Positions 1 through 64,000 of a stretch of 64,000 nt of DNA are shown piece after piece. The notes under the pieces are model-generated. The model was given only the letters and a program-made list of their open reading frames with translations, did no database searches and was not told where the DNA came from. Origin of the DNA: Bradyrhizobium lupini (GTDB lineage Bacteria > Pseudomonadota > Alphaproteobacteria > Rhizobiales > Xanthobacteraceae); assembly GCF_040939785.1 (NCBI RefSeq), contig NZ_CP162553.1, forward strand, positions 434,001-498,000. The letters are read 5' to 3'. The translations under genes were made by a program, and so were the position numbers. The stretch's first letter is position 1. The number at the start of each line of letters is the position of its first letter.

Positions 1-35
1 CTCGCTCGGATAACCTCGGGTCCATCGAAACCAAA

Positions 36-50
36 GCCTCTTTCAGAGGC
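36..50. terminator. Short perfect hairpin, possible end of an upstream transcript
   Basis: GCCTCT and AGAGGC (36-41 and 45-50) form a 6-bp stem with a 3-base loop. No clear T-run follows, so this is a weak terminator call. The rest of 1-115 holds no gene and should contain the promoter of the small secreted protein that starts at 116. Confidence 0.3.
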
Positions 51-115
51 AGACCGTTTCGGCGGCCTTTCCATCGACGCGATAGCCCCGCGCCAACAGA
101 TTTGAGGAGATCACC

Positions 116-379
116 ATGTTGAGGAAACTTTCCCTCGCCGCCGTCGCCGCGGTTGCGCTTGGTGCCGCGCTGGCGCCGACCTCCGCCTCCGCGCACTGGC
201 ATGGTGGCGGCGGCGGCTGGCACGGCGGCGGTGGCTGGCACCACGGCAACGGCTGGGGTGGACCGCGCTTTTATGCCCGCGGCCCCGTCGTCTCCTACGG
301 CTATGGCGGCTGTTATGTGCGCCGGCTGGTCCCAACCCCCTGGGGACCCCGCTGGCGGATGATCAACCGCTGCTACTGA
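116..379 (+). CDS. Small secreted Gly/His/Trp-rich protein
   Basis: An 87-residue protein with a classical signal peptide: MLRK, then a hydrophobic Ala/Leu run, and cleavage after SASA near residue 26. The mature part starts with repeated HWHGGGGGWHGGGG-type sequence and ends with a Cys/Arg/Tyr-containing tail (GGCYVRRLVPTPWGPRW). The leader is preceded by a good ribosome site (GAGGAG at 102-107). Proteins of this layout are common hypothetical exported proteins in Bradyrhizobium and relatives. The His-rich part could bind metal, but that is only inference. It is followed by a strong hairpin terminator, so it is monocistronic. Confidence 0.8.
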   Translation: MLRKLSLAAVAAVALGAALAPTSASAHWHGGGGGWHGGGGWHHGNGWGGPRFYARGPVVSYGYGGCYVRRLVPTPWGPRWRMINRCY

Positions 380-432
380 GCCCGACAGCACCTTTCCAAA
401 GATACCTGAGCCCCCAAGGTACCTTCCAGGCG

Positions 433-466
433 AAGCCCCGGCGTCCCCCAGCGCCGGGGCTTTGTA
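433..466 (+). terminator. Strong intrinsic terminator after the small secreted protein
   Basis: AAGCCCCGGCG (433-443) pairs perfectly with CGCCGGGGCTT (452-462) across an 8-base loop and runs into TTTGT. It lies 54 bases after the stop at 379, so it ends that transcript. Confidence 0.8.
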
Positions 467-596
467 TTCGGAGAGGATATTGCGCGGCTTCACACAATTT
501 TTGCTAGAATGCCGCGCAATCGCCGCGAGTGGCGAAACCATTTGGGGGCCAAGGACTTGGTACCGTGTCGCTTCTTTGAGAACACGGAACTCTGCG

Positions 597-770
597 ATGG
601 TTAGCCTTTTCGCCGACGATAGCGAGCAAATCGACCGGCGCACCAGCCGCTCGATCCGCGATGCGGTGGGCGAACGGCTCCAGCAGAGCCTGCGGCCCGA
701 AGCCAGGCTGCCGACGCACCTCGAGCAACTCCTCAATGAGCTGAAGCAGCGCGAGCGCGATTCGCACTGA
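597..770 (+). CDS. Small NepR-like or hypothetical protein
   Basis: A 57-residue acidic/basic helical protein starting MVSLFADDSEQ. Upstream in-frame starts exist (462), but the coding character begins at the ATG at 597. The segment IRDAVGERLQQSLRPEA..LPTHLEQLLNELKQRE has the spacing of the NepR anti-sigma family, in which a conserved amphipathic helix ending in a leucine-rich 'LL..L' segment binds the response regulator PhyR or an ECF sigma factor. The match is weak, and the canonical partners (phyR, ecfG) are not adjacent. It could equally be an unrelated short hypothetical protein. Confidence 0.5.
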   Translation: MVSLFADDSEQIDRRTSRSIRDAVGERLQQSLRPEARLPTHLEQLLNELKQRERDSH

Positions 771-841
771 GTTGACAAGCACCGGCTTGCAAACACAGAA
801 AAACGGGTTGCGTTTGATCGCGGGTGCGGTGACAAGGCCGC

Positions 842-2704
842 ATGCTCTCCATCACCGACCTCTCCATCCGCCTCGCCGGACGCCTTCTGATTGACCAGAG
901 TTCCGTGCAGATCACGCCCGGATCCCGCGTGGGCATGGTCGGTCGCAACGGCACCGGCAAATCGACCCTGTTCAAGGTGATCCGCGGCGAGCTCGCCGCC
1001 GAGCACGGCACGGTCAGCCTGCCGCCCCGCTGGCGCGTCGGCAGCCTGGCGCAGGAAGCGCCGAACGGCCCCGAGAGCCTGATCTCGGTCGTGCTCAAGG
1101 CCGACCTCGAACGCGACGCACTGCTCACCGAGGCCGAGAGCGCGACCGACCCGCACCAGATCGCCGAGATCCAGACCCGGCTGGTCGACATCGACGCGCA
1201 TTCGGCGCCGAGCCGCGCCGCAGCCATCCTTTCCGGTCTCGGCTTCTCCGCCGCCGACCAGCTCCGCCCCTGCGCCGAATTCTCCGGCGGCTGGCGCATG
1301 CGCGTTGCGCTCGCCGCAACGCTGTTTGCGGCTCCCGACCTGTTGCTGCTCGACGAGCCCACCAACTATCTCGACCTCGAAGGCACGCTGTGGCTCGAGG
1401 ATCACCTCGCGCATTATCCGCGCACCGTTATCGTGATCAGCCATGATCGCGACCTGCTGGAAAGCTCGGTCGACCAGATCCTGCATCTGGATCGCAGCAA
1501 GCTCACCCTTTACAAGGGCACCTACTCCTCCTTCGAGGAGCAGCGCGCCATGCGCGAGATGCTCGATGCCAAAGCGGTCAAGCGCCAGGAAGCCGAACGC
1601 GCCCGCCTGCAAGCCTTCGTCGACCGTTTCAAGGCCAAGGCCTCGAAAGCCCGCCAGGCGCAGTCCCGTGTGAAAATGCTGGAGCGGCTGAAGCCGATCA
1701 CGGCGCTGGTCACCCAGGACGTACGCGAGATCAGCTTTCCCGCGCCCGAGAAAATCCTGTCGCCGCCGATCATCGCCGCCGACAACGTCGTGGTCGGCTA
1801 CGATCCGACCACGCCCGTGCTGAACCGCGTCACCTTGCGCGTCGATAATGACGACCGCATCGCGCTGCTCGGCTCAAATGGCAACGGCAAGTCGACTCTC
1901 GTGAAGCTGCTCGCCGGCCGCCTCGCGCCGTTCTCGGGCAAGGTGACCCGCGCCGACAAGCTCTCGATTGCCTATTTCGCCCAGCACCAGCTCGACGAAT
2001 TGAACGAGGATGCCTCGACCTACGACCACGTCCGCAAGCTGATGGGCGAGGCGCCGGAAGCCAAAGTACGCGCCCGCGCCGGTGCGATCGGCTTTTCCGG
2101 CAAGGCGGCCGATACCAAGGTCGGAAAATTGTCGGGCGGCGAGAAGGCGCGGCTCCTGCTGGGACTGGCGACCTTCTTCGGCCCCAACATGATCATCCTG
2201 GACGAGCCGACCAACCATCTCGACATCGACAGCCGCGCCGCGCTTGCGGAAGCCATCAACGAATTCCCCGGCGCCGTCATCATGGTTTCGCATGATCGCT
2301 ATCTGATCGAGTCCTGCGCCGATCAACTCTGGATCGTCGCCGACCGCACCGTGACTAATTACGACGGAGACCTCGACGAATATCGCCGCCTGGTGCTGTC
2401 CGCGCGCAATGGCGAGCCCGCCCCGCGAGAGCGCAACGCGCCGAGCGAGAAGCCGCAGCGTCCGAGATCGGACAATCGCGGCTCGCTGAAGAAACGTATC
2501 GCGGAAGCTGAGACCGAGATCGCCCGCGTCAGCGCGATCATCAGCAAGATCGACACTGCGCTGGCCCTGCCCGACATCTTCACCCGCGATCCCAAGCAGG
2601 CCGCGCAACTGTCGAAAGCGCGCGCCAATGCGGCCGACGCGCTGGCGCGCGCCGAGGAGCAGTGGCTCGAGGCGAGCACGCAGTTCGACGAGGCGGCGGG
2701 CTGA
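842..2704 (+). CDS. ABC-F family ATPase (YheS/Uup type)
   Basis: A 620-residue soluble protein with two ABC ATPase domains in tandem and no membrane segments, the hallmark of the ABC-F family that acts on ribosomes (EttA, Uup, YheS). Domain 1 has the Walker A GRNGTGKST at residues 34-42, a degenerate signature FSGGW, and Walker B LLLLDEPTNYLDL. The interdomain linker (about residues 230-300) is rich in Lys/Arg/Glu and predicted coiled coil. Domain 2 has GSNGNGKST, LSGGE and IILDEPTNHLDI. The C-terminal tail (about 530-620) is again charged and coiled-coil-like. Length fits YheS. The target ribosomal state cannot be told from sequence. Confidence 0.92.
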   Translation: MLSITDLSIRLAGRLLIDQSSVQITPGSRVGMVGRNGTGKSTLFKVIRGELAAEHGTVSLPPRWRVGSLAQEAPNGPESLISVVLKADLERDALLTEAESATDPHQIAEIQTRLVDIDAHSAPSRAAAILSGLGFSAADQLRPCAEFSGGWRMRVALAATLFAAPDLLLLDEPTNYLDLEGTLWLEDHLAHYPRTVIVISHDRDLLESSVDQILHLDRSKLTLYKGTYSSFEEQRAMREMLDAKAVKRQEAERARLQAFVDRFKAKASKARQAQSRVKMLERLKPITALVTQDVREISFPAPEKILSPPIIAADNVVVGYDPTTPVLNRVTLRVDNDDRIALLGSNGNGKSTLVKLLAGRLAPFSGKVTRADKLSIAYFAQHQLDELNEDASTYDHVRKLMGEAPEAKVRARAGAIGFSGKAADTKVGKLSGGEKARLLLGLATFFGPNMIILDEPTNHLDIDSRAALAEAINEFPGAVIMVSHDRYLIESCADQLWIVADRTVTNYDGDLDEYRRLVLSARNGEPAPRERNAPSEKPQRPRSDNRGSLKKRIAEAETEIARVSAIISKIDTALALPDIFTRDPKQAAQLSKARANAADALARAEEQWLEASTQFDEAAG

Positions 2705-2863
2705 CGCCTCCGCGACCGGCCCGACATTAAAATCGCAAAAACAACCCCATGCACAGTACCGGTATTTTGCTACCGGGTGATTGGCTGTTGAATGGACTGT
2801 TTTTTACCGTGGTGACTTAGCCCGCTCACGCAGCGATGTCGGCACGAATTGAGCAGGAATGGC
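2705..2863. repeat. Intergenic spacer with a hairpin; possible dispersed Bradyrhizobium element
   Basis: The spacer separates two convergent genes. CCGGTA (2759-2764) and TACCGG (2771-2776) form a hairpin with a TTTTGC loop, and a T6 run follows at 2800-2805. The stretch AACAACCCCATGCACAGTA (2740-2758) is one I recall recurring in many Bradyrhizobium intergenic regions. That memory would need a genome-wide search. Confidence 0.35.
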
Positions 2864-3829
2864 TCAGTCCGCGAATTGGCCCGCTGCCTTGATCATCGGA
2901 GCCCAACGGTCGACTTCGCTCGCGAGCATCGCGGCCAGCGCCTCCGGCGTCGCCTTCTCCTGCGGGACCGGCTCCGTGTTGATGTCGTTGAACCGGGCGA
3001 TCAGCGTGGAATCCCTAAGGGCGGACTGGAGCGCCGCGGTCAGCTTCTGAACGACCGCCGGTGGCGTTCCCTTGGGGGCATAGATGCCGTGCCAGACACC
3101 AAGTTCGAACCCTTTGAGGCCGGCCTCGTCGGCGGTCGGCAGATCGGGCAGGCTCTTCAGCCGCTCCTTGGTGGTGATCGCATAGGCCTTGACCTGCTTC
3201 GACATGATCGGGCCGGTGGTATTCGTCGCCTGGTCGCAGGTAAGATCGATCTGCCGGCCGAGAAGGTCGTTCATGATGGGGCCGTTGCCCTTGTAGGGCA
3301 CCGCGGTGAGCTGCTTCTGGATCGCTGTCATGAACAGCATGCCGCAGAGATGCGACGCCGCGCCGAGTCCGGCATTGGCATAGGTCAGCTTGTCGCCCTG
3401 CTGTTGGGCGTAGGCGATCAATTCCTTCAGCGTGTCGGCCGGAAAATCCGGACGCGCGATGATGGTCATCGGCGCATTGGTCACAAGCCCGATCGGCGCA
3501 AAGGCCGTCTTCGTGTCATAGCTGAGGTTGCGGTACAGTGTGGCGGCCGTCGAGAGGCCGACATGATGGATCAGCAGCGTGTATCCGTCGGGCTGGGCTC
3601 GCGAGGCGCGGGTCGTGGCGATGGTACCACCGGCGCCGGGCGCGTTCTCGACGACGACCTGTTGGCCAAGCGATTTCGCCATGCCGGCCGCGGTCAGGCG
3701 AGCAATCGTGTCCGTAGGTCCGCCGGCGGCGAACGGCACCAGCATGGTGACGGGCCTGATCGGATAGTCCTGGGCGAGCGCCGCGCCAAACGGCAGGACC
3801 AGAGCCGATACGAGGGCAATGAGCCGCAT
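2864..3829 (-). CDS. Bug/TctC-type extracytoplasmic solute-binding protein
   Basis: A 321-residue periplasmic binding protein of the tripartite tricarboxylate transporter family. The start at 3829 gives a signal peptide (MRLIALVSALVLPFGAALA) right behind a perfect ribosome site (GGAGGAAAGC before ATG). An upstream in-frame start at 3892 would put the signal peptide 21 residues inside and is rejected. Family features are the N-terminal YPIRPVTMLVPFAAGGPTD ligand loop and a mid-protein NAGLGAASHL segment. It is an orphan: no TctA/TctB membrane genes are adjacent, as is typical of the large Bug families in Bradyrhizobium and Bordetella. The ligand, probably an organic acid, is unknown. Confidence 0.9.
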   Translation of the reverse strand: MRLIALVSALVLPFGAALAQDYPIRPVTMLVPFAAGGPTDTIARLTAAGMAKSLGQQVVVENAPGAGGTIATTRASRAQPDGYTLLIHHVGLSTAATLYRNLSYDTKTAFAPIGLVTNAPMTIIARPDFPADTLKELIAYAQQQGDKLTYANAGLGAASHLCGMLFMTAIQKQLTAVPYKGNGPIMNDLLGRQIDLTCDQATNTTGPIMSKQVKAYAITTKERLKSLPDLPTADEAGLKGFELGVWHGIYAPKGTPPAVVQKLTAALQSALRDSTLIARFNDINTEPVPQEKATPEALAAMLASEVDRWAPMIKAAGQFAD

Positions 3830-3996
3830 GCTTTCCTCCAAATTTTTTTGCTTGCTCCTATGTACGCATTCCGGGCTGCGGGGCCACACCAAAATGACTT
3901 CATCAGGAGTGGCGCGCCCGCGGCATGGTGTAGCTGCCGAAAAGCCCGATTGGTTCTCAGCGCGTCTCGCGAAGCTTCGTCGGCATCATGCGGGAA

Positions 3997-5451
3997 CTAG
4001 CGCTCGCGCATGATCTCGTGCCGGTAGCGCTGCAGCGGCGATAGCAGGTAGCTCAGGATGGTGCGCGAACCGGTCCTGATCTCGACGGTCACCGCCATTC
4101 CCGGCGACAGGCTGACGAGGCGGTCGTCCACCTGCATCTGGGTGCGATCGAGCGAGATGCGGGCGCTGTAGCTCAACTCCTGCCCGCTGGGCTCGCTGCT
4201 GTCGCGTTGGGTCGCGAGCGGACGGTCGCTCCCGCGCTCCTGCGGCCGGTCGCGGATGATGGCGTCCTGCGAGACGCTCACGACCTGGCCTGCGAGAAGC
4301 CCGTAGCGGGTGAAATTGAAAGTGTCGATTTTGATGGCAGCACCCTGCCCGGCCTCGACAAATCCGATATCGCGATTGGAGATCATCGCCTCGATCTCGA
4401 GCCGCGTATCGGTCGGCACGATTACCAGCAGCGACTGCGCGGGCGTGACCACGCCGCCCACGGTGTGGACCGCAAGCTGCTGCACGACGCCGTCGACCGG
4501 CGACGTCAGTTGCTGAAGCCTCGTCCTCTGCTGCGCCTTGATCAGATCGCGTGCGACGCCATTGGCTTTCTGTTCGCTCTTAGCCAGCTCGTCGGAGAGA
4601 CTCTTCCTGTACTCGGCCAGGGCCTGGATGCGGGTCTCCCGGATCGCGGCGACGGCCGCCTCGGCCTCCTTCAAGCGGCTGCTCTGGACGCGAAGCTCCT
4701 CCTGCTGCTCGATCTGGAGCTGGAGGGTCTCATAGTAGGTCAGCTTCGAGCCGATCTCCTTCTCCATCAGCGTCTTGCGGATCTCGACACGCTGCTGGGT
4801 GATCGGCAGCAACGCATCAAGCTTGTGAATCGTCGCCGCAATCGTCTGATGTTCGGCCTCCTTCTGCGCTTCCTGACGTGCCAGCGCCGCGAGCTTGGCC
4901 CTGTTCTCGCTGACCTGATTGGCGAGGAGCTGCCGTTGCGTCGCAACCAGCATGGGATCGGCATCCTCTGGTACGACGAGATCAGCGGATACCCCTTCGC
5001 CGCCCGCCAATGCGGCGCGGAGGCGCGCGACGTTGAGCCGCTCGGCCATGAGATCGTCATGCAGACGATCGCGCTCTGCGGCGTTCACCGTCGGATCGAG
5101 CTCGATCAGCAGGTCGCCCGCCTTGACCGATTGCCCGTCCTGCACGTGAATGGCGCGCACCACGCCGGTCTCGAACGGCTGGATCACCTTGCTTCGCCCG
5201 CTCGACACGACCTTGCCGGTTGCGGAGGTCACGATGTCGATCGTGCCCCAAGCCGACCAGGCCAGCGCCGCGCAGACAAGCAGCATGAGGGCCAGGGCGA
5301 TGGCGCGGCCGATCGGCGATGGCGGTGTTTCCGTGATTTCCAGCGCTGCCGGCAGGAAGGCGACTTCCTCGGCGCGCCGGCCCTTTCCATTCCGGAACGG
5401 GATCACGGTCTGCTCCGGACGAGCGGCCGGCACAGTGTTAGCCGACCTCAT
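3997..5451 (-). CDS. HlyD-type periplasmic adaptor of type I secretion
   Basis: A 484-residue membrane-fusion protein. It has a short cytoplasmic N-terminus, one transmembrane helix at about residues 48-70 (IALALMLLVCAALAWSAWG), a split biotinyl-lipoyl domain (TGKVVSSGRSKVIQPFETG... and VDGVVQQLAVHTVGG), and a long alpha-helical coiled-coil hairpin (about 130-310). The start at 5451 is chosen because a good ribosome site (AGGGAGG) precedes it. It overlaps the upstream ABC gene by 14 bases, which indicates translational coupling. With the ABC exporter and the RTX protein it forms a type I secretion operon. The TolC-like outer-membrane partner is not in this window. Confidence 0.93.
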   Translation of the reverse strand: MRSANTVPAARPEQTVIPFRNGKGRRAEEVAFLPAALEITETPPSPIGRAIALALMLLVCAALAWSAWGTIDIVTSATGKVVSSGRSKVIQPFETGVVRAIHVQDGQSVKAGDLLIELDPTVNAAERDRLHDDLMAERLNVARLRAALAGGEGVSADLVVPEDADPMLVATQRQLLANQVSENRAKLAALARQEAQKEAEHQTIAATIHKLDALLPITQQRVEIRKTLMEKEIGSKLTYYETLQLQIEQQEELRVQSSRLKEAEAAVAAIRETRIQALAEYRKSLSDELAKSEQKANGVARDLIKAQQRTRLQQLTSPVDGVVQQLAVHTVGGVVTPAQSLLVIVPTDTRLEIEAMISNRDIGFVEAGQGAAIKIDTFNFTRYGLLAGQVVSVSQDAIIRDRPQERGSDRPLATQRDSSEPSGQELSYSARISLDRTQMQVDDRLVSLSPGMAVTVEIRTGSRTILSYLLSPLQRYRHEIMRER

Positions 5452-7570
5452 AAATGCCTCCCTGGAGACGATGCAGGGCGGCATAGCGGCCGCCGGTCTT
5501 GATCAGCGCATCATGCGTGCCGTCCTCGACCAGACGGCCGCGTTCCAGGGTGAAGATGCGATCGGCGCCGCGGACGGTGGACAGACGGTGCGCGATGATC
5601 AGGACGGTGCGGCCTTTCGCGATCTCCTTCATGTTGTCATGGATGATCCGCTCGCTTTCATAGTCGAGCGCGCTGGTGGCTTCGTCGAAGATCAGGATCC
5701 GGGGATTGCCCACCAGTGCGCGGGCAATCGCGATGCGCTGGCGCTGCCCGCCCGAGAGCGTCGAGCCGCGCTCGCCGACCACCGTATCGTAGCCCTCGGG
5801 GAGCTCCAGAATGAAATCATGCGCGCCCGCCAGCTTCGCCGCATCGATGATGCGATCCATCGGCAGGCTTGGATCGGCCAGCGCGATGTTGTCGCGCACC
5901 GACCGGTTGAACAGCATGTTGTCCTGGAGCACGATTCCGATCTGCCGACGGAGTCCGGCCGGGTCGGTCGTCATCAGATCCATTCCGTCGACCAGCACGC
6001 GGCCGCCTTGCGGTACATAGAGCCGCTGCACCAGCTTGGCGAAGGTGCTTTTGCCCGAACCGGACGATCCGACGATGCCGACGGTTTGTCCGGCTGGAAT
6101 GTCGAATGAGACATCGTGCAGGATCTCCGGCCCATCGGGCCGGTAGCGGAAAGAGACGTGCTCGAAGCGGATGTTGCCCCGGATCGGCGGCAGCCCCGCG
6201 CGGGCCGCGGAGTAAGCAGGCTCCGCCGCGCTGTTGAGGATGTCGCCGAGCCGGGCGATCGACAGTCGCGCCTGATGAAAATCCTGCCAGACCTGCGCGA
6301 GCCGCAGCACCGGGGCCGACACCCGCCCTGCGAAGATGTTGAAGGCAACGAGCTCGCCGACGGTCAATGCGTCACCGATCACCAGTCTGGCGCCGACATA
6401 GAGAATGGCGGCGGTGACGACCTTGCTGACGAGCTGCACCAGCTGGCTAGCCGTGTTGCCGAGGCTGGTGACACCGAAGCTCGCGGCGACATAGCCTGCG
6501 AGCTGCTCTTCCCAGCGGCGCTGCATCTGCGGCTCGACCGCCATCGCCTTCAGCGTTTCGATGCCGCTGACGCTCTCGACCAGGAAGGCCTGGTTCTCGG
6601 CGCCGCGGCGGAATTTCTCGTCCAGCCTGCGGCGAAACAGCGGCGTCGCCACGGCCGAGATCGCGATGTAGAACGGGAACGATGCCAGCACGATGAAGCT
6701 CATCTGCGCCGAATAGGCGAACATCACCGCCAGGAACACCGAGGTGAAGACCAGGTCGATGAGAAGCGTCAGCGACGAGCTGGTGATGAAATTGCGGATG
6801 TTCTCGAGCTCACGGACCCGGGCCACGGAATCTCCGACGCGCCTGGCCTGAAACCACGCCATCGGCAGCGCCAGCAGGTGGTGGAACAGGCGTGCCCCGA
6901 GCTCGACGTCAATGCGGTTGGTGGTGTGCGCAAACAGGTAATTGCGCAGGATCCCGAGCACGGTGTCGAACAGGGAGACGACGACGAGGCCAATGACGAG
7001 GACGTCGAGCGTGGACAGCGAGCGGTGCACCAGCACCTTGTCGATCACGACCTGGAAGAACAACGGCGAGACCAGCGCAAAAAGCTGGATGAAGAACGAA
7101 GCCGCCAGCACCTCGCCCAGCAGCCGCCGGTATTTGCCGATCGCGCCGATGAACCAGGTGATATCGAAGTGCCGCCCGAGGTCGGACAGGCCGGCGCGCC
7201 GAACCATCAGGATCAAACCGCCGTCCCAGATCGCGCACAGCTCGTCGCGATCCATCAGTACCGGACGCTGCGCCTCCGGGGACTGCACCAGCACCTTATC
7301 GGCGGAGGCCTTTGCGATGACCATGAAGCCGCCGTCCCGCAGCATTGCGATCGCAGGCAGCGGGGTGTCCGACAGACGGCTCCACTGCGTTCGATAGGTT
7401 CGCGCTTTAAGTCCGAGAGACCTGGCGCAGCGGACGATATCCGCTGCGCCGAAGCTTGCCGCGCCCAGCCGGTGCCTGAGCTGCTCGCGATCGGCCGCAA
7501 CACCTTGCAGATGCAGCAGTGTCAGCAATGCATCGAGCCCCGTATCGGTGGAGACCGCGTTCGTCGTCAT
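5438..7570 (-). CDS. Type I secretion ABC exporter with C39-like N-terminal domain
   Basis: A 710-residue HlyB/LapB-like transporter. Residues 1-130 resemble the peptidase C39 fold (LDALLTLLHLQGV..., ARTYRTQWSRL). The place of the catalytic Cys holds no Cys, so this is a C39-like substrate-docking domain, as in RTX exporters, not a protease. A six-helix membrane domain follows (about 165-450). The ATPase domain has Walker A GSSGSGKST near residue 500, signature LSGGQRQRIAIARAL near 604, and Walker B ILIFDEATSALD near 626. It sits 29 bases downstream of the RTX gene, so that protein is the likely substrate. Confidence 0.95.
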   Translation of the reverse strand: MTTNAVSTDTGLDALLTLLHLQGVAADREQLRHRLGAASFGAADIVRCARSLGLKARTYRTQWSRLSDTPLPAIAMLRDGGFMVIAKASADKVLVQSPEAQRPVLMDRDELCAIWDGGLILMVRRAGLSDLGRHFDITWFIGAIGKYRRLLGEVLAASFFIQLFALVSPLFFQVVIDKVLVHRSLSTLDVLVIGLVVVSLFDTVLGILRNYLFAHTTNRIDVELGARLFHHLLALPMAWFQARRVGDSVARVRELENIRNFITSSSLTLLIDLVFTSVFLAVMFAYSAQMSFIVLASFPFYIAISAVATPLFRRRLDEKFRRGAENQAFLVESVSGIETLKAMAVEPQMQRRWEEQLAGYVAASFGVTSLGNTASQLVQLVSKVVTAAILYVGARLVIGDALTVGELVAFNIFAGRVSAPVLRLAQVWQDFHQARLSIARLGDILNSAAEPAYSAARAGLPPIRGNIRFEHVSFRYRPDGPEILHDVSFDIPAGQTVGIVGSSGSGKSTFAKLVQRLYVPQGGRVLVDGMDLMTTDPAGLRRQIGIVLQDNMLFNRSVRDNIALADPSLPMDRIIDAAKLAGAHDFILELPEGYDTVVGERGSTLSGGQRQRIAIARALVGNPRILIFDEATSALDYESERIIHDNMKEIAKGRTVLIIAHRLSTVRGADRIFTLERGRLVEDGTHDALIKTGGRYAALHRLQGGIYEVG

Positions 7571-7599
7571 GAGCGTTCTCCGGGCCGATGCAGTCGGCT

Positions 7600-10446
7600 T
7601 CAGGCGTGCTGCGGCGGTGCGAGCACCTGGTTCTGCATCGCGTGCGGATCGGGCAGCGGCATCTCGCCGTTCCCCTCACCTGCCGGGACGAAGCTGGCCG
7701 CCATGGCCTGGTTGAGCAGCATCGCGGCCGCGAACGCACCGCCCTGGATGACGACGTTGTTGCCGGTGCCGCCGTCGAGGACGTCGAGGCCCCCGCCGCC
7801 GATCAGCACGTCATCACCGGCACCACCCGCCAGCGTGTCGTTGCCGGGGCTGCCGATCAGCACGTCGTCGCCGTTGCCGCCATTGGCAACGAGCTGGATG
7901 CCGCCGTGCAGACCGGAGGCCGTGATGACGTCGTCGCCATCGAGACCGTTGATGACGATCCTGTCGCCCGCGCCGGCATCGGTAATGTTGATGTCCTGGC
8001 CAAGCCCCGACACCGTGATGATGCCGTCGTGCTCGGTCACCGTGATGACGTCGTTGCCGCCGGTTGCGTTGATGGTCACGGTATCCGCGGCGCCGTCATT
8101 GGCGCCGAGATCGAGGTCGACCTGGCTGACGCCGGTGCCGGAGAGGTCACCGACCGTAATGTTGTCGGCACCGCCGAGAGCATTGAAGTCGACATGTTCG
8201 ACCCCGTTCAGGTCCATCGCAATGGCGGCAACATCTCGCGTGAACAGCACCCGGCCGCCATTGGCCGAGATGTTGATGTTCTCGCTGATATTGGCGCCGT
8301 TGAATGCCAGAGTGTCGGTGCCCTTCCCGCCTTCGACGGTATCGCTGCCGTCGCCGGGGTTCCAGATGAAGGTGTCGTCGCCCGCACCGAGATTGGCGAA
8401 ATCGTTGCCGCGTCCGCCGTTCACAATGTCATTGCCGGCACTGCCTGTGATGGTGTCGTTGCCGTCGCCGCCATTGATGTTGAGGCGGAACAACTGTCCC
8501 GCCTTGATGGAAGACGCATCGATGACATCATTGCCTTGGCCGCCGTTGATGCCGAGCACATCACCGGCGTCCGCATGCGCAATCGTCACCTGCGCAGCGA
8601 GGCCGTTGACCACGATCGATCCGCCGGCGGTCACGACCGATATGTTGTCGTCACCGGTCGTGCCGTTCGCGGTCACGCGGTCCGCCGCGGCATCGCCGCT
8701 CTGGCTGCCGGGGCCGGCACTGAGGTCGATGGCAACCTGCGTGATTCCTGTCCCGGTCAGATCGTTGACGGTGATGTTGTCGGCGCCGCCTGCCGCCGCG
8801 ATCTGCACGTGCTCGACGCCGGCGAGGTCCATGACGATAGCACCGACGTCACGGGTGAGTAGCGCACGGCTTCCGTTCGCCGAGATCGACATGGTCTCGG
8901 CCACATTGGCGCCGTTGAACACCAGCGTATCGGTTCCCGTGCCGCCTTCGACAGTGTCGCTGCCGTCACCGGGATTCCACGTGAAGATGTCGTCGCCTGC
9001 GCCGAGAAGCGCGACGTCATTGCCGCGGCCGCCGATGACCTTGTCGTTGCCGTCGCCGCCGATCAGGGTGTCGGCTCCCTGGCTGCCGGTGATGGTGTCG
9101 TTGCCCGCACCGCCGTCGATGGTCAGCCCGATCGCCGCGCCGAGCGTGGATGCATCGATCACGTCGTTGCCGCCGAGCGCCTGCACGACCAGCCGGTCGT
9201 TGCCGGCCTCTGCATTTGCGATCGTCACGACCTCCGGCAGCCCCGTGACCGTGACCGTTGTGCCCGCGGCTGTGACCTCGATGTGCTGATTGCCGTTGCT
9301 GCCGTTGACGGTCACCGTATCAGCAGCGCCGTCGCCTTGCGTCCCTCCCGGAACGGCTCCGAGATCAACCAGCACCTGCTTGACGCCGGTCCGGGTGAGG
9401 TCGCCGACGGTGATGTTGTCGGCGCCGCCACGCGCATCGAATTCGATCTGCTCGACGCTGTTGAGATCCATCGTGATGTTGGCGACATCGCGGGTGAAGC
9501 GCACCCGGCCGCCATTGGCCGAGATGTTGATGGTCTCGTTGATGTTAGCGCCATTGAAAAGCAGCTTGTCGCTGCCCGAGCCGCCCTCGACCGTGTCGCT
9601 GCCGTCACCGGGATTCCAGATGAAAGTGTCGTCGCCACTCCCGAGCTGGGCGACGTCGTTGCCGCGTCCGCCATTGACGATGTCGTCGCCGCTGCCGCCG
9701 ATGATGAGGTCGTTGCCGTCGCCGCCGATGATCCGGTCGTTGCCGGCGCCGCCATCGAGCGTCAGCGAGATCAGGCTGCCGAGCCCATTGCCCGCGGTGA
9801 TGACATCGTCGCGGCCGCCGCTGTGCAAGACGAGATTTTCAGTCGTGCCGATGTCGAGCGAAAACGGCGCCGCGCCCGTCCCGTCGAGCCGCACGCGGGT
9901 GCCGTTCGCCGTGATTGTGAACGTCTCGGCGGCGTTGTTTCCGTTGACCTGAGCCGTATCGTTGCCCTCACCACCTTCGAACAGGTTGGTGCCGCCGCCG
10001 GGATTCCAGATCATGACGTCGTCGCCGGCCTCGCCGAACAGCTGGTTGTCGCCGCTGCCGCCGTCCAGGACGTCGTTACCCGCTCCGCCGAACAGCAGAT
10101 CGTTGCCGCCGCCGCCCTTGATCAAATCGTTGCCGGCCTGACCAAACAGGAGGTCGGCTCCCGAGCCGCCCGTGATCCTGTCATTGCCGTCGCCGCCGAA
10201 GATGTGCACCGCCGGCATCGGTCCGTGGCATTCGTCGACGGTGATCGTGTCGTCACCGCCTTGACCGAAGATGTCGATCGCGGTGGTGTTGTCGACCGTG
10301 GGTTCGCCACCAACCGTTTTCACGTGCCCGTTATCAACCAGGATGCGGCCGGACTTGTCGCGACTTATCACGAGGCCGTTATTCGCGCTGTCGCCGAAAA
10401 TGATGAGTTGCCCCGTAACCGGGGAAAACACAGAGGTAATGGACAT
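7600..10446 (-). CDS. Large RTX (calcium-binding repeat) exoprotein with internal duplications
   Basis: A 948-residue acidic secreted protein. It has no signal peptide, as expected for type I secretion. It is made almost wholly of GGxGxDxUx nonapeptide repeats (for example GGDGNDRITGGSGADLLFGQ) that fold into Ca2+-binding parallel beta-rolls, separated by beta-rich spacers. A block of about 205-215 residues starting with WNPGDGSDTVEGG, then FNGANI.ETINISANGGRV and GGADNITVGDL, occurs three times closely conserved and once in divergent form. No enzymatic domain is visible. The last 60 residues (AFAAAMLLNQAMAASF...) lack repeats and probably hold the uncleaved secretion signal. It is the first gene of the operon with exporter and adaptor; a role in adhesion or biofilm is inference. 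Confidence 0.9.
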   Translation of the reverse strand: MSITSVFSPVTGQLIIFGDSANNGLVISRDKSGRILVDNGHVKTVGGEPTVDNTTAIDIFGQGGDDTITVDECHGPMPAVHIFGGDGNDRITGGSGADLLFGQAGNDLIKGGGGNDLLFGGAGNDVLDGGSGDNQLFGEAGDDVMIWNPGGGTNLFEGGEGNDTAQVNGNNAAETFTITANGTRVRLDGTGAAPFSLDIGTTENLVLHSGGRDDVITAGNGLGSLISLTLDGGAGNDRIIGGDGNDLIIGGSGDDIVNGGRGNDVAQLGSGDDTFIWNPGDGSDTVEGGSGSDKLLFNGANINETINISANGGRVRFTRDVANITMDLNSVEQIEFDARGGADNITVGDLTRTGVKQVLVDLGAVPGGTQGDGAADTVTVNGSNGNQHIEVTAAGTTVTVTGLPEVVTIANAEAGNDRLVVQALGGNDVIDASTLGAAIGLTIDGGAGNDTITGSQGADTLIGGDGNDKVIGGRGNDVALLGAGDDIFTWNPGDGSDTVEGGTGTDTLVFNGANVAETMSISANGSRALLTRDVGAIVMDLAGVEHVQIAAAGGADNITVNDLTGTGITQVAIDLSAGPGSQSGDAAADRVTANGTTGDDNISVVTAGGSIVVNGLAAQVTIAHADAGDVLGINGGQGNDVIDASSIKAGQLFRLNINGGDGNDTITGSAGNDIVNGGRGNDFANLGAGDDTFIWNPGDGSDTVEGGKGTDTLAFNGANISENINISANGGRVLFTRDVAAIAMDLNGVEHVDFNALGGADNITVGDLSGTGVSQVDLDLGANDGAADTVTINATGGNDVITVTEHDGIITVSGLGQDINITDAGAGDRIVINGLDGDDVITASGLHGGIQLVANGGNGDDVLIGSPGNDTLAGGAGDDVLIGGGGLDVLDGGTGNNVVIQGGAFAAAMLLNQAMAASFVPAGEGNGEMPLPDPHAMQNQVLAPPQHA

Positions 10447-10886
10447 CCAAATGATCCTTCCGACCTAGCCCCTCCGTTCGACGCGTAGCATTCGCGCACA
10501 TGACATTCTTGAACCGTTGCTTGAGACGCGCGTGATTATTCTGGAGATTTCCTCCAGTTTTGCTTCGGGGCAGTTTCCGACAGCGGATGCGAAGGCTTGC
10601 TCATCACGAACCGCCTGATCACGGATCACGCGTAACGCCCCCGTGATTTTCAACGCGCGCGGAAGAACGCAGCTCGAGGCAATGAAGGCACTTTGGGCGA
10701 AGGTCGGCATCCGCGATGTCGAAACTCGCGAACAAGATCGCCGGCGAGCGCGAACGGGAGAGATCACGGTTCACGCCTCGGCAACCGCGATCAAGGAATG
10801 CAAAGCCGCTTGATGATGGGGATAGGAGTGCGCGGCTGATCGCATCGACAGCCGCAACCAGCTTCAGGCCAAAAGGTCGACTTGTG
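10447..10886. other. Gene-free stretch upstream of the RTX operon
   Basis: No convincing coding sequence is seen; a minus-strand open frame (10465-10767) has no family features. The stretch should hold the RTX operon promoter. An inverted repeat CTGGAG-ATTTC-CTCCAG lies at 10541-10557, about 95 bases upstream of the RTX start, and is a candidate operator. Confidence 0.4.
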
Positions 10887-11471
10887 TTACGCCGACTTCT
10901 TCTTCGGCTTCGGCTTGGTCGCCTTCGGCATGACCGGCGCCTCCGGCGTGCCCTCGATCGAGGACAGGCGACCGGCCGTGAAGGTATAGATGCCAGCGCG
11001 CGGACCGGTCGTCCAGGTCACGACCGCAACGCGCCTGCCGGCGGCATCACCGGAGAGGTTGACGCTCGAGGGCGCGCCGATGCCGCGCACCACATCGCAT
11101 TCGGTGTGGCCGAGCGCGACGGTGCCGCCCATGGGAGCCGGCGCGGTCGTCGACGCATTCGCATCAGCCGGCCCGGGCGGCGGCGCCATGCCGGCACAAG
11201 CCCCGTCGGCGCTGACCAGATCCTCGGCCCCAACCGGCTTGTCGGGGGTCAGCGGCGGCGACTCAATCGAGATGCTTTTGATGAACAGGCGGCTGGGCGT
11301 GTTGAACCACTGGGCATCCCTGGACAACAGATCGGTCCCGCCCGAACAGCCCGCAACCAGCGGGGCTACGGCCGCCAACGCAATTATGAGCGAGCTGGGA
11401 AGCTTTTTGATGTCGCACGATAAACTAAAATCCCCGAGTGAAGGATCGGCCCTAAGCAATTGTAGCAACAT
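10887..11471 (-). CDS. Putative lipoprotein of unknown function
   Basis: About 194 residues. A hydrophobic stretch (LPSSLIIALAAVAP) ends in the lipobox LVAGC, so the mature protein should be a lipid-anchored periplasmic or outer-membrane protein. The mature part includes a Pro/Ala-rich segment, a conserved-looking domain (GHTECDVVRGIGAP..VNLSGDAAGRRVAVVTW), and a Lys-rich C-terminus (KPKPKKKSA). The start is uncertain: ATG at 11471 gives a long leader, TTG at 11495 a longer one, and neither has a good ribosome site. The C-terminal half resembles small SmpA/OmlA-like folds in size only. Function unknown. Confidence 0.7.
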   Translation of the reverse strand: MLLQLLRADPSLGDFSLSCDIKKLPSSLIIALAAVAPLVAGCSGGTDLLSRDAQWFNTPSRLFIKSISIESPPLTPDKPVGAEDLVSADGACAGMAPPPGPADANASTTAPAPMGGTVALGHTECDVVRGIGAPSSVNLSGDAAGRRVAVVTWTTGPRAGIYTFTAGRLSSIEGTPEAPVMPKATKPKPKKKSA

Positions 11472-11545
11472 CACTTTGCGGCACGAAGGTGACAAAAGCC
11501 ATCATCACCCGAAAAGTGCAAATTATCATTAATTGCGAGCGACCG

Positions 11546-11998
11546 CTAATTCCGCTTCTGCCACCGGCCCCGCTCGTCAGCCTGCCAATAAGTGACATCA
11601 AATCCCCGCGCCTTGCAATCCGTCCAGGCGCTGCGGGCGAACGCAAGCGCGTCCGGATCGTCGCCGTCGAACAGCAGCACCATGCGCTCATAGGCCTGCG
11701 CGTCCTGCGGCAGCGCGGCGTTGTCGACGAGGAAGCGGACATTGGCACCGTTCGGATTGTCCTCCTCGACCGCCAGCACGATCGGCTGATCGGCAGCGTC
11801 GCTCACCCGCCATGTCGCGTGCGGCAGGAAGGAATCGTCGCGATAGGTCCACAAATGGGCGTCGAGCGCATCGGCGCGCTCCGGCGAATTCGACTGCACA
11901 ACGACGCGCCAGCCGCGCTCGAGCGATTTCTCGAGAAGCGGCGGCAACACGTTCTCCACCGTCATGTTTTGCAGATGGTAGAAGAGGACTTCAGTCAT
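11546..11998 (-). CDS. holC: DNA polymerase III chi subunit
   Basis: A 150-residue protein recognised as HolC: TEVLFYHLQNMTVENVLPPLLEKSLERGWRVVV at the start, then ERADALDAHLWTY.DDSFLPH and a C-terminal VTYWQADERGRWQKR. Chi links the clamp loader to single-strand-binding protein during replication. Alphaproteobacterial chi is about this length. It lies 6 bases downstream of pepA in the same orientation, a pairing seen widely in Proteobacteria, so the two are probably co-transcribed. Confidence 0.92.
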   Translation of the reverse strand: MTEVLFYHLQNMTVENVLPPLLEKSLERGWRVVVQSNSPERADALDAHLWTYRDDSFLPHATWRVSDAADQPIVLAVEEDNPNGANVRFLVDNAALPQDAQAYERMVLLFDGDDPDALAFARSAWTDCKARGFDVTYWQADERGRWQKRN

Positions 11999-12004
11999 CT
12001 CGGG

Positions 12005-13504
12005 TCATTTGCGCTCGTAGTGATCTGCGACCAGACGGTCGAGCAAGCGAACGCCATAGCCGCTTCCCCAGCTCTGGTTGATGTCGGTCTTCGGCGCGCC
12101 CATGGCGGTCCCAGCGATGTCGAGATGCGCCCAGGGCGTGCCATCCACGAAGCGCTGGAGGAACTGCGCCGCGGTGATCGAGCCGCCATGGCGGCCGCCG
12201 GTGTTCTTCATGTCGGCGAACTGGGAATCGATCAGCTTGTCGTATTCAGGGCCAAGCGGCAGGCGCCAGACCTTCTCGCCGCTCTCGATGCCGGCCGCCA
12301 GCAGCCGCTCGGCAAGCTCGTCATTGTTGGAGAACATTCCGGCATGCTCGGTGCCGAGCGCGACCACGATGGCGCCGGTCAACGTCGCCAGATCCACCAT
12401 GAATTTCGGCTTGGTTTTCTTGGCGACGTACCAGAGCACATCGGCAAGCACCAGGCGGCCTTCCGCGTCGGTGTTGATGATCTCGATGGTCTGGCCCGAC
12501 ATCGAGGTGACGATGTCGCCTGGGCGCTGCGCGTTGCCGTCCGGCATGTTCTCGACCAGGCCGATGGCGCCGACGACGTTGACCTTGGCCTTGCGGGCCG
12601 CGAGCGCATGCATCAGGCCGACGACGCAGGCAGCGCCTCCCATGTCGCCCTTCATGTCCTCCATGCTGCCGGCCGGCTTGATCGAAATGCCGCCGGTGTC
12701 GAAGCAGACGCCCTTGCCGACGAAGGCAACCGGCGCCTCACCTTTCTTGCCGCCGTCCCAACGCATGATCACGGTGCGGCTCGGCCGCGCCGAGCCCTGG
12801 CCGACGCCGAGCAGAGCGCCCATGCCGAGCTTGTCCATGGCCTTGACGTCGAGGACCTCGATCTTGACGCCGAGCTTGCGGAGCAGGCCTGCGCGGCGCG
12901 CGAACTCCTCGGGAAAAAGCACGTTCGGCGGCTCGTTGACGAGGTCGCGCGCAATGATCACGCCGTCCACGATCGCAGCCGCCGATGTAAACGCCTTCTT
13001 CGCGGCGACCACGTCGCCGACCGCAAACGAGACGTCGGCGCGCGTGCCGCCCTCCTCGCCATCCTTCTTCCTGGTCTTGTAACGGTCGAAGTTGTAGGTG
13101 CGCAGCCGCAGGCCCGAGGCGATCGCGACCGCCTGCTCGCTGGTCATGGCGCCGTTTGGAAGTTCCGCCATGATAGTCATGGCCGCCGCCCCGGCCGGAA
13201 GCTTGCTCGCCGCCACGCCGCCGAATTTGAGGAAGTCGTTCGCCTTCAGACCGGTCGCCTTGCCGGCGCCGATCACGATCAGGCGGGTGGCCTTCACGCC
13301 TTCGGGCGCAAGGATGTCGAGCGCCGCGCCGCTTTTGCCCTTGAAGGCGGCGGCGGTGGCCGCCCGCTTCACGAGTTCGGTGGCCCCGCCGAGCGCCTTG
13401 GCGGTCGCCGGGCCGAGCTTCAGGCTGTCGTCGCAGAACACGACCATGATGCCACGGGCGGCGGCAGACAATGGAACGAAGCCGACCTTAATGGCATCGG
13501 ACAT
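12005..13504 (-). CDS. pepA: Leucyl aminopeptidase (M17 family)
   Basis: A 499-residue cytosolic metallo-exopeptidase. The C-terminal catalytic domain carries the family signature [16 protein letters not shown] and the metal-binding [15 protein letters not shown] and DMKGDMGGA segments. The N-terminal domain is the macro-like PepA_N fold. The start at 13504 (MSDAIKVGF) is preceded by GAGGAG; the 64 extra in-frame residues upstream are low-complexity and are not taken. It removes N-terminal residues from peptides and, in some bacteria, also binds DNA. Divergent from lptF. Confidence 0.95.
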
Positions 13505-13843
13505 GAGTAACTCCTCAAAAACATTGCGCTTTTTTACCGATCGGCGGTCCCGGCCACGGGCCGGAGCTGAACGGCGATTCACTGAGCGTGCCGCACTATG
13601 GGCCACCGGCCCGGCAGATGCCAAGCACCCCCGTGGCCGAGGGGCCACAACGAGGGAAATATTAACCATATATTGAGGGTGCCACGGGGCAGCCATTTTG
13701 TTGACGGATCAAAGGGATGGTACTGAGAGAGTAAGCCGGCGGATGAGATGGTTGGCCGACCTTGGGATCCCCTTGCGGGGATTGGTTGGACAGCCGGAAT
13801 TCCGGCCGGCATTGGGGACTTGGTGGGATCTGTGCGGTAGCGC
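13505..13843. promoter_or_regulatory. Divergent promoter region pepA / lptF
   Basis: No gene. The region must hold both start points. GCCGGAATTCCGGC at 13793-13806 is a perfect 14-bp palindrome 37 bases before the lptF start. A small hairpin ATCCCC-TTGC-GGGGAT lies just upstream (13767-13782). TTGACG at about 13700 is a plausible -35 for lptF. Any regulator is unknown. Confidence 0.5.
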
Positions 13844-15013
13844 ATGGGGTCAATCGATAGGTATATCTTCCGCACGACGCTCGCGTCGTTTGCGCTGGTC
13901 CTGGTCAGCCTCACGGGCGTGATCTGGATTACGCAAGCGTTGCGCGGCATCGACCTGATGACGAGCCAGGGTCAGACCATCCTGACCTTCCTCGGGATCA
14001 CCAGCCTCGTCGTGCCCGCGCTGGTCCTGATCATCTCGCCGATCGCGCTGATGATCGCGATCTCGCATACGCTGAACAAGCTCGCGACCGATTCCGAGAT
14101 CATCGTGATGAATGCCGCCGGCTTCTCGCCATTCCGGCTGTTCTATCCGTTCTTCTACGCCACCTGCGTGGTGGCGCTGCTGGTCGCCTTCATCGCGGCC
14201 TATCTCGCTCCCGACGGCATGCGGCGGATCAAGCAGTGGGACGCCGAGATCACCGCCGACGTGCTCACCAACATCCTGCAGCCCGGCCGCTTCGCCCAGC
14301 TCGACAAGAACCTGACGATCCGGATCCGCGAACGCCAGCCCGGCGGCATCCTCGCCGGCATCTTCATCGACGACCGCCGCGATCCGAACGAGCGGGTCTC
14401 GATCGTCGCCGAGCACGGCGAAGTCGTGAAGAACGAGACCGGATCGTTCCTGGTGCTGGAGACCGGCAATCTCCAACGCTTCGAGGCCGGCAAGCGCGAT
14501 CCCGCGCTGGTGGCGTTCGGCCGCTACGGCTTCGACATGTCCAAGTTCTCGGGCCAGGGCCGCGACGTCACCCTCGGCATCCGCGAGCGTTATCTCTGGG
14601 AGTTGCTCTCGCCGTCCGAGGACGATCCCGTCTACAAGCAGATTCCCGGCCAGTTCCGCTCGGCCCTGCATGACAGCCTGCTGGCGCCGATCTATCCCTT
14701 CGCCTTTGCCGTGCTGACCTTCGCGTTTCTGGGTGCGCCTCGCACCACGCGCCAGAGCCGCAATTTCTCGATCGGCTCCTCGATCCTCGCCGTGTTCGGC
14801 CTGCGCATGGCCGGCTTCGCCTGCTCGGTGATGGCGGTGAAATCGCCGGGCGCGGTGCTGGTCCAATATGCCATGGTCATTGGTGCCATCGGCGTCGGGC
14901 TGGCGATCATCATTGGCGGCCTTGTGGTCGAACCGCCGCCGCGCCTCATGGAGGCCATCAACAGGTCGAACGCGCGCATCGCGCGGCTGTTCGGACGGCC
15001 GGCCACCGCATGA
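13844..15013 (+). CDS. lptF: LPS export ABC transporter permease LptF
   Basis: A 389-residue inner-membrane protein of the YjgP/YjgQ family. It has three N-terminal helices (SFALVLVSLTGVIWI, LVVPALVLIISPIALMIAI, the FYATCVVALLVAFIAAYL segment), a large periplasmic beta-jellyroll (about 125-270), and three C-terminal helices. With LptG and the ATPase LptB it extracts lipopolysaccharide from the inner membrane. First gene of the lptF-lptG-lptD-surA-pdxA-rsmA operon; its stop overlaps the lptG start by 4 bases (ATGA). Confidence 0.95.
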   Translation: MGSIDRYIFRTTLASFALVLVSLTGVIWITQALRGIDLMTSQGQTILTFLGITSLVVPALVLIISPIALMIAISHTLNKLATDSEIIVMNAAGFSPFRLFYPFFYATCVVALLVAFIAAYLAPDGMRRIKQWDAEITADVLTNILQPGRFAQLDKNLTIRIRERQPGGILAGIFIDDRRDPNERVSIVAEHGEVVKNETGSFLVLETGNLQRFEAGKRDPALVAFGRYGFDMSKFSGQGRDVTLGIRERYLWELLSPSEDDPVYKQIPGQFRSALHDSLLAPIYPFAFAVLTFAFLGAPRTTRQSRNFSIGSSILAVFGLRMAGFACSVMAVKSPGAVLVQYAMVIGAIGVGLAIIIGGLVVEPPPRLMEAINRSNARIARLFGRPATA

Positions 15014-16107
15014 GCATGCTCACCAACACACTCGGGCGCTATTTCGCCGGCCGTTTCGTGGTCGCGGCGCTCGGCGTGTTCGCCGGCATTTTTCTGTTGC
15101 TGGTGCTGGTCGATTACATCGAGATGGTGCGCAAGACCTCAGGGCTCGCATCCGCCTCCGCAGTCATGGTGGCCGAGACCTCGCTGTTCCGCGTGCCGCA
15201 GCTTTTGGAGAAGCTGACGCCGTTCTGCATGCTGATCGGCGCCATGACCTGCTATCTCGCCCTCTCCCGCCGGCTCGAGCTCGTCGTCGCGCGCGCCGCC
15301 GGCGTCTCCGCATGGCAATTCATCTCGCCGGCGCTCGGCAGCGCGCTCCTGATCGGCGTGATCGCCACCGTCGCCTACAATCCGATGTCGGCCAATCTGC
15401 GCGAGCTGTCCAAGCGCATGGAAGCCGAGCTGTTCGGCTCGGCGCCCGGCGGCGGCATTCAGGACGCCTCCGGCTTCTGGCTCAACCAGAAGACCAGCGA
15501 CGGCGAGACGATCATCAATGCGGCGCGCAGCGAGCAGCAGGGTATCCGGCTCACCGGACTCACGCTGTTCCGGTTTGACACAGAGCAGCACTTCAAGGAA
15601 CGGGTCGAGGCGCGCGAGGCGACGCTCGAGGCCGGCCGTTGGCTGTTCAAGGGCGTCCGCCGCTTCTCGCTGGATCTGCCGCCGGTCGATCAGGCCAGCC
15701 TGGAGATTCCGACCACGCTGACCGAGGCCCAGGTCCGCAACAGCTTTTCCACACCCGAGACTGTGTCCTTTTGGCAACTACCGAGCTACATCCGCTCATC
15801 CGAAAGCTCGGGCTTCGCGACAGCCGGATACCGACTCCAGTATCAGAAGCTTCTGGCACAGCCGTTTTTGCTTGCAGCCATGGTGATGCTCGCGGCCTCC
15901 GTGTCGTTGCGCTTCTTCCGGATGGGCGGCGTGCAGAAGATGGTTTTGAGTGGCGTGGGCGCAGGCTTTCTGCTCTACGTTCTGTCGAAAGTGACTGAAG
16001 ATTTGAGCAAGGCTGAGTTGATGCATCCGATCGCTGCGGCGTGGTTGCCCGTGGTGGTGGGCGGCCTCACCGGCTTTTTGGCCTTGCTGTATCAGGAGGA
16101 CGGATAG
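15010..16107 (+). CDS. lptG: LPS export ABC transporter permease LptG
   Basis: A 365-residue partner of LptF with the same topology: membrane helices near residues 15-40, 65-90 and 97-120, a periplasmic domain, then helices near 275-360 (LAQPFLLAAMVMLAASVSL, GVGAGFLLYVLSKVTEDL). Start ATG overlaps the lptF stop. Its stop TAG overlaps the GTG start of lptD by one base, and AGGAGG lies at 16094-16099 inside its last codons. Confidence 0.95.
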   Translation: MSMLTNTLGRYFAGRFVVAALGVFAGIFLLLVLVDYIEMVRKTSGLASASAVMVAETSLFRVPQLLEKLTPFCMLIGAMTCYLALSRRLELVVARAAGVSAWQFISPALGSALLIGVIATVAYNPMSANLRELSKRMEAELFGSAPGGGIQDASGFWLNQKTSDGETIINAARSEQQGIRLTGLTLFRFDTEQHFKERVEAREATLEAGRWLFKGVRRFSLDLPPVDQASLEIPTTLTEAQVRNSFSTPETVSFWQLPSYIRSSESSGFATAGYRLQYQKLLAQPFLLAAMVMLAASVSLRFFRMGGVQKMVLSGVGAGFLLYVLSKVTEDLSKAELMHPIAAAWLPVVVGGLTGFLALLYQEDG

Positions 16108-18596
16108 TGACGGCCGTCCACCGAGGGCCCGTGTCTCGTTTGACGCGGCGCACATTGGTGCGCGCGAACGGGTGTGGCTTGTCCATTCGCAGATTCCTGC
16201 TTGCTGTCGCCGCCGTGGCATCGCTCGGTGGCGTGATGGACGTTGCCGCCGTGACGCCGGCCTCCGCCCAGAGCTTCACCTACAATCCGCTGCCGCCGCG
16301 TGCGAAGCCGCCGAAGGCCGTCAACGACAACCAGATGCTGGTTCAGGCGACCGAGGTCGATTACGACTACAACAATTCGCGCGTCTCCGCGGTCGGTAAC
16401 GTCCAGCTGTTCTACAACGGCACCAGCGTCGAGGCCGACAAGGTCATCTACGACCAGAAGACCAAGCGGCTCCATGCCGAAGGCAACATCCGTATGACGG
16501 ATGCCGACGGCAAGATCACCTATGCCGAGATCCTGGACCTGTCCGACGACTACCGTGACGGCTTCGTCGATTCTGCTGCGCGTTGATACGGCCGACCAGA
16601 CCCGCATGGCGGCGAGCCGCTCCGATCGCTCCAGCGGCAACTACACGGTGTTCGAGAACGGCGTCTACACGGCCTGCGCGCCGTGCAAGGACGATCCGAA
16701 GAAGCCGCCGCTCTGGCAGGTCAAGGGTGCGCGCATCATCCACGACCAGCAGGAGAAGATGCTGTATTTCGAGACGGCGCAGCTCGAATTCTTCGGCGTG
16801 CCGATCGCCTATATGCCCTATTTCTCGACGCCCGACCCGACCGTGAAGCGCAAGACCGGCTTCCTGATGCCGGGCTTCACGTCGAATACGCCGTTCGGCT
16901 ACGGCGTCGAGGTTCCGTTCTACTGGGCGATCGCGCCCGACATGGACGCCACCTTCAACCCGCGCATCACGTCCAGGCAGGGCGTGCTGTTCCAGGCCGA
17001 ATTCCGCCAGCGCCTGATGGACGGCGCCTATCAGATCCGCGTCTACGGCATCGACCAGCTCGATCGGAGCGCGCTCGCGGGCCAGCCCGGCGACAAGCAG
17101 TTCCGCGGCGCCGTCGACACCAAGGGTCAGTTCGCGCTGAACGACAAATGGGTCTGGGGTTGGGACGGTGTCCTGATGTCCGACTATTATTTCTTCTCGG
17201 ACTATCGGTTGTCGCAATATCGCGATCCGCTGGGCTCGTTCCTGTATCTGCCGACGGATGCACTCTCGCAGCTTTACCTGACCGGTGTCGGCAATCGCAG
17301 CTTCTTCGACGCGCGCACGATGTACTGGCTGAGTTACTCGGGCAACCAGAACCAGGTGCCGGTCGTCTACCCCGTGATCGACTACTCGAACGTGCTGAAC
17401 TATCCAGTCTTCGGCGGCGAGTTCAGCTACAAGACCAATTTCGTGAACCTGTCGCGTGACACCGCGGTGTTCGATCCGATCACGACGCTCGCCAACACCA
17501 ACAGCCTGTGCACGACGGTGTCGGCCGATCCGCTCGCGCGTACGCCGTCGCAGTGCCGCTGCGCGGCTTCCCGGGTACCTACACCCGCCTGACGGCGGAA
17601 GCGCAGTGGCGCAAGTCCTTCACCGATCCGTTCGGTGAAATCTGGACGCCGTTCGCCATTCTCCGCGCGGACGCGATCAACTCCTCGGTCTCCAACCAGC
17701 CGGGCGTGTCGAACTATTTGCCCGTCGGCGATACCCAGGCGCTCCGCCTGATGCCGACCGTGGGCCTCGAATACCGCTACCCCTTCATCAACGTTCAGCC
17801 CTGGGGTTCGACCACCATCGAGCCGATCGCGCAGATCATCATCCGGCCGAACGAGACCTATGCCGGCAAGCTCCCCAACGAGGACGCGCAGAGCATGGTG
17901 TTCGACGCCTCGAACCTGTTCAGCGTCGACAAGTTCTCCGGCTACGACCGTGTCGAGGGCGGCGGCCGCGCCAATGTCGGCGTGCAGTCCACCACGCAGT
18001 TCGACAGGGGCGGAGCCATCAAGACGCTGTTCGGCCAGTCCTACCAGCTGTTCGGCATGAACTCCTTCGCGGTCCAGGACTCCATCAATACCGGCGTGGA
18101 TTCCGGCCTGCAAAGGCCGCGCTCCGACTATGTGGCGAGCGCCGCCTATTCGCCCAACAGCACCTATACGTTCAGCGTTCGCTCGCGCATGGACGAGCAG
18201 ACCTGGAACGTGCAGCGCTTCGAGGCGGAAGGCCGCGCCAACTTCAACCGCTGGTCAGTCAGCATGCTGTACGGCAATTACGCGGCGCAGCCGGAACTCG
18301 GCTATCTAACCCGCCGCGAGGGCATCCTGACGTCAGGCTCGATCAAGCTCGCGGCCAATTGGGTGGTCACGGGCTCGGCGCGCTGGGACCTTGAGGCCAA
18401 CAAGATCAACCAGTATGTGCTCGGTGCCGGCTACGTCGACGATTGTTTTGTGCTCGGCTTGAACTATGTAACTGCGTATAGCTATTCCGCAGGCTCGACC
18501 CCGCCCGTGCTGAACCACGCGATCATGTTCCAGATCGGCCTGCGCACGCTGGCGAACACAGCGACCACCAGCAGTTCCGGCGGCGGACTCCAGTGA
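16107..18596 (+). CDS. lptD: LPS-assembly outer-membrane protein LptD, reading frame broken twice
   Basis: An outer-membrane beta-barrel that inserts LPS into the outer leaflet. GTG start at 16107 behind AGGAGG, then a signal peptide (RRFLLAVAAVASLGGVMDVAA...ASAQ). The N-terminal jellyroll (LptA-like: VEADKVIYDQKTKRLHAEGN) is followed by the barrel (SDRSSGNYTVFENGVYTAC, with the CAPC cysteines), continuing to the C-terminal strand. Two compensating breaks interrupt it: one extra base near 16574 (GATTCT-G-CTGCGC) and one missing C near 17556 (TGCC-GCTGCG). Both restore a perfect family-like sequence when corrected, and lptD is normally essential, so sequence error is the likely cause. Length once corrected, about 829 residues, fits rhizobial LptD. 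Confidence 0.9.
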
Positions 18597-18649
18597 ACGG
18601 TTTGAAGGTGCCGGCCGCGTGTTCCCGATCGCAGGTTCACCCGGCTGAC

Positions 18650-19590
18650 ATGCGAGCGACAAATATGACGATCCCATTGCCTGTCTTCCGCCTCTTCCTC
18701 ATCCTCGCCGCCCTGCTGCTGGCCGGCGCGCCGTTGCGTGCGCAGAACATCGTCTTGATGGTCAACGGCGATCCCATCACCGACTTCGACATCGAGCAGC
18801 GCTCCAAGCTCGACCAGCTGACGACGCAGAAGACACCGGCCCGCCAGGACGTCATCAACGAGCTGATCGACGACCGGGTGAAGATGAAGGAAGGCAAGAA
18901 ATATGGTGTCGACCCCGGCGTCTCCGACATCAACCAGTCCTACGAGGGCATGGCGCAGCGCATGCGCATCTCGCCGGACCAGCTCACCAAGTCGCTCGAG
19001 GTCAAGGGCGTCCGCCCCGAAACCCTGAAGAGCCGCATGAAGGCCGAGATGGTCTGGACCAGCCCGTGCGCGGCCGCTTCAAGGAGAAGCTGCTGGTCGG
19101 CGAGAAGGACGTCGCGCAGGCCGTGCAGGCCCAGACCGGCGACAAGCTGCAGATCGAGGGCACCGAATACAAGATGCAGCCGATCGTGCTGATCGTGCCA
19201 CGGGGCTCGTCGCCGGCGTTCCTGGAGACACGGCATAAGGAAGCCGAGCAGTATCGCTCGCGCGTCGGAAGCTGCGAAGAAGCCAATTCGCTGTTCCGCT
19301 CCACGCCGAACGCCACCATCCGCGACGTCGTCACCAAGACCACCGCTGAATTACCCGAGGCGCTGCGTAAGGTGCTCGACGACACGCCGATCGGCCACCT
19401 GACCGCGCCCGAGACGACCAAGGCAGGCATCGAGATGGTGGTGCTGTGCTCGCGCAAGCCGACCATGATCGACACGCCGAAGAAGCGCGAGGTCCGCGAG
19501 AAGATGTATCAGGAGAAGTACGAGAAGACCCAGAAGACCTATCTCGAGGAGCTCCGCAAGGCGGCGATGATCGAGTATCGCAACCGCTGA
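18650..19590 (+). CDS. SurA-like periplasmic chaperone, frame broken once
   Basis: About 314 residues. Signal peptide ([20 protein letters not shown]), SurA N-terminal domain ([22 protein letters not shown]...[14 protein letters not shown]) and a reduced C-terminal part without an obvious full parvulin PPIase domain. SurA escorts outer-membrane proteins, and its place after lptD is conserved. Start ATG at 18650 (or 18665); a GTG at 18593 overlapping the lptD stop is also possible. One base is missing near 19060: ACC-AG should read ACCCAG, giving [14 protein letters not shown] across the gap. The stop overlaps the pdxA start (TGATG). Confidence 0.85.
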
Positions 19591-20605
19591 TGGCCAAGCA
19601 GCCTGCCAAGCCCCTCGCCCTGACGCTGGGAGAGCCTGCCGGCATCGGCCCCGACATCACCATCGCAGCCTGGCTCAAGCGCCGCGAACTGGACCTGCCC
19701 GCCTTCTATCTGCTCGGCGACGAGGCGCTGATCGCCCGCCGCGCCAAGGCGCTCGGCGCTGCCGTCAGGATCGCTTCGGTGACCACCGGCGAGGCCGAGG
19801 CCGCCTTCCCCGAGGCCCTGCCCGTGGTTGCGTCCGGCGAACCCGCGAGCGCCGCGCCCGGCAAGCCCGACGCATCGAGCGCGCCGGCCGCGCTCGCCTC
19901 GATCCGCCAGGCGGTCACGGATGTCCGCGAGGGCCGCGCCGGCGCCGTTGTCACCAATCCGATTGCCAAGAGCGTGCTCTATCGTGCCGGCTTCCGCCAT
20001 CCCGGCCATACCGAATTCCTCGCAGAGCTCGCCGCGGAAGACGGCCCCACGCCGCAGCCGGTGATGATGCTGTGGTCGCCGCGGCTCGCCGTAGTGCCCG
20101 TGACCATCCACGTCTCCTTGCGCGATGCACTGGCCCAGCTCACCAGCGAGCTGATCGTCTCGACCGTGCGCATCGTCGCGACCGAACTCAAATCCCGCTT
20201 CGAATCGCGAATCCGCGCATCGCGATTTCCGGCCTCAATCCGCACGCGGGCGAGGACGGCTCGCTCGGCCACGAGGAGCAGACCGTGATCGCGCCGGCGA
20301 TCAAGACGTTGCGGGGCGACGGTATCGAGGCGAAGGGACCGCTCCCCGCCGACACCATGTTCCACGAAGCCGCGCGAAACAGCTATGACTGCGCCGTCTG
20401 CATGTACCACGACCAGGCGCTGATCCCGATCAAGACTGTGGCCTTCGATGACGCGGTCAACGTCACGCTCGGACTGCCCTTCATCCGCACCTCGCCCGAC
20501 CACGGCACCGCCTTCGACATCGCCGGCACCGGCAAGGCCAATCCGGCAAGCCTGATCGCTGCGTTGAGGCTTGCGAGCCGGATGGCGGCTGCGAAAACCC
20601 GATGA
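19590..20605 (+). CDS. pdxA: 4-hydroxythreonine-4-phosphate dehydrogenase PdxA, frame broken once
   Basis: The NAD-dependent enzyme of the DXP-dependent pyridoxal 5'-phosphate pathway. Family segments are [15 protein letters not shown] at the start, [12 protein letters not shown] and [11 protein letters not shown] mid-protein, and [20 protein letters not shown] and [12 protein letters not shown] in the second half. One base is missing near 20202 (CTTC-GAATC should read CTTCGGAATC, restoring [16 protein letters not shown]). The two halves are otherwise complete, and together they make about 338 residues, the usual size. Start overlaps the surA stop; stop overlaps the rsmA start. Confidence 0.92.
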
Positions 20606-21462
20606 GCACGATCGATGACCTCCCGCCGCTTCGCGAGGTCATTCGCCAGCACGCCTTGTCGGCGCGCAAATCGCTCGGCCAGAACTTCCTCCTCGACCTC
20701 AATCTCACCGCGCGCATCGCGCGTGCGGCGGCTCCACTCGAGGATTCCACCATCATCGAGATCGGCCCCGGCCCGGGCGGGCTGACGCGCGCCCTGCTCG
20801 CGCTCGGCGCCAGACGCGTCATCGCCATCGAGCATGACGAGCGCGCGATCCCTGCCTTGCAGGATATTGCTGCGCGCTATCCCGGCCGTCTCGAGATCGT
20901 CCATGGCGACGCCATGACCTTCGACCCGCGCCCGCTGCTATCAGGCGAAAGAGCAAAAATCGTCGCCAACCTGCCCTACAACATCGCGACCCACCTCCTC
21001 GTCGGCTGGCTCACCACCGAACCCTGGCCGCCCTGGTACGAAATGATGGTCCTGATGTTCCAGCGCGAGGTCGGCGAGCGCATCGTGGCGCGCGAGGACG
21101 AAGAGGCCTTCGGCCGACTCGGCGTGCTCGCCAATTGGCGCTGCGAGACCAAGATCCTGTTCGACATCGCGCCGTCCGCCTTCGTGCCGCCGCCGAAGGT
21201 TACGTCTTCCGTTGTGCGACTGATCCCGCGCGAAACGCCTCTCGCCTGCGATCGCAAGCTGCTCGAACAGGTCGCGGCCGCCGCCTTCGGCCAGCGCCGC
21301 AAGATGCTGCGGCAAAGCCTGAAGGCGCTCGGCGCCGATCCCGCGCGGCTCGCCGCCGCTGCCGGCGTCGATGCGACGCGGCGCGCGGAGACCGTTCCGA
21401 TTTCCGGCTTTGTTGCCATGGCCCGTGAATTGGCCAATATACGCAGCGAAACAGAGAGATAA
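20602..21462 (+). CDS. rsmA: 16S rRNA dimethyladenosine transferase RsmA (KsgA)
   Basis: A 286-residue Rossmann methyltransferase that dimethylates two adjacent adenines near the 3' end of 16S rRNA. It shows SLGQNFLLD at the start, SAM-binding [15 protein letters not shown], the catalytic motif NLPYNIAT, and the family C-terminal segment [12 protein letters not shown] overlap with pdxA marks translational coupling. It is the last gene of the lptF operon. Confidence 0.96.
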
Positions 21463-21478
21463 TTTCGGAGGAAGAAAT

Positions 21479-22537
21479 ATGGCGTTGATGCGTCGGCAGT
21501 CCCTCGTCAAGTTCGATGCGCCGCTGTGCGAGACCATCGTCGAGACGCCGAAGCCGCAAGGTCGAGAGGTGCTGGTGCGGATCGAGCGTTGCGGCCTCTG
21601 CCACTCCGATCTGCACATCCAGGACGGCTACGCCGATCTCGGCGGCGGCAAGAAGCTCGACACCACGCGCGGCATGACGCTGCCCTTCACGCTCGGCCAC
21701 GAGATCGCGGGCGTGGTCGACGAAGTCGGCCCCGAGGTATTCGCCGGTCTCGTCGGCAGCAAGAAGGCGGTGTTTCCGTGGATCGGTTGCGGCCAGTGTC
21801 GCGACTGCGCCAATGGCGACGAGAATCTCTGCGCCAGACAGCGCTTTCTCGGCGTCTCCATCGACGGCGGCTTCGCCACCCACGTGCTGGTGCCCGACGC
21901 GAAATATCTGCTCGACTACGATCCCCTGCCCGTCAACCAGGCCGCGACGCTGATGTGCTCCGGCGTCACCGCCTACGGCGCGCTCAAGCGCCTGGTCGAC
22001 CGGCCGCGCCAGCGCAACCTCCTGCTGATCGGCCTCGGCGGTGTCGGCATGATGGGCCTTTCCTTCGCGGCGGCCATGTTCAAGCAGCCGATCACGGTCG
22101 CCGACCTCAGCGGTGCCGCGCGCGAAACCGCGCTGAAGAACGGCGCGGCGGTGGCCTACGATCCGGCCGAGCCCGACGTGGTCAAGCGCATCCTCAAGGA
22201 AACCGATGGCGGCTTCGACGAGATCGTCGACTTCGCGGGCAACGAGAAGTCCATGGCTTTCGCGGTCGCCGTCGCCGCGCGCGGCGGCAAGATCGTGGTC
22301 TCCGGCCTGATGGGGGGCCAGTTCACGTTGCCGATGGTGCAATGGGTCTACAAGCGCATGACCATCGAGGGCTTCATGGTCGGCACACTCACCGAGGCTC
22401 ACGAGCTGATGGCGCTCGCCCGCGCCGGCAAGATCAAGCCGACGCCGATGCGCGAGGAGCCGATGGCCGACGTCCAAACATGGATCGACGAGCTTCGCGC
22501 CGGCAAGGTCGTCGGCCGCATCGTGCTCAAGAACTAG
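21479..22537 (+). CDS. Zinc-dependent alcohol dehydrogenase (MDR family)
   Basis: A 352-residue medium-chain dehydrogenase. The catalytic zinc site starts at CGLCHSDLH and continues at GHE. The four structural-zinc cysteines are in GCGQCRDCANGDENLC. The NAD(P)-binding motif is GLGGVGMMG. The start at 21479 has a near-ideal ribosome site (CGGAGGAAGAAAT before ATG). It follows rsmA by 16 bases in the same direction and may be partly co-transcribed. The substrate is unknown; the sequence resembles the broad-range ADH group rather than formaldehyde dehydrogenases. Confidence 0.9.
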   Translation: MALMRRQSLVKFDAPLCETIVETPKPQGREVLVRIERCGLCHSDLHIQDGYADLGGGKKLDTTRGMTLPFTLGHEIAGVVDEVGPEVFAGLVGSKKAVFPWIGCGQCRDCANGDENLCARQRFLGVSIDGGFATHVLVPDAKYLLDYDPLPVNQAATLMCSGVTAYGALKRLVDRPRQRNLLLIGLGGVGMMGLSFAAAMFKQPITVADLSGAARETALKNGAAVAYDPAEPDVVKRILKETDGGFDEIVDFAGNEKSMAFAVAVAARGGKIVVSGLMGGQFTLPMVQWVYKRMTIEGFMVGTLTEAHELMALARAGKIKPTPMREEPMADVQTWIDELRAGKVVGRIVLKN

Positions 22538-22623
22538 AAACTGACGCAGACCCGTGTTCCAAATTGGGGAACCCGCTGCAGAATACGGTCCTCGCCAGCT
22601 CTCTTTTTGGATTTCTGGCAACC

Positions 22624-22785
22624 ATGCAGACGATCCGCCGCTTCCTCGCCGACGAGTCCGGCGCCACAGCGATCGAGTACGGCCTGATCGCCGCCGGCAT
22701 TGCGCTTGCGATCATCGCCGTCGTCAACAATCTCGGCGCGACGCTGAACAAGAAGTTCACCTCGATCGGCAGCTCGCTGAAGTAG
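22624..22785 (+). CDS. Flp/Fap-type pilin
   Basis: A 53-residue class IVb prepilin. A short leader (MQTIRRFLADESG) is followed by the Flp signature ATAIEYGLIAAGIALAIIAVV, whose E-Y pair and hydrophobic helix are processed by a TadV/CpaA prepilin peptidase and polymerised by the Tad system. No tad or cpa genes are in this window, so it is an orphan copy, as is common in Bradyrhizobium. Confidence 0.92.
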   Translation: MQTIRRFLADESGATAIEYGLIAAGIALAIIAVVNNLGATLNKKFTSIGSSLK

Positions 22786-22856
22786 CGGGCACGCGCGCCA
22801 ATTCAAAGCATTCGTCTGTCCCGCGGAACGGCAACGGCCGCGCCGCGTTGGCAGCC

Positions 22857-23093
22857 ATGTCCATTCGCTGCACCGTCGAGAACGCATTCTTCATCGCCTG
22901 GAGTTTCCTGGAGCAGAGCGGAGAGCTCGGCTCCCCGGACGAGACGGCGAACGTCCTGCTCGACGCCATTGAGGCCCAGCTCAGGACCGGCGAGCGCCGG
23001 CAACTGATGCTCGCCAACAGGGCGATCGATGCCTATCGCGCCCACGCGGAAAAAGGCCGGCCCGCGCACGATTGCGAAGCACGCTTCGGGTGA
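22857..23093 (+). CDS. Small conserved-looking hypothetical protein
   Basis: A 78-residue, mostly helical protein (MSIRCTVENAFFIAWSFLEQSG... LLDAIEAQLRTGERRQLMLANRAIDAYRAH). The coding region starts at ATG 22857; longer in-frame extensions overlap the pilin gene and look non-coding. I do not recognise a family. It lies 71 bases after the pilin gene. Confidence 0.6.
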   Translation: MSIRCTVENAFFIAWSFLEQSGELGSPDETANVLLDAIEAQLRTGERRQLMLANRAIDAYRAHAEKGRPAHDCEARFG

Positions 23094-23454
23094 CGAACTT
23101 CGGGTGATGAACATCCCGGCCGCCCTCGGGCCCGCCGGCCCGGCGGCGTTGAGGTATAGGCCGGCGGTCGGTCGGGCAGAGCGCACGGGCTGCGGCGCTC
23201 CGCGACGAGCGCGCTACGCTGGAGCCGCGCCCCTGCTGTGTGCACTCCTGCACAGAGCTCGCAATGTTGAAGGCCGCTGGGTTCGGCTGCGCCATTGCCT
23301 CGTCCCATGCCTTGCCAAAACTTTCTGGAATTCCGCAAGCCGGAGGCCATTTTTCAACGGCTGAAAAACGCCTTGTGTGCACTTTGGAACCGTCGGCTCC
23401 GTCACGGAAACGTAGGGTTCTGGCCGGTGCCGATTCCCGGCCAGAGCAAGACAT
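23094..23454. other. Gene-free stretch before the first Crp/Fnr gene
   Basis: No believable gene. The motif GTGTGCACT occurs twice (about 23239 and 23373) and may be regulatory. GC-rich inverted sequence (CGGGCCCGCCGGCCCGG) lies near 23138-23154. Confidence 0.35.
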
Positions 23455-24171
23455 GTGACCGGTCGGCCCCAGAACGATCTTCTCCAGCAGCTCAGCCGCC
23501 CGGATTTCGAACTGCTCGCGCCGCACCTCCAGCCGGTCGAACTCGAGGCCGGCCACATCCTTTATCATGCCGGCGACGAGGTGGCGGCGGTCCATTTTCC
23601 CTGCCGCTCCACGCTCGTGTCGTTCGCCGTGCCGGTCGAGGACGATCGCGAGGTCGAAAGCCTGCTGGTCGGGCGCGAGGGCGCGGTGGGCATTGCCGCC
23701 GGCCGCAGCGCCTCGCTGGCCTATTCGCGCATCGTCGTGAAGCTGGGCGGCACCCTGCTGCGGCTGCCGCCGCGCGTGCTCGAGCAGGCCCAGCAGAGGT
23801 CGGCCACGCTTCTGCAAATCTTCTCTCGCTACGCCGACTGCCAGTTCGCGCAGCTGCTCCAGACCGCGGCCTGCAATGCCGCGCATTCGATCGAGCAGCG
23901 CGCCGCCAAGTGGATCATCTCCGCGCAGGAGCACGTCGGCGGCCCCGAGATCCCCCTCACCCATGAGCAGCTGGCCGGCATGCTCGGCGTGTCCCGCAGC
24001 TATGCCAGCCGCGTCATCCAGATGTTCAAGGCCAGGCGGATCCTCGCGACACGCCGCGGCGCCATCCTGATCCTAGATGCGCCGGCGCTCGAAGCCAGAG
24101 CCTGCTCCTGCAACGACTGGGTGAAGAAGCACTTTGACGAGGTGATGGGACGCACGGCCGCGGACGGTTAG
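23455..24171 (+). CDS. Crp/Fnr-family transcriptional regulator (first of three)
   Basis: 238 residues with a cyclic-nucleotide-binding-like beta-roll (VELEAGHILYHAGDEVAAVHFP), a dimer helix, and a winged helix-turn-helix (LTHEQLAGMLGVSRSYASRVIQMF). GTG start at 23455. There is no N-terminal Fe-S cysteine cluster as in Fnr; the only Cys pair (CSC) lies near the C-terminus. The sensed signal is therefore unknown. It converges on the next regulator gene with a 9-base gap. Confidence 0.9.
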   Translation: MTGRPQNDLLQQLSRPDFELLAPHLQPVELEAGHILYHAGDEVAAVHFPCRSTLVSFAVPVEDDREVESLLVGREGAVGIAAGRSASLAYSRIVVKLGGTLLRLPPRVLEQAQQRSATLLQIFSRYADCQFAQLLQTAACNAAHSIEQRAAKWIISAQEHVGGPEIPLTHEQLAGMLGVSRSYASRVIQMFKARRILATRRGAILILDAPALEARACSCNDWVKKHFDEVMGRTAADG

Positions 24172-24180
24172 CTTTAGGTC

Positions 24181-24960
24181 TCACGCATGCGGCGGCGATT
24201 GGCGCTTCAAGTGCAGATAGGTCGGACTGAAGCCTCCGAGCCGCTGCAATTCGCGCCATTTCATGACGATGAGCTCGCCGTCGTGCATGTCCATGGTCCC
24301 GCTCCGCCTGAGGTCGGCGAGCGTCCGGTTCACCGTCGCGATCGCCATACCCAAGGTCTCGCCGAGCTGCGCCAGGCTGAGCGGCAGGCGGCAGCGATTG
24401 CCGCGGACGAGCTGCGCTGCGCGGGCGCGGTAGAACAGCTCGCAGAACAGGTGTGCCATGCGCGCGTGCATCGGCCGGGCGCTGTTGTTGGTGATGGCCT
24501 CGCGAAAGATCGCGGCATCGAGCAGGGTCTCGCGCCAAACCGACAGTGCGAAGGTCGGCCGTCGCCGGAAGGCAATGAACAATTCGCGATGCGGGATGAA
24601 GGCCACCGAGGCAGGCCCGAGGGCGCAGAGGCCATGGTCCATCTGGTCGATGAACAAGCCCTGGGAGTCCGGCAGGTCGCCGGACAGATGGAACGCGAGG
24701 TATTGCCGCCGGCCGCTGTCGAGCAAACGGTAGCGCGCGATCATGCCGGAGACGACCAGCGCCGAATGCTCGGGTTCGTCGCCCTGACGGATGAAATCCT
24801 CGTTCGGCGCGAACTCGCGCTGCACAAAGGTCAGCCCGCGAATTTCGGCGACATCCTCCTGGGCGAGCGCGGTGTGCTCGCCCAAGTTCCGGATCAGCAC
24901 GTCATGCGCTTTTTCCATGTGTCCCGCCAAAAATCCTGCCGGTTCGATCAAATGATACAT
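24181..24960 (-). CDS. Crp/Fnr-family transcriptional regulator (second of three)
   Basis: 259 residues: cNMP-like domain (REFAPNEDFIRQGDEPEHSALV... LSGDLPDSQGLF) and a C-terminal winged helix (LPLSLAQLGETLGMAIATVN RTL). It lacks a Fnr cysteine motif. It is more similar in layout to the third regulator (WRETLLDAAIFREAITN against WRETLIDAAISRQWIAR) than to the first, so these two are probably paralogues. Divergent from the small gene at 25077 across a 116-base promoter region. Confidence 0.9.
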   Translation of the reverse strand: MYHLIEPAGFLAGHMEKAHDVLIRNLGEHTALAQEDVAEIRGLTFVQREFAPNEDFIRQGDEPEHSALVVSGMIARYRLLDSGRRQYLAFHLSGDLPDSQGLFIDQMDHGLCALGPASVAFIPHRELFIAFRRRPTFALSVWRETLLDAAIFREAITNNSARPMHARMAHLFCELFYRARAAQLVRGNRCRLPLSLAQLGETLGMAIATVNRTLADLRRSGTMDMHDGELIVMKWRELQRLGGFSPTYLHLKRQSPPHA

Positions 24961-25076
24961 CTGGCCCGTATCCAGCGGACTAGAACGCGGGTCGGAAGCA
25001 CAGGTTGCTACCGGTCTGCGACATTACTTGGTTGCAGCCCACCGTCCCTCGATCGCTGACTGCGCCCGCCATTCGC

Positions 25077-25316
25077 ATGAGCTCTACGACGATCCTGAAG
25101 CGCATTCGCCACCTGTTCGCATCGGAGTCGGGCGAGCACCTGGACAGTATCAGCGCTGCCTTCCAGCGAGGCGCGCTGAACGAGCCGGCGCGGCCGATGT
25201 CGGATCAGGAGCTTGCGCGCGCCATCCGCGAGTTCCAGGCGGTTCCCCTGTCCGATTGGACCATCGCGAAACTCTCACGATGCCTGCTCGAGCCGGCGAT
25301 GCCGGGTGACGACTGA
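25077..25316 (+). CDS. Small hypothetical protein next to Crp/Fnr genes
   Basis: A 79-residue protein starting MSSTTILKRIRHLFASESGEH, helical and charged, without signal peptide or membrane segment. ATG at 25077 is chosen because upstream in-frame sequence lacks coding character. It is 17 bases upstream of the third Crp/Fnr gene and probably shares its transcript. No family recognised. Confidence 0.6.
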   Translation: MSSTTILKRIRHLFASESGEHLDSISAAFQRGALNEPARPMSDQELARAIREFQAVPLSDWTIAKLSRCLLEPAMPGDD

Positions 25317-25333
25317 AACACCTCCTCCTCTCC

Positions 25334-26035
25334 ATGCCGCACCCCAAGTTCATCGCACATCTCCAGGCGATTGAAGGCCTCTCCGACGACGAACGCCGCC
25401 AGATCGCGGCTCTGCCGTCCACGCTGCGCCAGGTCTCCGACGGCGAAATCCTGCTGCGCCAGGGTGAAGATGCCTCTCGCTGCGTTTTCGTCGTCAGCGG
25501 CTTCCTCTATCAGGCTCGCATCGTCGGCGATCGCAGCCAGATCCTCGCCTTCCACGTTCCCGGCAACATGCCGTGCCTGCACACGCTGCTGGTCTCGCCG
25601 ATGGATGCGGACCTCGTCGGGCTTGGCCCTTCCATCGTCGGCTACGTCGCACACAGCCCACTCAAGCAGCTGCTCGACGGCTCCATTCACCTGACCCGCG
25701 CGTTCTGGCGCGAGACGCTGATCGATGCGGCGATCTCGCGACAATGGATCGCGCGCCTCGGCGCACAGGCGGCACTGCCGAAGGTGGCGCATCTGATCTG
25801 CGAGCTCGCCGCAAGGCTGGCGGTCGTGGGCCTCGTCAAGAACGGCCGCTTCCAGATGCCGATGACGCAGCGGCACGTCGCCGATGCCTGCGGATTGTCG
25901 ATCGTCCACGTCAATCGCACCATCCAGGAGCTGAGAGGGCGCCGATTGATTGCCTGGGAGGGAAGCGAGATCGAGCTGTTGCAACTTGACGAGCTTCGCG
26001 CGCTCGCGGATTTCACGCCGGATTATCTGACCTGA
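25334..26035 (+). CDS. Crp/Fnr-family transcriptional regulator (third of three)
   Basis: 233 residues: sensor beta-roll (VSDGEILLRQGEDASRCVFVVSG), long linking helix, and winged helix (MTQRHVADACGLSIVHVNRTI). No Fnr-type Cys cluster. Shares WRETL.DAA, AHL.CEL and 'I..VNRTI..L' with the second regulator. Signal and targets unknown. Confidence 0.9.
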   Translation: MPHPKFIAHLQAIEGLSDDERRQIAALPSTLRQVSDGEILLRQGEDASRCVFVVSGFLYQARIVGDRSQILAFHVPGNMPCLHTLLVSPMDADLVGLGPSIVGYVAHSPLKQLLDGSIHLTRAFWRETLIDAAISRQWIARLGAQAALPKVAHLICELAARLAVVGLVKNGRFQMPMTQRHVADACGLSIVHVNRTIQELRGRRLIAWEGSEIELLQLDELRALADFTPDYLT

Positions 26036-26100
26036 CCAAGACGGGCGGCGTTCCAACGAACGACATTCGAAACCGGCACAGCGAAAGCGATCCCCCCGCC

Positions 26101-26715
26101 TCACGATCGCGATGGCTTTATCCGCCATGATTTGAGCAACGGGCCGCCGGCACCCAGCACGGGATCGGTCTTCGGCTTGCGGACCTTGGCGATGCGTTTG
26201 CTGGCGTCAGGACGCTCTCGCGTGTCGGTGCACTCGTCATACGTCCCCTCCTGCGGATACGCTCCGACGACCAGGAAGTCCCGGCCGGACTCGATCAGCC
26301 GGTGTCCCGTGCCCGCGGGAAGGACCAGAACATCTCCGGCCTTCACGCTCAGGATTCGCCCCTTGATCCCGCCGCACTCGATCCTGGCCGTGCCGCGTGC
26401 CACGCCCATCACTTCGTGGATCTGCGAATGATAGTGGACAAAGTCATAAACCGTATCGCGCCAAGAGCGGCCCCAGCCGTGACGATCGAACATCGTGTCG
26501 ATGATGACCTCTGGAGCAAAACGCCGGGTCTTCAGGTTCACCGCGCCGCGATAGAGCAAGACGGGAAAATGCGGGTTATTCGGCACGATGCCATCGTCCT
26601 GGAAACGGATGGCTGTCGGCTTCCGAGCCCGCACGAGCGCCCGCAGCGTTGCCGCGTCGGGGTGATCCTCAACGAACTTCTTGGCGAGATTTTTGATCTG
26701 GTCCTTGATCGGCAT
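26101..26715 (-). CDS. Cupin-domain protein (YjlB-like)
   Basis: 204 residues with a single cupin barrel: HYHSQIHEVMGVARGTARIECGG (first metal-binding motif, HxH...E) and LVLPAGTGHRLI (second motif, H), with FLVVGAYPQEGTYDECTD following. YjlB-type cupins are small metalloproteins of unknown substrate. The C-terminal KVRKPKTDPVLGAGGPLLKSW segment is conserved in this group, as I remember it. Monocistronic. Confidence 0.85.
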   Translation of the reverse strand: MPIKDQIKNLAKKFVEDHPDAATLRALVRARKPTAIRFQDDGIVPNNPHFPVLLYRGAVNLKTRRFAPEVIIDTMFDRHGWGRSWRDTVYDFVHYHSQIHEVMGVARGTARIECGGIKGRILSVKAGDVLVLPAGTGHRLIESGRDFLVVGAYPQEGTYDECTDTRERPDASKRIAKVRKPKTDPVLGAGGPLLKSWRIKPSRS

Positions 26716-26881
26716 GGCGTCTCCTCAGCCGCAATTAAACGACGGCCGGAAGGATAAGTTTCCCGAGGTGATCCGGTTGGACCGCCATCCCCTCGGCGTC
26801 ATTTCCGGCGAAGACAAGCATTCCAGAAATCGTTCCGCGGCAGCACTCCGGAATGCTCGCTGCGCTCGCCCGGCCACCGCC

Positions 26882-27874
26882 TTACCCCGGGGTAGCCGAC
26901 GATGGCCGCGCAGGAGCGGAACGACGCGCGTTTCGCTTACCTGCGAGCGGCTTTGCGACCTCCCGGGCGCACTCGACGAGCAGCCGCTGAGCAGGGTTTG
27001 GCGTTCTGCCCTTCATCGCAATGATCCCGATCGGCCACATCTGAATAGGCATTTCCACCGGTAAAACCTTCATCGACAGCCGCTTCGCGCTGAAGTGCAA
27101 CATCGATGCCGGAAGGAAACTCAGGAATCGTTCCGACGAGAGCAACGCCGACTGCATAAGGATCGAATACACGGTTACGCTGGCACGTGGCACCTCCAGC
27201 CCGGAGGCGTGAAATGCGTTGGCAATCCAGCCGCCCGGAAAGCTTTCGCGCGGCGGCAGGCACCAACGCTCGTTGACCAGCTCGTCGAGGCGGATCTTGC
27301 GCCGCCGCACCCACGGACTGTGCAAGCCTGCGACAACGACACCGCTTTCGTGCAACAGCACTTCGACATCGGTATCGGCAGCCGGTGTCGGGCTCGGCAG
27401 GCGCCCTATCATGAGGTCGATGTCGTGATTGCGCAGATGACGATCCTGAAGCTCCGGCGGTTCGCCCTCGATGATGTGAAGCGCGAGCCTCGGATATTGG
27501 CGGGATAGCCGGTCAATGATGGCGGGCAGTAGTCCGGCCATCACGGGCTCGGTGCTGCCAATGCGCAATTCACCCACCGCGGGATCAGCGAGCGATTGCA
27601 GCTCGTCGACGCCACTCCGCAAATCGTTGCACAAAGCAATGCTGCGCTTGAGCAAGGCCTTGCCGTAAAGCGTGGGCTCAACGCCGAGCCGGCTGCGCTC
27701 CAGAAGCGGAAGGCCGATCGTTTGCTCCAGGCTTGCGATCATCTTGGATATGACAGGCTGAGAAATTGCTAGGTGCTCGGCCGCCTTCGCCATGCTCCCG
27801 TATTCCACGACGGCGATAAACACGTTCAGTTGCCGCAGCTTGATCCGACGGCTGATCTGGGATGCATCGAGCAT
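26882..27874 (-). CDS. LysR-family transcriptional regulator
   Basis: 330 residues: N-terminal winged helix (RQLNVFIAVVEYGSMAKAAEHL... SQPVISKMIASLE) and a C-terminal periplasmic-binding-like effector domain. Divergently transcribed from the Bug/dioxygenase pair 113 bases away, so it most likely controls that operon. Its effector would then be the aromatic or organic acid handled there; that is inference. Confidence 0.92.
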   Translation of the reverse strand: MLDASQISRRIKLRQLNVFIAVVEYGSMAKAAEHLAISQPVISKMIASLEQTIGLPLLERSRLGVEPTLYGKALLKRSIALCNDLRSGVDELQSLADPAVGELRIGSTEPVMAGLLPAIIDRLSRQYPRLALHIIEGEPPELQDRHLRNHDIDLMIGRLPSPTPAADTDVEVLLHESGVVVAGLHSPWVRRRKIRLDELVNERWCLPPRESFPGGWIANAFHASGLEVPRASVTVYSILMQSALLSSERFLSFLPASMLHFSAKRLSMKVLPVEMPIQMWPIGIIAMKGRTPNPAQRLLVECAREVAKPLAGKRNARRSAPARPSSATPG

Positions 27875-27891
27875 GCGACCCTTTCCGAAAT

Positions 27892-27920
27892 GGAATAGAA
27901 CTATCGAGAAATAGAACTTT
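27892..27920. promoter_or_regulatory. Candidate LysR operator between divergent genes
   Basis: The 9-bp word AATAGAACT occurs twice, at 27894-27902 and 27910-27918, 16 bases apart, in an unusually AT-rich patch (AGAAATAGAACTTTTCTTAT) between the LysR gene and the Bug gene. The site is placed where a LysR protein would repress itself and activate the divergent operon. Confidence 0.5.
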
Positions 27921-27987
27921 TCTTATATAGGTCCGCGGGACAAGCTGCAATTCGCGTTACCCTCCACCGCCAAGGATTGGAGCAGCC

Positions 27988-28968
27988 ATGTCGAACATTC
28001 ACGTACCCCGTCGCACCTTCCTGCTCGGAAGCCTCGCGGGATTGGTGCTGCCCGGCAAGGTCGCCGCGCAGCCTTATCCGTCCAATCTCATACGTGTTGT
28101 CGTCCCTGCCGGCGCGGGGACACCGCCCGACATCATCAGCCGCATGATCGCCGACGAGCTCGCGGCCAATGAAGGCTGGCGACTTGTGGTGGAAGATCGC
28201 CCCGGTGCGCTGCAGACCATTGCCATGAACGACGTGAGCGGTCGTCCGGCGGACGGCTATACACTGCTGACCATGAGCCTTCCGATGACGGTCACCCCGG
28301 CCCTGCTTCCGAAGGCGGAGACACGGGCGGATGTGGATTTCGATCCGGTGATCAAGATATCGAAATCCTACACCGTGCTCGTTACAACGCCTTCCTTGCC
28401 GGTCGACTCGTTAGCCGGTCTGGTGGCGTTGCTCAAGAGCAAGCCAGGGAAGCTCAACTTCTCTTCCGCGGGCTTCGGCACCCCCTCGCACCTGATCGGC
28501 GAAATGTTTGCATTGCAGGCGGGCGTGCGCGCCACCCACGTGCCCTACCAGCAGTTTTCCCAAGCAATCACCGATCTGATCAGCGGCAACGTCCAATACA
28601 TGTTTGTCACCACGCTTCCGGTTATTGACCTCATTGCGACCGGCAAGTTGCGAGCGCTTGCCGTCACCGCCCCCACCAGGATTGCTGCCCTGGGAGACAT
28701 TCCCACTGTGATCGAGGCAGGCTTTCCCGATCTGGTGACAGCCGATTGGATCGGCTTTGCAGCGAAGCGTGGAACGGCTGCGGAAGTAACGTCGCAGCTC
28801 AACAAGGCAATTAACAAGGTACTTCTCGAGCCGAAGATCCGCGCTTCCCTCGACAAGATAGGAGCCGTAGCCGTGGGTGGCACCGCCGCAGAATTTGGTG
28901 AGGGAATCCGGAGTGACATCGCCCACTGGGCCAAGGTCGTCAAGGATGCGGATATCAAGCTGCCTTGA
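27988..28968 (+). CDS. Bug/TctC-type binding protein with Tat-type leader
   Basis: 326 residues. The leader contains RRTFLLGSLAGLVLPG, a twin-arginine motif, followed by AAQ: export by Tat is likely and unusual compared with the Sec leader of the other Bug protein here. The body shows the family's PYPSNLIRVVVPAGAGTPPD, GFGTPSHLIGEMF and HVPYQQFSQAITDL segments. No TctA/B genes adjacent. The stop overlaps the downstream dioxygenase start (TGATG), so the two are translationally coupled. Confidence 0.9.
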   Translation: MSNIHVPRRTFLLGSLAGLVLPGKVAAQPYPSNLIRVVVPAGAGTPPDIISRMIADELAANEGWRLVVEDRPGALQTIAMNDVSGRPADGYTLLTMSLPMTVTPALLPKAETRADVDFDPVIKISKSYTVLVTTPSLPVDSLAGLVALLKSKPGKLNFSSAGFGTPSHLIGEMFALQAGVRATHVPYQQFSQAITDLISGNVQYMFVTTLPVIDLIATGKLRALAVTAPTRIAALGDIPTVIEAGFPDLVTADWIGFAAKRGTAAEVTSQLNKAINKVLLEPKIRASLDKIGAVAVGGTAAEFGEGIRSDIAHWAKVVKDADIKLP

Positions 28969-29579
28969 TGAGCCAGACCCCATCCAAAGCCCAGACGAGT
29001 GGCCGCGATGCAGCAGCATTGGCGATCACGCCGCCGCAGATTGTCGGCCCGTTCTACCCGGTCTCGGAGCACCCCGATCTGGCAACCGATCTGGCGCGTC
29101 CAAGCGGCAGCACCGCTGAGGCGCTGGGCCAGCTCATCCATCTCAGCGGACGCGTGCTCACGCGTTCGGGAGCGCCGGTGCCGCATGCACGCATTGACAT
29201 CTGGCAAGCCAACGCGGCGGGGAAATATCGTCATCCGAGTGATATCAATCCGGCGCCGCTCGATCCCAATTTCAAAGGCTTCGCGCGTCTCACAACGGAT
29301 GCGGCCGGGCACTACAGCTTTCGTACCGTCAAACCGGGCCGCTATCCGACAGCAGAGGGCGAGGTCAGGCCGCCGCACATTCATCTCACCGTTGAGGGGC
29401 GGTTCGATTGCCTGGTGACCCAGTTGTATTTCGCTGGCGAAGAAGAAAACGTGACCGACCGCTGGCTCAATGCGGCCCCGCATCCGGAAAGGTTAATCGT
29501 TACTCTGCAAAATTCGCCATCACGCCTTGAGAGGCATGCGTTGATCGCGCATTTCGACATTGTTCTTGCCAGCGGATGA
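28968..29579 (+). CDS. Intradiol ring-cleavage dioxygenase
   Basis: A 203-residue protein of the protocatechuate 3,4-dioxygenase/catechol 1,2-dioxygenase fold: QIVGPFYPVSEHPDL, DIWQANAAGKYRHP, GHYSFRTVKPGRYP, RPPHIHLTV. The Fe(III) ligands expected in this family are visible: Tyr in GKYRHP, Tyr in GRYP, and the two His in PPHIHL. It is shorter than catechol dioxygenases and close to the PcaG/PcaH size. Coupled to a Bug binding protein and a LysR gene, suggesting uptake and cleavage of an aromatic compound. The substrate cannot be named. Confidence 0.9.
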   Translation: MSQTPSKAQTSGRDAAALAITPPQIVGPFYPVSEHPDLATDLARPSGSTAEALGQLIHLSGRVLTRSGAPVPHARIDIWQANAAGKYRHPSDINPAPLDPNFKGFARLTTDAAGHYSFRTVKPGRYPTAEGEVRPPHIHLTVEGRFDCLVTQLYFAGEEENVTDRWLNAAPHPERLIVTLQNSPSRLERHALIAHFDIVLASG

Positions 29580-30370
29580 CAAGCGTTTCAGGTGGCTCCA
29601 AGCCCGATTTGGGTCGTTCGCCACCGGCGCTGACGCGTCGGGCAAAACACCCCCGTCAAGGCCTCCGCGCAAAAATATTTCGCTTTTCCGAATTTCGGAT
29701 TTGTGGCATACGCCCGTCATCCTGGCCCTGCCAAAGGGGCGTTCGCGACCGTCACGACATGCGGGCCGGGTGGCGGTGGACGCGGCAGCGACGGCGCGGG
29801 CGGCGTGACGACAGGGCGGGCAACCGTGAGTCCTCGCGCGACGCGTACGACACGGCGCTGGAGAGCGGGCTTGTCGGTCATCGGGGGTGAGCACACGCAA
29901 GCCCTCGATGATTTCGGCCGGACCGTCCGCGGATGGAGAAGTCGTGTGGTCCTGACGCCCGGGGTCTGTGCGTCAAGCCTCGCGGTGATGTGGCGGCCCG
30001 ACCGGGCGCGCGCATCATCGATCGGCCAGGCGACGGGGGCAATAGTGCATCGCTCCCCGGGGAGAGCACGAAGGACACCGTTAAAACCATCCGCGCAGGG
30101 AAGGCCGGGCGATCGGCCACCCTATCGGTCCACCCCGTGTGCATTCCTGTAGCGCACGGACCAACGGGTGCCGCCGGCGCCCGACCTTCCCTGCGCCCTT
30201 TGGCCTCCAGTTGGGCGATGAACGGCAGCAAGGTTCGGGCAGAATCTGCCGCGGGAACGCGCAAGCGTGCGCCCTCCCCGGCGCGACCGGCCAACGCTGT
30301 ACACACTGTCGCACCGCTTTTCGCCCGCGCCTCGAGCTGGTAGAATGGCGATATTGTTTGGGGAATTTTG
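29580..30370. repeat. Gene-free stretch, probable dispersed Bradyrhizobium repeat
   Basis: About 790 bases without a believable gene, though several frames stay open on both strands because of GC content. The part from about 29700 to 30300 contains text (CTCCCCGGGGAGAGCACG, GTGTGCATTCCTGTAGCGCA) that I recall as a multi-copy, non-coding element in Bradyrhizobium genomes. Copy number must be checked. The last about 60 bases are the leader of the caspase-like gene. Confidence 0.45.
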
Positions 30371-31717
30371 ATGCGCGCGAGGATTTTCAATCGCGTCCCG
30401 GGGCTGGCGATGCTGGTCGCAGCCCTGCTCGTCGTCGCAACGCACCCGGCATCGGCCGAGAAGCGCATCGCGCTCGTGGTCGGCAACTCCGCCTACAAGA
30501 ACATCACGCCGCTCGACAATCCATCCAAGGACGCGAGCCTGATGGCGGACACGCTTGGCCTGCTCGGCTTTACGCTGGTCGGAGGCCGCGCCCAGCTCGA
30601 TCTTGACAAGGGCGCGATGGATCTGGCGGTGCAGAGCTTTGGCCGGCAGGTGCAGGGCGCCGACGTCGCGCTGTTCTATTATGCCGGCCACGGCGTGCAG
30701 GTCTCGGGCGCCAACTATCTCGTGCCGGTCGGCGCCAATCCGACCCGCGAGGCCGACGTCGACTTCCAGATGACCGATGTCAACCTCGTGCTGCGCCAGA
30801 TGCAGGGATCGGGCACGCGCCTCAACCTCGTGATCCTGGACGCCTGCCGCAACAACCCCTTCGGCTCACGCGGCCTGCGCGCCTCCGATGGCGGCCTCGC
30901 GCAGATGCGCGCGCCCGAGGGCACGCTGATCTCCTACGCAACCCAACCCGGCAACGTCGCCCAGGACGGCAGCGACGGCCACAGCCCCTACACCAAGGCC
31001 TTGGCCGCGACGGTCCGGACCGCGGGCCTCGACGTGTTCCAGACCTTCAACCAGGTCGGCCTCGCGGTGAAGCGCGCCACGTCCGGCGCGCAGCAGCCCT
31101 GGGTGTCGTCCTCGCCGATCGACGGCACCTTCTATTTCGTCGCCCCCACGCAAACCGCGCCGCCGCAGGTCGCAGCGATGCAGCCCGATCCGCCGCCGGC
31201 GGATCGGCTGCGCGCCGATCCGGACCGCGTCCCCTTGCGCGATGCCGCCCTGCTGAGCGAACTCAGCGAGCGGCTCTACGAGCTCAATTTCGATCCTGAC
31301 AGCCCTGATGGACTGACCCGCGCGATCACGAAACTCCAGCAGCGGATTTCCATGGCGCCGACGGGCGAAGCCACCGAAGGCCTGCTGTTGCGGATGCGCA
31401 AGATGGAGGACCTGAAGCCATGGGGCTCGATCGTCTACGGCCCCGACGGCAGCAAATGGGGCATCTCCTGGAACCACGCCTCGCGGCGCGCGGCGGTGGC
31501 GGATGCGCGCGGCAATTGCGCCGGCGCCAAATGTCCGATCGAGCTGTCTTTCTATGGCAACCGCTGCGGCGCGTTCGCGATCTCCGACAAATCCTGGTCG
31601 CTGGTCCAGCGCGACAGCGTGCAGCGCGCGAAAGATGCCGCGCTTGACGAATGCGGCAAGGCTGGCAAAGCTTGCCGCATTATCGGTTCCGTCTGTGCCG
31701 ACGGCTCCGGCCGCTGA
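30371..31717 (+). CDS. Secreted caspase-like (C14) protein with C-terminal DUF4189
   Basis: 448 residues. Signal peptide to ASA near residue 29, then a caspase p20-like domain (KRIALVVGNSAYKNI) with catalytic His107 in FYYAGHG and Cys159 in LDACRNNPF. After a Pro-rich linker comes a helical stretch and a C-terminal DUF4189-like domain (WGISWNHASRRAAVADARG, with six or so Cys). Such metacaspase-like exported proteins are frequent in Bradyrhizobium; the target is unknown. ATG at 30371 is preferred over the TTG directly before it. The next gene encodes another small exported protein. Confidence 0.88.
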   Translation: MRARIFNRVPGLAMLVAALLVVATHPASAEKRIALVVGNSAYKNITPLDNPSKDASLMADTLGLLGFTLVGGRAQLDLDKGAMDLAVQSFGRQVQGADVALFYYAGHGVQVSGANYLVPVGANPTREADVDFQMTDVNLVLRQMQGSGTRLNLVILDACRNNPFGSRGLRASDGGLAQMRAPEGTLISYATQPGNVAQDGSDGHSPYTKALAATVRTAGLDVFQTFNQVGLAVKRATSGAQQPWVSSSPIDGTFYFVAPTQTAPPQVAAMQPDPPPADRLRADPDRVPLRDAALLSELSERLYELNFDPDSPDGLTRAITKLQQRISMAPTGEATEGLLLRMRKMEDLKPWGSIVYGPDGSKWGISWNHASRRAAVADARGNCAGAKCPIELSFYGNRCGAFAISDKSWSLVQRDSVQRAKDAALDECGKAGKACRIIGSVCADGSGR

Positions 31718-31745
31718 TACGATTTTTCATTCTGGATTTTTACTC

Positions 31746-32234
31746 ATGCGCGCCATCATCCCTGCGATTGCCCTGACCGTCTTCCTGTCCGCCGTCGGCG
31801 CTCCACCGTCCGCCGTTGCGCAGTCCGGCAGCGCCGGCGGCTCGATCGGCAATGACGAGAAATCGCTGTCCGGCTCGCGGTCGGATCGTTCCGCCGAGCC
31901 GGCCCCCTCGGCGCGTCGCAGCAAGCCCGCCGAGGAGCCGCGCAGCTCCTCGCGACGCGGTGGTGGAGGCGGTGGCGGGAGTTTCGACGGCGCCTGGATG
32001 GTCGTCAGCGTCGGCTGCGGCGGCACCACGTCCGGCGCGGTCGTGGTCTCCTCGGGCAAGGTCATAGGCCAAGGCGTCACGGGTACCGTCAGCGCGAGCG
32101 GCGCGGTCAGCACGTTCGGTCAAGGTGATGGCGTGACCTTTACCGGCTCGGGCCGCCTCGCTGCCCGCAGCGGCTCCGGTTCCTTCCGCCGCTCGGACGG
32201 CTGCGGCGGAACCTGGACTTCGACCAAGCAATAG
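31746..32234 (+). CDS. Small exported Ser/Gly-rich protein
   Basis: 162 residues: signal peptide (MRAIIPAIALTVFLSAVGAPPSAVAQ), an acidic/basic low-complexity linker (SRSDRSAEPAPSARRSKPAEE) and a C-terminal domain rich in Ser/Gly (WMVVSVGCGGTTSGAVVV ... CGGTWTSTKQ) with two Cys pairs. Only 28 bases after the caspase-like gene, so probably in one operon. No recognised function. Confidence 0.8.
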   Translation: MRAIIPAIALTVFLSAVGAPPSAVAQSGSAGGSIGNDEKSLSGSRSDRSAEPAPSARRSKPAEEPRSSSRRGGGGGGGSFDGAWMVVSVGCGGTTSGAVVVSSGKVIGQGVTGTVSASGAVSTFGQGDGVTFTGSGRLAARSGSGSFRRSDGCGGTWTSTKQ

Positions 32235-32384
32235 CAGCGAAAAAGTCTGGTTTCGCGGGGGAACGAACGCCGCGCAAGCCCGATTCAGGCCACATCCTCT
32301 CCGGATTTGCGGCTCATTGCCACCCAAGTCTTTGACGACAAAGGGAAGGTAACGAGTTGCGTCATGCGTAATCGGGAGACCAGG

Positions 32385-33596
32385 ATGGGCAACCGCACCG
32401 CAAAATTCTTATCTGCCCTCGTAGGCAGCATCATTGCCGGCGCGCCACTTGCCGCCGTGTCGCAGAATGCATCGACGCCACCGAGCACGGCAAATGCCGC
32501 GAGCGACTGCCTTGGCTCGCCAAAGGGCGCCGCGCCGCAGGGCCAGCATTGGCATTATCGCCTCGAGCGCGCGACCAAGCGGCAGTGCTGGTATCTGCGC
32601 GCCGAAGGCGGCAAGGCCACCCAAACCGCACAGACTGCGCCCGATACGCCTGCAGCGGATTCAGCCGTGCCGCAGCAGCACTCGGTCGAGGACGCGCGCG
32701 CCGAATATCTGACGCCGCAGAGCATCGCCGCCGTGAAGACGCCTGCACAGGCGGGACCGGCGCCGACGCAGCAAGCTGCGAACCCCTCCGCTGACGCCAA
32801 CGCACAGCAGCCCGCCGTCGCCGGGCGCTGGCCCGACGCCTCCACGGCGTCCGCCGCGCCCACAGAGCAGCCGTCGCCTGCACCTGTCGCGGCCGCCGCG
32901 CAGCCGACCGCGAAGCCGGCGAAGTCCCCTGCTCCGATGGCTCTGGCCGCGGCAGACAGCACCGCCGACAAGCAGACCGGCTCGCTCCAGATGCTGCTGC
33001 TCGTGATCGGCGGCGCGCTGGCGCTTGCCGGCATCCTCGCCAGCGTCATCTACCGCTTCGCCGGTGGACGCATGCGCGTCCAGGCCGCCGACCAGCGCCG
33101 CGTCAACTGGGACAATTTTGAGCCGCACGATCACGACGATGGCCGTGCACCCTGGCTCAACGCTGCGCCCGCCGGCGCGCCGCACGCTCGGCAGCCCCGC
33201 CCGGTGGATTTCGATGCCCTGCGTCCGCAGTCAACCCAGCTCAAGACCGCGCAGCCCGCCGCGATCGATCGCGAGATCGATGTGATCGACGAGCTCGCCC
33301 CGCAAGCGCAAGACCAAGTCCACGTCGAGGCCGCAGAGCTCGACGAGGCCGATATCTTCAACGGAGAATTCCAGATCGACGCCGCACCGCAGCTCGCGGC
33401 CAACGACGTGAATGACGAAGAGCCGGCCGGCCATGACGACGCGGGAGTCGAGAACGCCATCGACATCGACGTGATCACGACGATGCTGGAACGGTTGGCG
33501 AAGGACGGGCCGCGGCTGACGCAGCCTACTAGCCTTGAAGTTGACCTTGCAGACCTCGCACGAAGCCCACGAGGCCGGTCTGCCGCTCGCGCTTGA
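32385..33596 (+). CDS. Hypothetical membrane-anchored protein with Ala/Pro-rich region
   Basis: About 403 residues from MGNRTAKFLSAL. N-terminal signal-like segment, a conserved Cys/Trp motif region (CLGSPKG..HWHYRLERATKRQCWYLR), a long Ala/Pro/Gln-rich linker, one transmembrane helix (LQMLLLVIGGALALAGILASVIY, about residues 200-222) and an acidic C-terminal part. An alternative start lies at 32364. The 3' end overlaps the convergent gmk gene by 68 bases. Common in Bradyrhizobium, as far as I recall, and of unknown role. Confidence 0.7.
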   Translation: MGNRTAKFLSALVGSIIAGAPLAAVSQNASTPPSTANAASDCLGSPKGAAPQGQHWHYRLERATKRQCWYLRAEGGKATQTAQTAPDTPAADSAVPQQHSVEDARAEYLTPQSIAAVKTPAQAGPAPTQQAANPSADANAQQPAVAGRWPDASTASAAPTEQPSPAPVAAAAQPTAKPAKSPAPMALAAADSTADKQTGSLQMLLLVIGGALALAGILASVIYRFAGGRMRVQAADQRRVNWDNFEPHDHDDGRAPWLNAAPAGAPHARQPRPVDFDALRPQSTQLKTAQPAAIDREIDVIDELAPQAQDQVHVEAAELDEADIFNGEFQIDAAPQLAANDVNDEEPAGHDDAGVENAIDIDVITTMLERLAKDGPRLTQPTSLEVDLADLARSPRGRSAARA

Positions 33597-34188
33597 GGCG
33601 TTCGGCCTTCAGGATCGACTGCACCTCGGCGAAGGCCTCGTCAACGTCGTGGTTGATGACGATGTAGTCGTACTCGGCCCAGTGGCTCATCTCGTGGCTG
33701 GCGCGGCTCATGCGCTTGCGGATCACCTCGTCGGAATCCTGCGCGCGCGAATGCAGCCGCTTCTCGAGATCGGCAGCCGAGGGCGGCAGGATGAACACGC
33801 TGACGACGTCGGCGCGCGCCTTCTCTCGGAGCTGCTGCGTGCCCTGCCAGTCGATGTCGAACAGCACGTCCTGCCCGGCTGACAGCGCCGCCTCGACCGG
33901 CGCACGCGGCGTGCCGTAACTGTTGTCGAACACGGTCGCCCATTCCAGCAGCTGGTCGGCTTTCACCATCGCGCCGAAGGTAGCCTTGTCGACGAACGAA
34001 TAATCCCTGCCGTCGACCTCGCCCGGCCGCATCGCCCGCGTGGTCGCCGACACCGACATTCGAAGGCCGGGCATACGGTCGATCAACATGCGCGACAGCG
34101 TCGTCTTGCCCGCGCCCGACGGCGAGGACAGCACGAACATCAATCCGCGCCGCTCGACACCATCAGTTCCGTGACCGCCAATCGTCAT
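33529..34188 (-). CDS. gmk: Guanylate kinase
   Basis: A 219-residue enzyme that phosphorylates GMP to GDP. P-loop SSPSGAGKTTL near residues 21-31, the GMP-binding RPGEVDGRDYSFV segment and the typical DIDWQGTQQL and VFILPPS motifs. Essential housekeeping gene. Located 3 bases downstream of yicC, the standard alphaproteobacterial order mltG-yicC-gmk. Confidence 0.96.
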   Translation of the reverse strand: MTIGGHGTDGVERRGLMFVLSSPSGAGKTTLSRMLIDRMPGLRMSVSATTRAMRPGEVDGRDYSFVDKATFGAMVKADQLLEWATVFDNSYGTPRAPVEAALSAGQDVLFDIDWQGTQQLREKARADVVSVFILPPSAADLEKRLHSRAQDSDEVIRKRMSRASHEMSHWAEYDYIVINHDVDEAFAEVQSILKAERLKRERQTGLVGFVRGLQGQLQG

Positions 34189-34191
34189 CGA

Positions 34192-35079
34192 TCACTCCAG
34201 ATTCTGGACCTGCTCGCGGAACTGCTCGACCACGTTCTTCATGGCGAGCCCCGTATTGGTCAGCTCGATGTCGTTCGACTTCGAGCAGCAGGTGTTGACT
34301 TCGCGGTGAAACTCCTGCGCCAGGAAGTCGAGCTTGCGCCCGACCGGGCCGCCCTTGCCGATCAGCTCGCGCGCCTGCGCGATGTGCGAGGCGATCCGAT
34401 CGAGCTCCTCGCGGATGTCGGCCCTGGTCGCAATCAGGATCGCTTCCTGCATCAGGCGGTCGGAATCAAAACGGTCGGAGGTGTCGAGGAGGCTCGCGAT
34501 CTGCTCGGCGAGCCTGGCCTTGACCGCCTCGGGCTTGCGACCCGGCGCGGCCTCCGCCTTCTTCGCCAGCTGCTCGACCTCGTCGACGCGCTGGATCAGG
34601 ATCTGCCCGAGCGAGGTCCCCTCACGCTTGCGCATCTCGACGAGTTCGGCGAGCGCCTTGTCGAAGGCATCCGCGGCGGCGGCGCGCGCGGCCTTGTCCT
34701 CCTCCTCGTCGCCCTCGGGCTCGGCGACCTCAATGACCCCCTTGATGGCCAAAAGCCCGTCGACGCTCGGCGCGACCGCATCGACCTTGCCGGCGATCAC
34801 GGCGGCGGCCTTGAGGACGGCGTTGAGCACGTCCTCGTTGACGCGGACGCTGGTGGCTGCATTGGCCCGCTTGACGGTCAGATTGGCGTAGACGGTGCCT
34901 CGTGAGAGCAGCTCGGCGGCGCGCTTCTTGGCATGAGCCTCAAGCTCGTCGAACCCCTGCGGCAGCCGCACCCGCAAGTCAAAGCCCTTGGCATTGACCG
35001 ACTTCAATTCCCATTCGAACGTATACGGCCCACTCGCGCCGTGGCTTCGGGCAAAGCCGGTCATGGACGACAACGCCAT
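34192..35079 (-). CDS. yicC: YicC-family endoribonuclease
   Basis: 295 residues: N-terminal YicC domain (MTGFARSHGASGPYTFEWELKSVNAKGFDLR) and C-terminal DUF1732 (GRKLDFLAQEFHREVNTCCSKS.DIELTN). YicC proteins have recently been shown to be RNases. Co-transcribed with gmk and probably with mltG (118-base gap). Confidence 0.93.
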   Translation of the reverse strand: MALSSMTGFARSHGASGPYTFEWELKSVNAKGFDLRVRLPQGFDELEAHAKKRAAELLSRGTVYANLTVKRANAATSVRVNEDVLNAVLKAAAVIAGKVDAVAPSVDGLLAIKGVIEVAEPEGDEEEDKAARAAAADAFDKALAELVEMRKREGTSLGQILIQRVDEVEQLAKKAEAAPGRKPEAVKARLAEQIASLLDTSDRFDSDRLMQEAILIATRADIREELDRIASHIAQARELIGKGGPVGRKLDFLAQEFHREVNTCCSKSNDIELTNTGLAMKNVVEQFREQVQNLE

Positions 35080-35197
35080 CAGGTCAATTTCTCCAGAAGC
35101 ACGGGATTCGCGCGGCCATCAAGCCACGCGAATCTTAAGACTATTTTGCAGGAAAATGTAATCCGCAAAGTCCCGCGGGGCAGGTCTACGCGCAGGC

Positions 35198-36472
35198 CTA
35201 GCGCTGCACCACCGGGGGCGAGGCCTGCACCGCGCCTTGTCGGGCCGGCGGCGGACCCGCGGGGCGAGCGGCCGGCGGCTTCTTCTGCTGGTTGGGGCGT
35301 GCCGGCGTCGTCGCCGTCGGCGTATCGGCGGCGCCGGGCGCGGCGCCGGCCGGCGGCTGCGCGTCCTCGGCCGGCTCGACCGTGTCGTTCTGGATCTGCT
35401 TTTCCATGGCGCGCAGCTTGGCGACGTTCTTCTGGTGCGCGTCGTAGGTCTCGGTAAAGGAATGCCCGCCGGTACCATCCGCGACGAAATAGAGGTCGCG
35501 GGTACGGGCCGGGTTGGCGGCAGCCTCGAGCGAGGCGCGGCCGGGGTTGGAGATCGGGCCCGGCGGCAGGCCCTCGATGACATAGGTGTTGTAGGGCGAA
35601 GGCTGCGTGATCTCGCTGCGCTTGATCGGACGGCCGAGCGTGCCCTTGCCGCCGACGAGGCCATAGATGATCGTGGGATCGGACTGCAGCTTGATCCTCT
35701 GCTTCAGGCGATTGACGAACACCGCGGCGACACGGCTGCGCTCGTCAGGCTTGCCGGTCTCTTTCTCGACGATCGAGGCCAGCGTCACCAGTTGCTCCGG
35801 ACTCTTGACCGGAATGTCCTGATTGCGGCGCTCCCAGATCTCGGTCAGCACGCGCTTGTGCGCCTGCTGCATGCGCTGGATCACCTGATCGCGCGGGGTG
35901 CCGCGCGGGAACTTGTAGGTCTCGGGCAGCAGCGTGCCTTCGCGCGGCAGCTCACGCACGCTGCCGGTGAAGATGTCGTTGTCGGACAGGCGCGCCACGA
36001 TCTGCTCGGAGGTGAGGCCCTCCGGAATCGTCACGGCATGCTGCACCACCTTGCCCTCGACGATTGTGGCAATGACGTCGCGCAAGGACGCGTTCTTCTG
36101 GAACGAGTATTCACCGGGCTTGAGGTCCGAGCTCGCCTTCAACGCAGCGACGCTGGCAATGAACGCCCACGGATTGACGTCGGTCACGCCTTCCCGGTTC
36201 AGCGTCTCGGCGATGTCGCGCTTGCCGGCGCGCTGCGGGATGTTGACGATCTTGTCTTCCTTCAGCGGTCCCGGCGCCTCGAGCACCTGCCGGCCGTAAT
36301 AGTACACGCCGCCCGCACCGATCATTGCAATCAGCAGCAGGGTGATGATGGCGTTGCCGACGATCACGAACGGATTGCGCGCGCGGTCCGATCGCTTCGG
36401 CGGCGGCGGGACCTGCTCGGGCTCGAGCGCTGCCCGCGGGCTCCGGGGCGAAATGGGCGGCCTTTCACTCAT
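35198..36472 (-). CDS. mltG: Endolytic murein transglycosylase MltG
   Basis: 424 residues: cytoplasmic Pro/Arg-rich N-terminus, one transmembrane helix (about 35-58), then the YceG/MltG domain with LysM-like subdomain and the catalytic region LASIVEKETGKPDERSRVAAVF, where the Glu of VEKE is the proposed catalytic residue. The C-terminal about 80 residues are a Pro/Ala/Gln-rich low-complexity tail typical of rhizobial forms. It cleaves nascent glycan strands and sets their length. Confidence 0.94.
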   Translation of the reverse strand: MSERPPISPRSPRAALEPEQVPPPPKRSDRARNPFVIVGNAIITLLLIAMIGAGGVYYYGRQVLEAPGPLKEDKIVNIPQRAGKRDIAETLNREGVTDVNPWAFIASVAALKASSDLKPGEYSFQKNASLRDVIATIVEGKVVQHAVTIPEGLTSEQIVARLSDNDIFTGSVRELPREGTLLPETYKFPRGTPRDQVIQRMQQAHKRVLTEIWERRNQDIPVKSPEQLVTLASIVEKETGKPDERSRVAAVFVNRLKQRIKLQSDPTIIYGLVGGKGTLGRPIKRSEITQPSPYNTYVIEGLPPGPISNPGRASLEAAANPARTRDLYFVADGTGGHSFTETYDAHQKNVAKLRAMEKQIQNDTVEPAEDAQPPAGAAPGAADTPTATTPARPNQQKKPPAARPAGPPPARQGAVQASPPVVQR

Positions 36473-36597
36473 CGAAGCAACCTGAATCCTGCCGGTTCAA
36501 ATGCGACCCGACAATCGCTTGTCTGGCCAAGTACACGCGCCCACTTGTATGACTATCGCCGAATACGGCAAAACGGTGGATTCGTCGCAAACACAAA

Positions 36598-37860
36598 CTA
36601 TTGGACCGGACGCCGGAAGATCACCGACGCGTTGGTACCGCCAAAACCGAAAGAATTCGACAACGCGACGTTGACCTCGCGCTTCTTCGCCTTGTGCGCC
36701 ACGAGATCGATCGCAGTCTCGACCGATGGATTGTCCAAGTTGATGGTCGGTGGCACGACATTATCGCAGATCGCGAGAATGGCGAAGATCGCCTCGATCG
36801 CGCCAGCCGCACCCAGAAGGTGACCGGTCGACGATTTGGTCGAGGACATCGCGACCTTGGAAGCGGCATTGCCGAGCAGACGTTCGACCGCACCGAGCTC
36901 GATCTCGTCACCGAGCGGTGTCGAGGTGCCGTGCGCATTGATGTAGTCGAGATCGGACGCGGTGAGGCCGGCGCGCTTGAGCGCTGCCGCCATGCTGCGG
37001 AAGCCACCGTCGCCGTCGGGTGACGGCGAGGTGATGTGGTAGGCATCGCCCGAGAGACCGTAGCCGATCACCTCGGCATAGATCTTCGCGCCGCGGCGCT
37101 CGGCGTGTTCGAGCTCTTCCAGGACCAGAACGCCGGCGCCCTCGCCCATCACGAAGCCGTCCCGGTCCTTGTCGTAGGGACGCGAGGCCTTCTCAGGCGT
37201 TTCGTTGAAGGCTGTCGAGTGCACGCGCGGCGTTGAAGCCGGCAATGCCGATGCGGCCGATCGGCGATTCCGCGCCGCCCGCAACCATGACGTCGGCATC
37301 GCCGAGCGCGATCAGGCGGGCGGCATCGCCGACCGCGTGAGCGCCGGTCGAGCAGGCCGTGACCACCGAATGGTTCGGCCCCTTCAGCCCATGCTTGATC
37401 GAGACATAACCGGAGGCGAGATTGATCAGGCGGCCCGGAATGAAGAACGGCGAGACCCGGCGCGGCCCGCGTTCCTTCAGCAGGACCGCAGTCTCGGCGA
37501 TACCGTTGAGGCCGCCGATGCCGGATCAATCATGGTGCCGGTGGCGCATTTATCCTCTTCGGTCTCGGGATGCCAGTTGGCATCGTCGAGCGCCTGGCCG
37601 GCTGCGGCCATGCCGAAGATGATGAAGTCGTCGACCTTGCGCTGGTCCTTCGGCTCCATCCAGATGTCGGGATTGAAAGTGTCGTTGGTGCCGTCGCCGC
37701 GCACGACCGTGCAGCCGATCTTGGTCTGAAGATCGGAGACATCGAAGCTCTCGATTTTGCGTGCGCCGCTTTCGCCGTCGAGGATGCGCTTCCAGGTCGG
37801 CTCGACTCCGCAGCCGAGTGGCGAAACCATGCCAAGACCCGTAACGACAACCCGCCTCAT
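36598..37860 (-). CDS. fabF: 3-oxoacyl-ACP synthase II (KAS II), frame broken twice
   Basis: The condensing enzyme of fatty-acid elongation. N-terminal part [16 protein letters not shown]; the active-site Cys motif VTACSTGAH lies in the middle segment; both catalytic His regions ([11 protein letters not shown] and [12 protein letters not shown]) are in the C-terminal segment. One base is missing near 37527 and two near 37218; together they total three bases and restore the original frame. The complete product is about 421 residues, as expected. This gene is normally essential, and sequence error is the simplest explanation. Confidence 0.93.
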
Positions 37861-37901
37861 GTCCGAAAACTCCGCATCGAAAGATTCACGGCCAATAACA
37901 A

Positions 37902-37940
37902 GAAACCGGCTGACCGCTGTTGGGCGGTCCGTCCGGTTTC
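37902..37940 (-). terminator. Hairpin between acpP and fabF
   Basis: GAAACCGG (37902-37909) pairs with CCGGTTTC (37933-37940), and the inner GACCGC/GGCGGTC pairing lengthens the stem. On the minus strand it is followed by TTGTTATT, a weak T-tract, so it may terminate part of the acpP transcripts before fabF and raise acpP over fabF. Confidence 0.65.
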
Positions 37941-37968
37941 AATGTTGTCCCCGCGAAAATGAAGAGCG

Positions 37969-38208
37969 TTAGCTCTTCGCGTTCTTCTCGAGAAACTTGG
38001 TGGCGTCGCCGACGGTGAGAATCGTTTCCGCGGCATCGTCCGGAATCTCGCAGCCGAATTCCTCTTCGAACGCCATCACCAGCTCGACGGTGTCCAGACT
38101 GTCGGCGCCGAGGTCGTCGATGAAGCTCGCAGCGTCGACAACCTTCTCGGGTTCAACACCAAGGTGTTCGACCACGATCTTCTTAACCCGCTCGCCAATC
38201 TCACTCAT
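37969..38208 (-). CDS. acpP: Acyl carrier protein
   Basis: A 79-residue acidic four-helix protein. The phosphopantetheine attachment Ser is in [30 protein letters not shown] is the standard N-terminus. Central to fatty-acid and lipid A synthesis. Lies upstream of fabF and downstream of fabG, with its own 307-base upstream region. Confidence 0.97.
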
Positions 38209-38515
38209 TGCATAACCTCGTGTTGTTCCCTGTAGACCCGACCCCCCGGGACGATACGAGCCGTCGTGGTCGTTGACTGCCTTCGCTTACGAACTTTGAT
38301 CTGGCCCCATCCTAACCGATGCAGGCCCGGCGAATGACGGCCAAGGCTCCGCATCGCCAATATACAGGGTTTCAAAAACCTGCAATGGCGTTCTTTGCCC
38401 ATCCGTTGAAGGTCCGGTTATCATACTTCAATTGCGTTGACTACAAGCCTCATTTCGCTCCGGAAACGGCCGTTTGCCGCATTCGGCTGCCCAAGGGGCG
38501 GTGCGGCATGAGGCG
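38209..38515. promoter_or_regulatory. acpP promoter region
   Basis: A gene-free 307 bases between fabG and acpP. It must contain the acpP promoter, as expected for such a highly expressed gene. I see no clear hairpin or operator. A small plus-strand open frame (38319-38567) is not credible. Confidence 0.5.
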
Positions 38516-39253
38516 TCAGATCATGGCCATGCCGCCGTTGACGTGGATGGTTTGGCCGGTGACATAGGCCGCTTCGTTCGAACTCAGGTAGACGGCGGCC
38601 GCCGCGATGTCCTCTGGCGTCCCCAGGCGATTGGCCGGAACCTTGGTCAGAATCGTTTCGCGCTGCTTGTCGTTGAGCGCATCGGTCATCGGGGTCTTGA
38701 TGAAGCCGGGAGCGATGCAGTTCGCGGTGACGCCGCGCTTGGCGTATTCGGCACCCAGCGTCTTGATCATCCCGATCAGGCCTGCCTTCGACGCAGTATA
38801 ATTGCCCTGCCCCGGGTTGCCGGTGACGCCGACCACCGAAGTGATGGCGATGATGCGGCCGAAGCGCTTGCGCATCATCAATTTGGTTGCGGCGCGGGCA
38901 AGGCGGAAGGTCGAGGTCAAATTGATGTTGATGACCTCCTCCCAGTCCTCGTCACGGAGCTGCACGAAGAGATTGTCGCGCGTGATGCCGGCATTGGCGA
39001 CGAGGATGTCGACCTGTCCCATCGCCGCCTCCGCAGCGGGCACCAGCGCTTCGACCTCCTCGACTTTGGAGAGATTGCAGGGCAGCACATGGGTGCGCTC
39101 GCCGAGCTTGCCTGCAAGCTCATCCAGCACTTCCTTGCGCGTCCCCGATATCGCGACGGTGGCGCCCTGCGCGTGCAGCGCCTGCGCGATCGCGCCGCCG
39201 ATGCCGCCGGTTGCGCCGGTGACGAGCGCCTTTTTGCCAGTCAGATCGAACAT
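38516..39253 (-). CDS. fabG: 3-oxoacyl-ACP reductase
   Basis: 245 residues of the short-chain dehydrogenase family: NADPH motif VTGATGGIGGA near the start, NNAG-equivalent VANAGITRDNL, and the catalytic Ser and Tyr-x-x-x-Lys in ITSVVG and NYTASKAG. Reduces beta-ketoacyl-ACP. ATG at 39253 follows TTGGAGGAGTTATCG; the in-frame extension to 39319 is not taken. Confidence 0.96.
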   Translation of the reverse strand: MFDLTGKKALVTGATGGIGGAIAQALHAQGATVAISGTRKEVLDELAGKLGERTHVLPCNLSKVEEVEALVPAAEAAMGQVDILVANAGITRDNLFVQLRDEDWEEVININLTSTFRLARAATKLMMRKRFGRIIAITSVVGVTGNPGQGNYTASKAGLIGMIKTLGAEYAKRGVTANCIAPGFIKTPMTDALNDKQRETILTKVPANRLGTPEDIAAAAVYLSSNEAAYVTGQTIHVNGGMAMI

Positions 39254-39355
39254 CGATAACTCCTCCAAGGCACGATCCGGAAACGCGCGCAGCGGTTTTC
39301 CGAAAGGGTCGTGCGTCAACTGTAGAACTCGCGCGCGACGACGAATTATCGCGCT

Positions 39356-40315
39356 TCAGGCCTGCTTGGCAGCAGCCAATGCATCTTGGGCAGCAGCAAT
39401 GTCGTTGGGACCACCGACCGCAACGCCGACGGCACCGTCTGCGATACGCTTGACCAGGCCCGTCAGCACCTTGCCGGCACCGATCTCAAAGAAACGGGTG
39501 ACGCCCTGCCCCGCCATATAGGCAACCGACTCGCGCCACCGCACAGTGCCGGTGACCTGCTCGACCAGGCGCCGGCGGATCTCGTCGGGATCGGTGATCG
39601 CGCTCGCCAGCACATTCGACACCAGCGGGGCGGCCGGCGCCTTGATCGTGACCCCGGCCAGCGCCTCCGCCATTGCGTCGGCAGCCGGCTGCATCAGTTT
39701 GCAATGGAACGGTGCGGACACCGGCAGCAGCATTGCTCGCTTAGCGCCCTTGGTTTTGGCGATCTCGACGGCGCGATCGACCGCAGCCTTGTCGCCGGAG
39801 ACGACCACTTGCCCGCCGCCATTGTCGTTGGCGGCTTGGCAGACCTCTCCCTGAGCGGCCTCCTCCGCCACCGCCACGGCGGCCTCGTAGTCGAGGCCGA
39901 GCAGAGCGGCCATCGCACCGACGCCGACCGGCACAGCTTTTTGCATTGCGAGACCGCGGATGCGAAGCAGCCGCGCCGTGTCGGAAATCGTCAGGCTGTC
40001 GGCCGCGGCCAGCGCCGAATATTCGCCGAGCGAGTGGCCGGCGACGAAGGCCGCATCCCGCCGCACGGAAAACCCGGCTTCGGCCTCCAGCACCCGCAGG
40101 GTGGCGATAGACACCGCCATCAGGGCCGGCTGGGCGTTTTGGGTGAGCTGGAGGGTTTCAGCCGGACCATCCCAGATGGTCGCCGTCAGCTTCTCCCCCA
40201 GCGCGGCATCGACCTCGTCGAACACGGCGCGCGCCACCGGAAAGGCATCGGCCAGGGCCTTGCCCATGCCGACCGCCTGGGAACCCTGCCCCGGAAATGT
40301 GAATGCTGCCGTCAT
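39356..40315 (-). CDS. fabD: Malonyl-CoA:ACP transacylase
   Basis: 319 residues: FTFPGQGSQAVGMG at the start, the nucleophile motif GHSLGEYSALAA, and conserved later segments (PVSAPFHCKLMQPA with the catalytic His). Loads malonyl groups onto ACP. The start at 40315 (MTAAFTFPGQG) is chosen over the in-frame ATG at 40405 because the family begins at that motif. fabD-fabG-acpP-fabF order is canonical. Confidence 0.96.
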   Translation of the reverse strand: MTAAFTFPGQGSQAVGMGKALADAFPVARAVFDEVDAALGEKLTATIWDGPAETLQLTQNAQPALMAVSIATLRVLEAEAGFSVRRDAAFVAGHSLGEYSALAAADSLTISDTARLLRIRGLAMQKAVPVGVGAMAALLGLDYEAAVAVAEEAAQGEVCQAANDNGGGQVVVSGDKAAVDRAVEIAKTKGAKRAMLLPVSAPFHCKLMQPAADAMAEALAGVTIKAPAAPLVSNVLASAITDPDEIRRRLVEQVTGTVRWRESVAYMAGQGVTRFFEIGAGKVLTGLVKRIADGAVGVAVGGPNDIAAAQDALAAAKQA

Positions 40316-40502
40316 CGGCGCTCCCTGCTTGTCGGGCGTGATCCCTGCGAGAACCGGCAGCCGATGACTCGCGGCCTTAGGCCATGGTTCCGGATCAAGC
40401 TCCAAAGGGGGCCGTAGACACTGTCCGGGGCCGGAATGTCAAGCCAAGATGGGAACTTCGATCAGCCTTCGACTGGCAGCCTTCAACCGGAGTGACGGGT
40501 TC

Positions 40503-41528
40503 CTAGAATCCGCCAGCCGTCTGGTTGGCATCGACCTCGGACCCCGCCTGCGCACGGCGCGCGCTGTTGACCAATTGCCCCGGCCGGTCATCGCGGTTCG
40601 GCTTCGCGGTCGCAAGCCGCAGCACGGCGGCGTAACTCGGTTGCACCTCCATCCGGCCCGCATGCCGGCTCTCACTCAGCAAGCGGTGCACCTTCGGCAG
40701 ATTGTAGCAGGGCACGTAGAACAGGAGATGATGTTCGAGGTGGTAGTTCACGTAGTACGGCGCGATGAACAAGCGCTCGAGGAAATTGGCATAGGTGGTG
40801 CGGGTATTGCGCAGGGGATCGTTGCTGTCAGGTACGACCGCGTGCTCTGCGATGTTGCGGATGCGGGTGATGACCATCATCCAGGTCAGGAGCGGCAGCA
40901 GCCATAGCAGCGGATAGGCCCACCACACGCCGGCCGCCGTGAGCGCTGCGAACATCGCGCCATTGACCAGACATTGCGGGCCAAGCTTCTCCCACAAATG
41001 CGCCGCGCGCTGCCGCGATGGCCAGTCCTTCGGCCCGAGCGCGTTGAGCAATTGCGCCTTGCGCTGCTGGTAGCCGGTCTGCCCGGTGAGGTCGCGAATG
41101 AACTTGCGGCGATAGCTCAGCTTCGTGATCGGAAACGGCGCCGACAGCACGAGATCGGGATCGTCCTCCTGCTGGGTGCGCGCATGGTGCTGAAGGTGAT
41201 AGCGCCGATAGCTGCGCGTCTCCGCAAACAAAGGATAGGCGCAGAACCACTGGCTTAGGGTCAGATTGGTCTTCTCGTCGGGGGACAGGCAGCCATGCGC
41301 GCCGTCATGCATGAGGATCGCGAGCCCGAGCTGGCGCGAGCCGATGATGGCAACGGCGAGCACATAAGTGATCGGATTGGGCCACCACGCGACCAAGGCG
41401 ATTGCCGCGATGATGAGCGCCCAGGCGTGCGCGATCAGCGCGACGCCTTTCCAGGTCACGCGCCGGCGCACGTCGGCAAGTTGCTCGTCGGTCAGGAAAT
41501 CGCGGGCACGCATGCGAAGCGCAGTCAT
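40503..41528 (-). CDS. Membrane fatty acid desaturase (histidine-box type)
   Basis: 341 residues with two hydrophobic double-helix regions and the three diagnostic His boxes for a di-iron centre: HDGAHG, HLQHHA and YHLEHH. Acts on acyl chains in membrane lipids; regiochemistry unknown. It lies 3 bases downstream of a TetR gene, so the two form an operon controlled from the palindrome upstream of tetR. The C-terminal about 40 residues are hydrophilic and variable. Confidence 0.92.
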   Translation of the reverse strand: MTALRMRARDFLTDEQLADVRRRVTWKGVALIAHAWALIIAAIALVAWWPNPITYVLAVAIIGSRQLGLAILMHDGAHGCLSPDEKTNLTLSQWFCAYPLFAETRSYRRYHLQHHARTQQEDDPDLVLSAPFPITKLSYRRKFIRDLTGQTGYQQRKAQLLNALGPKDWPSRQRAAHLWEKLGPQCLVNGAMFAALTAAGVWWAYPLLWLLPLLTWMMVITRIRNIAEHAVVPDSNDPLRNTRTTYANFLERLFIAPYYVNYHLEHHLLFYVPCYNLPKVHRLLSESRHAGRMEVQPSYAAVLRLATAKPNRDDRPGQLVNSARRAQAGSEVDANQTAGGF

Positions 41529-41531
41529 GGC

Positions 41532-42236
41532 CTAATCCTCCTCATTCGAATTGCTCGATGCGTCGCGCGCGTCGACGAGGCGCAGCCGCGCAGTGTCATC
41601 AGAGGATTTCGCCTGTTCGCCCAGCACGCGCAGCATCTCGGCGCACAGCGCCTCGGGCGAACGGCCCATGGCGTAGCCCTCAAGGATGACGCCGATGGCG
41701 ACGGCCCAGAACCGCCGCGAACTCTCGTCGGGCGCGCGCAGGGAGCGCCAGCCGTGCCGCGCGACCTGGCTCGCATAGGCCCGCGCACCTTCCCTGTGCA
41801 GGCGCTCGATGGTGCGCTCGACCAGCGGCGCGAGATCCTGGCGCCGCCGCGTCAGCGTCAGCGCCTCGGCGAAGAAGGCCACCGAATCGCTCGTCGTCAC
41901 GGTCTCGGCCAGCGCGTGGGTATAATCCCGCGGCGCGCGCGCCTTCAGCGCCGCCTGCTCGGTCGCCCGCGCCAGATACAGCAGCTCGCGGCAGGCGCAT
42001 TCGACGAACAGCGCCTCCTTGGTACGGAAATAATAGGTGATCTGGCTCGGGAACGCGTTCGCAGCGGCCGCGATGTCGGTGATCGCCGTACCCGACAGCC
42101 CCCGCTCCCGAAACAGCGGGCTCGCGGCATCAAGCAGCAGCGAGCGCATTTTGCGGCCGGCCGACCGCGTGGCGCGGGCGGCGTGTTTGGGATCGCCTGC
42201 CTCCTTGAGGGGCTCGTGGGCCGGCTTTTCTGCCAT
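41532..42236 (-). CDS. TetR-family regulator of the desaturase operon
   Basis: 234 residues: N-terminal helix-turn-helix (LLDAASPLFRERGLSGTAITDIAAAANAFPSQITYYF) and a large alpha-helical ligand-binding domain. Start MAEKPAHEP at 42236; an in-frame ATG at 42275 would begin inside the operator and is not used. Likely autorepressor that senses a fatty-acyl ligand, by analogy with other TetR/desaturase pairs; that is inference. Confidence 0.9.
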   Translation of the reverse strand: MAEKPAHEPLKEAGDPKHAARATRSAGRKMRSLLLDAASPLFRERGLSGTAITDIAAAANAFPSQITYYFRTKEALFVECACRELLYLARATEQAALKARAPRDYTHALAETVTTSDSVAFFAEALTLTRRRQDLAPLVERTIERLHREGARAYASQVARHGWRSLRAPDESSRRFWAVAIGVILEGYAMGRSPEALCAEMLRVLGEQAKSSDDTARLRLVDARDASSNSNEED

Positions 42237-42250
42237 TGGAGTTCGCTCCG

Positions 42251-42289
42251 CTTGATTTATTTGTATGATATACAAACAAATAAATCAAG
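42251..42289. promoter_or_regulatory. TetR operator: two nested perfect inverted repeats
   Basis: CTTGATTTATTTGT (42251-42264) is the exact inverse of ACAAATAAATCAAG (42276-42289) with 11 bases between. Nested inside, TTTGTAT (42260-42266) and ATACAAA (42270-42276) are another perfect inverted repeat with a GAT spacer. The site is AT-rich in a GC-rich genome and ends 15 bases before the tetR start, where a repressor would block the tetR-desaturase promoter. Confidence 0.85.
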
Positions 42290-42579
42290 CCGGTATGATG
42301 GTCGGCGGCGGATCCGGCCGCCCGCATTGCGATCCCCGCGCCGAAACGGCGCCTGCAACCTTGCCAAGTCAGCCGAAATCCGTATAAGGCGCCCATCCGC
42401 AGACCCCGGCCGGGAGCTGAACGGACGGTCTCAGCAAATCATTCGTGATTTTGGTGTGGCAGGGCCAGTCGGCCCGTCGTCCCGTGTTTCCGCCTTCTGA
42501 GCTTAATCCCAGAGTCCTTTCCGAAGGCCTCTTAAGGGCTTGACGCCGGGCGATGCGCCAACATGAGGAAAGGACTTCC

Positions 42580-43095
42580 ATGGCTCTCTATGAGCATGTT
42601 TTTCTCGCGCGCCAAGACGCGAGCACGCAGCAGGTCGAAGAGCTGACTGCGCAGATGACCGGCATCGTCGAAGGTCTCGGCGGCAAGGTCACCAAGACCG
42701 AGAATTGGGGCGTACGCTCCCTCACCTACCGCATGAACAAGAACCGCAAGGCGCATTTCGTGCTGCTCAACATCGACGCGCCGTCCGCGGCGATCGCCGA
42801 GATCGAGCGCCAGGAGCGCATCAGCGAAGACGTGATCCGCTATCTCAGCGTCCGCGTCGAGGAGCTCGAGGAAGGCCCGTCCGCGATGATGCGCAAGGCC
42901 GACCGTGACCGCGAGCGTGACGACCGTGGCGGCGGCTTCCGTGGCGATCGCGAAGGCGGTGGCTTCCGTGGCGACCGCGAGGGTGGTTTCCGTGGTGGCG
43001 ATCGTGAAGGCGGCGGCTTCCGCGGTGACCGCGGTCCGCGCCGTCCGCGTGAAGACGCTGAAACCACCACCACCACCACGACGGATGGGGAGTAA
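42580..43095 (+). CDS. rpsF: 30S ribosomal protein bS6 with RGD/Gly-rich tail
   Basis: 171 residues. Residues 1-110 are the bS6 ferredoxin-like fold ([15 protein letters not shown]... [18 protein letters not shown]). The last about 60 residues are a repeat of [13 protein letters not shown] units and then a Glu/Thr tail, much longer than the E. coli tail. Start ATG 42580 behind GAGGAAAGGACTTCC; the upstream ATG 42553 is rejected. bS6 pairs with bS18 on 16S rRNA, and rpsR follows 5 bases later. Confidence 0.95.
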
Positions 43096-43100
43096 GAACA

Positions 43101-43340
43101 ATGGCTGAAGCTGGTGCACGCCGCCCGTTTTTCCGTCGCCGCAAGAGCTGCCCGTTCACGGGCGCGAATGCTCCGAAGATCGACTACAAGGACTCCAAGC
43201 TGCTGATGCGTTACGTCTCCGAGCGCGGCAAGATCGTGCCGAGCCGCATCACCGCGGTGTCCGCGAAGAAGCAGCGTGAGCTTGCCCGCGCCATCAAGCG
43301 CGCGCGGTTCCTGGGCCTGCTGCCCTACGTCATTCGCTAA
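43101..43340 (+). CDS. rpsR: 30S ribosomal protein bS18
   Basis: 79 residues, entirely typical: [54 protein letters not shown]. Partner of bS6. In other rhizobia the operon continues toward rplI; here a hairpin and an accessory region follow instead. Confidence 0.97.
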
Positions 43341-43346
43341 GACGAA

Positions 43347-43377
43347 TACGGCCGGCGGCGACACGCCGCCGGCCGTA
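43347..43377 (+). terminator. Very stable hairpin after rpsR
   Basis: TACGGCCGGCGGC and GCCGCCGGCCGTA form a perfect 13-bp GC-rich stem with a 5-base loop (GACAC), directly after the rpsR stop. No T-run follows, so termination may be partial, or the hairpin may act as a 3'-end stabiliser. Confidence 0.65.
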
Positions 43378-43586
43378 CGACCTAGTTTCTCATAAGGCTT
43401 CCGGGTCGTCCGGTCGCCGATGGTTGGGGCGAGATGCCTCTAACCGCTCGTTTGAGCGAAGAGAATTTTCTTCAACAAAATCAACGCATCCGCCCCCATC
43501 AGTTCACGTTGCGTACTGGGTTTTTCGGACCGTTTCTGCTACGAAACTGCTACGGTCGGGTGGCCCTTGGACCAGTGAGACGTCGC

Positions 43587-44549
43587 ATGCGCTCCGACGA
43601 CAGAACCGTCTACGGATTGGAAGCACCGCTGAGGCTCGTGGCTTCGCACGACATCGCCCAGCCCGGTTTCCAGTCGGCGCGCCGCGGCGAGTTCGTCCTC
43701 ATGGGGGCTTCGTCTCAAGACGCCTCCACTGAGATCGTCCTTCGGGACCTGACCATCCTTGGCGTGCCTCTCGCCAAGTTCGTGCTGCGGAGCCCGAGCG
43801 GTGATACCCGGCTTCTCCGGGTCGACTTCGATCGCGCCATGACCGAAGCGGACGCGTTCTCGTTCATTCAACGCCTCGCCGATGCCTGGTCGGCGACGCT
43901 CGCCGATGGCCAGCGCGATCCATGGTACGGCAACCTCTACGTCGACATCCGTTGGGCGGGCGTGAAGACAATTACGGCTCACAGCGGCGGGATCACGGCC
44001 TCTACGCAGATGACCTCCATCGAGAACGTCGCCGTCACGCCGGCGCTTCTTTCCGCCATGCGGTGGTCGCCGCTCACCGACGTGTTCGTCGAGGGCATGA
44101 AAGCGTCGCAGCCGAAGTCGAAGTTCCTGTTCTGGTTCGTCCTTTTGGAGGAACTGGAGAAGCGGGAGGAGTTCCTGTCCCTGTTTACGCCGATGTTCTC
44201 GGCTGAGCACAAGGCGCAGTTGCAGGACGCCGTGCGCTCGAACGGTCCGGCGCTGCAGCGCCTGAACAGTCTATTAAACAATCCGACGACGACGCTTGAG
44301 GGCCGTGCGGCGAAGCTTGCCCGCATCGTCGTAGAAGTGGGAGGCTCCAGCATCGACGGTCTGAGCGGGCCGATCGTCGTGGACCAGGCGCGCTGCGCCG
44401 CCCTGATCGAGCAGCGCAACAAGGTCGCCCACAAAGGATCGAGCATCGACAGGGATCTACTCTACACGGTGCTCTTCCCTCTCAGCCGCATCGCGCTCAA
44501 GTACATTCTCGACCGGGACGCCGGGACCGTAAGCGAACCTCGACCCTGA
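43587..44549 (+). CDS. Hypothetical protein with C-terminal HEPN-type RxxxxH motif
   Basis: 320 residues, starting MRSDDRTVYGLEAPLRL; in-frame upstream sequence from 43434 lacks coding character. The N-terminal about 200 residues are beta-rich and match nothing I know. The C-terminal part is helical with LIEQRNKVAHKGSSID: RNKVAH fits the R-x4-H catalytic motif of HEPN-fold RNases and related domains used in toxin and defence effectors. It converges on the GAP1 gene of the GTPase operon. Whether it belongs to that system is inference. Confidence 0.65.
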   Translation: MRSDDRTVYGLEAPLRLVASHDIAQPGFQSARRGEFVLMGASSQDASTEIVLRDLTILGVPLAKFVLRSPSGDTRLLRVDFDRAMTEADAFSFIQRLADAWSATLADGQRDPWYGNLYVDIRWAGVKTITAHSGGITASTQMTSIENVAVTPALLSAMRWSPLTDVFVEGMKASQPKSKFLFWFVLLEELEKREEFLSLFTPMFSAEHKAQLQDAVRSNGPALQRLNSLLNNPTTTLEGRAAKLARIVVEVGGSSIDGLSGPIVVDQARCAALIEQRNKVAHKGSSIDRDLLYTVLFPLSRIALKYILDRDAGTVSEPRP

Positions 44550-44795
44550 ACTCCCGCTCACTCGGAATCGTTCAGACTGTCGGAAGCGGACCTGCTGAAT
44601 GCCCGAGTTGGGTCGATCGCGGACCCTAACGCGTGCCCAGTTTCGTCCTGCAAGGTGGAAATTTGGCGCCCCCGCGCTGATTCGAACGGCTATGCCCTCG
44701 CTGCGCCCGCGAGGCACGCGCGAGCGTCTCGGCCCACGACACAGACGCTAAAGCCAGTCCCAAAGCTCAGCGAGCCGTTCGGACAGCGCTGAAGC

Positions 44796-46847
44796 TCACC
44801 ATTGGATCGCGTGCTTCACAATCCTAAGCCGCTCGCCGCCCATGCCAGCGTCGCTCATGCGGTTCCGGATCGCCTTGAGGTATCGCTGGCTTCCGAACTT
44901 CTCCGACAAAGCTGCGATCAGTTCAAAGAATATATCATCCCGGGCGGTGATCGCTACGAATGCGAGGGCGTCGATTCCACGGTCAAGGTACATCTTCACG
45001 ACGGTATGCCGGATCCGGACGCACTTGTCCCAATCGTACCACCAGTATGAGCGATCGAGCCGGCGATCGAGAATCCGCCACGCGTCCTCAGGCAATGTGC
45101 GCTGCTCGGCCGCGTCGTAGACGACGTCGAACGTCGCCTGAACAAGCTCGACACTATTCATCGTGCGCCGTCCGAGCGCCCGCACTAGCAGGAAAGACGC
45201 AAGGTATGCGTTCCTCAGCGGCGTCGAAAGTCGCCTGATGGCAAGGAGCCAGGGGTCGTCGCCATAGGCGTTCGGCACTGCATCCGGTGCTACCACATGA
45301 GCGATAGCTTCGAGTGTCTCCACGTCGTCGACCCAATCCTCGACGAGAATGCGCGCAACCGCATCCACGTCTGAAGCCGCTGCAGAAAGCCACGAGGAGC
45401 GGATTCCATCTTCTATCGTCGGATCGCCAAACCGCGCGAGCAGTCTTCGGAGTACGAGATCGCTTCCGAAAGTTGCGCGCGCTTCTCGATACAGGGGCCG
45501 GCCCGACCGGATCATTGCGTCGATCACTCCATCGAACAAGCCCGGTGATTTTTCGATGATTTGAAAGACATCTGGCTTCGTGGCTCCTTCGAGCAGCCAC
45601 AACCCGGGCTCTCTCGCCAAATCGGGTCTTGCCCCCAGCAGCTCTACCAGATGCGTCGGCGTCGAGGTGATGCCTTCAAGGAGAGACGCTGGCGGCATCG
45701 TGACGATGGCCCGCTCTGCAATCACGCCTCTCGCGGGATCGGACCGTATATCGAACAGAGCCTTCGGATCGACTCGCCAAAGCGCCCACCCAACTCGCTC
45801 CGCAGCGGCATCTGATTCGGCAGGATCGATCAGTCCGAAATTACGCACGACAAACTGCAAACCTTCGGTCCCCAGAGAGTCGGCGGCGTTCGCGGCCACC
45901 CTGACTATGGACGAGCGCGCAGCGTGCCCTTGGTCAATCGACATCGTCCGCTCCAAGAGCGATATTGCACGCTCGACGGCGGAAGGATCGAGGTCGAAGT
46001 GCAGCGAAAGTGCGTGCAGGGTCGCCAGTGGTTCGAATGATTCCCGACCGCCCACGTCACTGCCCGCCGCGCGCAGAAAGCGACGCAGGCTGCCCTCGGG
46101 CCCCTCCTTCAGATCCACGACCGCATCCTCCAGCCACTCGGTCGTGTCGAACTTTCGACGGTCGGCGTCGATAGCGCTCTTGAACTGCCCGGGCCTCAAC
46201 CGGCCGTTCGCCGGCAGAAACTGAAGGTCGAACGTCGCATTGAGAGAGGATCGGTCGGCGAACGAGAGCGTGCAGAAACGAAAGGCGCGCCTCAGCCGCG
46301 GCCATTGCTGATCCCAAATTGCCAGCGCCAGCGTCTCGCGCGCCCGCACGTCGGCGGCAACCGAAACAATAGGCCTGGTAGGGTCACCGTAGACTGCGGA
46401 CAGTATCCGCCGCGCGAAGTCGTCGGACATGCCAGTTCGATCATCGTCCTCCGCCATCGACACGTATTCGATGCCAGTCCCGTAAGATCGCTCGTCGCCC
46501 TGAGGTCGCCGGAACAGTTTCAGGATTCCTCCCGCGCCGCGGACCGACGGAATGTCGCTGAAGTCGATCAGGATCGTGTGCGTCCAAACACAGCCCGGGC
46601 GCGGCAATTCTGGCGCAGGCCATGTGCGCGCCAGCGCATAGTGGCCACTTTCAGGCAGTGGATAGCCGGTCAGGTACCCCTCCGCGCCAATCGTCGCCGC
46701 CGGGCCAGATGCGTCGCTCATCATAAGCAACGTCTTCGCATCTCGCGGCGGCAGATCGATCGACGAGGCGAGCAGCCGATGACCTTCCGAGTAGCCATGG
46801 AGCGTCTGCTGCAACGGCAACCGACGGCCATTTACTCCGTGAGCCAT
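44796..46847 (-). CDS. GTPase-associated protein 1 (GAP1)-like
   Basis: A 683-residue protein. The N-terminus QQTLHGYSEGHRLLASS (residues 13-29) and the following WPAPELPRPGCVWTHTILID segment are what I recognise as the N-terminal domain of GAP1 proteins, defined from operons with double GTPases. The middle and C-terminal regions are long helical repeats without enzyme motifs (for example VFQIIEKSPGLFDGVIDAMI), compatible with a scaffold. Last gene of the five-gene operon; its start overlaps the preceding GTPase gene by 16 bases. Domain names are from memory of the Pfam GAP1-N1/M/C families. Confidence 0.75.
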   Translation of the reverse strand: MAHGVNGRRLPLQQTLHGYSEGHRLLASSIDLPPRDAKTLLMMSDASGPAATIGAEGYLTGYPLPESGHYALARTWPAPELPRPGCVWTHTILIDFSDIPSVRGAGGILKLFRRPQGDERSYGTGIEYVSMAEDDDRTGMSDDFARRILSAVYGDPTRPIVSVAADVRARETLALAIWDQQWPRLRRAFRFCTLSFADRSSLNATFDLQFLPANGRLRPGQFKSAIDADRRKFDTTEWLEDAVVDLKEGPEGSLRRFLRAAGSDVGGRESFEPLATLHALSLHFDLDPSAVERAISLLERTMSIDQGHAARSSIVRVAANAADSLGTEGLQFVVRNFGLIDPAESDAAAERVGWALWRVDPKALFDIRSDPARGVIAERAIVTMPPASLLEGITSTPTHLVELLGARPDLAREPGLWLLEGATKPDVFQIIEKSPGLFDGVIDAMIRSGRPLYREARATFGSDLVLRRLLARFGDPTIEDGIRSSWLSAAASDVDAVARILVEDWVDDVETLEAIAHVVAPDAVPNAYGDDPWLLAIRRLSTPLRNAYLASFLLVRALGRRTMNSVELVQATFDVVYDAAEQRTLPEDAWRILDRRLDRSYWWYDWDKCVRIRHTVVKMYLDRGIDALAFVAITARDDIFFELIAALSEKFGSQRYLKAIRNRMSDAGMGGERLRIVKHAIQW

Positions 46848-47718
46848 GCGATCGGCTCCGTAAGATCTCTCGACAGTTCGGGCATCATCAACCGGATACG
46901 CTCCGAAGCGTCGTCAAGCGCGCGGATCTCGGCGACTCTCTCGTTACGGTCTGCATCGTCGGTCGCCCCGTCTCGTTCAAAGTCTCCGCCCTGAGCGCTC
47001 AACCCGTACACGCGCAGGTCCCAACGATCAACGCCATGCCGGAGGTACTGATCAAGCAGAGGGAGTTCGGATGCGAGGTATTGCTCGGGCGTTACAGTGC
47101 CTCCGTCCTCCTCGACCTTGTCCCATGCGGAGAGCACAACGGCAAGACGACGTGCTGGAGCCTGGAGCGCGTCGCTTCGGAGCATCTGCAACATCTCGAC
47201 GAGTTGCACGGCGGTCGGGGCGTCCTTCGGATGCCAATCCTCGAACGAGCCCGCGTCGGCCGCTCCCCCTCTAGTCCCGCAGCATACTGCGTCGTCTCAG
47301 CTACGCCGATGGGGCGCTTGATCTTGTCGGCGTGGACGAAGAGCAGAATGCCGTCACACGCGCGCAAAAGCTGTGCCAACTCGGGATCACACTCCCTGGC
47401 TTCCCACATCTGCTGGAAGGACTCGCCGGAAAGATCCGGGAAAGTTATCCGGACACGACGGCCCGATCCGTCCTTGAGATTCATCGACACGATCTTGCCC
47501 GACGCGACCTCCGTATGGATCTGCTCCTTGGCCTGTAGCCAGCGACGCATGATCTCGTTCAGATGCGAGTGGTCGAGACCGATCAGGGAATCGAACTTCA
47601 GGCGCGCGTCCAGATCTCGTTTATCGAAGACCACGAACCACAACGCGGCCAGAAACGTCGTCTTTCCCGACGCCGGCAGGCCGCAGATGACGACCGATCC
47701 CTCGGATTTTTCCGTCAT
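46832..47718 (-). CDS. P-loop GTPase, double-GTPase 1-like, frame broken once
   Basis: About 295 residues once corrected. Walker A is in VVICGLPASGKTTF, residues 9-22. The Mg/DxxG region TFPDLSGESFQQ follows. After the break, VVLSAWDKVEEDGG carries an SAWDK base-specificity-like motif. One base is missing near 47262: the frame through GEGER-P-T should continue as AGSFEDWHPKDAPTAVQLV instead of terminating in a random Arg-rich tail. Start ATG overlaps the stop of the upstream GTPase (ATGA), and the stop overlaps the GAP1 start. Confidence 0.75.
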
Positions 47719-48715
47719 TCCGGCGATCCCTGTAGGCGGTGCATGAACCTCGTCGCCGACGAGACGTGGCCAGGCGGCTTTGGTATCGCCCCATGGGCGG
47801 TCTCTTCCCAATACGCCAACAGGTCGGCCACGCCGTGCCCCAGCGGAAGGGAAGTGTCCGAAGGGCAAGCCGCCACCTCGAACGATCGGATTTCCCCGAA
47901 GGAGCCAGAGTGCAGTTCGCGGAATTTGGCTTCGATCTTCGTGAAATCGCGCTTCGCACGCTCCTTGTCTGCCGATCTCTCGATCTCATCGAGCTTCGTG
48001 AGCACCAGGGCGGCGCGCGGCCTTCCTCGATTCCCCCGCCGTCGACCAACGCCTGGACGATCGCGAGCATCTCGGAGCCTACCGTGTTGCGGGTCACCGG
48101 ATCGACCAACTGCCGCCCGTCGACCAGAAACGTAATCGTGTCGGCTCGAAGTATCTCGACGAACTCCCTGACGGCACCCGTCTCATCGGCGGCGGAGCCG
48201 TAATCCTCCCCGTTTCGGTCCGCGACGACGAGGTCGAGCACATCCTCGCCGGGTCTGCGCAGGGCGGCATGGTAGAATTTGACCGAGGTCAGTAGCGTGC
48301 GCTCGGTCTTCGGACGAGCGTTGCGCGACACGCCACGGGACGGATGGCAGGCTCGTTCGAATGCGTACATCGTCCGCGAGCCGGCGAACCCGAACAACCC
48401 GATCGGACCGCGAAGGAAGAGTTCGAAGATGGACGTGATCAAGGTGGTCTTACCCGCGTCCTTTGGAGCGACGACGGCAATGACGCGCGAGGCCCCGCGC
48501 CGCAACACTCGCGACGCCTCCTCCTGATCCAAGAGGTCGCCCGACGGAAGGACAATCCCGAGCCGTTCCACCTGGACAGCGCCGTTCGACGGCGGTGCCG
48601 ATAGCGGCTTGCCGTAGTGTGGGCACTTGTCCTTCTCCAGACCCTCGACACATCGGCCGTCGATCCTCACCTTGCAGGCGGTATTGGCACATTGGATTAC
48701 GGCGGCTTCTGCCAA
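47715..48715 (-). CDS. P-loop GTPase with N-terminal zinc-ribbon-like Cys set, double-GTPase 2-like, frame broken once
   Basis: About 333 residues once corrected. Cys9, Cys14, Cys22 and Cys31 at the N-terminus look like a small zinc-binding module. The P-loop APKDAGKTTL is at residues 83-92, and VVADRNGEDYGS is the switch II-like segment. After a one-base deletion near 48018 the frame continues as VLTKLDEIERSADKERAK, where TKLD is the base-specificity motif. Start is 3 bases after the GASH stop. Both P-loop and TKLD are intact, so the break is likely a sequence error. Confidence 0.75.
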
Positions 48716-48718
48716 GGC

Positions 48719-49819
48719 TTACTCCCCGAATTTCAGGCCAAGCCGCTCGCGATAGAAGAGGTTGCCGAGTTCGATGCCCGGCAAGGCCGCCTCTGCGCCG
48801 ATACCCGTCACGGCGGACCAGTTCGCGGCCCAGGACGTGTCATCGCCGGCCTCCAGTTTGCGATGGATGGCGAAGTGCAGAGGGCGGACGAGCGGCGCGG
48901 GCTCGACACCTTCGACGAATTCGCGAAGCAGCTCGGCGTCGCAGGCGTTGACGGCTGCGGCTACTCCCGTCTTCTTGCGTTCCTTGAGGCCCGCCCGGGA
49001 AAGTATCGGCTTCACGGATTCGGGCCCGGGCATGAACTGGGTGGCGTCAGCAAGCTCGGATGCCAGAATTATCGGTTGGGCATCCGCCGGAACGTCGGCA
49101 AACGGCATATCCAGCTTCTTGCTGCGACCGCCGAAGAGCCACCAGAGCAATTGAAGTTCTTCGTCCTGAATCGCGGCGAAGTGCTCCATCGCCTGAATTG
49201 CGGCACCCGCCTTGACTGTCATGTCGCGCGCAGCGGCGTTCGCCTGGGCCGCGACGACGTTGATTGCAGCAACAACGGTTTCGTGCGTGACGCCCTGCTT
49301 GAGCTTCTCAATCGTGTCCGAATCCACTCCGAAACGTCCGACCTGACCCAGCCGCGGCAGAGCAGGTCGGGTTCGCCGTCGCTCGGATATCCTCGCGATC
49401 GCCGCCTCCGCCGCCGCGTCGAAATCGTACGGAAAATCCGTCCTGCGGACGCCAGCGAAGAGAGCAATGCTGGTAGCCAGCGCGGCCTTCGCCGCGACGT
49501 CGTCGGTTCCCTCCAGCACCGTCGCCAGCGCCGCTCCGCACAGAACCTCGAGTTCGCGGTCGTTGTTTGACATCTCGAACAGGTCGTCGGCGGCCTTGAA
49601 GTGGCCGCGCAACTCCGCCATCGTATCCGCGTCGGGCTGCGTCCTGGTCTTCACCAGCACGGCGAGCATGGTGTCGATGATGCCGACATCCGCAGCATCG
49701 ACCAGTGACGAGACGCCTTTCCACCTGGCGTCAAGTCGCGCCCGGTTCTCGCCGACGTCGACCACGCGATACCAGCGCGGAAACTCGTCCCTCATCGGCA
49801 GAACGCCCTCCTCGGCCAT
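48719..49819 (-). CDS. GASH-like helical protein of the GTPase system
   Basis: 366 residues, almost all helix, with no membrane segment and no enzyme motif. The central part (CGAALATVLEGTDDVAAKAALATSIALFAG, LRRLGQVGR-type 'ALPRLGQVGRFGVDS', LQLLWWLFGGRSK) is what I recognise as the GTPase-associated system helical domain. Start overlaps the phosphoesterase stop (TGATG), so translation is coupled. Likely an adaptor between GTPases and the other parts. Confidence 0.7.
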   Translation of the reverse strand: MAEEGVLPMRDEFPRWYRVVDVGENRARLDARWKGVSSLVDAADVGIIDTMLAVLVKTRTQPDADTMAELRGHFKAADDLFEMSNNDRELEVLCGAALATVLEGTDDVAAKAALATSIALFAGVRRTDFPYDFDAAAEAAIARISERRRTRPALPRLGQVGRFGVDSDTIEKLKQGVTHETVVAAINVVAAQANAAARDMTVKAGAAIQAMEHFAAIQDEELQLLWWLFGGRSKKLDMPFADVPADAQPIILASELADATQFMPGPESVKPILSRAGLKERKKTGVAAAVNACDAELLREFVEGVEPAPLVRPLHFAIHRKLEAGDDTSWAANWSAVTGIGAEAALPGIELGNLFYRERLGLKFGE

Positions 49820-51114
49820 CAGCGCTTCTCCCTCTTCGCGATTTCACGATCCAATTCGTCGAGCTGACGGCGCTCGCCCGCCCTCAACAGGGCCCGGCCG
49901 AACCTTTCGGCGAGCGGCAGGTTCGCCTCGTCCGGCTCGATCAGCTTCAGCTTGCGCGATATTTCGCGCCGGTCGCTCATATCGAGGTTCCAGAAGCGCA
50001 GCACGATGCTCCGGGCGCGATCTTCTGACATGACTGCCTCCATGCCATCCGGCGATCGGTCGACGACCGGCGTTGCCGGCGCGGCGACCATAGCTGGCGG
50101 CCTCGGATTTACGTTCCTCAGTCTAACATCAGCATGATGAATGTCGCAGTCGTCGTCCTTGATCGGCTTGAACCCTTCGGGACTGGTCTGCCATTCAAGC
50201 AAGTGAGCAGCGACCTCAAGCTGCGGCTGCCCGGCTTTGTTCTTGCCGAGCGAGAGGCCGATGATGTTGTATCCTGGTCTCCAATCCTTAGCCTGACGTT
50301 CCGGATTCACGGCACCGGCGTAGAACGTGACGTACTTCGGGTCACGCACGATGCGTTGGCGATGCTTGTGGCCGAAGAGGTGAATGGAGCATCGACCGTT
50401 GACGTCGTCGGCGACGCGGTCTCCGTCAATCAACCAGTCCGGCGGGTGGTGACACATCACCAGGTTCACGACGTCGTCGACCGGGTCGAGAGCCGTCTGC
50501 TGCGGCTCGACGTAGAGATCCTTTTCCACATCGTTCTCGCCCTCGGGCGTACGCCAACCTGACAGGATGGTCGAGTTCAGGCCGTAGATGCGCAGCGTCA
50601 CGCCGTCGCCAAACGGGAGGTCCGATTTCCAGAACATGCGCTCGGGAGCGAAGATCGCGCCCGAAAAGCGCAAGGCGAACTCGTTGTAGGCAGCGATCGG
50701 TCTCAGTAGCGCCGGACCCGTCTCGGCATGCTGCAGTTGCCTTTGAAGCTGCCATTCCTTGTCGTCCGCGCTCTTGGCGTTAACGACGGCGCGCTGTGCG
50801 TTCTGAACGGATAAGTCCTTGCGGATGACGTCGCGGTCGACGTCATGATTCCCGGGTATGACGAAGATGCGCGTCCGGTCGCATCCGCAGGCGTCGGCAA
50901 GCTCGTACAGCCATTTCAGGGCGGCTTCGTATTCTTCCGGCTTCCCCGCAAACGCGATGTCCCCGCCGACCAGGAGCGCGTCGACAGAGCCGAGCGTCTT
51001 CACCCGCTCCCTCGCATCCTGGATCAGGCGGGTGCGGAACGGCCGGTCCGGGTCCCGGTCGGTATTGCAGATCGGATGACGAAAATGAATGTCCGATACG
51101 TGAAGTAAAAGCAT
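49819..51114 (-). CDS. Calcineurin-like phosphoesterase with C-terminal adaptor-type domain
   Basis: 431 residues. Metallophosphoesterase motifs in order: D8-x-H10 in HVSDIHF, GD at 51-52 in LLVGGDIAF, GNHD at 88-91, HH at 222-223 in CHHPPDWL and GHKH at 248-251. A linker (about 300-355) leads to a C-terminal helical module (about 360-431: SIVLRFWNLDMSDRREISRKL) of the size of the GTPase-associated adaptor domain. First gene of the operon. Substrate could be a nucleotide, nucleic acid or phosphoprotein; sequence does not tell. Confidence 0.85.
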   Translation of the reverse strand: MLLLHVSDIHFRHPICNTDRDPDRPFRTRLIQDARERVKTLGSVDALLVGGDIAFAGKPEEYEAALKWLYELADACGCDRTRIFVIPGNHDVDRDVIRKDLSVQNAQRAVVNAKSADDKEWQLQRQLQHAETGPALLRPIAAYNEFALRFSGAIFAPERMFWKSDLPFGDGVTLRIYGLNSTILSGWRTPEGENDVEKDLYVEPQQTALDPVDDVVNLVMCHHPPDWLIDGDRVADDVNGRCSIHLFGHKHRQRIVRDPKYVTFYAGAVNPERQAKDWRPGYNIIGLSLGKNKAGQPQLEVAAHLLEWQTSPEGFKPIKDDDCDIHHADVRLRNVNPRPPAMVAAPATPVVDRSPDGMEAVMSEDRARSIVLRFWNLDMSDRREISRKLKLIEPDEANLPLAERFGRALLRAGERRQLDELDREIAKREKR

Positions 51115-51295
51115 TCCCCGACGCCCCTCATCGACGATTACCCAGCAATTTCCTCAACTTATCCGGGAATAGCCGACCAACGACCAATGCGCTTTTCGAA
51201 ATTTGCTTGGTCCTACAGCACCATAGATGGGCGATCGCCCTGATCCAGTCAACGAACGAGAGATCTGAAAACGGGGAAAACTGGGCCAGTGACGG

Positions 51296-51538
51296 TCACT
51301 TCCGACCAAGTGCCTGCTTCACCTTCGCTACGGCTTCGGCGTTGTGATTGCCCTTCAGATATTCATCGACCGGTATTTTCTTTTTGCCGGCATTGCCGCC
51401 CTTCCCGAAGGCGTTCTCGTGTGACCATTCGTGTTCGATGTAGCTTTCGCCGCTATCCTCGATCACGAGAACGTACCAATCCTCCTTCTCTCCCAGAGGA
51501 CCTTTCTTGGCCTCGGTGAGCGGTATGCGTTTCGGCAT
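51296..51538 (-). CDS. Small hypothetical protein
   Basis: 80 residues (MPKRIPLTEAKKGPLGEKEDWYVLVIED...), Lys-rich, with no membrane helix. ATG at 51538 follows CCTGGAGGATTGACG. No family recognised. It lies 181 bases upstream of the phosphoesterase gene in the same direction and could be part of the GTPase cluster or of the following element. Confidence 0.6.
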   Translation of the reverse strand: MPKRIPLTEAKKGPLGEKEDWYVLVIEDSGESYIEHEWSHENAFGKGGNAGKKKIPVDEYLKGNHNAEAVAKVKQALGRK

Positions 51539-51990
51539 CGTCAATCCTCCAGGTTGAGCTTGTGATCACATACACCGATTGATCGGACGTTGTCCAAAAA
51601 CTGCGCGAGCGAGCGAGGCCACCGGGAAGTACCCGATGTTGCAGGTGCGTTACAAAATCTGGAAATGAATGAACTCAGCTCGAAAGCTGCTCAAATACCG
51701 AGCATCTGCATGTTCGTAACTCGGCGAGCGCCTACCTTGTGCGTTGCGTCGCGTCGTTACCCCGGTGTTTTATGGCTTCAGACGTGCCCACGCTGATTCG
51801 CTTGGGCTTGTCGAGGGGTCAGGAAACCGGCCTTTGGAAGGGATCTAGAACCCGGTCCCTGCCCCTCTGGAGCTGCACCCGCAGGTGACGGTCCAGCGCA
51901 AACTGGGCCGTCACCACTGGGTGAGTCCATGCACGGTAGACTTACCGAAAACTTTGTAAAGGTGTGCTTGACGATACCGGGCAACCATCC
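51539..51990. other. Gene-free stretch with a long hairpin
   Basis: No credible gene. GTGACGGTCCAG (51885-51896) and CTGGGCCGTCAC (51903-51914) form a 12-bp stem (one G-T wobble) with a 6-base loop. The words AGTGACGGTCACT (51288-51300) and GTGACGG/CCGTCAC here share the same core on both sides of the small gene at 51296, marking possible boundaries or operators. Confidence 0.4.
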
Positions 51991-52302
51991 TCAGCCGGAA
52001 TGCTCGGGCGGCCGAAAGCCCGAGATCACCCACCACAGCGCGATACCAAGGATCAGAACGACCAGGGGCGGCATCGTGACGATGGCCACGGTGACGATCC
52101 GGCGGTTGTTGGTTTCGGCTATGGCCTTCCTCTGACCCTCCTCGCAACCTTCCACGCGGTTGGGCTCGACGTCCTTGCAGTACTCGGCCGGCATTGGCGT
52201 CCCGTGATCCCGCCAGTCTACGACGGCAACGGCGCCGGCCACGATCAACCAGAGGCAGCTGAGCACGACCCATAGTCGAAATAGTCCCCGTCCCCACTGC
52301 AC
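51991..52302 (-). CDS. Small two-helix membrane protein
   Basis: 103 residues: first membrane helix about 8-29 (FRLWVVLSCLWLIVAGAVAVV), a Cys-containing external loop (EYCKDVEPNRVEGCEEGQ, two Cys), second helix about 66-92 (IVTVAIVTMPPLVVLILGIALWWVI). GTG start. No family recognised; this layout is common in phage or island small membrane proteins. Divergent from the secreted protein at 52385, with a 25-bp shared motif between. Confidence 0.7.
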   Translation of the reverse strand: MQWGRGLFRLWVVLSCLWLIVAGAVAVVDWRDHGTPMPAEYCKDVEPNRVEGCEEGQRKAIAETNNRRIVTVAIVTMPPLVVLILGIALWWVISGFRPPEHSG

Positions 52303-52330
52303 GATCGCCTCCCCTGGATCTCTCCTATCA

Positions 52331-52355
52331 TCAGCGCGAAGTGCTCGCTACACTC
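52331..52355. repeat. Recurrent 25-bp intergenic motif, copy 1
   Basis: Core CGCGAAGTGCTCGCTACACT. Four copies of this motif lie at 52331, 52701, 53727 and 54443, always between small genes, always in the same orientation. Conserved are CGCG, the central GNTC-like palindrome and TCGCTAC followed by a TACAAT-like -10 element. Here it ends 29 bases before the ATG at 52385. Confidence 0.7.
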
Positions 52356-52384
52356 AGTGGATGTGCATCCACGCGGGGGATTGG

Positions 52385-52699
52385 ATGAAGCGCGCTCTGC
52401 TCGTTGTTGCGATCTTGCTGTGCAGCTCGCCTGGCTGGTCCGATCCTGTGCGAGCACCTAACGGCACCGATGCGTTCTTTGGCCTGGGATGGGCTGCGGC
52501 GGCCGACAAGATCTGCGGCCTGAAGACCTACCGGATCATCCTGGTTGGCGCGAAGGCGGCCGGCCTCACCGACCAGGAGATCGCCGACAACGCCTGGAAG
52601 GTAGCGGAGAGTGCCGTCGAGGCAGCCCAGGAGGTTCACACCATCGGTCGCGACAAGTGGTGCGCCAACTACCGCCGCGGCATCCTCACCGGTAGGTAG
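52385..52699 (+). CDS. Small secreted protein
   Basis: 104 residues: signal peptide MKRALLVVAILLCSSPGWS, then a short helical domain (AFFGLGWAAAADKICGLKTYRIIL... EIADNAWKVAESAVEAAQEV) with two Cys. ATG at 52385 is preferred over an earlier in-frame start. Related in style to the exported protein at 54069-54440 (both small, helical, with two Cys). Function unknown. Confidence 0.65.
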   Translation: MKRALLVVAILLCSSPGWSDPVRAPNGTDAFFGLGWAAAADKICGLKTYRIILVGAKAAGLTDQEIADNAWKVAESAVEAAQEVHTIGRDKWCANYRRGILTGR

Positions 52700-52700
52700 T

Positions 52701-52725
52701 CAACGCGGAGCGCTCGCTACACTTG
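52701..52725. repeat. Recurrent 25-bp intergenic motif, copy 2
   Basis: Core CGCGGAGCGCTCGCTACACT, the best-conserved copy, beginning one base after the stop of the upstream gene and 54 bases before the GTG start at 52779. Confidence 0.7.
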
Positions 52726-52778
52726 CATGCCTCCGGCCCACCTGCAAATGTGGGTTCCTGAGGCAGGGGCATCGGCAA

Positions 52779-53702
52779 GTGGACTATCACCTGGAGCGCG
52801 GTTTGCGGCTGCACACGCGGCCGAAGTACAAGAACCTGTACAGTTGGGCGATCAACGAGATCGACGCGAATGGAAATCGGGTCGGCGAAGATCTGATCCC
52901 TTGGGCCTGGTCGCTGTACTTCATCGCCACTTCCTGCGCTCTTAGCGATAGCATCGACCTGAAGACCAAGTACGGGTCGCGGGACGATGCGCTTCCCATC
53001 CCGGAGATCACCGAGCGCCAAGTCATCTCCGTGCAATTGCGCCCGCGGGATGAGGACTATTGGGGGTCCGGAACAAAGTTCTCAATGTTCGGCACAGACA
53101 GGGCCATCAACTCTTTCGAATTGGCCATTGAACCGCTCGCCAACCCGGCAGAACAGGAAAACTGCACGGCCTGGGGCTCCGTGTCGTACACAGCAGAGGT
53201 CGACTTCAGAAATTCGACTACTGACGACTGCGTGGTTTTCTATCTGGCGGTCAAGCCGGATACGTTCGCCCGATATGCCGCGAAAGTCGCAGCCGGATCT
53301 GTCGATGAGATCGCCTTCCGCATCGGGTCAGCGTCCGGCTTCTATGCAGAATGGAGTCCTGGCATCTCGACCAGCAGCGTGAAAGTTCTCACGCGAGGAG
53401 ACGAGCACGCGGTCCAGATTCCGGAAGGGCTGAAGTTCGAGCCGCCGCGGCTGGGCGAGGTTGGCGCAGCCGCGCTGTACATCAATCGCCGGCTTGAGTT
53501 TGCAAAGCGTGCGGCGGATACAGAGGACGATGATGAGCCGGCCCGCCCCGGCGGCACCGTGCTGGTGGCGCCAGAGCCGAAAGCGGCCGTCGCCGCACCC
53601 GAACCGCAGACCCTGAAGGCGCTGAGATCACTGAAGCGCGCTGCATGGTTCATCGTCAGCCTCCTCACGCTGATCTTCCTCGCCCTGGTGCTGAGGAGCT
53701 GA
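52779..53702 (+). CDS. Hypothetical protein with C-terminal membrane helix
   Basis: About 307 residues from a GTG (VDYHLERGLRLHT...) with AGGCAGGGG upstream; no ATG is suitable. The body is a soluble mixed alpha/beta region without recognisable motifs (NLYSWAINEIDANGNRVG, DEDYWGSGTKFSMFGTDR), followed by a Pro/Ala-rich linker and a C-terminal helix (AAWFIVSLLTLIFLALVL) leaving only RS outside: a tail-anchored topology. Function unknown. Confidence 0.6.
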   Translation: MDYHLERGLRLHTRPKYKNLYSWAINEIDANGNRVGEDLIPWAWSLYFIATSCALSDSIDLKTKYGSRDDALPIPEITERQVISVQLRPRDEDYWGSGTKFSMFGTDRAINSFELAIEPLANPAEQENCTAWGSVSYTAEVDFRNSTTDDCVVFYLAVKPDTFARYAAKVAAGSVDEIAFRIGSASGFYAEWSPGISTSSVKVLTRGDEHAVQIPEGLKFEPPRLGEVGAAALYINRRLEFAKRAADTEDDDEPARPGGTVLVAPEPKAAVAAPEPQTLKALRSLKRAAWFIVSLLTLIFLALVLRS

Positions 53703-53726
53703 GCGGCCGGCTGCTGGATCAGAGAA

Positions 53727-53751
53727 TGAGCGCGGAGCGCTCGCTACCCAC
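53727..53751. repeat. Recurrent 25-bp intergenic motif, copy 3
   Basis: Core CGCGGAGCGCTCGCTACCCA, 24 bases after the previous stop and about 110 bases before the next small open frame. Confidence 0.65.
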
Positions 53752-53859
53752 GGCGATTTGCAACTTTCACAGATCCGGTGAAGATCGGGTGTCGAGCCCG
53801 CCGGACCTCGACGGGCAGCTCAGGGCGCCCGAGGGGTGGCGGCGCCGAGGATCATCACG

Positions 53860-53973
53860 ATGATCAGGATCAAGATTGGCAAGTACGAACTGGAGTTCGA
53901 CGGCGCGTTGGGCATCTGCGCCTTCATGGTCGCCGCGTTCTGCATCACCGCTGTCAGGATGAGCGGAGTGTAG
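53860..53973 (+). CDS. Candidate 37-residue membrane protein
   Basis: ATG at 53860 (behind CCGAGG) to TAG at 53971-53973. The product has a charged N-terminus (MIRIKIGKYELEFDG) and a hydrophobic segment (ALGICAFMVAAFCITAV). It sits downstream of motif copy 3. Too short to be certain; the sensible amino-acid pattern and the ribosome site support it. Confidence 0.45.
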   Translation: MIRIKIGKYELEFDGALGICAFMVAAFCITAVRMSGV

Positions 53974-54068
53974 AACCGGCGAAGGAACCGGCAGCACAGA
54001 TGCCGGCGAGCCGCGGCGCACCTGGTTCTTTCAGGGCGAGGCCCTCGCCGGCCATTCGGCAGATCCCG

Positions 54069-54440
54069 CTACTGACCGGCGCTCTTGAGGGCCTGTTGCA
54101 GGATCATCTTGCAGAACATCACGGCGGTGTCGTCGTCGCTGAGTGTGTCGTTGGCCTGAGCGATGCCCTTCTCGGCGCCAAGCTTGTAGAACTCGGGGTA
54201 GTCACGCTTGGCGGCTTCCAGGACCGCGGCCGACCCCGGGTGCAGCTCCTCCCAGGTCGGCATACGGACGCCCTTCGAAAGGCAGAGGAAATGAGACCGG
54301 GCGAAGCCCTCGCTGGCCTCACCGATCGTGGTGGCAGTCTTCTCGGGTGTCTGCGCCATGGCCGGCGCGATGGAGGCAAGGACGGCGAGCGAGGCGAGGA
54401 CGAACTTCACGGCGGTGCTCCGGCGAATGGTGGCTTGCAT
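54069..54440 (-). CDS. Small exported protein
   Basis: 123 residues: signal peptide (STAVKFVLASLAVLASIAPAMAQ), then a helical mature domain with two Cys (HFLCLSKGVRMP, VMFCKMILQQ) and acidic residues. ATG at 54440; the in-frame sequence upstream runs through the 25-bp motif and is not coding. No recognised family. Confidence 0.7.
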   Translation of the reverse strand: MQATIRRSTAVKFVLASLAVLASIAPAMAQTPEKTATTIGEASEGFARSHFLCLSKGVRMPTWEELHPGSAAVLEAAKRDYPEFYKLGAEKGIAQANDTLSDDDTAVMFCKMILQQALKSAGQ

Positions 54441-54442
54441 TA

Positions 54443-54467
54443 TCAGCGCGGATCCTTCGCTACAATC
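54443..54467. repeat. Recurrent 25-bp intergenic motif, copy 4
   Basis: Core CGCGGATCCTTCGCTACAAT, directly upstream of the minus-strand gene starting at 54440. The stop TAG of the upstream minus-strand gene lies inside it, so that gene ends on the motif. Confidence 0.6.
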
Positions 54468-55006
54468 GGTTGGCGCGCCACGGCTTGTCGATCCAGGTGT
54501 CGATAACCCACTCAGGAAGGGGTACCGCTCCGGCCAGCGCACGACGAACAGTCTGCCGGACGTCGTAGTGGGTCCGTGCGTTGTCCTCGTCGATCAGTGT
54601 CGCGAGCACTCGCTCGAATCATCCAATCCTCAGATGGAATGTCACCAGTATCGACGCTCGGGAACGGATGTTCGCCCGGCACCAACGGAGTCATCACCCA
54701 GAGGGCTCCTTCCCTCGTCTCGATCGTGACCGAGGCCTCCGAAACTTCCACGGCCGTCACCTGTGTACGTGAGTTATCCGCAAAGGCGACGCTGACAACG
54801 TCACCGGCCTTAAGCTTGGGCGGCTCATAGCCTACGACATGGGCGTGAACATCAGGGTCAATACCGTTCCCTTCGCGATCTGCTTGAAGTTTGACTCCGC
54901 GTGCCAGACCATAAATTCGTCTCCAGGTTTCCGCGGCATCGCTGCCTCCGCACAGGTAGGAACAATTCAGATTTGCGACAACCTGGTTCCAGCCGCAGGC
55001 CGAGCT
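54460..55006 (-). pseudogene. Hypothetical protein, frame broken once, 5' end unclear
   Basis: The frame from 55006 gives sensible protein text (CGGSDAAETWRRIYGLARG, DPDVHAHVVGYEPPK, LKAGDVVSVAFADNSRTQVT, SVDTGDIPSEDW). After about 54619 the sensible text moves to another frame (FERVLATLIDEDNARTHYD, ALAGAVPLPEWVIDTWID) and ends at TAG 54460. The shift equals one extra base. No ATG or other good start is seen downstream of the TGA at 55007-55009, so there may be a further error upstream. The coding strength of both parts argues for a once-intact gene of about 190 residues. No family recognised. Confidence 0.55.
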
Positions 55007-55086
55007 TCAGGGCGATGGCGCGCGTCCAGCGTCCATGCGAAGTTCGTTGTCGAAGTAGTCGTAGGCAGAGCCAATGGGAGATGAGC

Positions 55087-55272
55087 GTGGCTTTCAAACC
55101 AGATCTTTTCAGGAAAGAGCTTCGAGAATTGATCGACGGGCATCTCGGCCCATCGGCCATCTTCAAAGACTACCTCGATATATTCCTAGAGCTTGAGAGG
55201 GAACGGGACCGGCTCGGAGCTGAGGCGGATAAAGTCGGGGGCTTCACCATCGCGCCCGAGGAGACGGCGTAA
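55087..55272 (+). CDS. Small hypothetical protein
   Basis: 61 residues from GTG 55087 (GGGAG seven bases upstream); ATG at 55081 would be too close to it. Helical and charged, with LRELIDGHLGPSAIFKDYLDIF and ELERERDRLGAEAD: a short coiled coil. No family recognised. Confidence 0.5.
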   Translation: MAFKPDLFRKELRELIDGHLGPSAIFKDYLDIFLELERERDRLGAEADKVGGFTIAPEETA

Positions 55273-55684
55273 GCTGCGGCCAAGATGGGAGCGAGCGCTG
55301 ATGTTGCGGCGCGCGCAATTCGGATGTGCTTTTCGGTTGAATTGGCCGCGGTACTCCAACGGCAGGTACGCGGCTGCTCAGCACGAAACCGAACGCAGTG
55401 GGTCCTGCATGTGATCGGGTGTGCGTTGGCTCCTCCGTTGACCGTGCATCACGCAACGTGGAACACCCGCTGACTGCTCTGACGATCCGCCTCCATCCTA
55501 AGCAGCATCGCTGCGTGGGGGCTATCGTCCGCGTTCAAAAATTTGACGCCTGTCCGGGTTCGTGATACCCGTTTGACCATCATCGTTACCATTTGATCAG
55601 AAGCCCCGCCGTAGGTGGGGCTTCTCGTCGTCGTCTCGTCACGCCTCGGCAATCCCGCCGGGGCGTTTTTGTTTTGGAGGAGCC
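55273..55684. promoter_or_regulatory. Gene-free leader of the first RHH gene with two hairpins
   Basis: No credible gene in 55273-55590. AGAAGCCCC (55599-55607) pairs with GGGGCTTCT (55617-55625); CTCGTCGTCGTCTCGTC follows, then a second hairpin-like block CGGCAATCCCGCCGGGGCG with a T5 run (about 55648-55673), then GGAGGAGCC before the ATG at 55685. A similar two-part leader precedes the RHH gene at 57878. Confidence 0.55.
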
Positions 55685-55861
55685 ATGAACCGCCTTTTCT
55701 ACGATCCCAACACCGCGCGGCCTTACGTCGGTCTCAGGCTGTCAGCGCACCAACTGGCTGCGCTGGATGAAGCACGCCTGAACTTACGTCAAGGCAGGTC
55801 GGAGTTCGTGAGGCAGGCCATCGAGGAGCGCCTGCAACGGCTCCAGGCCGCCGCGAAGTAA
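55685..55861 (+). CDS. Ribbon-helix-helix DNA-binding protein
   Basis: 58 residues from ATG 55685, behind GGAGGAGCC. The beta-strand PYVGLRLSAHQLAAL and the two helices (ALDEARLNLRQ, SEFVRQAIEERLQRLQ) fit the CopG/Arc-type RHH fold. Probably a small repressor of neighbouring genes. A hairpin terminator follows the stop by 16 bases. Confidence 0.75.
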   Translation: MNRLFYDPNTARPYVGLRLSAHQLAALDEARLNLRQGRSEFVRQAIEERLQRLQAAAK

Positions 55862-55877
55862 CGAGCGCCAGAAACGA

Positions 55878-55909
55878 GAAAGCCCCAGCGCGCCAACGCC
55901 AGGGCTTTC
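55878..55909 (+). terminator. Hairpin terminator after the RHH gene
   Basis: GAAAGCCC (55878-55885) pairs with GGGCTTTC (55902-55909), and CGCGCC in the loop can pair further. Lies 16 bases after the RHH stop, before the next gene at 55962. Confidence 0.65.
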
Positions 55910-55961
55910 GAAATTAATCATCCTTTGGATGTTCAACCCTCGAAGATCGAACTGAAACAGT

Positions 55962-56396
55962 ATGCCTGAAAAATCCGAAAAAAACAACAGCAAGCGCACA
56001 TCTACGAAAGACAAAATGTTCACGAATCCGGATGGATCACCCTCCATCACGGCCGGCAGCAAATGCGCCTTCATGAACATGATCTTCGCGATGGATGACG
56101 AGGGATGGACTCCTGCGACGAAGACACTCGCCGTAACGTATTTCGACCTGTCCGAGAAGGAAGGGCGCGCCTTCGCTGGCAGGAAATATTTGAGCTTCAG
56201 GACGAAGGTTTCTCTCGACACGATCAGCACCGCTAACGGCGTCATCAAAAAATCCGGACTGTTTTCGATCAAGCAGCGCGCCAACAAGTCGGTCCTGGCC
56301 AAACCGAATATGGTTGCGATCGAGGCGGAGTATCAGAAGTACGTAGCTGACCATGCCGAATATAAGCGGCGCGAAGCCGAGGTCATGGAGCGATGA
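55962..56396 (+). CDS. Winged-helix protein, replication-initiator-like
   Basis: 144 residues. A basic N-terminus (SEKNNSKRTSTKDK) is followed by a winged-helix pattern: WTPATKTLAVTYFDLSEKE, FRTKVSLDTISTANGVIKK and SGLFSIKQRANK, with the spacing of HTH_36-type domains in phage and plasmid replication proteins. The C-terminus is charged and helical (EYQKYVADHAEYKRREAEV). It is followed immediately by arrays of 22-bp repeats, as in lambda O-type initiators whose gene contains the origin. Two TGA stops in the same frame (56394 and 56409) separate it from a further open segment. Confidence 0.6.
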   Translation: MPEKSEKNNSKRTSTKDKMFTNPDGSPSITAGSKCAFMNMIFAMDDEGWTPATKTLAVTYFDLSEKEGRAFAGRKYLSFRTKVSLDTISTANGVIKKSGLFSIKQRANKSVLAKPNMVAIEAEYQKYVADHAEYKRREAEVMER

Positions 56397-56418
56397 AGAC
56401 AATCGCGATGAGGATCTG

Positions 56419-56564
56419 ATGCCGGTGATGACCGGAACGACGTGCCGGTACCACCGGAATCTGGTGCCGGTACCACCGGAACGACGTGCCGGTCGGAAGA
56501 CGGAAAATCCGACTTTGGTGGACGGAATTTCCGACTTCGGTCGACGGAATTTCCGTCCCATAAT
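56419..56564. repeat. Two adjacent arrays of 22-bp iterons
   Basis: Array A: one diverged 23-bp unit at 56419-56441, then units at 56442-56463 and 56464-56485 with the shared core GTGCCGGTACCACCGGAA. Array B: units at 56499-56520, 56521-56542 and 56543-56564 with the shared core GACGGAATTTCCGACTTC. The period is exactly 22 bp in both. Because 22 is not a multiple of three, the conservation is at DNA level rather than protein level. Position right after a winged-helix initiator-like gene fits an iteron-type replication origin. Confidence 0.75.
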
Positions 56565-56777
56565 CGCTCGAAGGAAGCGCTCCACCCAACCCCTCCATAT
56601 GAACCCAAAGAAGAAATTCCTGGTCGCTCCGCTCCGGGCATGTCTGCGCACTCCTCTGAGAAGGAACACGCCTGTGGCGCTGGCCGGCATGGCAGTGATC
56701 CTGCGAACGACAACCAGCACTTCCAAGCCGCCAGCGGTGACGACGATCTCAACCGAGGCGTTGAGGTTGACGTCTAG
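56442..56777 (+). CDS. Possible C-terminal continuation or small ORF across the iterons
   Basis: An open frame in the same frame as the winged-helix gene, beginning with GTG at 56442 (VPVPPESGAGTTG) and running to TAG near 56777. The text from about residue 47 on (PTPPYEPKEEIPGRSAPGMS, NDNQHFQAASGDDDLNRG) looks like a disordered C-terminal tail and has plausible codon use. It could be the end of the winged-helix gene separated by frame errors, or a separate small gene, or only sequence between iterons. Confidence 0.35.
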   Translation: MPVPPESGAGTTGTTCRSEDGKSDFGGRNFRLRSTEFPSHNRSKEALHPTPPYEPKEEIPGRSAPGMSAHSSEKEHACGAGRHGSDPANDNQHFQAASGDDDLNRGVEVDV

Positions 56778-56897
56778 CCCATGACCGCAAGCCGGTGCTC
56801 TGCCTCCACCAGAGGCGCCACCGGCTGATCATCACCCACATCACGATCATCTCTCCCATGCCGGCCGCCAAAGCGCAGCGCCGATCGAAAGACATTC

Positions 56898-57365
56898 ATG
56901 ACCACCACGACCATCAGCCGGCCGTCACGACCGGCCGGGACCACCATCCGCCGCCGCTCCGACATCGACGACAAGGCGGCCGACCGGGACAAGCTGGCCG
57001 CGTTCGCCGCGACCATCGGTGCAGCAAAGACCAGCCTGAAGCGGGACACCTGTGGCGACTGGACCATCACCGGACTGACCGGCCATATCTCGACCGACGG
57101 CGCCGCGCTCCACGCCTACGTCGGCTTCACCAGCGCCAGAGCCTGGACCACCACCAAGCAAAAGCTCTGCTTCATGGCCGTCACCCAGGACGGAGATACG
57201 GAAGGCGTCCTGATGCTCCACCGGCCGCTGACACCGGGACAGGCCGAGACCTTGCGGACGGCCCTCAGGATCAGGAAGACACGGCCAATGTCTGACCGGA
57301 CGCTCGAAGCGCTGACCGTCGCTCGCCAGCGGAGCGAAAGAAGTCCCTGCTATGAGGCCGGTTAA
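56898..57365 (+). CDS. Hypothetical phage/island protein
   Basis: 155 residues: Arg/Thr-rich N-terminus (MTTTTISRPSRPAGTTIRRR), then a compact domain (DWTITGLTGHISTDGAALHAYVGFTSARAW, CFMAVTQDGDTEGVLMLHRPL). I recall close homologues as hypothetical proteins in rhizobial phages and islands. No enzyme motif is seen. The start at 56898 precedes a convincing protein; no good ribosome site is visible. Confidence 0.7.
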   Translation: MTTTTISRPSRPAGTTIRRRSDIDDKAADRDKLAAFAATIGAAKTSLKRDTCGDWTITGLTGHISTDGAALHAYVGFTSARAWTTTKQKLCFMAVTQDGDTEGVLMLHRPLTPGQAETLRTALRIRKTRPMSDRTLEALTVARQRSERSPCYEAG

Positions 57366-57877
57366 TCGGCCTTCCATGCGCTATTTGGACAGGAGAGCTA
57401 CCTCATCAGCCCGGACAGCACAAAACGCATCAGCGGGCCTCTGAGGGCCTTCAAACATCCACGGCTCCAAGCCAAGAGCCAGACGACAGGCCCACCAAGG
57501 GGATCACAATGACCGCGCATGGAAACATCTGCAATATCAATGGTATATGGGTATAGTGAGGTTTGCGGTATCCAAAGACCTCAATATCAGGAAGGCGGCT
57601 CCGCCCGCCTTACCTTAAGCATTAAAGAAGAATAACAATTTCAATGATTTACCAGTGCGGCATTTTTCATGCCAGAAACCCTAGACAAAGCCACCCTATG
57701 CGTATATACGCATAGATAACGTAGCGCTCAATACGACTAGATATTAGCGCTTCATATCAGACGTAGAACCCCGGCCCCCTCAGAGGGGCCGTTCTCGTCT
57801 CTGCACCACCATCAACGTCTCTCGTCCCGTCGCGCCACCCCGGCACGGCGGGATTTTGCGTTTAGGAAACAACGGAA
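57366..57877. promoter_or_regulatory. AT-rich gene-free stretch with hairpin, palindrome and leader of the second RHH gene
   Basis: No gene. AAGGCGG/CCGCCTT form a hairpin (57592-57611). The perfect palindrome CTATGCGTATATACGCATAG lies at 57696-57715. TAGCGCT is repeated at about 57722 and 57745. The 3' part (57766-57877) is a leader with hairpin GGCCCC-CTCAGA-GGGGCC (57773-57790), then TCTCGTCTCTG-type sequence, then the block CCCCGGCACGGCGGGATTTTGCG (57838-57860) and a ribosome site-like GGAAAC before the ATG. This is the lowest-GC part of the window. Confidence 0.6.
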
Positions 57878-58072
57878 ATGAAAACGAAGTTCTGCCCGGA
57901 GGCGGCGGAGTTAATTGGATCGCCCATGCGACCGGTGGCGTTCACGCTCCCGGTCGTGCTGGTCGCCGCGATCGACAAGGCCGCCGCCATTGATGACGCG
58001 AGCGCCCCCAATCGCTCCAGCCTCGTCCGCCGCGCCCTGGTTCAATTCTTGCGCCGGCAGGAGGCAGCGTGA
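57878..58072 (+). CDS. Ribbon-helix-helix-like small DNA-binding protein
   Basis: 64 residues: RPVAFTLPVVLVAAIDKAA (strand and first helix) and NRSSLVRRALVQFLRRQE (second helix with the RHH-type SSLVRRAL motif). Its stop overlaps the next start (TGATG), so the two are coupled. Sits behind a long leader similar to that of the RHH gene at 55685. Confidence 0.65.
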   Translation: MKTKFCPEAAELIGSPMRPVAFTLPVVLVAAIDKAAAIDDASAPNRSSLVRRALVQFLRRQEAA

Positions 58073-58464
58073 TGACCGTCTTGGAAATCAAGGGCGAGAC
58101 AAATGCCGCCGTCGTCATCAAAGGACTGCTTCAACAGCATGGCTTGCCTGACCTCAGCCCCGAGGGAATCGACGCTCTGTCCGCCCGGTTCTCGACCGGC
58201 CTTGTGCTCGGTCACGGAGTCGTCTCGCACGACGGTAAGCCCCTGATCGATGAACTGCAGGCACTCGCCAGCGCCCCGGAGAACGCACGTTTCTTCGCCA
58301 ATCTCGTCAAGGCCGATAAACCGGGCACGCTGACCGAACGCTACCGCGCAGAAATCGCCGCAAGCCGGAAGCAGGCCCGCATTACGGACTTTGATCTCGT
58401 TCGATACACGGGCGTCACTCGCGAGCACATGCAAGAACGGCAGCGCGCTGCCCAAGGACAATAA
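58072..58464 (+). CDS. Hypothetical protein
   Basis: 130 residues from ATG 58072, mostly helical: TVLEIKGETNAAVVIKGLLQQH, FSTGLVLGHGVVSHDGKPLIDELQAL, TLTERYRAEIAASRKQARI. No family recognised; coupled to the RHH gene and 12 bases before the next small gene, so part of one operon. Confidence 0.6.
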   Translation: MTVLEIKGETNAAVVIKGLLQQHGLPDLSPEGIDALSARFSTGLVLGHGVVSHDGKPLIDELQALASAPENARFFANLVKADKPGTLTERYRAEIAASRKQARITDFDLVRYTGVTREHMQERQRAAQGQ

Positions 58465-58476
58465 AGGAAACGACAA

Positions 58477-58758
58477 ATGAAAAGACCTGGAATCATCGCC
58501 CGCCAGACGGCCGCTCGGCTGAAAGGGGAACAGTATCAAGTTGACGATGACGTTAGGGCCGCCCGTGGCGCTGCCCTGAGCTTGTTCGATCTTCGCCACC
58601 GCAAGGCTGTAGCCGACCAGCGAGTTAAGGTAGCGCGCGACCGGCTGGAGTCCGTTGACGTGTTCGCGTTGCGAGCTGAGTTGGAAGCGGCGCGCACGGA
58701 GCAGGCCAGCATCGATCAGCAGTTGGCCGCGCTTGCGACCGACCAGATGGCCGGGTAA
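58477..58758 (+). CDS. Small coiled-coil hypothetical protein
   Basis: 93 residues; residues about 35-90 form a continuous charged helix (RHRKAVADQRVKVARDRLESV, LRAELEAARTEQASIDQQLAAL). Behind AAAGGAAACGACAA. Member of the operon that starts at 57878. Function unknown. Confidence 0.6.
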   Translation: MKRPGIIARQTAARLKGEQYQVDDDVRAARGAALSLFDLRHRKAVADQRVKVARDRLESVDVFALRAELEAARTEQASIDQQLAALATDQMAG

Positions 58759-58828
58759 TCGGATCGGACGGCGGTTCAGCTCTCTCCAGAGGCCGCCGTT
58801 CGCATCGGGAGGCGCGAAAAAGGTGATC

Positions 58829-59095
58829 ATGAGACTCGCGAAACTGCACGCCCTTGCAGTGGCTCTCGCCATGGTCGCGCCTCCCGCTCTTGCTGGCCCT
58901 TACTGCCAGCCGAGCAACGGTCGTGATCAGATCGCTAAAACCGGCAACGTGTGTCCGGTCGGATATCTGGCCTCGGGAACGTGCTGCGTCGCGCTCCATG
59001 CGGACTCGGCACGGGCCTTTGCCCGTTTACCCGGCCGCGCATGCCCGACCGGTTCATTCGCCAGTAGTGGCGTCTACTGCGTGTCGTTTCGCTAG
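58829..59095 (+). CDS. Small secreted Cys-rich protein
   Basis: 88 residues: signal peptide MRLAKLHALAVALAMVAPPALA, then six Cys in about 60 residues (YCQPSNGRD, NVCPVGYLASGTCCVAL, RACPTGSFASSGVYCVSF), implying disulphides and an extracytoplasmic role. The ATG at 58829 follows AAAAAGGTGATC. The gene end overlaps the stop of the convergent resolvase gene by 4 bases. Confidence 0.7.
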   Translation: MRLAKLHALAVALAMVAPPALAGPYCQPSNGRDQIAKTGNVCPVGYLASGTCCVALHADSARAFARLPGRACPTGSFASSGVYCVSFR

Positions 59096-59652
59096 GCGGC
59101 GGACTCCGGTCCTGTTTCCAGCGCACGATAGACGGATGCACGGCCGATCTTGAGTTGCTTCGCGATGGCTGCCGGGCCGACGCCGGCCGCTTTCAGCTCT
59201 CGTACCTTCGCCCCGTCGATCGACGGCTTACGGCCCTTGTAGACGTTGTTCGCTTTGGCCTTGGCGATTCCCTCAAGTTGACGCTCTTTCCGGAGGTTGG
59301 TTTCAAACTCCGCGAACACGCCAAGCATATCGAGGAACGCCTTGCCGGCTGCCGTGCTGGTATCGACCGACTGCTCAGTCGCCCTCAGAGCGGCACCCTT
59401 CGCTTTGATCTCGCGGACGATATCTTGAAGATCGCCGATTGACCGTGCCAGCCGGTCAACGCGAGTGACCACAAGCACGTCACCCTTGCGCATGAAGTCC
59501 AGCACCGTCCGAAGCTCATCGCGTCCCGCGGTCGTCGTGCCGGAGCGCTTTTCAGTCCTGATGATTTCACAGCCGGCAGCCCGGAGGGCATCCTCTTGGA
59601 TGGTCAGGTCCTGGTCGATGGTGCTGACGCGAGCGTATCCGATAACGGTCAT
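59092..59652 (-). CDS. Serine recombinase (resolvase/invertase family)
   Basis: 186 residues. Catalytic Ser10 in GYARVSTIDQ, further active-site segments (VVTRVDRLARSIGDL, FAEFETNLRKERQLEGI) and a C-terminal helix-turn-helix (AAIAKQLKIGRASVYRAL). Size and layout are those of Tn3-type resolvases and Hin-type invertases. A three-part res-like site lies directly upstream. ATG at 59652 is chosen over 59694, which would begin inside the res-like site. It resolves cointegrates, inverts a segment, or resolves dimers of a plasmid-like element. Confidence 0.92.
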   Translation of the reverse strand: MTVIGYARVSTIDQDLTIQEDALRAAGCEIIRTEKRSGTTTAGRDELRTVLDFMRKGDVLVVTRVDRLARSIGDLQDIVREIKAKGAALRATEQSVDTSTAAGKAFLDMLGVFAEFETNLRKERQLEGIAKAKANNVYKGRKPSIDGAKVRELKAAGVGPAAIAKQLKIGRASVYRALETGPESAA

Positions 59653-59664
59653 GGAGCGGGCCTC

Positions 59665-59781
59665 TGTCTCATTTGCCTCTAGACCATGAGACAATGCCGT
59701 CTCAAATATCCAGAGTCAACCCTATTGAGACACTTTTTTCGTCTCATCGCGTTGCCTCGCTTCCGTATACCCATGTGAGAC
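59665..59781. promoter_or_regulatory. res-like site: three inverted GTCTCA/TGAGAC pairs
   Basis: Subsite I: TGTCTCAT (59665-59672) against ATGAGACA (59686-59693). Subsite II: GTCTCAA (59699-59705) against TTGAGAC (59725-59731). Subsite III: GTCTCA (59741-59746) against TGAGAC (59776-59781). Six copies of one hexamer in inverted pairs, directly before a resolvase start, is the arrangement of a res site; it also overlaps the resolvase promoter, so autoregulation is expected. Confidence 0.75.
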
Positions 59782-59884
59782 GCGAGGCGCGCTCTGGGCG
59801 TCGGCCCTGCCCATTCGTCGGCCCTGCCCCATTCCCAGAGATACCCGCTGGCAGGTGGCCAGTTGGGCCAGCGGGTTGATCCGG

Positions 59885-60112
59885 CTACCCGATCATCACT
59901 TCATGCTGGTGCAGCACTCCCGCGTCTCGGCACCATCGGTTAACCGCATGGAGATCGCCCACGTCCAAGACAGTGTTGTCTTCGACCAGAGCGAAGCGGC
60001 TGCCGTGCATGCTCTGCCGCTCCCGTGCTGAGAGCGTGCAAATCTTGCTGCGGTAGTTCTGAGAGCGTTCGAAACGACGCTGGACGGCTTTGAGTGTGAC
60101 TGTCGCGCTCAT
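59885..60112 (-). CDS. Small hypothetical phage-like protein
   Basis: 75 residues from ATG 60112 (behind AAGGATCATGCC): MSATVTLKAVQRRFERSQNY..., VEDNTVLDVGDLHAVNRWCRD. Fold and role unknown. Confidence 0.55.
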   Translation of the reverse strand: MSATVTLKAVQRRFERSQNYRSKICTLSARERQSMHGSRFALVEDNTVLDVGDLHAVNRWCRDAGVLHQHEVMIG

Positions 60113-60586
60113 GGCATGATCCTTCCATGGGCCGCGCCAGATACGGCACAGCCCTCTGTTGATGATCGATGCGGCGCGTTGCGATGAGCACGGTCCCCGA
60201 CGAGGCGGAGGCGCACAGGTCTCATGACGAGACTTCGCGGCAGCACATAGGCTCAGCATCTTCGCTGCGCAAGGTTTCGCCCGCGTCGCGCATGCCACCG
60301 GGCTGTCAAGGTTTCCCAGCGCTCGCGAGCGCGGGAGGGGTGAAGGCGAAAGTTTTTGGGCGCATGGCCCCGGCATTGGCTGAGCGGTTCTGACCAGCCA
60401 CCAACAAAAGGCGGACTTTCCCCAGGCCTTCAGATGCCCCCCGCCATCACGGGAGGTTCATGCATCCGCACCCACCCCCGAAACAATCGGGCGTCACCAT
60501 TTTCCGCGCCGTATGAGCGCATTTTCCAAAAGACGATTTGCTTCGTCACCGTCCGCGCGATCGGCGCGCCAACAACAAGAGAACAC
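60113..60586. other. Gene-free stretch upstream of the tape-measure gene
   Basis: No credible gene. GCGCTCGCGAGCGC (60319-60332) is a perfect 14-bp palindrome. The rest should hold the promoter of the tape-measure gene. Confidence 0.4.
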
Positions 60587-63500
60587 ATGTCAGAGATCAT
60601 CAGCGTTCACGCATCATTGACCGCGACCGACAGCGCGAGCCCCGTCATCGCCGGACTTCTCCGGAACGTTCGCAAGCTTGAGGCCGCAGTCAAGTCCATC
60701 AACGGCATCTCAGCATCCAAGCTGTTTCCCGACAGTATCTCAGCCGGCCTCCAGAAGATCACCGACGACGCTCGGAAGGCTGCGTCGACCTATCGCACTG
60801 AATGGAAGTCGGCCTATGCGGACAGCCTGCGTGACGCGCGGGCGTTCCATCGTGAGTTGGACCGCCTCGACCGGCAGACCTTCAATCGCCGGCAGGCGGA
60901 GCAACGTGCCGTTGATCGCGGTGCGAGGTCCGCCAGCCGAGGCACGTCTTCCCGCGGAATCTCCCCCACCACGGCGCTGATCGCCGGAGGCATCACCGTC
61001 TCGGGCGTCGCATCCGCGTTCAAGAAACGCATGGAAGCCAACGTCGCCGAGACCAAGGCGCAAATCTTCGGCGGATTGTCCGCAGCAGAAGTGAAGCAAC
61101 TTCGAGGCGACTTTAGTGACAAACTGGCTATCCGATTTGGCGAGAGTGCCGCCACAGTGTTGGATAGCTACACTGAGGCGTTGAAGCAGGGCTTTGACGG
61201 TTCTGCCGCGAAAAAGATCACCGAGAACGCACTTGAAGCGTCATCTGCGCTCGAAATGAACATCGGTGAACTGATGCGGCTCGCGGGCAAAACCGCCACC
61301 TCCCTCTATGGCAACGTCCGGAACGCCGATCCTGCCCGCGTTGCCAGAATGATGACCTCGGTTGCTGTTGCCGCCGCTGCGACCGCCGCAGACCCGAACG
61401 AAGTGGTTGAGGCGAACAAGCGTGCCCTGTCCGCCTTGAGCACGACGAAGATGAAGGAAACCGACCTGAGCGCCTTCACGTCAGTTGGCATCTCGGCAGG
61501 TCTACAGCCGAATAAGGCCGGCACATTCCTCGGTTACTTGACCTCGGAATTTGCAAACGCCGGCAACGCTCGCGGCCAGCGCGGGAAAGATCTGGACCAG
61601 GCTGCACGGATGATCGGGTACGGCGGTCGGGCGCAGATGGCTCAAAGGATGGTGTCGGATCCAACCAACTTCACCTTGGACATGTTTCAGAAGATGCGGA
61701 ACATGAGTGAGCAGAACCGGGCCAAATTCGCAAACCTCGCAGGCATGCGGGAGTGGCGCGACGAACTAGTACAGATGGCCAAGGCCTCCGATCAAATCCG
61801 GGAGACGTTGAAGGAAATCGACCAGAAAAGCGACGCGGTGTCCGCGTTCTCCCGCACTAAGCTCAACTCGCTTCAGAAGCGCTGGGACCGCATCAAAGCG
61901 ATGTTTGGCCTCGCCTGGGAAAAGTTCGGAAGTGGATTCGAGCAAAGCTTCATCGAGGTGTCGGACTGGTTCGATAAGCACACCAGCATCGTCACCTCCA
62001 GCAGGATCGCGGAGAAGTCGCGAGAGTTTGTCGAGAGGCTAAAAAAGGCCTTCGGTGTCGCCAACATGGGCGACGCACTCGACAAAATCGCCGCGAAACT
62101 GTCGTCCGTAGACGTAGACAAGATCATCGGATTCGTGTCGGGCTTCGCGGGCGGGCTCAGGTCTGTCTTCGATACCATCACCACCCTGCTGAAGAGCTTC
62201 GCCACTGCGATGGGCAAGGACGGCAATAGTGCCGAAGTCCTGGGGAGGCTGACCGGGCAGATTGTTGCCTTGTCCGTCGCGCTCGGAACACTCGCTCCGG
62301 TCTTGGCCGTGTTCACCGGCTTAGTGGGCATCATCGGCCGCATCGCGGGCCTGCTCGGTGGTCGGGCGTTGCTCGGTGCTGCGAGCGCCAACCCTGTTGG
62401 CACCGCCGCCCTGCTCGCGTGGCTCCTCGCGGAGAACAACGACACTGGCCTATCGGATGCCTCAAAGAAACGGCCGGGCGAGACGACAAGCCAATGGCGA
62501 GAGCGTCAACGCCAGCACAAGAAAGACCTGTACCAGAAGCAGAGTGGCGATGGCTTCAACCCCGCGGACGTTCACCCGATGAGCTTCATCGGGAACAAGC
62601 TGGACAATCTCGGTGGGAAGATCGAACGCGCCTCGTTCATGAGCACTGACTTCAGTTCCCGCGGTCGCACCTACAGAAGCGGCGGAGGACTGAGCGGCAG
62701 CGCAGCGATCGGCGCCAACATGAACCGGATCGTCAGCGGTGTCGGCACTCCCGATGCACTGTGGAAGAAGGTAATGCCGGGTGGCGTCCTTCCGAACTTC
62801 GGTGTTGGCTCTGGCGGCATCATCAAGCACAGCAACATCCCTTCGTTCAACGGTGGAGGTGGCAGCGTTGACGATATGAGCAGGTCGGCCTTCGATAACA
62901 AGTTCGCCGGCACTCCTCTTGCAGGCAAGTACGATCAGATCGTCGCGGCAGCAAGAGCCAACGGCATCTCGCCTGCGCTGCTGGCCGGCGTGATCGCGCA
63001 CGAAACCGGCAACGGTCATGTGCTGTCGGGAAACAACGTGGCAGGGCTGATGGACCCCGCAACCGGCATGGCGAAAAAGATGCAATTCGCCAGCCTCGAC
63101 GGGGGTATCAGCCGGGCGGGCCAAGTGGTCGCGAAGAACTACCGTCTGGCCGGTGGCAACCTCGACAAGATGGGCGAGCGCTATGCACCGGTCGGTGCCG
63201 CGAATGATCCACGTAGGTTGAACGGTGGCTGGCCCGCGGGCGTGCGCAAGCAGATGAATGCGCTGTCCGGCGGTGGATCAGCCGGCAGCGGCGATGCCCT
63301 TGCATGGGCCGAAAAGTACAAGGGCATGAACGAGCATACCGACAACCGAGTGTTAGCGGCGGCCCTTGGCGGCGACGTGCGCGGCAAGTCGAATGCTTGG
63401 TGTGCTCGCTTCGTCAACAAGGCGTTGGAAGCCGCCGGGGGTAACGGCACAGGCAGCGCGGTGGCGAACAGCTTCCAGAAGTGGGGCTCCGCGATCAGCC

Positions 63501-63934
63501 CGCCCGAGGTCAAGCGCAATGACGTTCTGCTTCAGACGCACGGCCTTGGTTACAATCAGCCCGGTGGCCACGTAGGCCTCGCGACAGGCGAGACCCGCAT
63601 GCAAAACGGCCGACTGCAAATCAAGATGCTGGCCGGCAATGACGGAGACTCGGTGCGTGAGCACTGGATCGACGCCGACAAGAACCTGATGGTTCGTCGC
63701 GGCAATCCCATCGGTCAGGTCCCGTCGCCGGCTGACGTGGTCAAGAACGTTCCTGCTGCTCCGCAGTCCGGCATCCCGATGAGGGGTGACTTTGGCGGTG
63801 GTGGTCGTGGCAACGTCGCGATCCACATCAACGGTGGCTCGCACGATCCGGAAGCTCTGGCCACCCTGGTCCAGCGCCGCGTCGACGAGAAGATGAACTG
63901 GCGCGCTCACGACAGCGAGTCCGAATACACCTAA
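60587..63934 (+). CDS. Phage tail tape-measure protein with two peptidoglycan-hydrolase domains
   Basis: 1115 residues from ATG 60587. N-terminal helical tape region with long coiled-coil-like helices (about 1-550), a hydrophobic segment of phage tape measures near 560-600 (LSVALGTLAPVLAVF, GIIGRIAGLLGGRALLG), a lytic-transglycosylase/lysozyme-like domain near 780-870 (YDQIVAAARANGISPALLAG, AHETGNGHVLSGNNVAGLMD, the Glu of AHETG likely catalytic) and a CHAP/NlpC-like domain near 935-1010 (SNAWCARFVNKALEAAG, PGGHVGLATG: the Cys and His needed for catalysis). The tail end is Gly-rich then charged. It sets tail length and helps DNA entry through the cell wall. No other tail genes are visible upstream; any neighbours would be beyond 64000. 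Confidence 0.9.
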   Translation: MSEIISVHASLTATDSASPVIAGLLRNVRKLEAAVKSINGISASKLFPDSISAGLQKITDDARKAASTYRTEWKSAYADSLRDARAFHRELDRLDRQTFNRRQAEQRAVDRGARSASRGTSSRGISPTTALIAGGITVSGVASAFKKRMEANVAETKAQIFGGLSAAEVKQLRGDFSDKLAIRFGESAATVLDSYTEALKQGFDGSAAKKITENALEASSALEMNIGELMRLAGKTATSLYGNVRNADPARVARMMTSVAVAAAATAADPNEVVEANKRALSALSTTKMKETDLSAFTSVGISAGLQPNKAGTFLGYLTSEFANAGNARGQRGKDLDQAARMIGYGGRAQMAQRMVSDPTNFTLDMFQKMRNMSEQNRAKFANLAGMREWRDELVQMAKASDQIRETLKEIDQKSDAVSAFSRTKLNSLQKRWDRIKAMFGLAWEKFGSGFEQSFIEVSDWFDKHTSIVTSSRIAEKSREFVERLKKAFGVANMGDALDKIAAKLSSVDVDKIIGFVSGFAGGLRSVFDTITTLLKSFATAMGKDGNSAEVLGRLTGQIVALSVALGTLAPVLAVFTGLVGIIGRIAGLLGGRALLGAASANPVGTAALLAWLLAENNDTGLSDASKKRPGETTSQWRERQRQHKKDLYQKQSGDGFNPADVHPMSFIGNKLDNLGGKIERASFMSTDFSSRGRTYRSGGGLSGSAAIGANMNRIVSGVGTPDALWKKVMPGGVLPNFGVGSGGIIKHSNIPSFNGGGGSVDDMSRSAFDNKFAGTPLAGKYDQIVAAARANGISPALLAGVIAHETGNGHVLSGNNVAGLMDPATGMAKKMQFASLDGGISRAGQVVAKNYRLAGGNLDKMGERYAPVGAANDPRRLNGGWPAGVRKQMNALSGGGSAGSGDALAWAEKYKGMNEHTDNRVLAAALGGDVRGKSNAWCARFVNKALEAAGGNGTGSAVANSFQKWGSAISPPEVKRNDVLLQTHGLGYNQPGGHVGLATGETRMQNGRLQIKMLAGNDGDSVREHWIDADKNLMVRRGNPIGQVPSPADVVKNVPAAPQSGIPMRGDFGGGGRGNVAIHINGGSHDPEALATLVQRRVDEKMNWRAHDSESEYT

Positions 63935-63944
63935 GACAGCAGCT

Positions 63945-63971
63945 CGGCCCCACGGGGCCGGGCAACTTTTT
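63945..63971 (+). terminator. Intrinsic terminator after the tape-measure gene
   Basis: CGGCCCC (63945-63951) pairs with GGGGCCG (63954-63960), followed by GGCAAC and a T5 run. It is 11 bases after the stop, so the tape-measure gene may be the last of its transcript. Confidence 0.75.
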
Positions 63972-64000
63972 CGCCGTTTGCGTCAATAAAAATTCCAATG

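Follow-up and report, generated by a model that had tools for sequence, protein, structure and literature searches.

A GAP1-N1-type double-GTPase operon on a mobile island with a predicted longin-DENN-like module in its GAP1 protein

What purpose a tightly packed set of genes for two GTPases, a phosphoesterase, a helical protein and a protein of 683 residues may serve on a bacterial island, and which of these products might control the GTPases, are the questions raised by the locus described here. It lies in a 64,000-nucleotide stretch of DNA (hereafter "the window"), where the minus-strand operon 44796-51114 comprises five genes which Pfam assigns to Metallophos+GAAD, GASH, DO-GTPase2, DO-GTPase1 and GAP1-N1. 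The operon is situated within a 22.5 kb island adjoining rpsR, and this island is a mobile one that has integrated into a genome of Bradyrhizobium type. The features are as follows:

43438..43450, no strand: 13-bp direct repeat at the left of the island, with its right-hand counterpart outside the window (G000:C1:499959-499971)
49819..51114, minus strand: metallophosphoesterase effector, 431 aa (Pfam PF00149, 44.8 bits), with the motifs SDIH, GD, PGNHD, CHHP and GHKH
49837..50013, minus strand: GAAD adaptor domain, residues 368-426 at the effector C-terminus (PF19976, 45.4 bits, cut-off 23.6)
48719..49819, minus strand: all-helical GASH protein, 366 aa (PF19994, 63 bits, cut-off 27)
48020..48715, minus strand: N-terminal piece of DO-GTPase2 with zinc ribbon and P-loop DAGKTT (PF19993, 123.7 bits)
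47715..48005, minus strand: C-terminal piece of DO-GTPase2 in a different frame, with G4 TKLD (PF19993, 21.8 bits, cut-off 27)
47263..47718, minus strand: N-terminal piece of DO-GTPase1 with P-loop GLPASGKT and G3 PDLSGE (PF19975, 121.8 bits)
46832..47248, minus strand: C-terminal piece of DO-GTPase1 in a different frame, with G4 SAWD and SAQGG (PF19975, 119.6 bits)
44796..46847, minus strand: GAP1, 683 aa (PF20012, 105 bits, cut-off 27; AlphaFold2 pLDDT 88.6)

The open reading frames are found where a preliminary description of the locus had placed five tightly coupled minus-strand genes, and the junctions given there are borne out: a TGATG overlap at 49819 between phosphoesterase and GASH, a 3-base gap (48716-48718) between GASH and GTPase 2, the latter starting with TTG, an ATGA overlap of the two GTPase genes at 47715-47718 and a 16-base overlap of GTPase 1 and GAP1 at 46832-46847. 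The start assigned to the 683-residue protein has to be corrected, as its real N-terminus reads MAHGVNGRRLPLQQTLHGYS, and QQTLHGYS begins at residue 13 rather than residue 1. A promoter scan at the operon yielded scores no higher than those of shuffles. The plus-strand ORF 43434-44549 was rejected as an operon component, having no relative among the ORFs of related loci and no Pfam or PHROG match. Among phage records, no GAP1 relative was found.

Judged by sequence, the operon is another member of a kind already known, namely the GAP1-N1-type GTPase systems predicted by Kaur et al. 2020 (eLife, PMC7159879). A Pfam HMM search, in which the scores of the operon domains are far above chance expectation, matched GAP1-N1, GASH, DO-GTPase1, DO-GTPase2 and GAAD, in agreement with the original family assignment; GAP1-M and GAP1-C, which had also been proposed for this search, remained without a match in the scans of the operon proteins and of the 46 members of A1, an alignment of GAP1 sequences drawn by protein search. 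In the portions of PMC7159879 concerned with this family the same gene set is described as a common configuration. Effectors of such systems vary and are coupled by GAAD, EAD1 or fusion; most often the effector is a calcineurin phosphoesterase, and fusions to GAAD are frequent. The conflict (anti-invader) function is given there as a prediction only; these are the predicted GTP-controlled immune systems of Kaur, Burroughs, Iyer and Aravind (PMC7159879). The gene order is strongly preserved. Using the peptide patterns WxQQWPRL[RK] and RPGCVWTH, 80 related loci were found, 75 of which hold a core of four genes in a single order, and GTPase1 is adjacent to GAP1 in 20/20 loci drawn by Pfam model, one of which, L133/L153, seems to be identical with L028. 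In the loci examined the families occur together with almost no exceptions. The two outcomes named beforehand as speaking against the assignment, a lack of significant family matches and homologues that never occur together, are at variance with the Pfam matches and the shared loci. The supposed GTP-controlled response module fits both the family assignment and the co-occurrence, its activity being predicted. All five families are represented in the operon, which may be complete and working; the interruptions of both GTPase frames are probably errors of the present assembly.

The preliminary description had regarded the N-terminal Cys set of GTPase 2 and the phosphoesterase as sensor and effector ends. 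The positions of the four N-terminal Cys of GTPase 2 are occupied by Cys in 56, 56, 56 and 55 of 76 aligned sequences, the remaining ones mostly showing a gap. This set is, as far as the alignment indicates, the zinc ribbon already described for these GTPases, and its role as a sensor by itself was rejected. The metal motifs of the phosphoesterase, the proposed effector end, are present and conserved in a 61-sequence consensus.

The most informative part of the operon is a new one, absent from the preliminary description: the predicted longin-DENN-like module of GAP1. The protein is divided as follows:

45954..46823, minus strand: GAP1 residues 9-298, longin-DENN-like module (AlphaFold2 pLDDT 93.1, pTM 0.91)
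44799..45953, minus strand: GAP1 residues 299-683, helical solenoid (helical by DSSP), candidate sensor or scaffold

The model predicts a longin domain at the N-terminus followed by a DENN alpha/beta lobe. Best matches to the module model are the longin-DENN proteins DENND1A/1B, C9orf72 and FLCN as well as TagF (Foldseek, VIA), DENND1A and DENND1B being aligned across the entire module (249 residues, 5.9 Å; Foldseek E 1.8e-5 for DENND1A). The second lobe comprises only three strands of at least three residues and then helices, where a DENN lobe would have five strands in its sheet and a d-DENN part made of helices. For whole GAP1, the best 50 Foldseek matches listed consist for the most part of ARM, HEAT and TPR repeats, with 0.011 as the lowest E, and the solenoid gives weak ARM/HEAT-type matches. 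The solenoid is less conserved than the N-terminal module (2.01 vs 1.45 bits), and this faster-evolving part is a likelier sensor than the Cys set of GTPase 2. Neither DENN nor longin, roadblock or GEF occurs in the main text of PMC7159879; in predicting a longin-DENN-like fold for GAP1 and in reading R83 as an arginine finger we go beyond its main-text account.

The following codon is of particular relevance to the function of the module:

46599..46601, minus strand: R83 of GAP1, in the loop from beta4 to beta5 and a candidate for an arginine finger

In the predicted module, R83 belongs to the loop that joins strands beta4 and beta5, and this loop is highly conserved. The passages of PMC12803157 on DENN GAPs of the Avl9 class describe a conserved longin patch and an arginine between beta4 and beta5; GAP1 appears to possess both, the patch being recognised by sequence. 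Arginine is observed in 46/46 sequences of A1 and in 79/79 rows of A2, an alignment from the peptide-pattern loci in which the conservation of R83 and its loop is inflated, these loci having been chosen with WxQQWPRL[RK] and RPGCVWTH. The exact RPGCVWTH is absent in 12 of the 79 rows, and R is kept in all 12. The Pfam-drawn loci, which are free of pattern bias, retain R in 20/20 and R-x-G-x-V likewise in 20/20, and an RPG-type loop occurs in 113/113 GAP1 proteins once 7 of 120 without the HGYxxGH start are left out. In A1 the R83 loop takes third place among 29 elements, at 0.35 bits. We propose tentatively, at a probability somewhat short of even, that GAP1 is a bacterial DENN-type GAP which acts with R83 as finger on the paralogous GTPase pair, a case of FLCN-FNIP/GATOR1-Rag logic in a mobile bacterial immune operon, and that TagF would represent a second bacterial branch with a putative GTPase target in type VI secretion.

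GAP1 might instead be longin-DENN-like and act on the GTPase pair as an exchange factor or passive scaffold, its loop being a docking site and catalysis being intrinsic to the GTPases. Classical DENN proteins, as treated in the relevant part of PMC3521125, are Rab exchange factors, and the WxQQWPRLRR stretch of the second lobe, whose conservation in A1 slightly exceeds that of the R83 loop, could be a second GTPase surface. Both GTPase consensus sequences contain an R-T pair upstream of G3; GTPase1 of this operon, however, has HT. Moreover, no other loop of the module is as conserved as the R83 loop in either A1 or A2, and it occupies the position found in DENN GAPs, not in exchange factors, according to the section of PMC12803157 dealing with it. 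We consider an exchange factor or scaffold rather unlikely. A generic alpha/beta resemblance, with GAP1-N1/M as an unrelated domain binding something besides GTPases, is unlikely in our view. Searches detected no sequence homology of GAP1 to DENN or TagF. When the PDB sequences were searched with a GAP1 profile, two chance rows alone were returned (E 0.61 and 2.5), Pfam gave GAP1-N1 as the one model shared by the 46 members of A1 and no TagF model (PF09867), and hhalign of GAP1 against TagF and controls gave probabilities of 0.15-0.57%, none meaningful. Because of this result we call the module DENN-like and do not place it in the DENN family. TagF has a similar fold, and an arginine at what seems to be the corresponding position is invariant in it.

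In this assembly the GTPase genes change frame at about 48.0 kb (GTPase2) and about 47.25 kb (GTPase1), whereas in 16/16 congeneric loci that do not run into the end of a contig both GTPases are single open frames. Intact homologues are present, for instance, on plasmid p172_1 of Bradyrhizobium sp. 172 (L114). If these were genuine pseudogenes, the system would be dead in this strain. Frame changes occur, however, in 6/21 flank alignments of this genome as well, one of them doubtful (75% identity), compared with 3/32 control alignments between congeners, a rate at least twice that of the control. Compared with its relative in locus L139, the C-terminal piece of DO-GTPase2 shows 91.7% identity and a dN/dS of 0.18, and that of DO-GTPase1 a dN/dS of 0.08; constraint is seen on both sides of each break (dN/dS 0.08-0.18). 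Genome completeness is 96.81, in contrast to 99-100 in the other single-contig congeners listed. Due to the flank frame changes and the constraint on either side, assembly error is likelier than decay of both genes. Since frame changes between congeners are not absent (3/32), we raised our estimate for pseudogenes, which nevertheless remain quite improbable.

For the operon as a whole, an abortive anti-phage role appears most likely. We judge the chances about evenly balanced that this GAP1-N1-type double-GTPase system works in that role, with GAP1 as brake, a GTPase pair, a GASH/GAAD relay and the phosphoesterase as effector. The GTPases, which are paralogues and of which one has a zinc ribbon, would form a GTP-loaded pair which the longin-DENN-like module of GAP1, as putative GTPase-activating protein with R83 as finger, would hold off. 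Upon detection of an infection cue by the C-terminal solenoid the brake would be released, and GASH and the GAAD adaptor would relay the signal to the phosphoesterase, which may then cut a nucleotide or nucleic-acid substrate. A search with GASH gave 120 proteins with E ≤ 0.001, the window's own GASH included, and in other loci the constant GAAD adaptor is coupled to different effectors. The effector matches the NCBIfam model DS8_antiphage with 77.7 bits over residues 5-293, below the model cut-off of 790, and the DS-9A model with 61 bits, far below the full-length cut-off; in PADLOC three phosphoesterase-containing models match it, and GTPase1 gives weak P-loop rows. That the operon is a stress or housekeeping signalling module is very improbable, for although a literature search yielded no immune phenotype in print for the GAP1-N1-type family, its distribution is patchy, it is island- and plasmid-borne, its swappable effectors are of kinds used in defence and the effector domain is related to validated anti-phage metallophosphatases.

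We found no published mechanism for this widespread predicted immune operon family. Predicted shape and conserved arginine of GAP1 resemble those of regulators which switch off small GTPases in human cells. If GAP1 is a DENN-like GAP, the wiring of brake, GTPase pair, adaptor and swappable effector becomes testable, with a single residue to mutate; a kind of regulator known mostly from work on eukaryotes would be placed within bacterial defence, and this would bear on the origin of Rag and Rab regulation.

Compared with the GAP1-N1-type system of PMC7159879, the operon shares GAP1-N1, GASH, two DO-GTPases, one of them with a zinc ribbon, and a phosphoesterase-GAAD effector, and does not differ in composition. 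With DS-8 and DS-9A (DefensePredictor, PMC13092281) it has in common the metallophosphatase domain, matched by the effector far below full-length cut-offs; that of DS-8 is fused to a NACHT domain and that of DS-9 is paired with a HAD phosphatase, whereas that of the operon carries GAAD and stands beside GTPases. TagF, a type VI secretion regulator, differs by the lack of profile-profile similarity to GAP1 (0.15%) and by its other genomic role. From the longin-DENN regulators (DENND1A/B, DENND10, C9orf72-SMCR8, FLCN-FNIP2, GATOR1 NPRL2 and the Avl9 family) GAP1 is set apart by its bacterial origin, undetectable sequence similarity, a thin second lobe, a fused helical solenoid and an activity that is putative. 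It resembles them in that a DENN-like lobe is predicted to follow a longin-like N-lobe, in the arginine conserved in the beta4-beta5 loop and in that its putative partner GTPases are encoded next door as a pair, reminiscent of the Rag GTPases, which form a heterodimer.

Five genes follow one another head to tail on the minus strand at 44796-51114. Re-reading of the sequence located their junctions exactly where the preliminary description had placed them, and its family names were borne out by an HMM check which yielded a Pfam match for each of the five products (Metallophos and GAAD, GASH, DO-GTPase2, DO-GTPase1 and GAP1-N1, one or more per product). In the consulted parts of Kaur et al. 2020 (PMC7159879) a GAP1-N1 system consists of GAP1, GASH, two DO-GTPases, one of them with a zinc ribbon, and variable effectors, the commonest of which is a calcineurin-type phosphoesterase, frequently fused to GAAD; the role of these systems in conflict is a prediction there. 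Since the operon agrees in composition with these systems, and our literature search revealed no experimental work on this family among the papers listed (one of which, PMC11237479, mentions DO-GTPase once), it is a member of an already described, predicted GAP1-N1 family.

The partnership of these genes is largely conserved elsewhere. Among the best 80 of 163 loci from genome contigs, retrieved by means of the GAP1 alignment, GAP1 was labelled in 80, GTPase1 and GTPase2 in 78 each and GASH in 75. All five labels are present in 70 of the 80, the effector label also counting adaptor-only matches, and the gene order is identical in all 75 loci harbouring the four core genes. The exceptions comprise L033 and L068 (GAP1 alone), L058 and L069 (both at contig ends) and L057, which is devoid of a recognised GASH. 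The GAP1 gene of L033 (Sphingomonas sp. OK281) is full-length, that of L068 (Bradyrhizobium erythrophlei) is shortened to 538 aa, and neither has recognised partners. As these 80 loci had been found through motifs within GAP1, we performed a second survey on 20 GAP1-N1 loci drawn by the Pfam model, with the source genome left out. GTPase1 adjoins GAP1 in all 20, GTPase2 and GASH occur in 19 (L137 is a cut contig), and the order GASH, GTPase2, GTPase1, GAP1 is kept in these 19. An upstream effector label is found in 16, the others being L137, L142, L144 and L154. In L144 and L151 the GAP1 gene is unlabelled by our own profile, yet its Pfam match stands; L153 is apparently identical to L028 of the first survey. 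Hence, the families named in the preliminary description do occur together, 75 of 80 and 19 of 20 loci possessing the four core genes.

A phosphoesterase match of at least 250 bits was obtained in 58 of the 80 loci. From the other 22 we scanned 15, leaving out L033, L037, L058, L063, L068, L069 and L071, which have no upstream gene or lie on cut contigs; L057, scanned in addition, encodes a phosphoesterase effector. One of the 15, L023, codes for a short protein consisting of GAAD alone. In the remaining 14, the front domain is changed while the GAAD match is retained in 13 (12 above the cut-off, L079 below):

L027: alpha/beta hydrolase front domain, GAAD match
L059, L062, L064, L065, L079: PNP-type phosphorylase front domain, GAAD match (L079 below cut-off)
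L077, L052: SEFIR/TIR front domain, L052 without GAAD match
L039, L043, L044, L051, L053, L076: GNAT-like front domain, just above cut-off in L039, below it in the others

That the enzymes change while GAAD stays constant supports its reading as an adaptor. A GNAT-like acetyltransferase is not given among the effectors in the section of PMC7159879 on GAP1-N1 systems. The GNAT-type loci L039, L043, L044 and L076 additionally encode a longer GTPase1 of 407-450 aa.

Both the DO-GTPase1 and the DO-GTPase2 gene of the window are broken into two frames, the first piece containing the P-loop and the second the G4 motif. In all 16 uncut congeneric loci each of the two GTPases is encoded by one open frame, GTPase1 is split in only one (L051) of the best 80 of 163, and intact operon copies exist elsewhere, e.g. 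on plasmid p172_1. Compared with the related locus L139, dN/dS of the GTPase pieces amounts to 0.08-0.18 on either side of both breaks. In the flank (14.2-43.1 kb), 6 of 21 ORF alignments with congeners contain a frame change, one being doubtful at 75% identity, compared to 3 of 32 (two of them at 75-80% identity) in a control applying the same procedure to three congeners. Conserved flank ORFs with such changes are:

16041-18593
18650-20602
36601-39704

These changes point to indel errors across the assembly, whose completeness is 96.81 versus 99-100 for the other single-contig congeners listed. Assembly error is the simplest, albeit unproven, reading of the breaks in both GTPase genes.

The operon resides in an island of about 22.5 kb downstream of rpsR. 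Within the source genome, a single contig of 7.83 Mb (G000:C1), its length follows from congener matches which break off and resume at two ends, each bearing a 13-bp direct repeat. Right-hand congeneric stretches stop matching at 43450, directly past rpsR, in five of six cases and at 43378 in one, and the continuation of the L097 stretch was found at G000:C1:499972-501912. The repeat is present at the L097, L099 and L105 junctions, while the L101 stretch examined stopped short of it.

43438-43450 and up to G000:C1:499971: 13-bp direct repeat, island ends (comparison with congeners)
43434-44549, plus strand: 371-aa ORF at the left end, converging on the operon, RNKVAH near its C-terminus
59092-59694, minus strand: serine resolvase
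60356-63934, plus strand: long phage tail protein (PHROG 1259, 657 bits; PhageMin_Tail)

ORFs just inside the right end may be read as tyrosine-integrase-like fragments, those to its right as a putative membrane protein and ribosomal protein L9. The 371-aa ORF has neither a Pfam or PHROG match nor a relative among the ORFs of related loci; its RNKVAH conforms to the RX4H pattern of HEPN RNases. Among named relatives of GAP1, those closest to it come from Bradyrhizobium. Counting the source genome each time, GAP1-N1 occurs in 18 of 242 congeneric genomes and in 1 of 149, 2 of 385 and 4 of 398 at family, class and phylum level. Plasmid records with a match number 29, of which 23 are conjugative and 3 cover at least 80% of the query, while phage records yielded none. 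Silent divergence (pS) from L139 rises from 0.15 in the phosphoesterase through 0.18-0.27 in GASH and GTPase2 to 0.38-0.59 in GTPase1 and GAP1, a pattern that suggests mosaic exchange within the operon.

We propose that the GTPase pair would act as a switch operated by GTP hydrolysis, with GAP1 as its brake and, probably through its solenoid (residues 299-683), as the sensor, that GASH and GAAD would provide the coupling, and that the phosphoesterase would be the executor acting on a substrate. The latter role is suggested by its metal motifs, intact as previously described, and by its relationship to the metallophosphatase domains of DS-8 and DS-9, for which, in the part of PMC13092281 consulted, a requirement in phage defence is shown. 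The solenoid is more variable than the preceding module (residues 9-298; 2.01 versus 1.45 bits). In a comparison with one relative, P0020, N1 is 91% identical, M 82% and the solenoid 58%, while the phosphoesterase of L139, apparently from the same genome as P0020, is 97.7% identical to that of the window. As the M and C parts have diverged to about equal degree in closer relatives, the solenoid as sensor is a lead, not a proof.

As far as the literature searched goes, the longin-DENN-like fold predicted for the GAP1 module and the candidate arginine finger, R83, appear to be new. They are absent from the main text of PMC7159879, and a search which took in few preprints and subscription papers retrieved no mention of bacterial or prokaryotic DENN proteins in the papers listed, no link of TagF with longin among the matches listed, and only unrelated papers for DENN together with phage and defense. 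Arginine occupies the R83 position in 79 of 79 rows of the alignment of motif-found loci and in all 46 members of that from the protein search. In the former, drawn partly by the motif of the R83 loop, this loop is by entropy the least variable of 29 elements (0.53 versus a mean of 2.32 bits), whereas in the latter, not drawn by that motif, it ranks third of 29 (0.35 bits) after beta3 (0.09) and the QQWPRLRR helix (0.33) and is the most conserved loop. R-x-G-x-V is kept in all 20 Pfam-drawn loci, including the RSGCV and RNGRV lineages. The best VIA structure match to the module is a TagF structure, and TagF possesses an invariant arginine, R93 in DRVGRYFPLT, whose position resembles that of R83 by sequence pattern. 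Longin-domain arginine fingers are described for SMCR8 (Arg147) and NPRL2 (Arg78) in the sections consulted of PMC8213707 and PMC8534245. The Avl9 preprint (PMC12803157), in the part consulted, proposes a GTPase-activating role for those DENN proteins which are monomeric, have a conserved longin patch and carry an arginine between beta4 and beta5; in the predicted model of GAP1, R83 falls in a like place, between beta4 (69-77) and beta5 (87-95).
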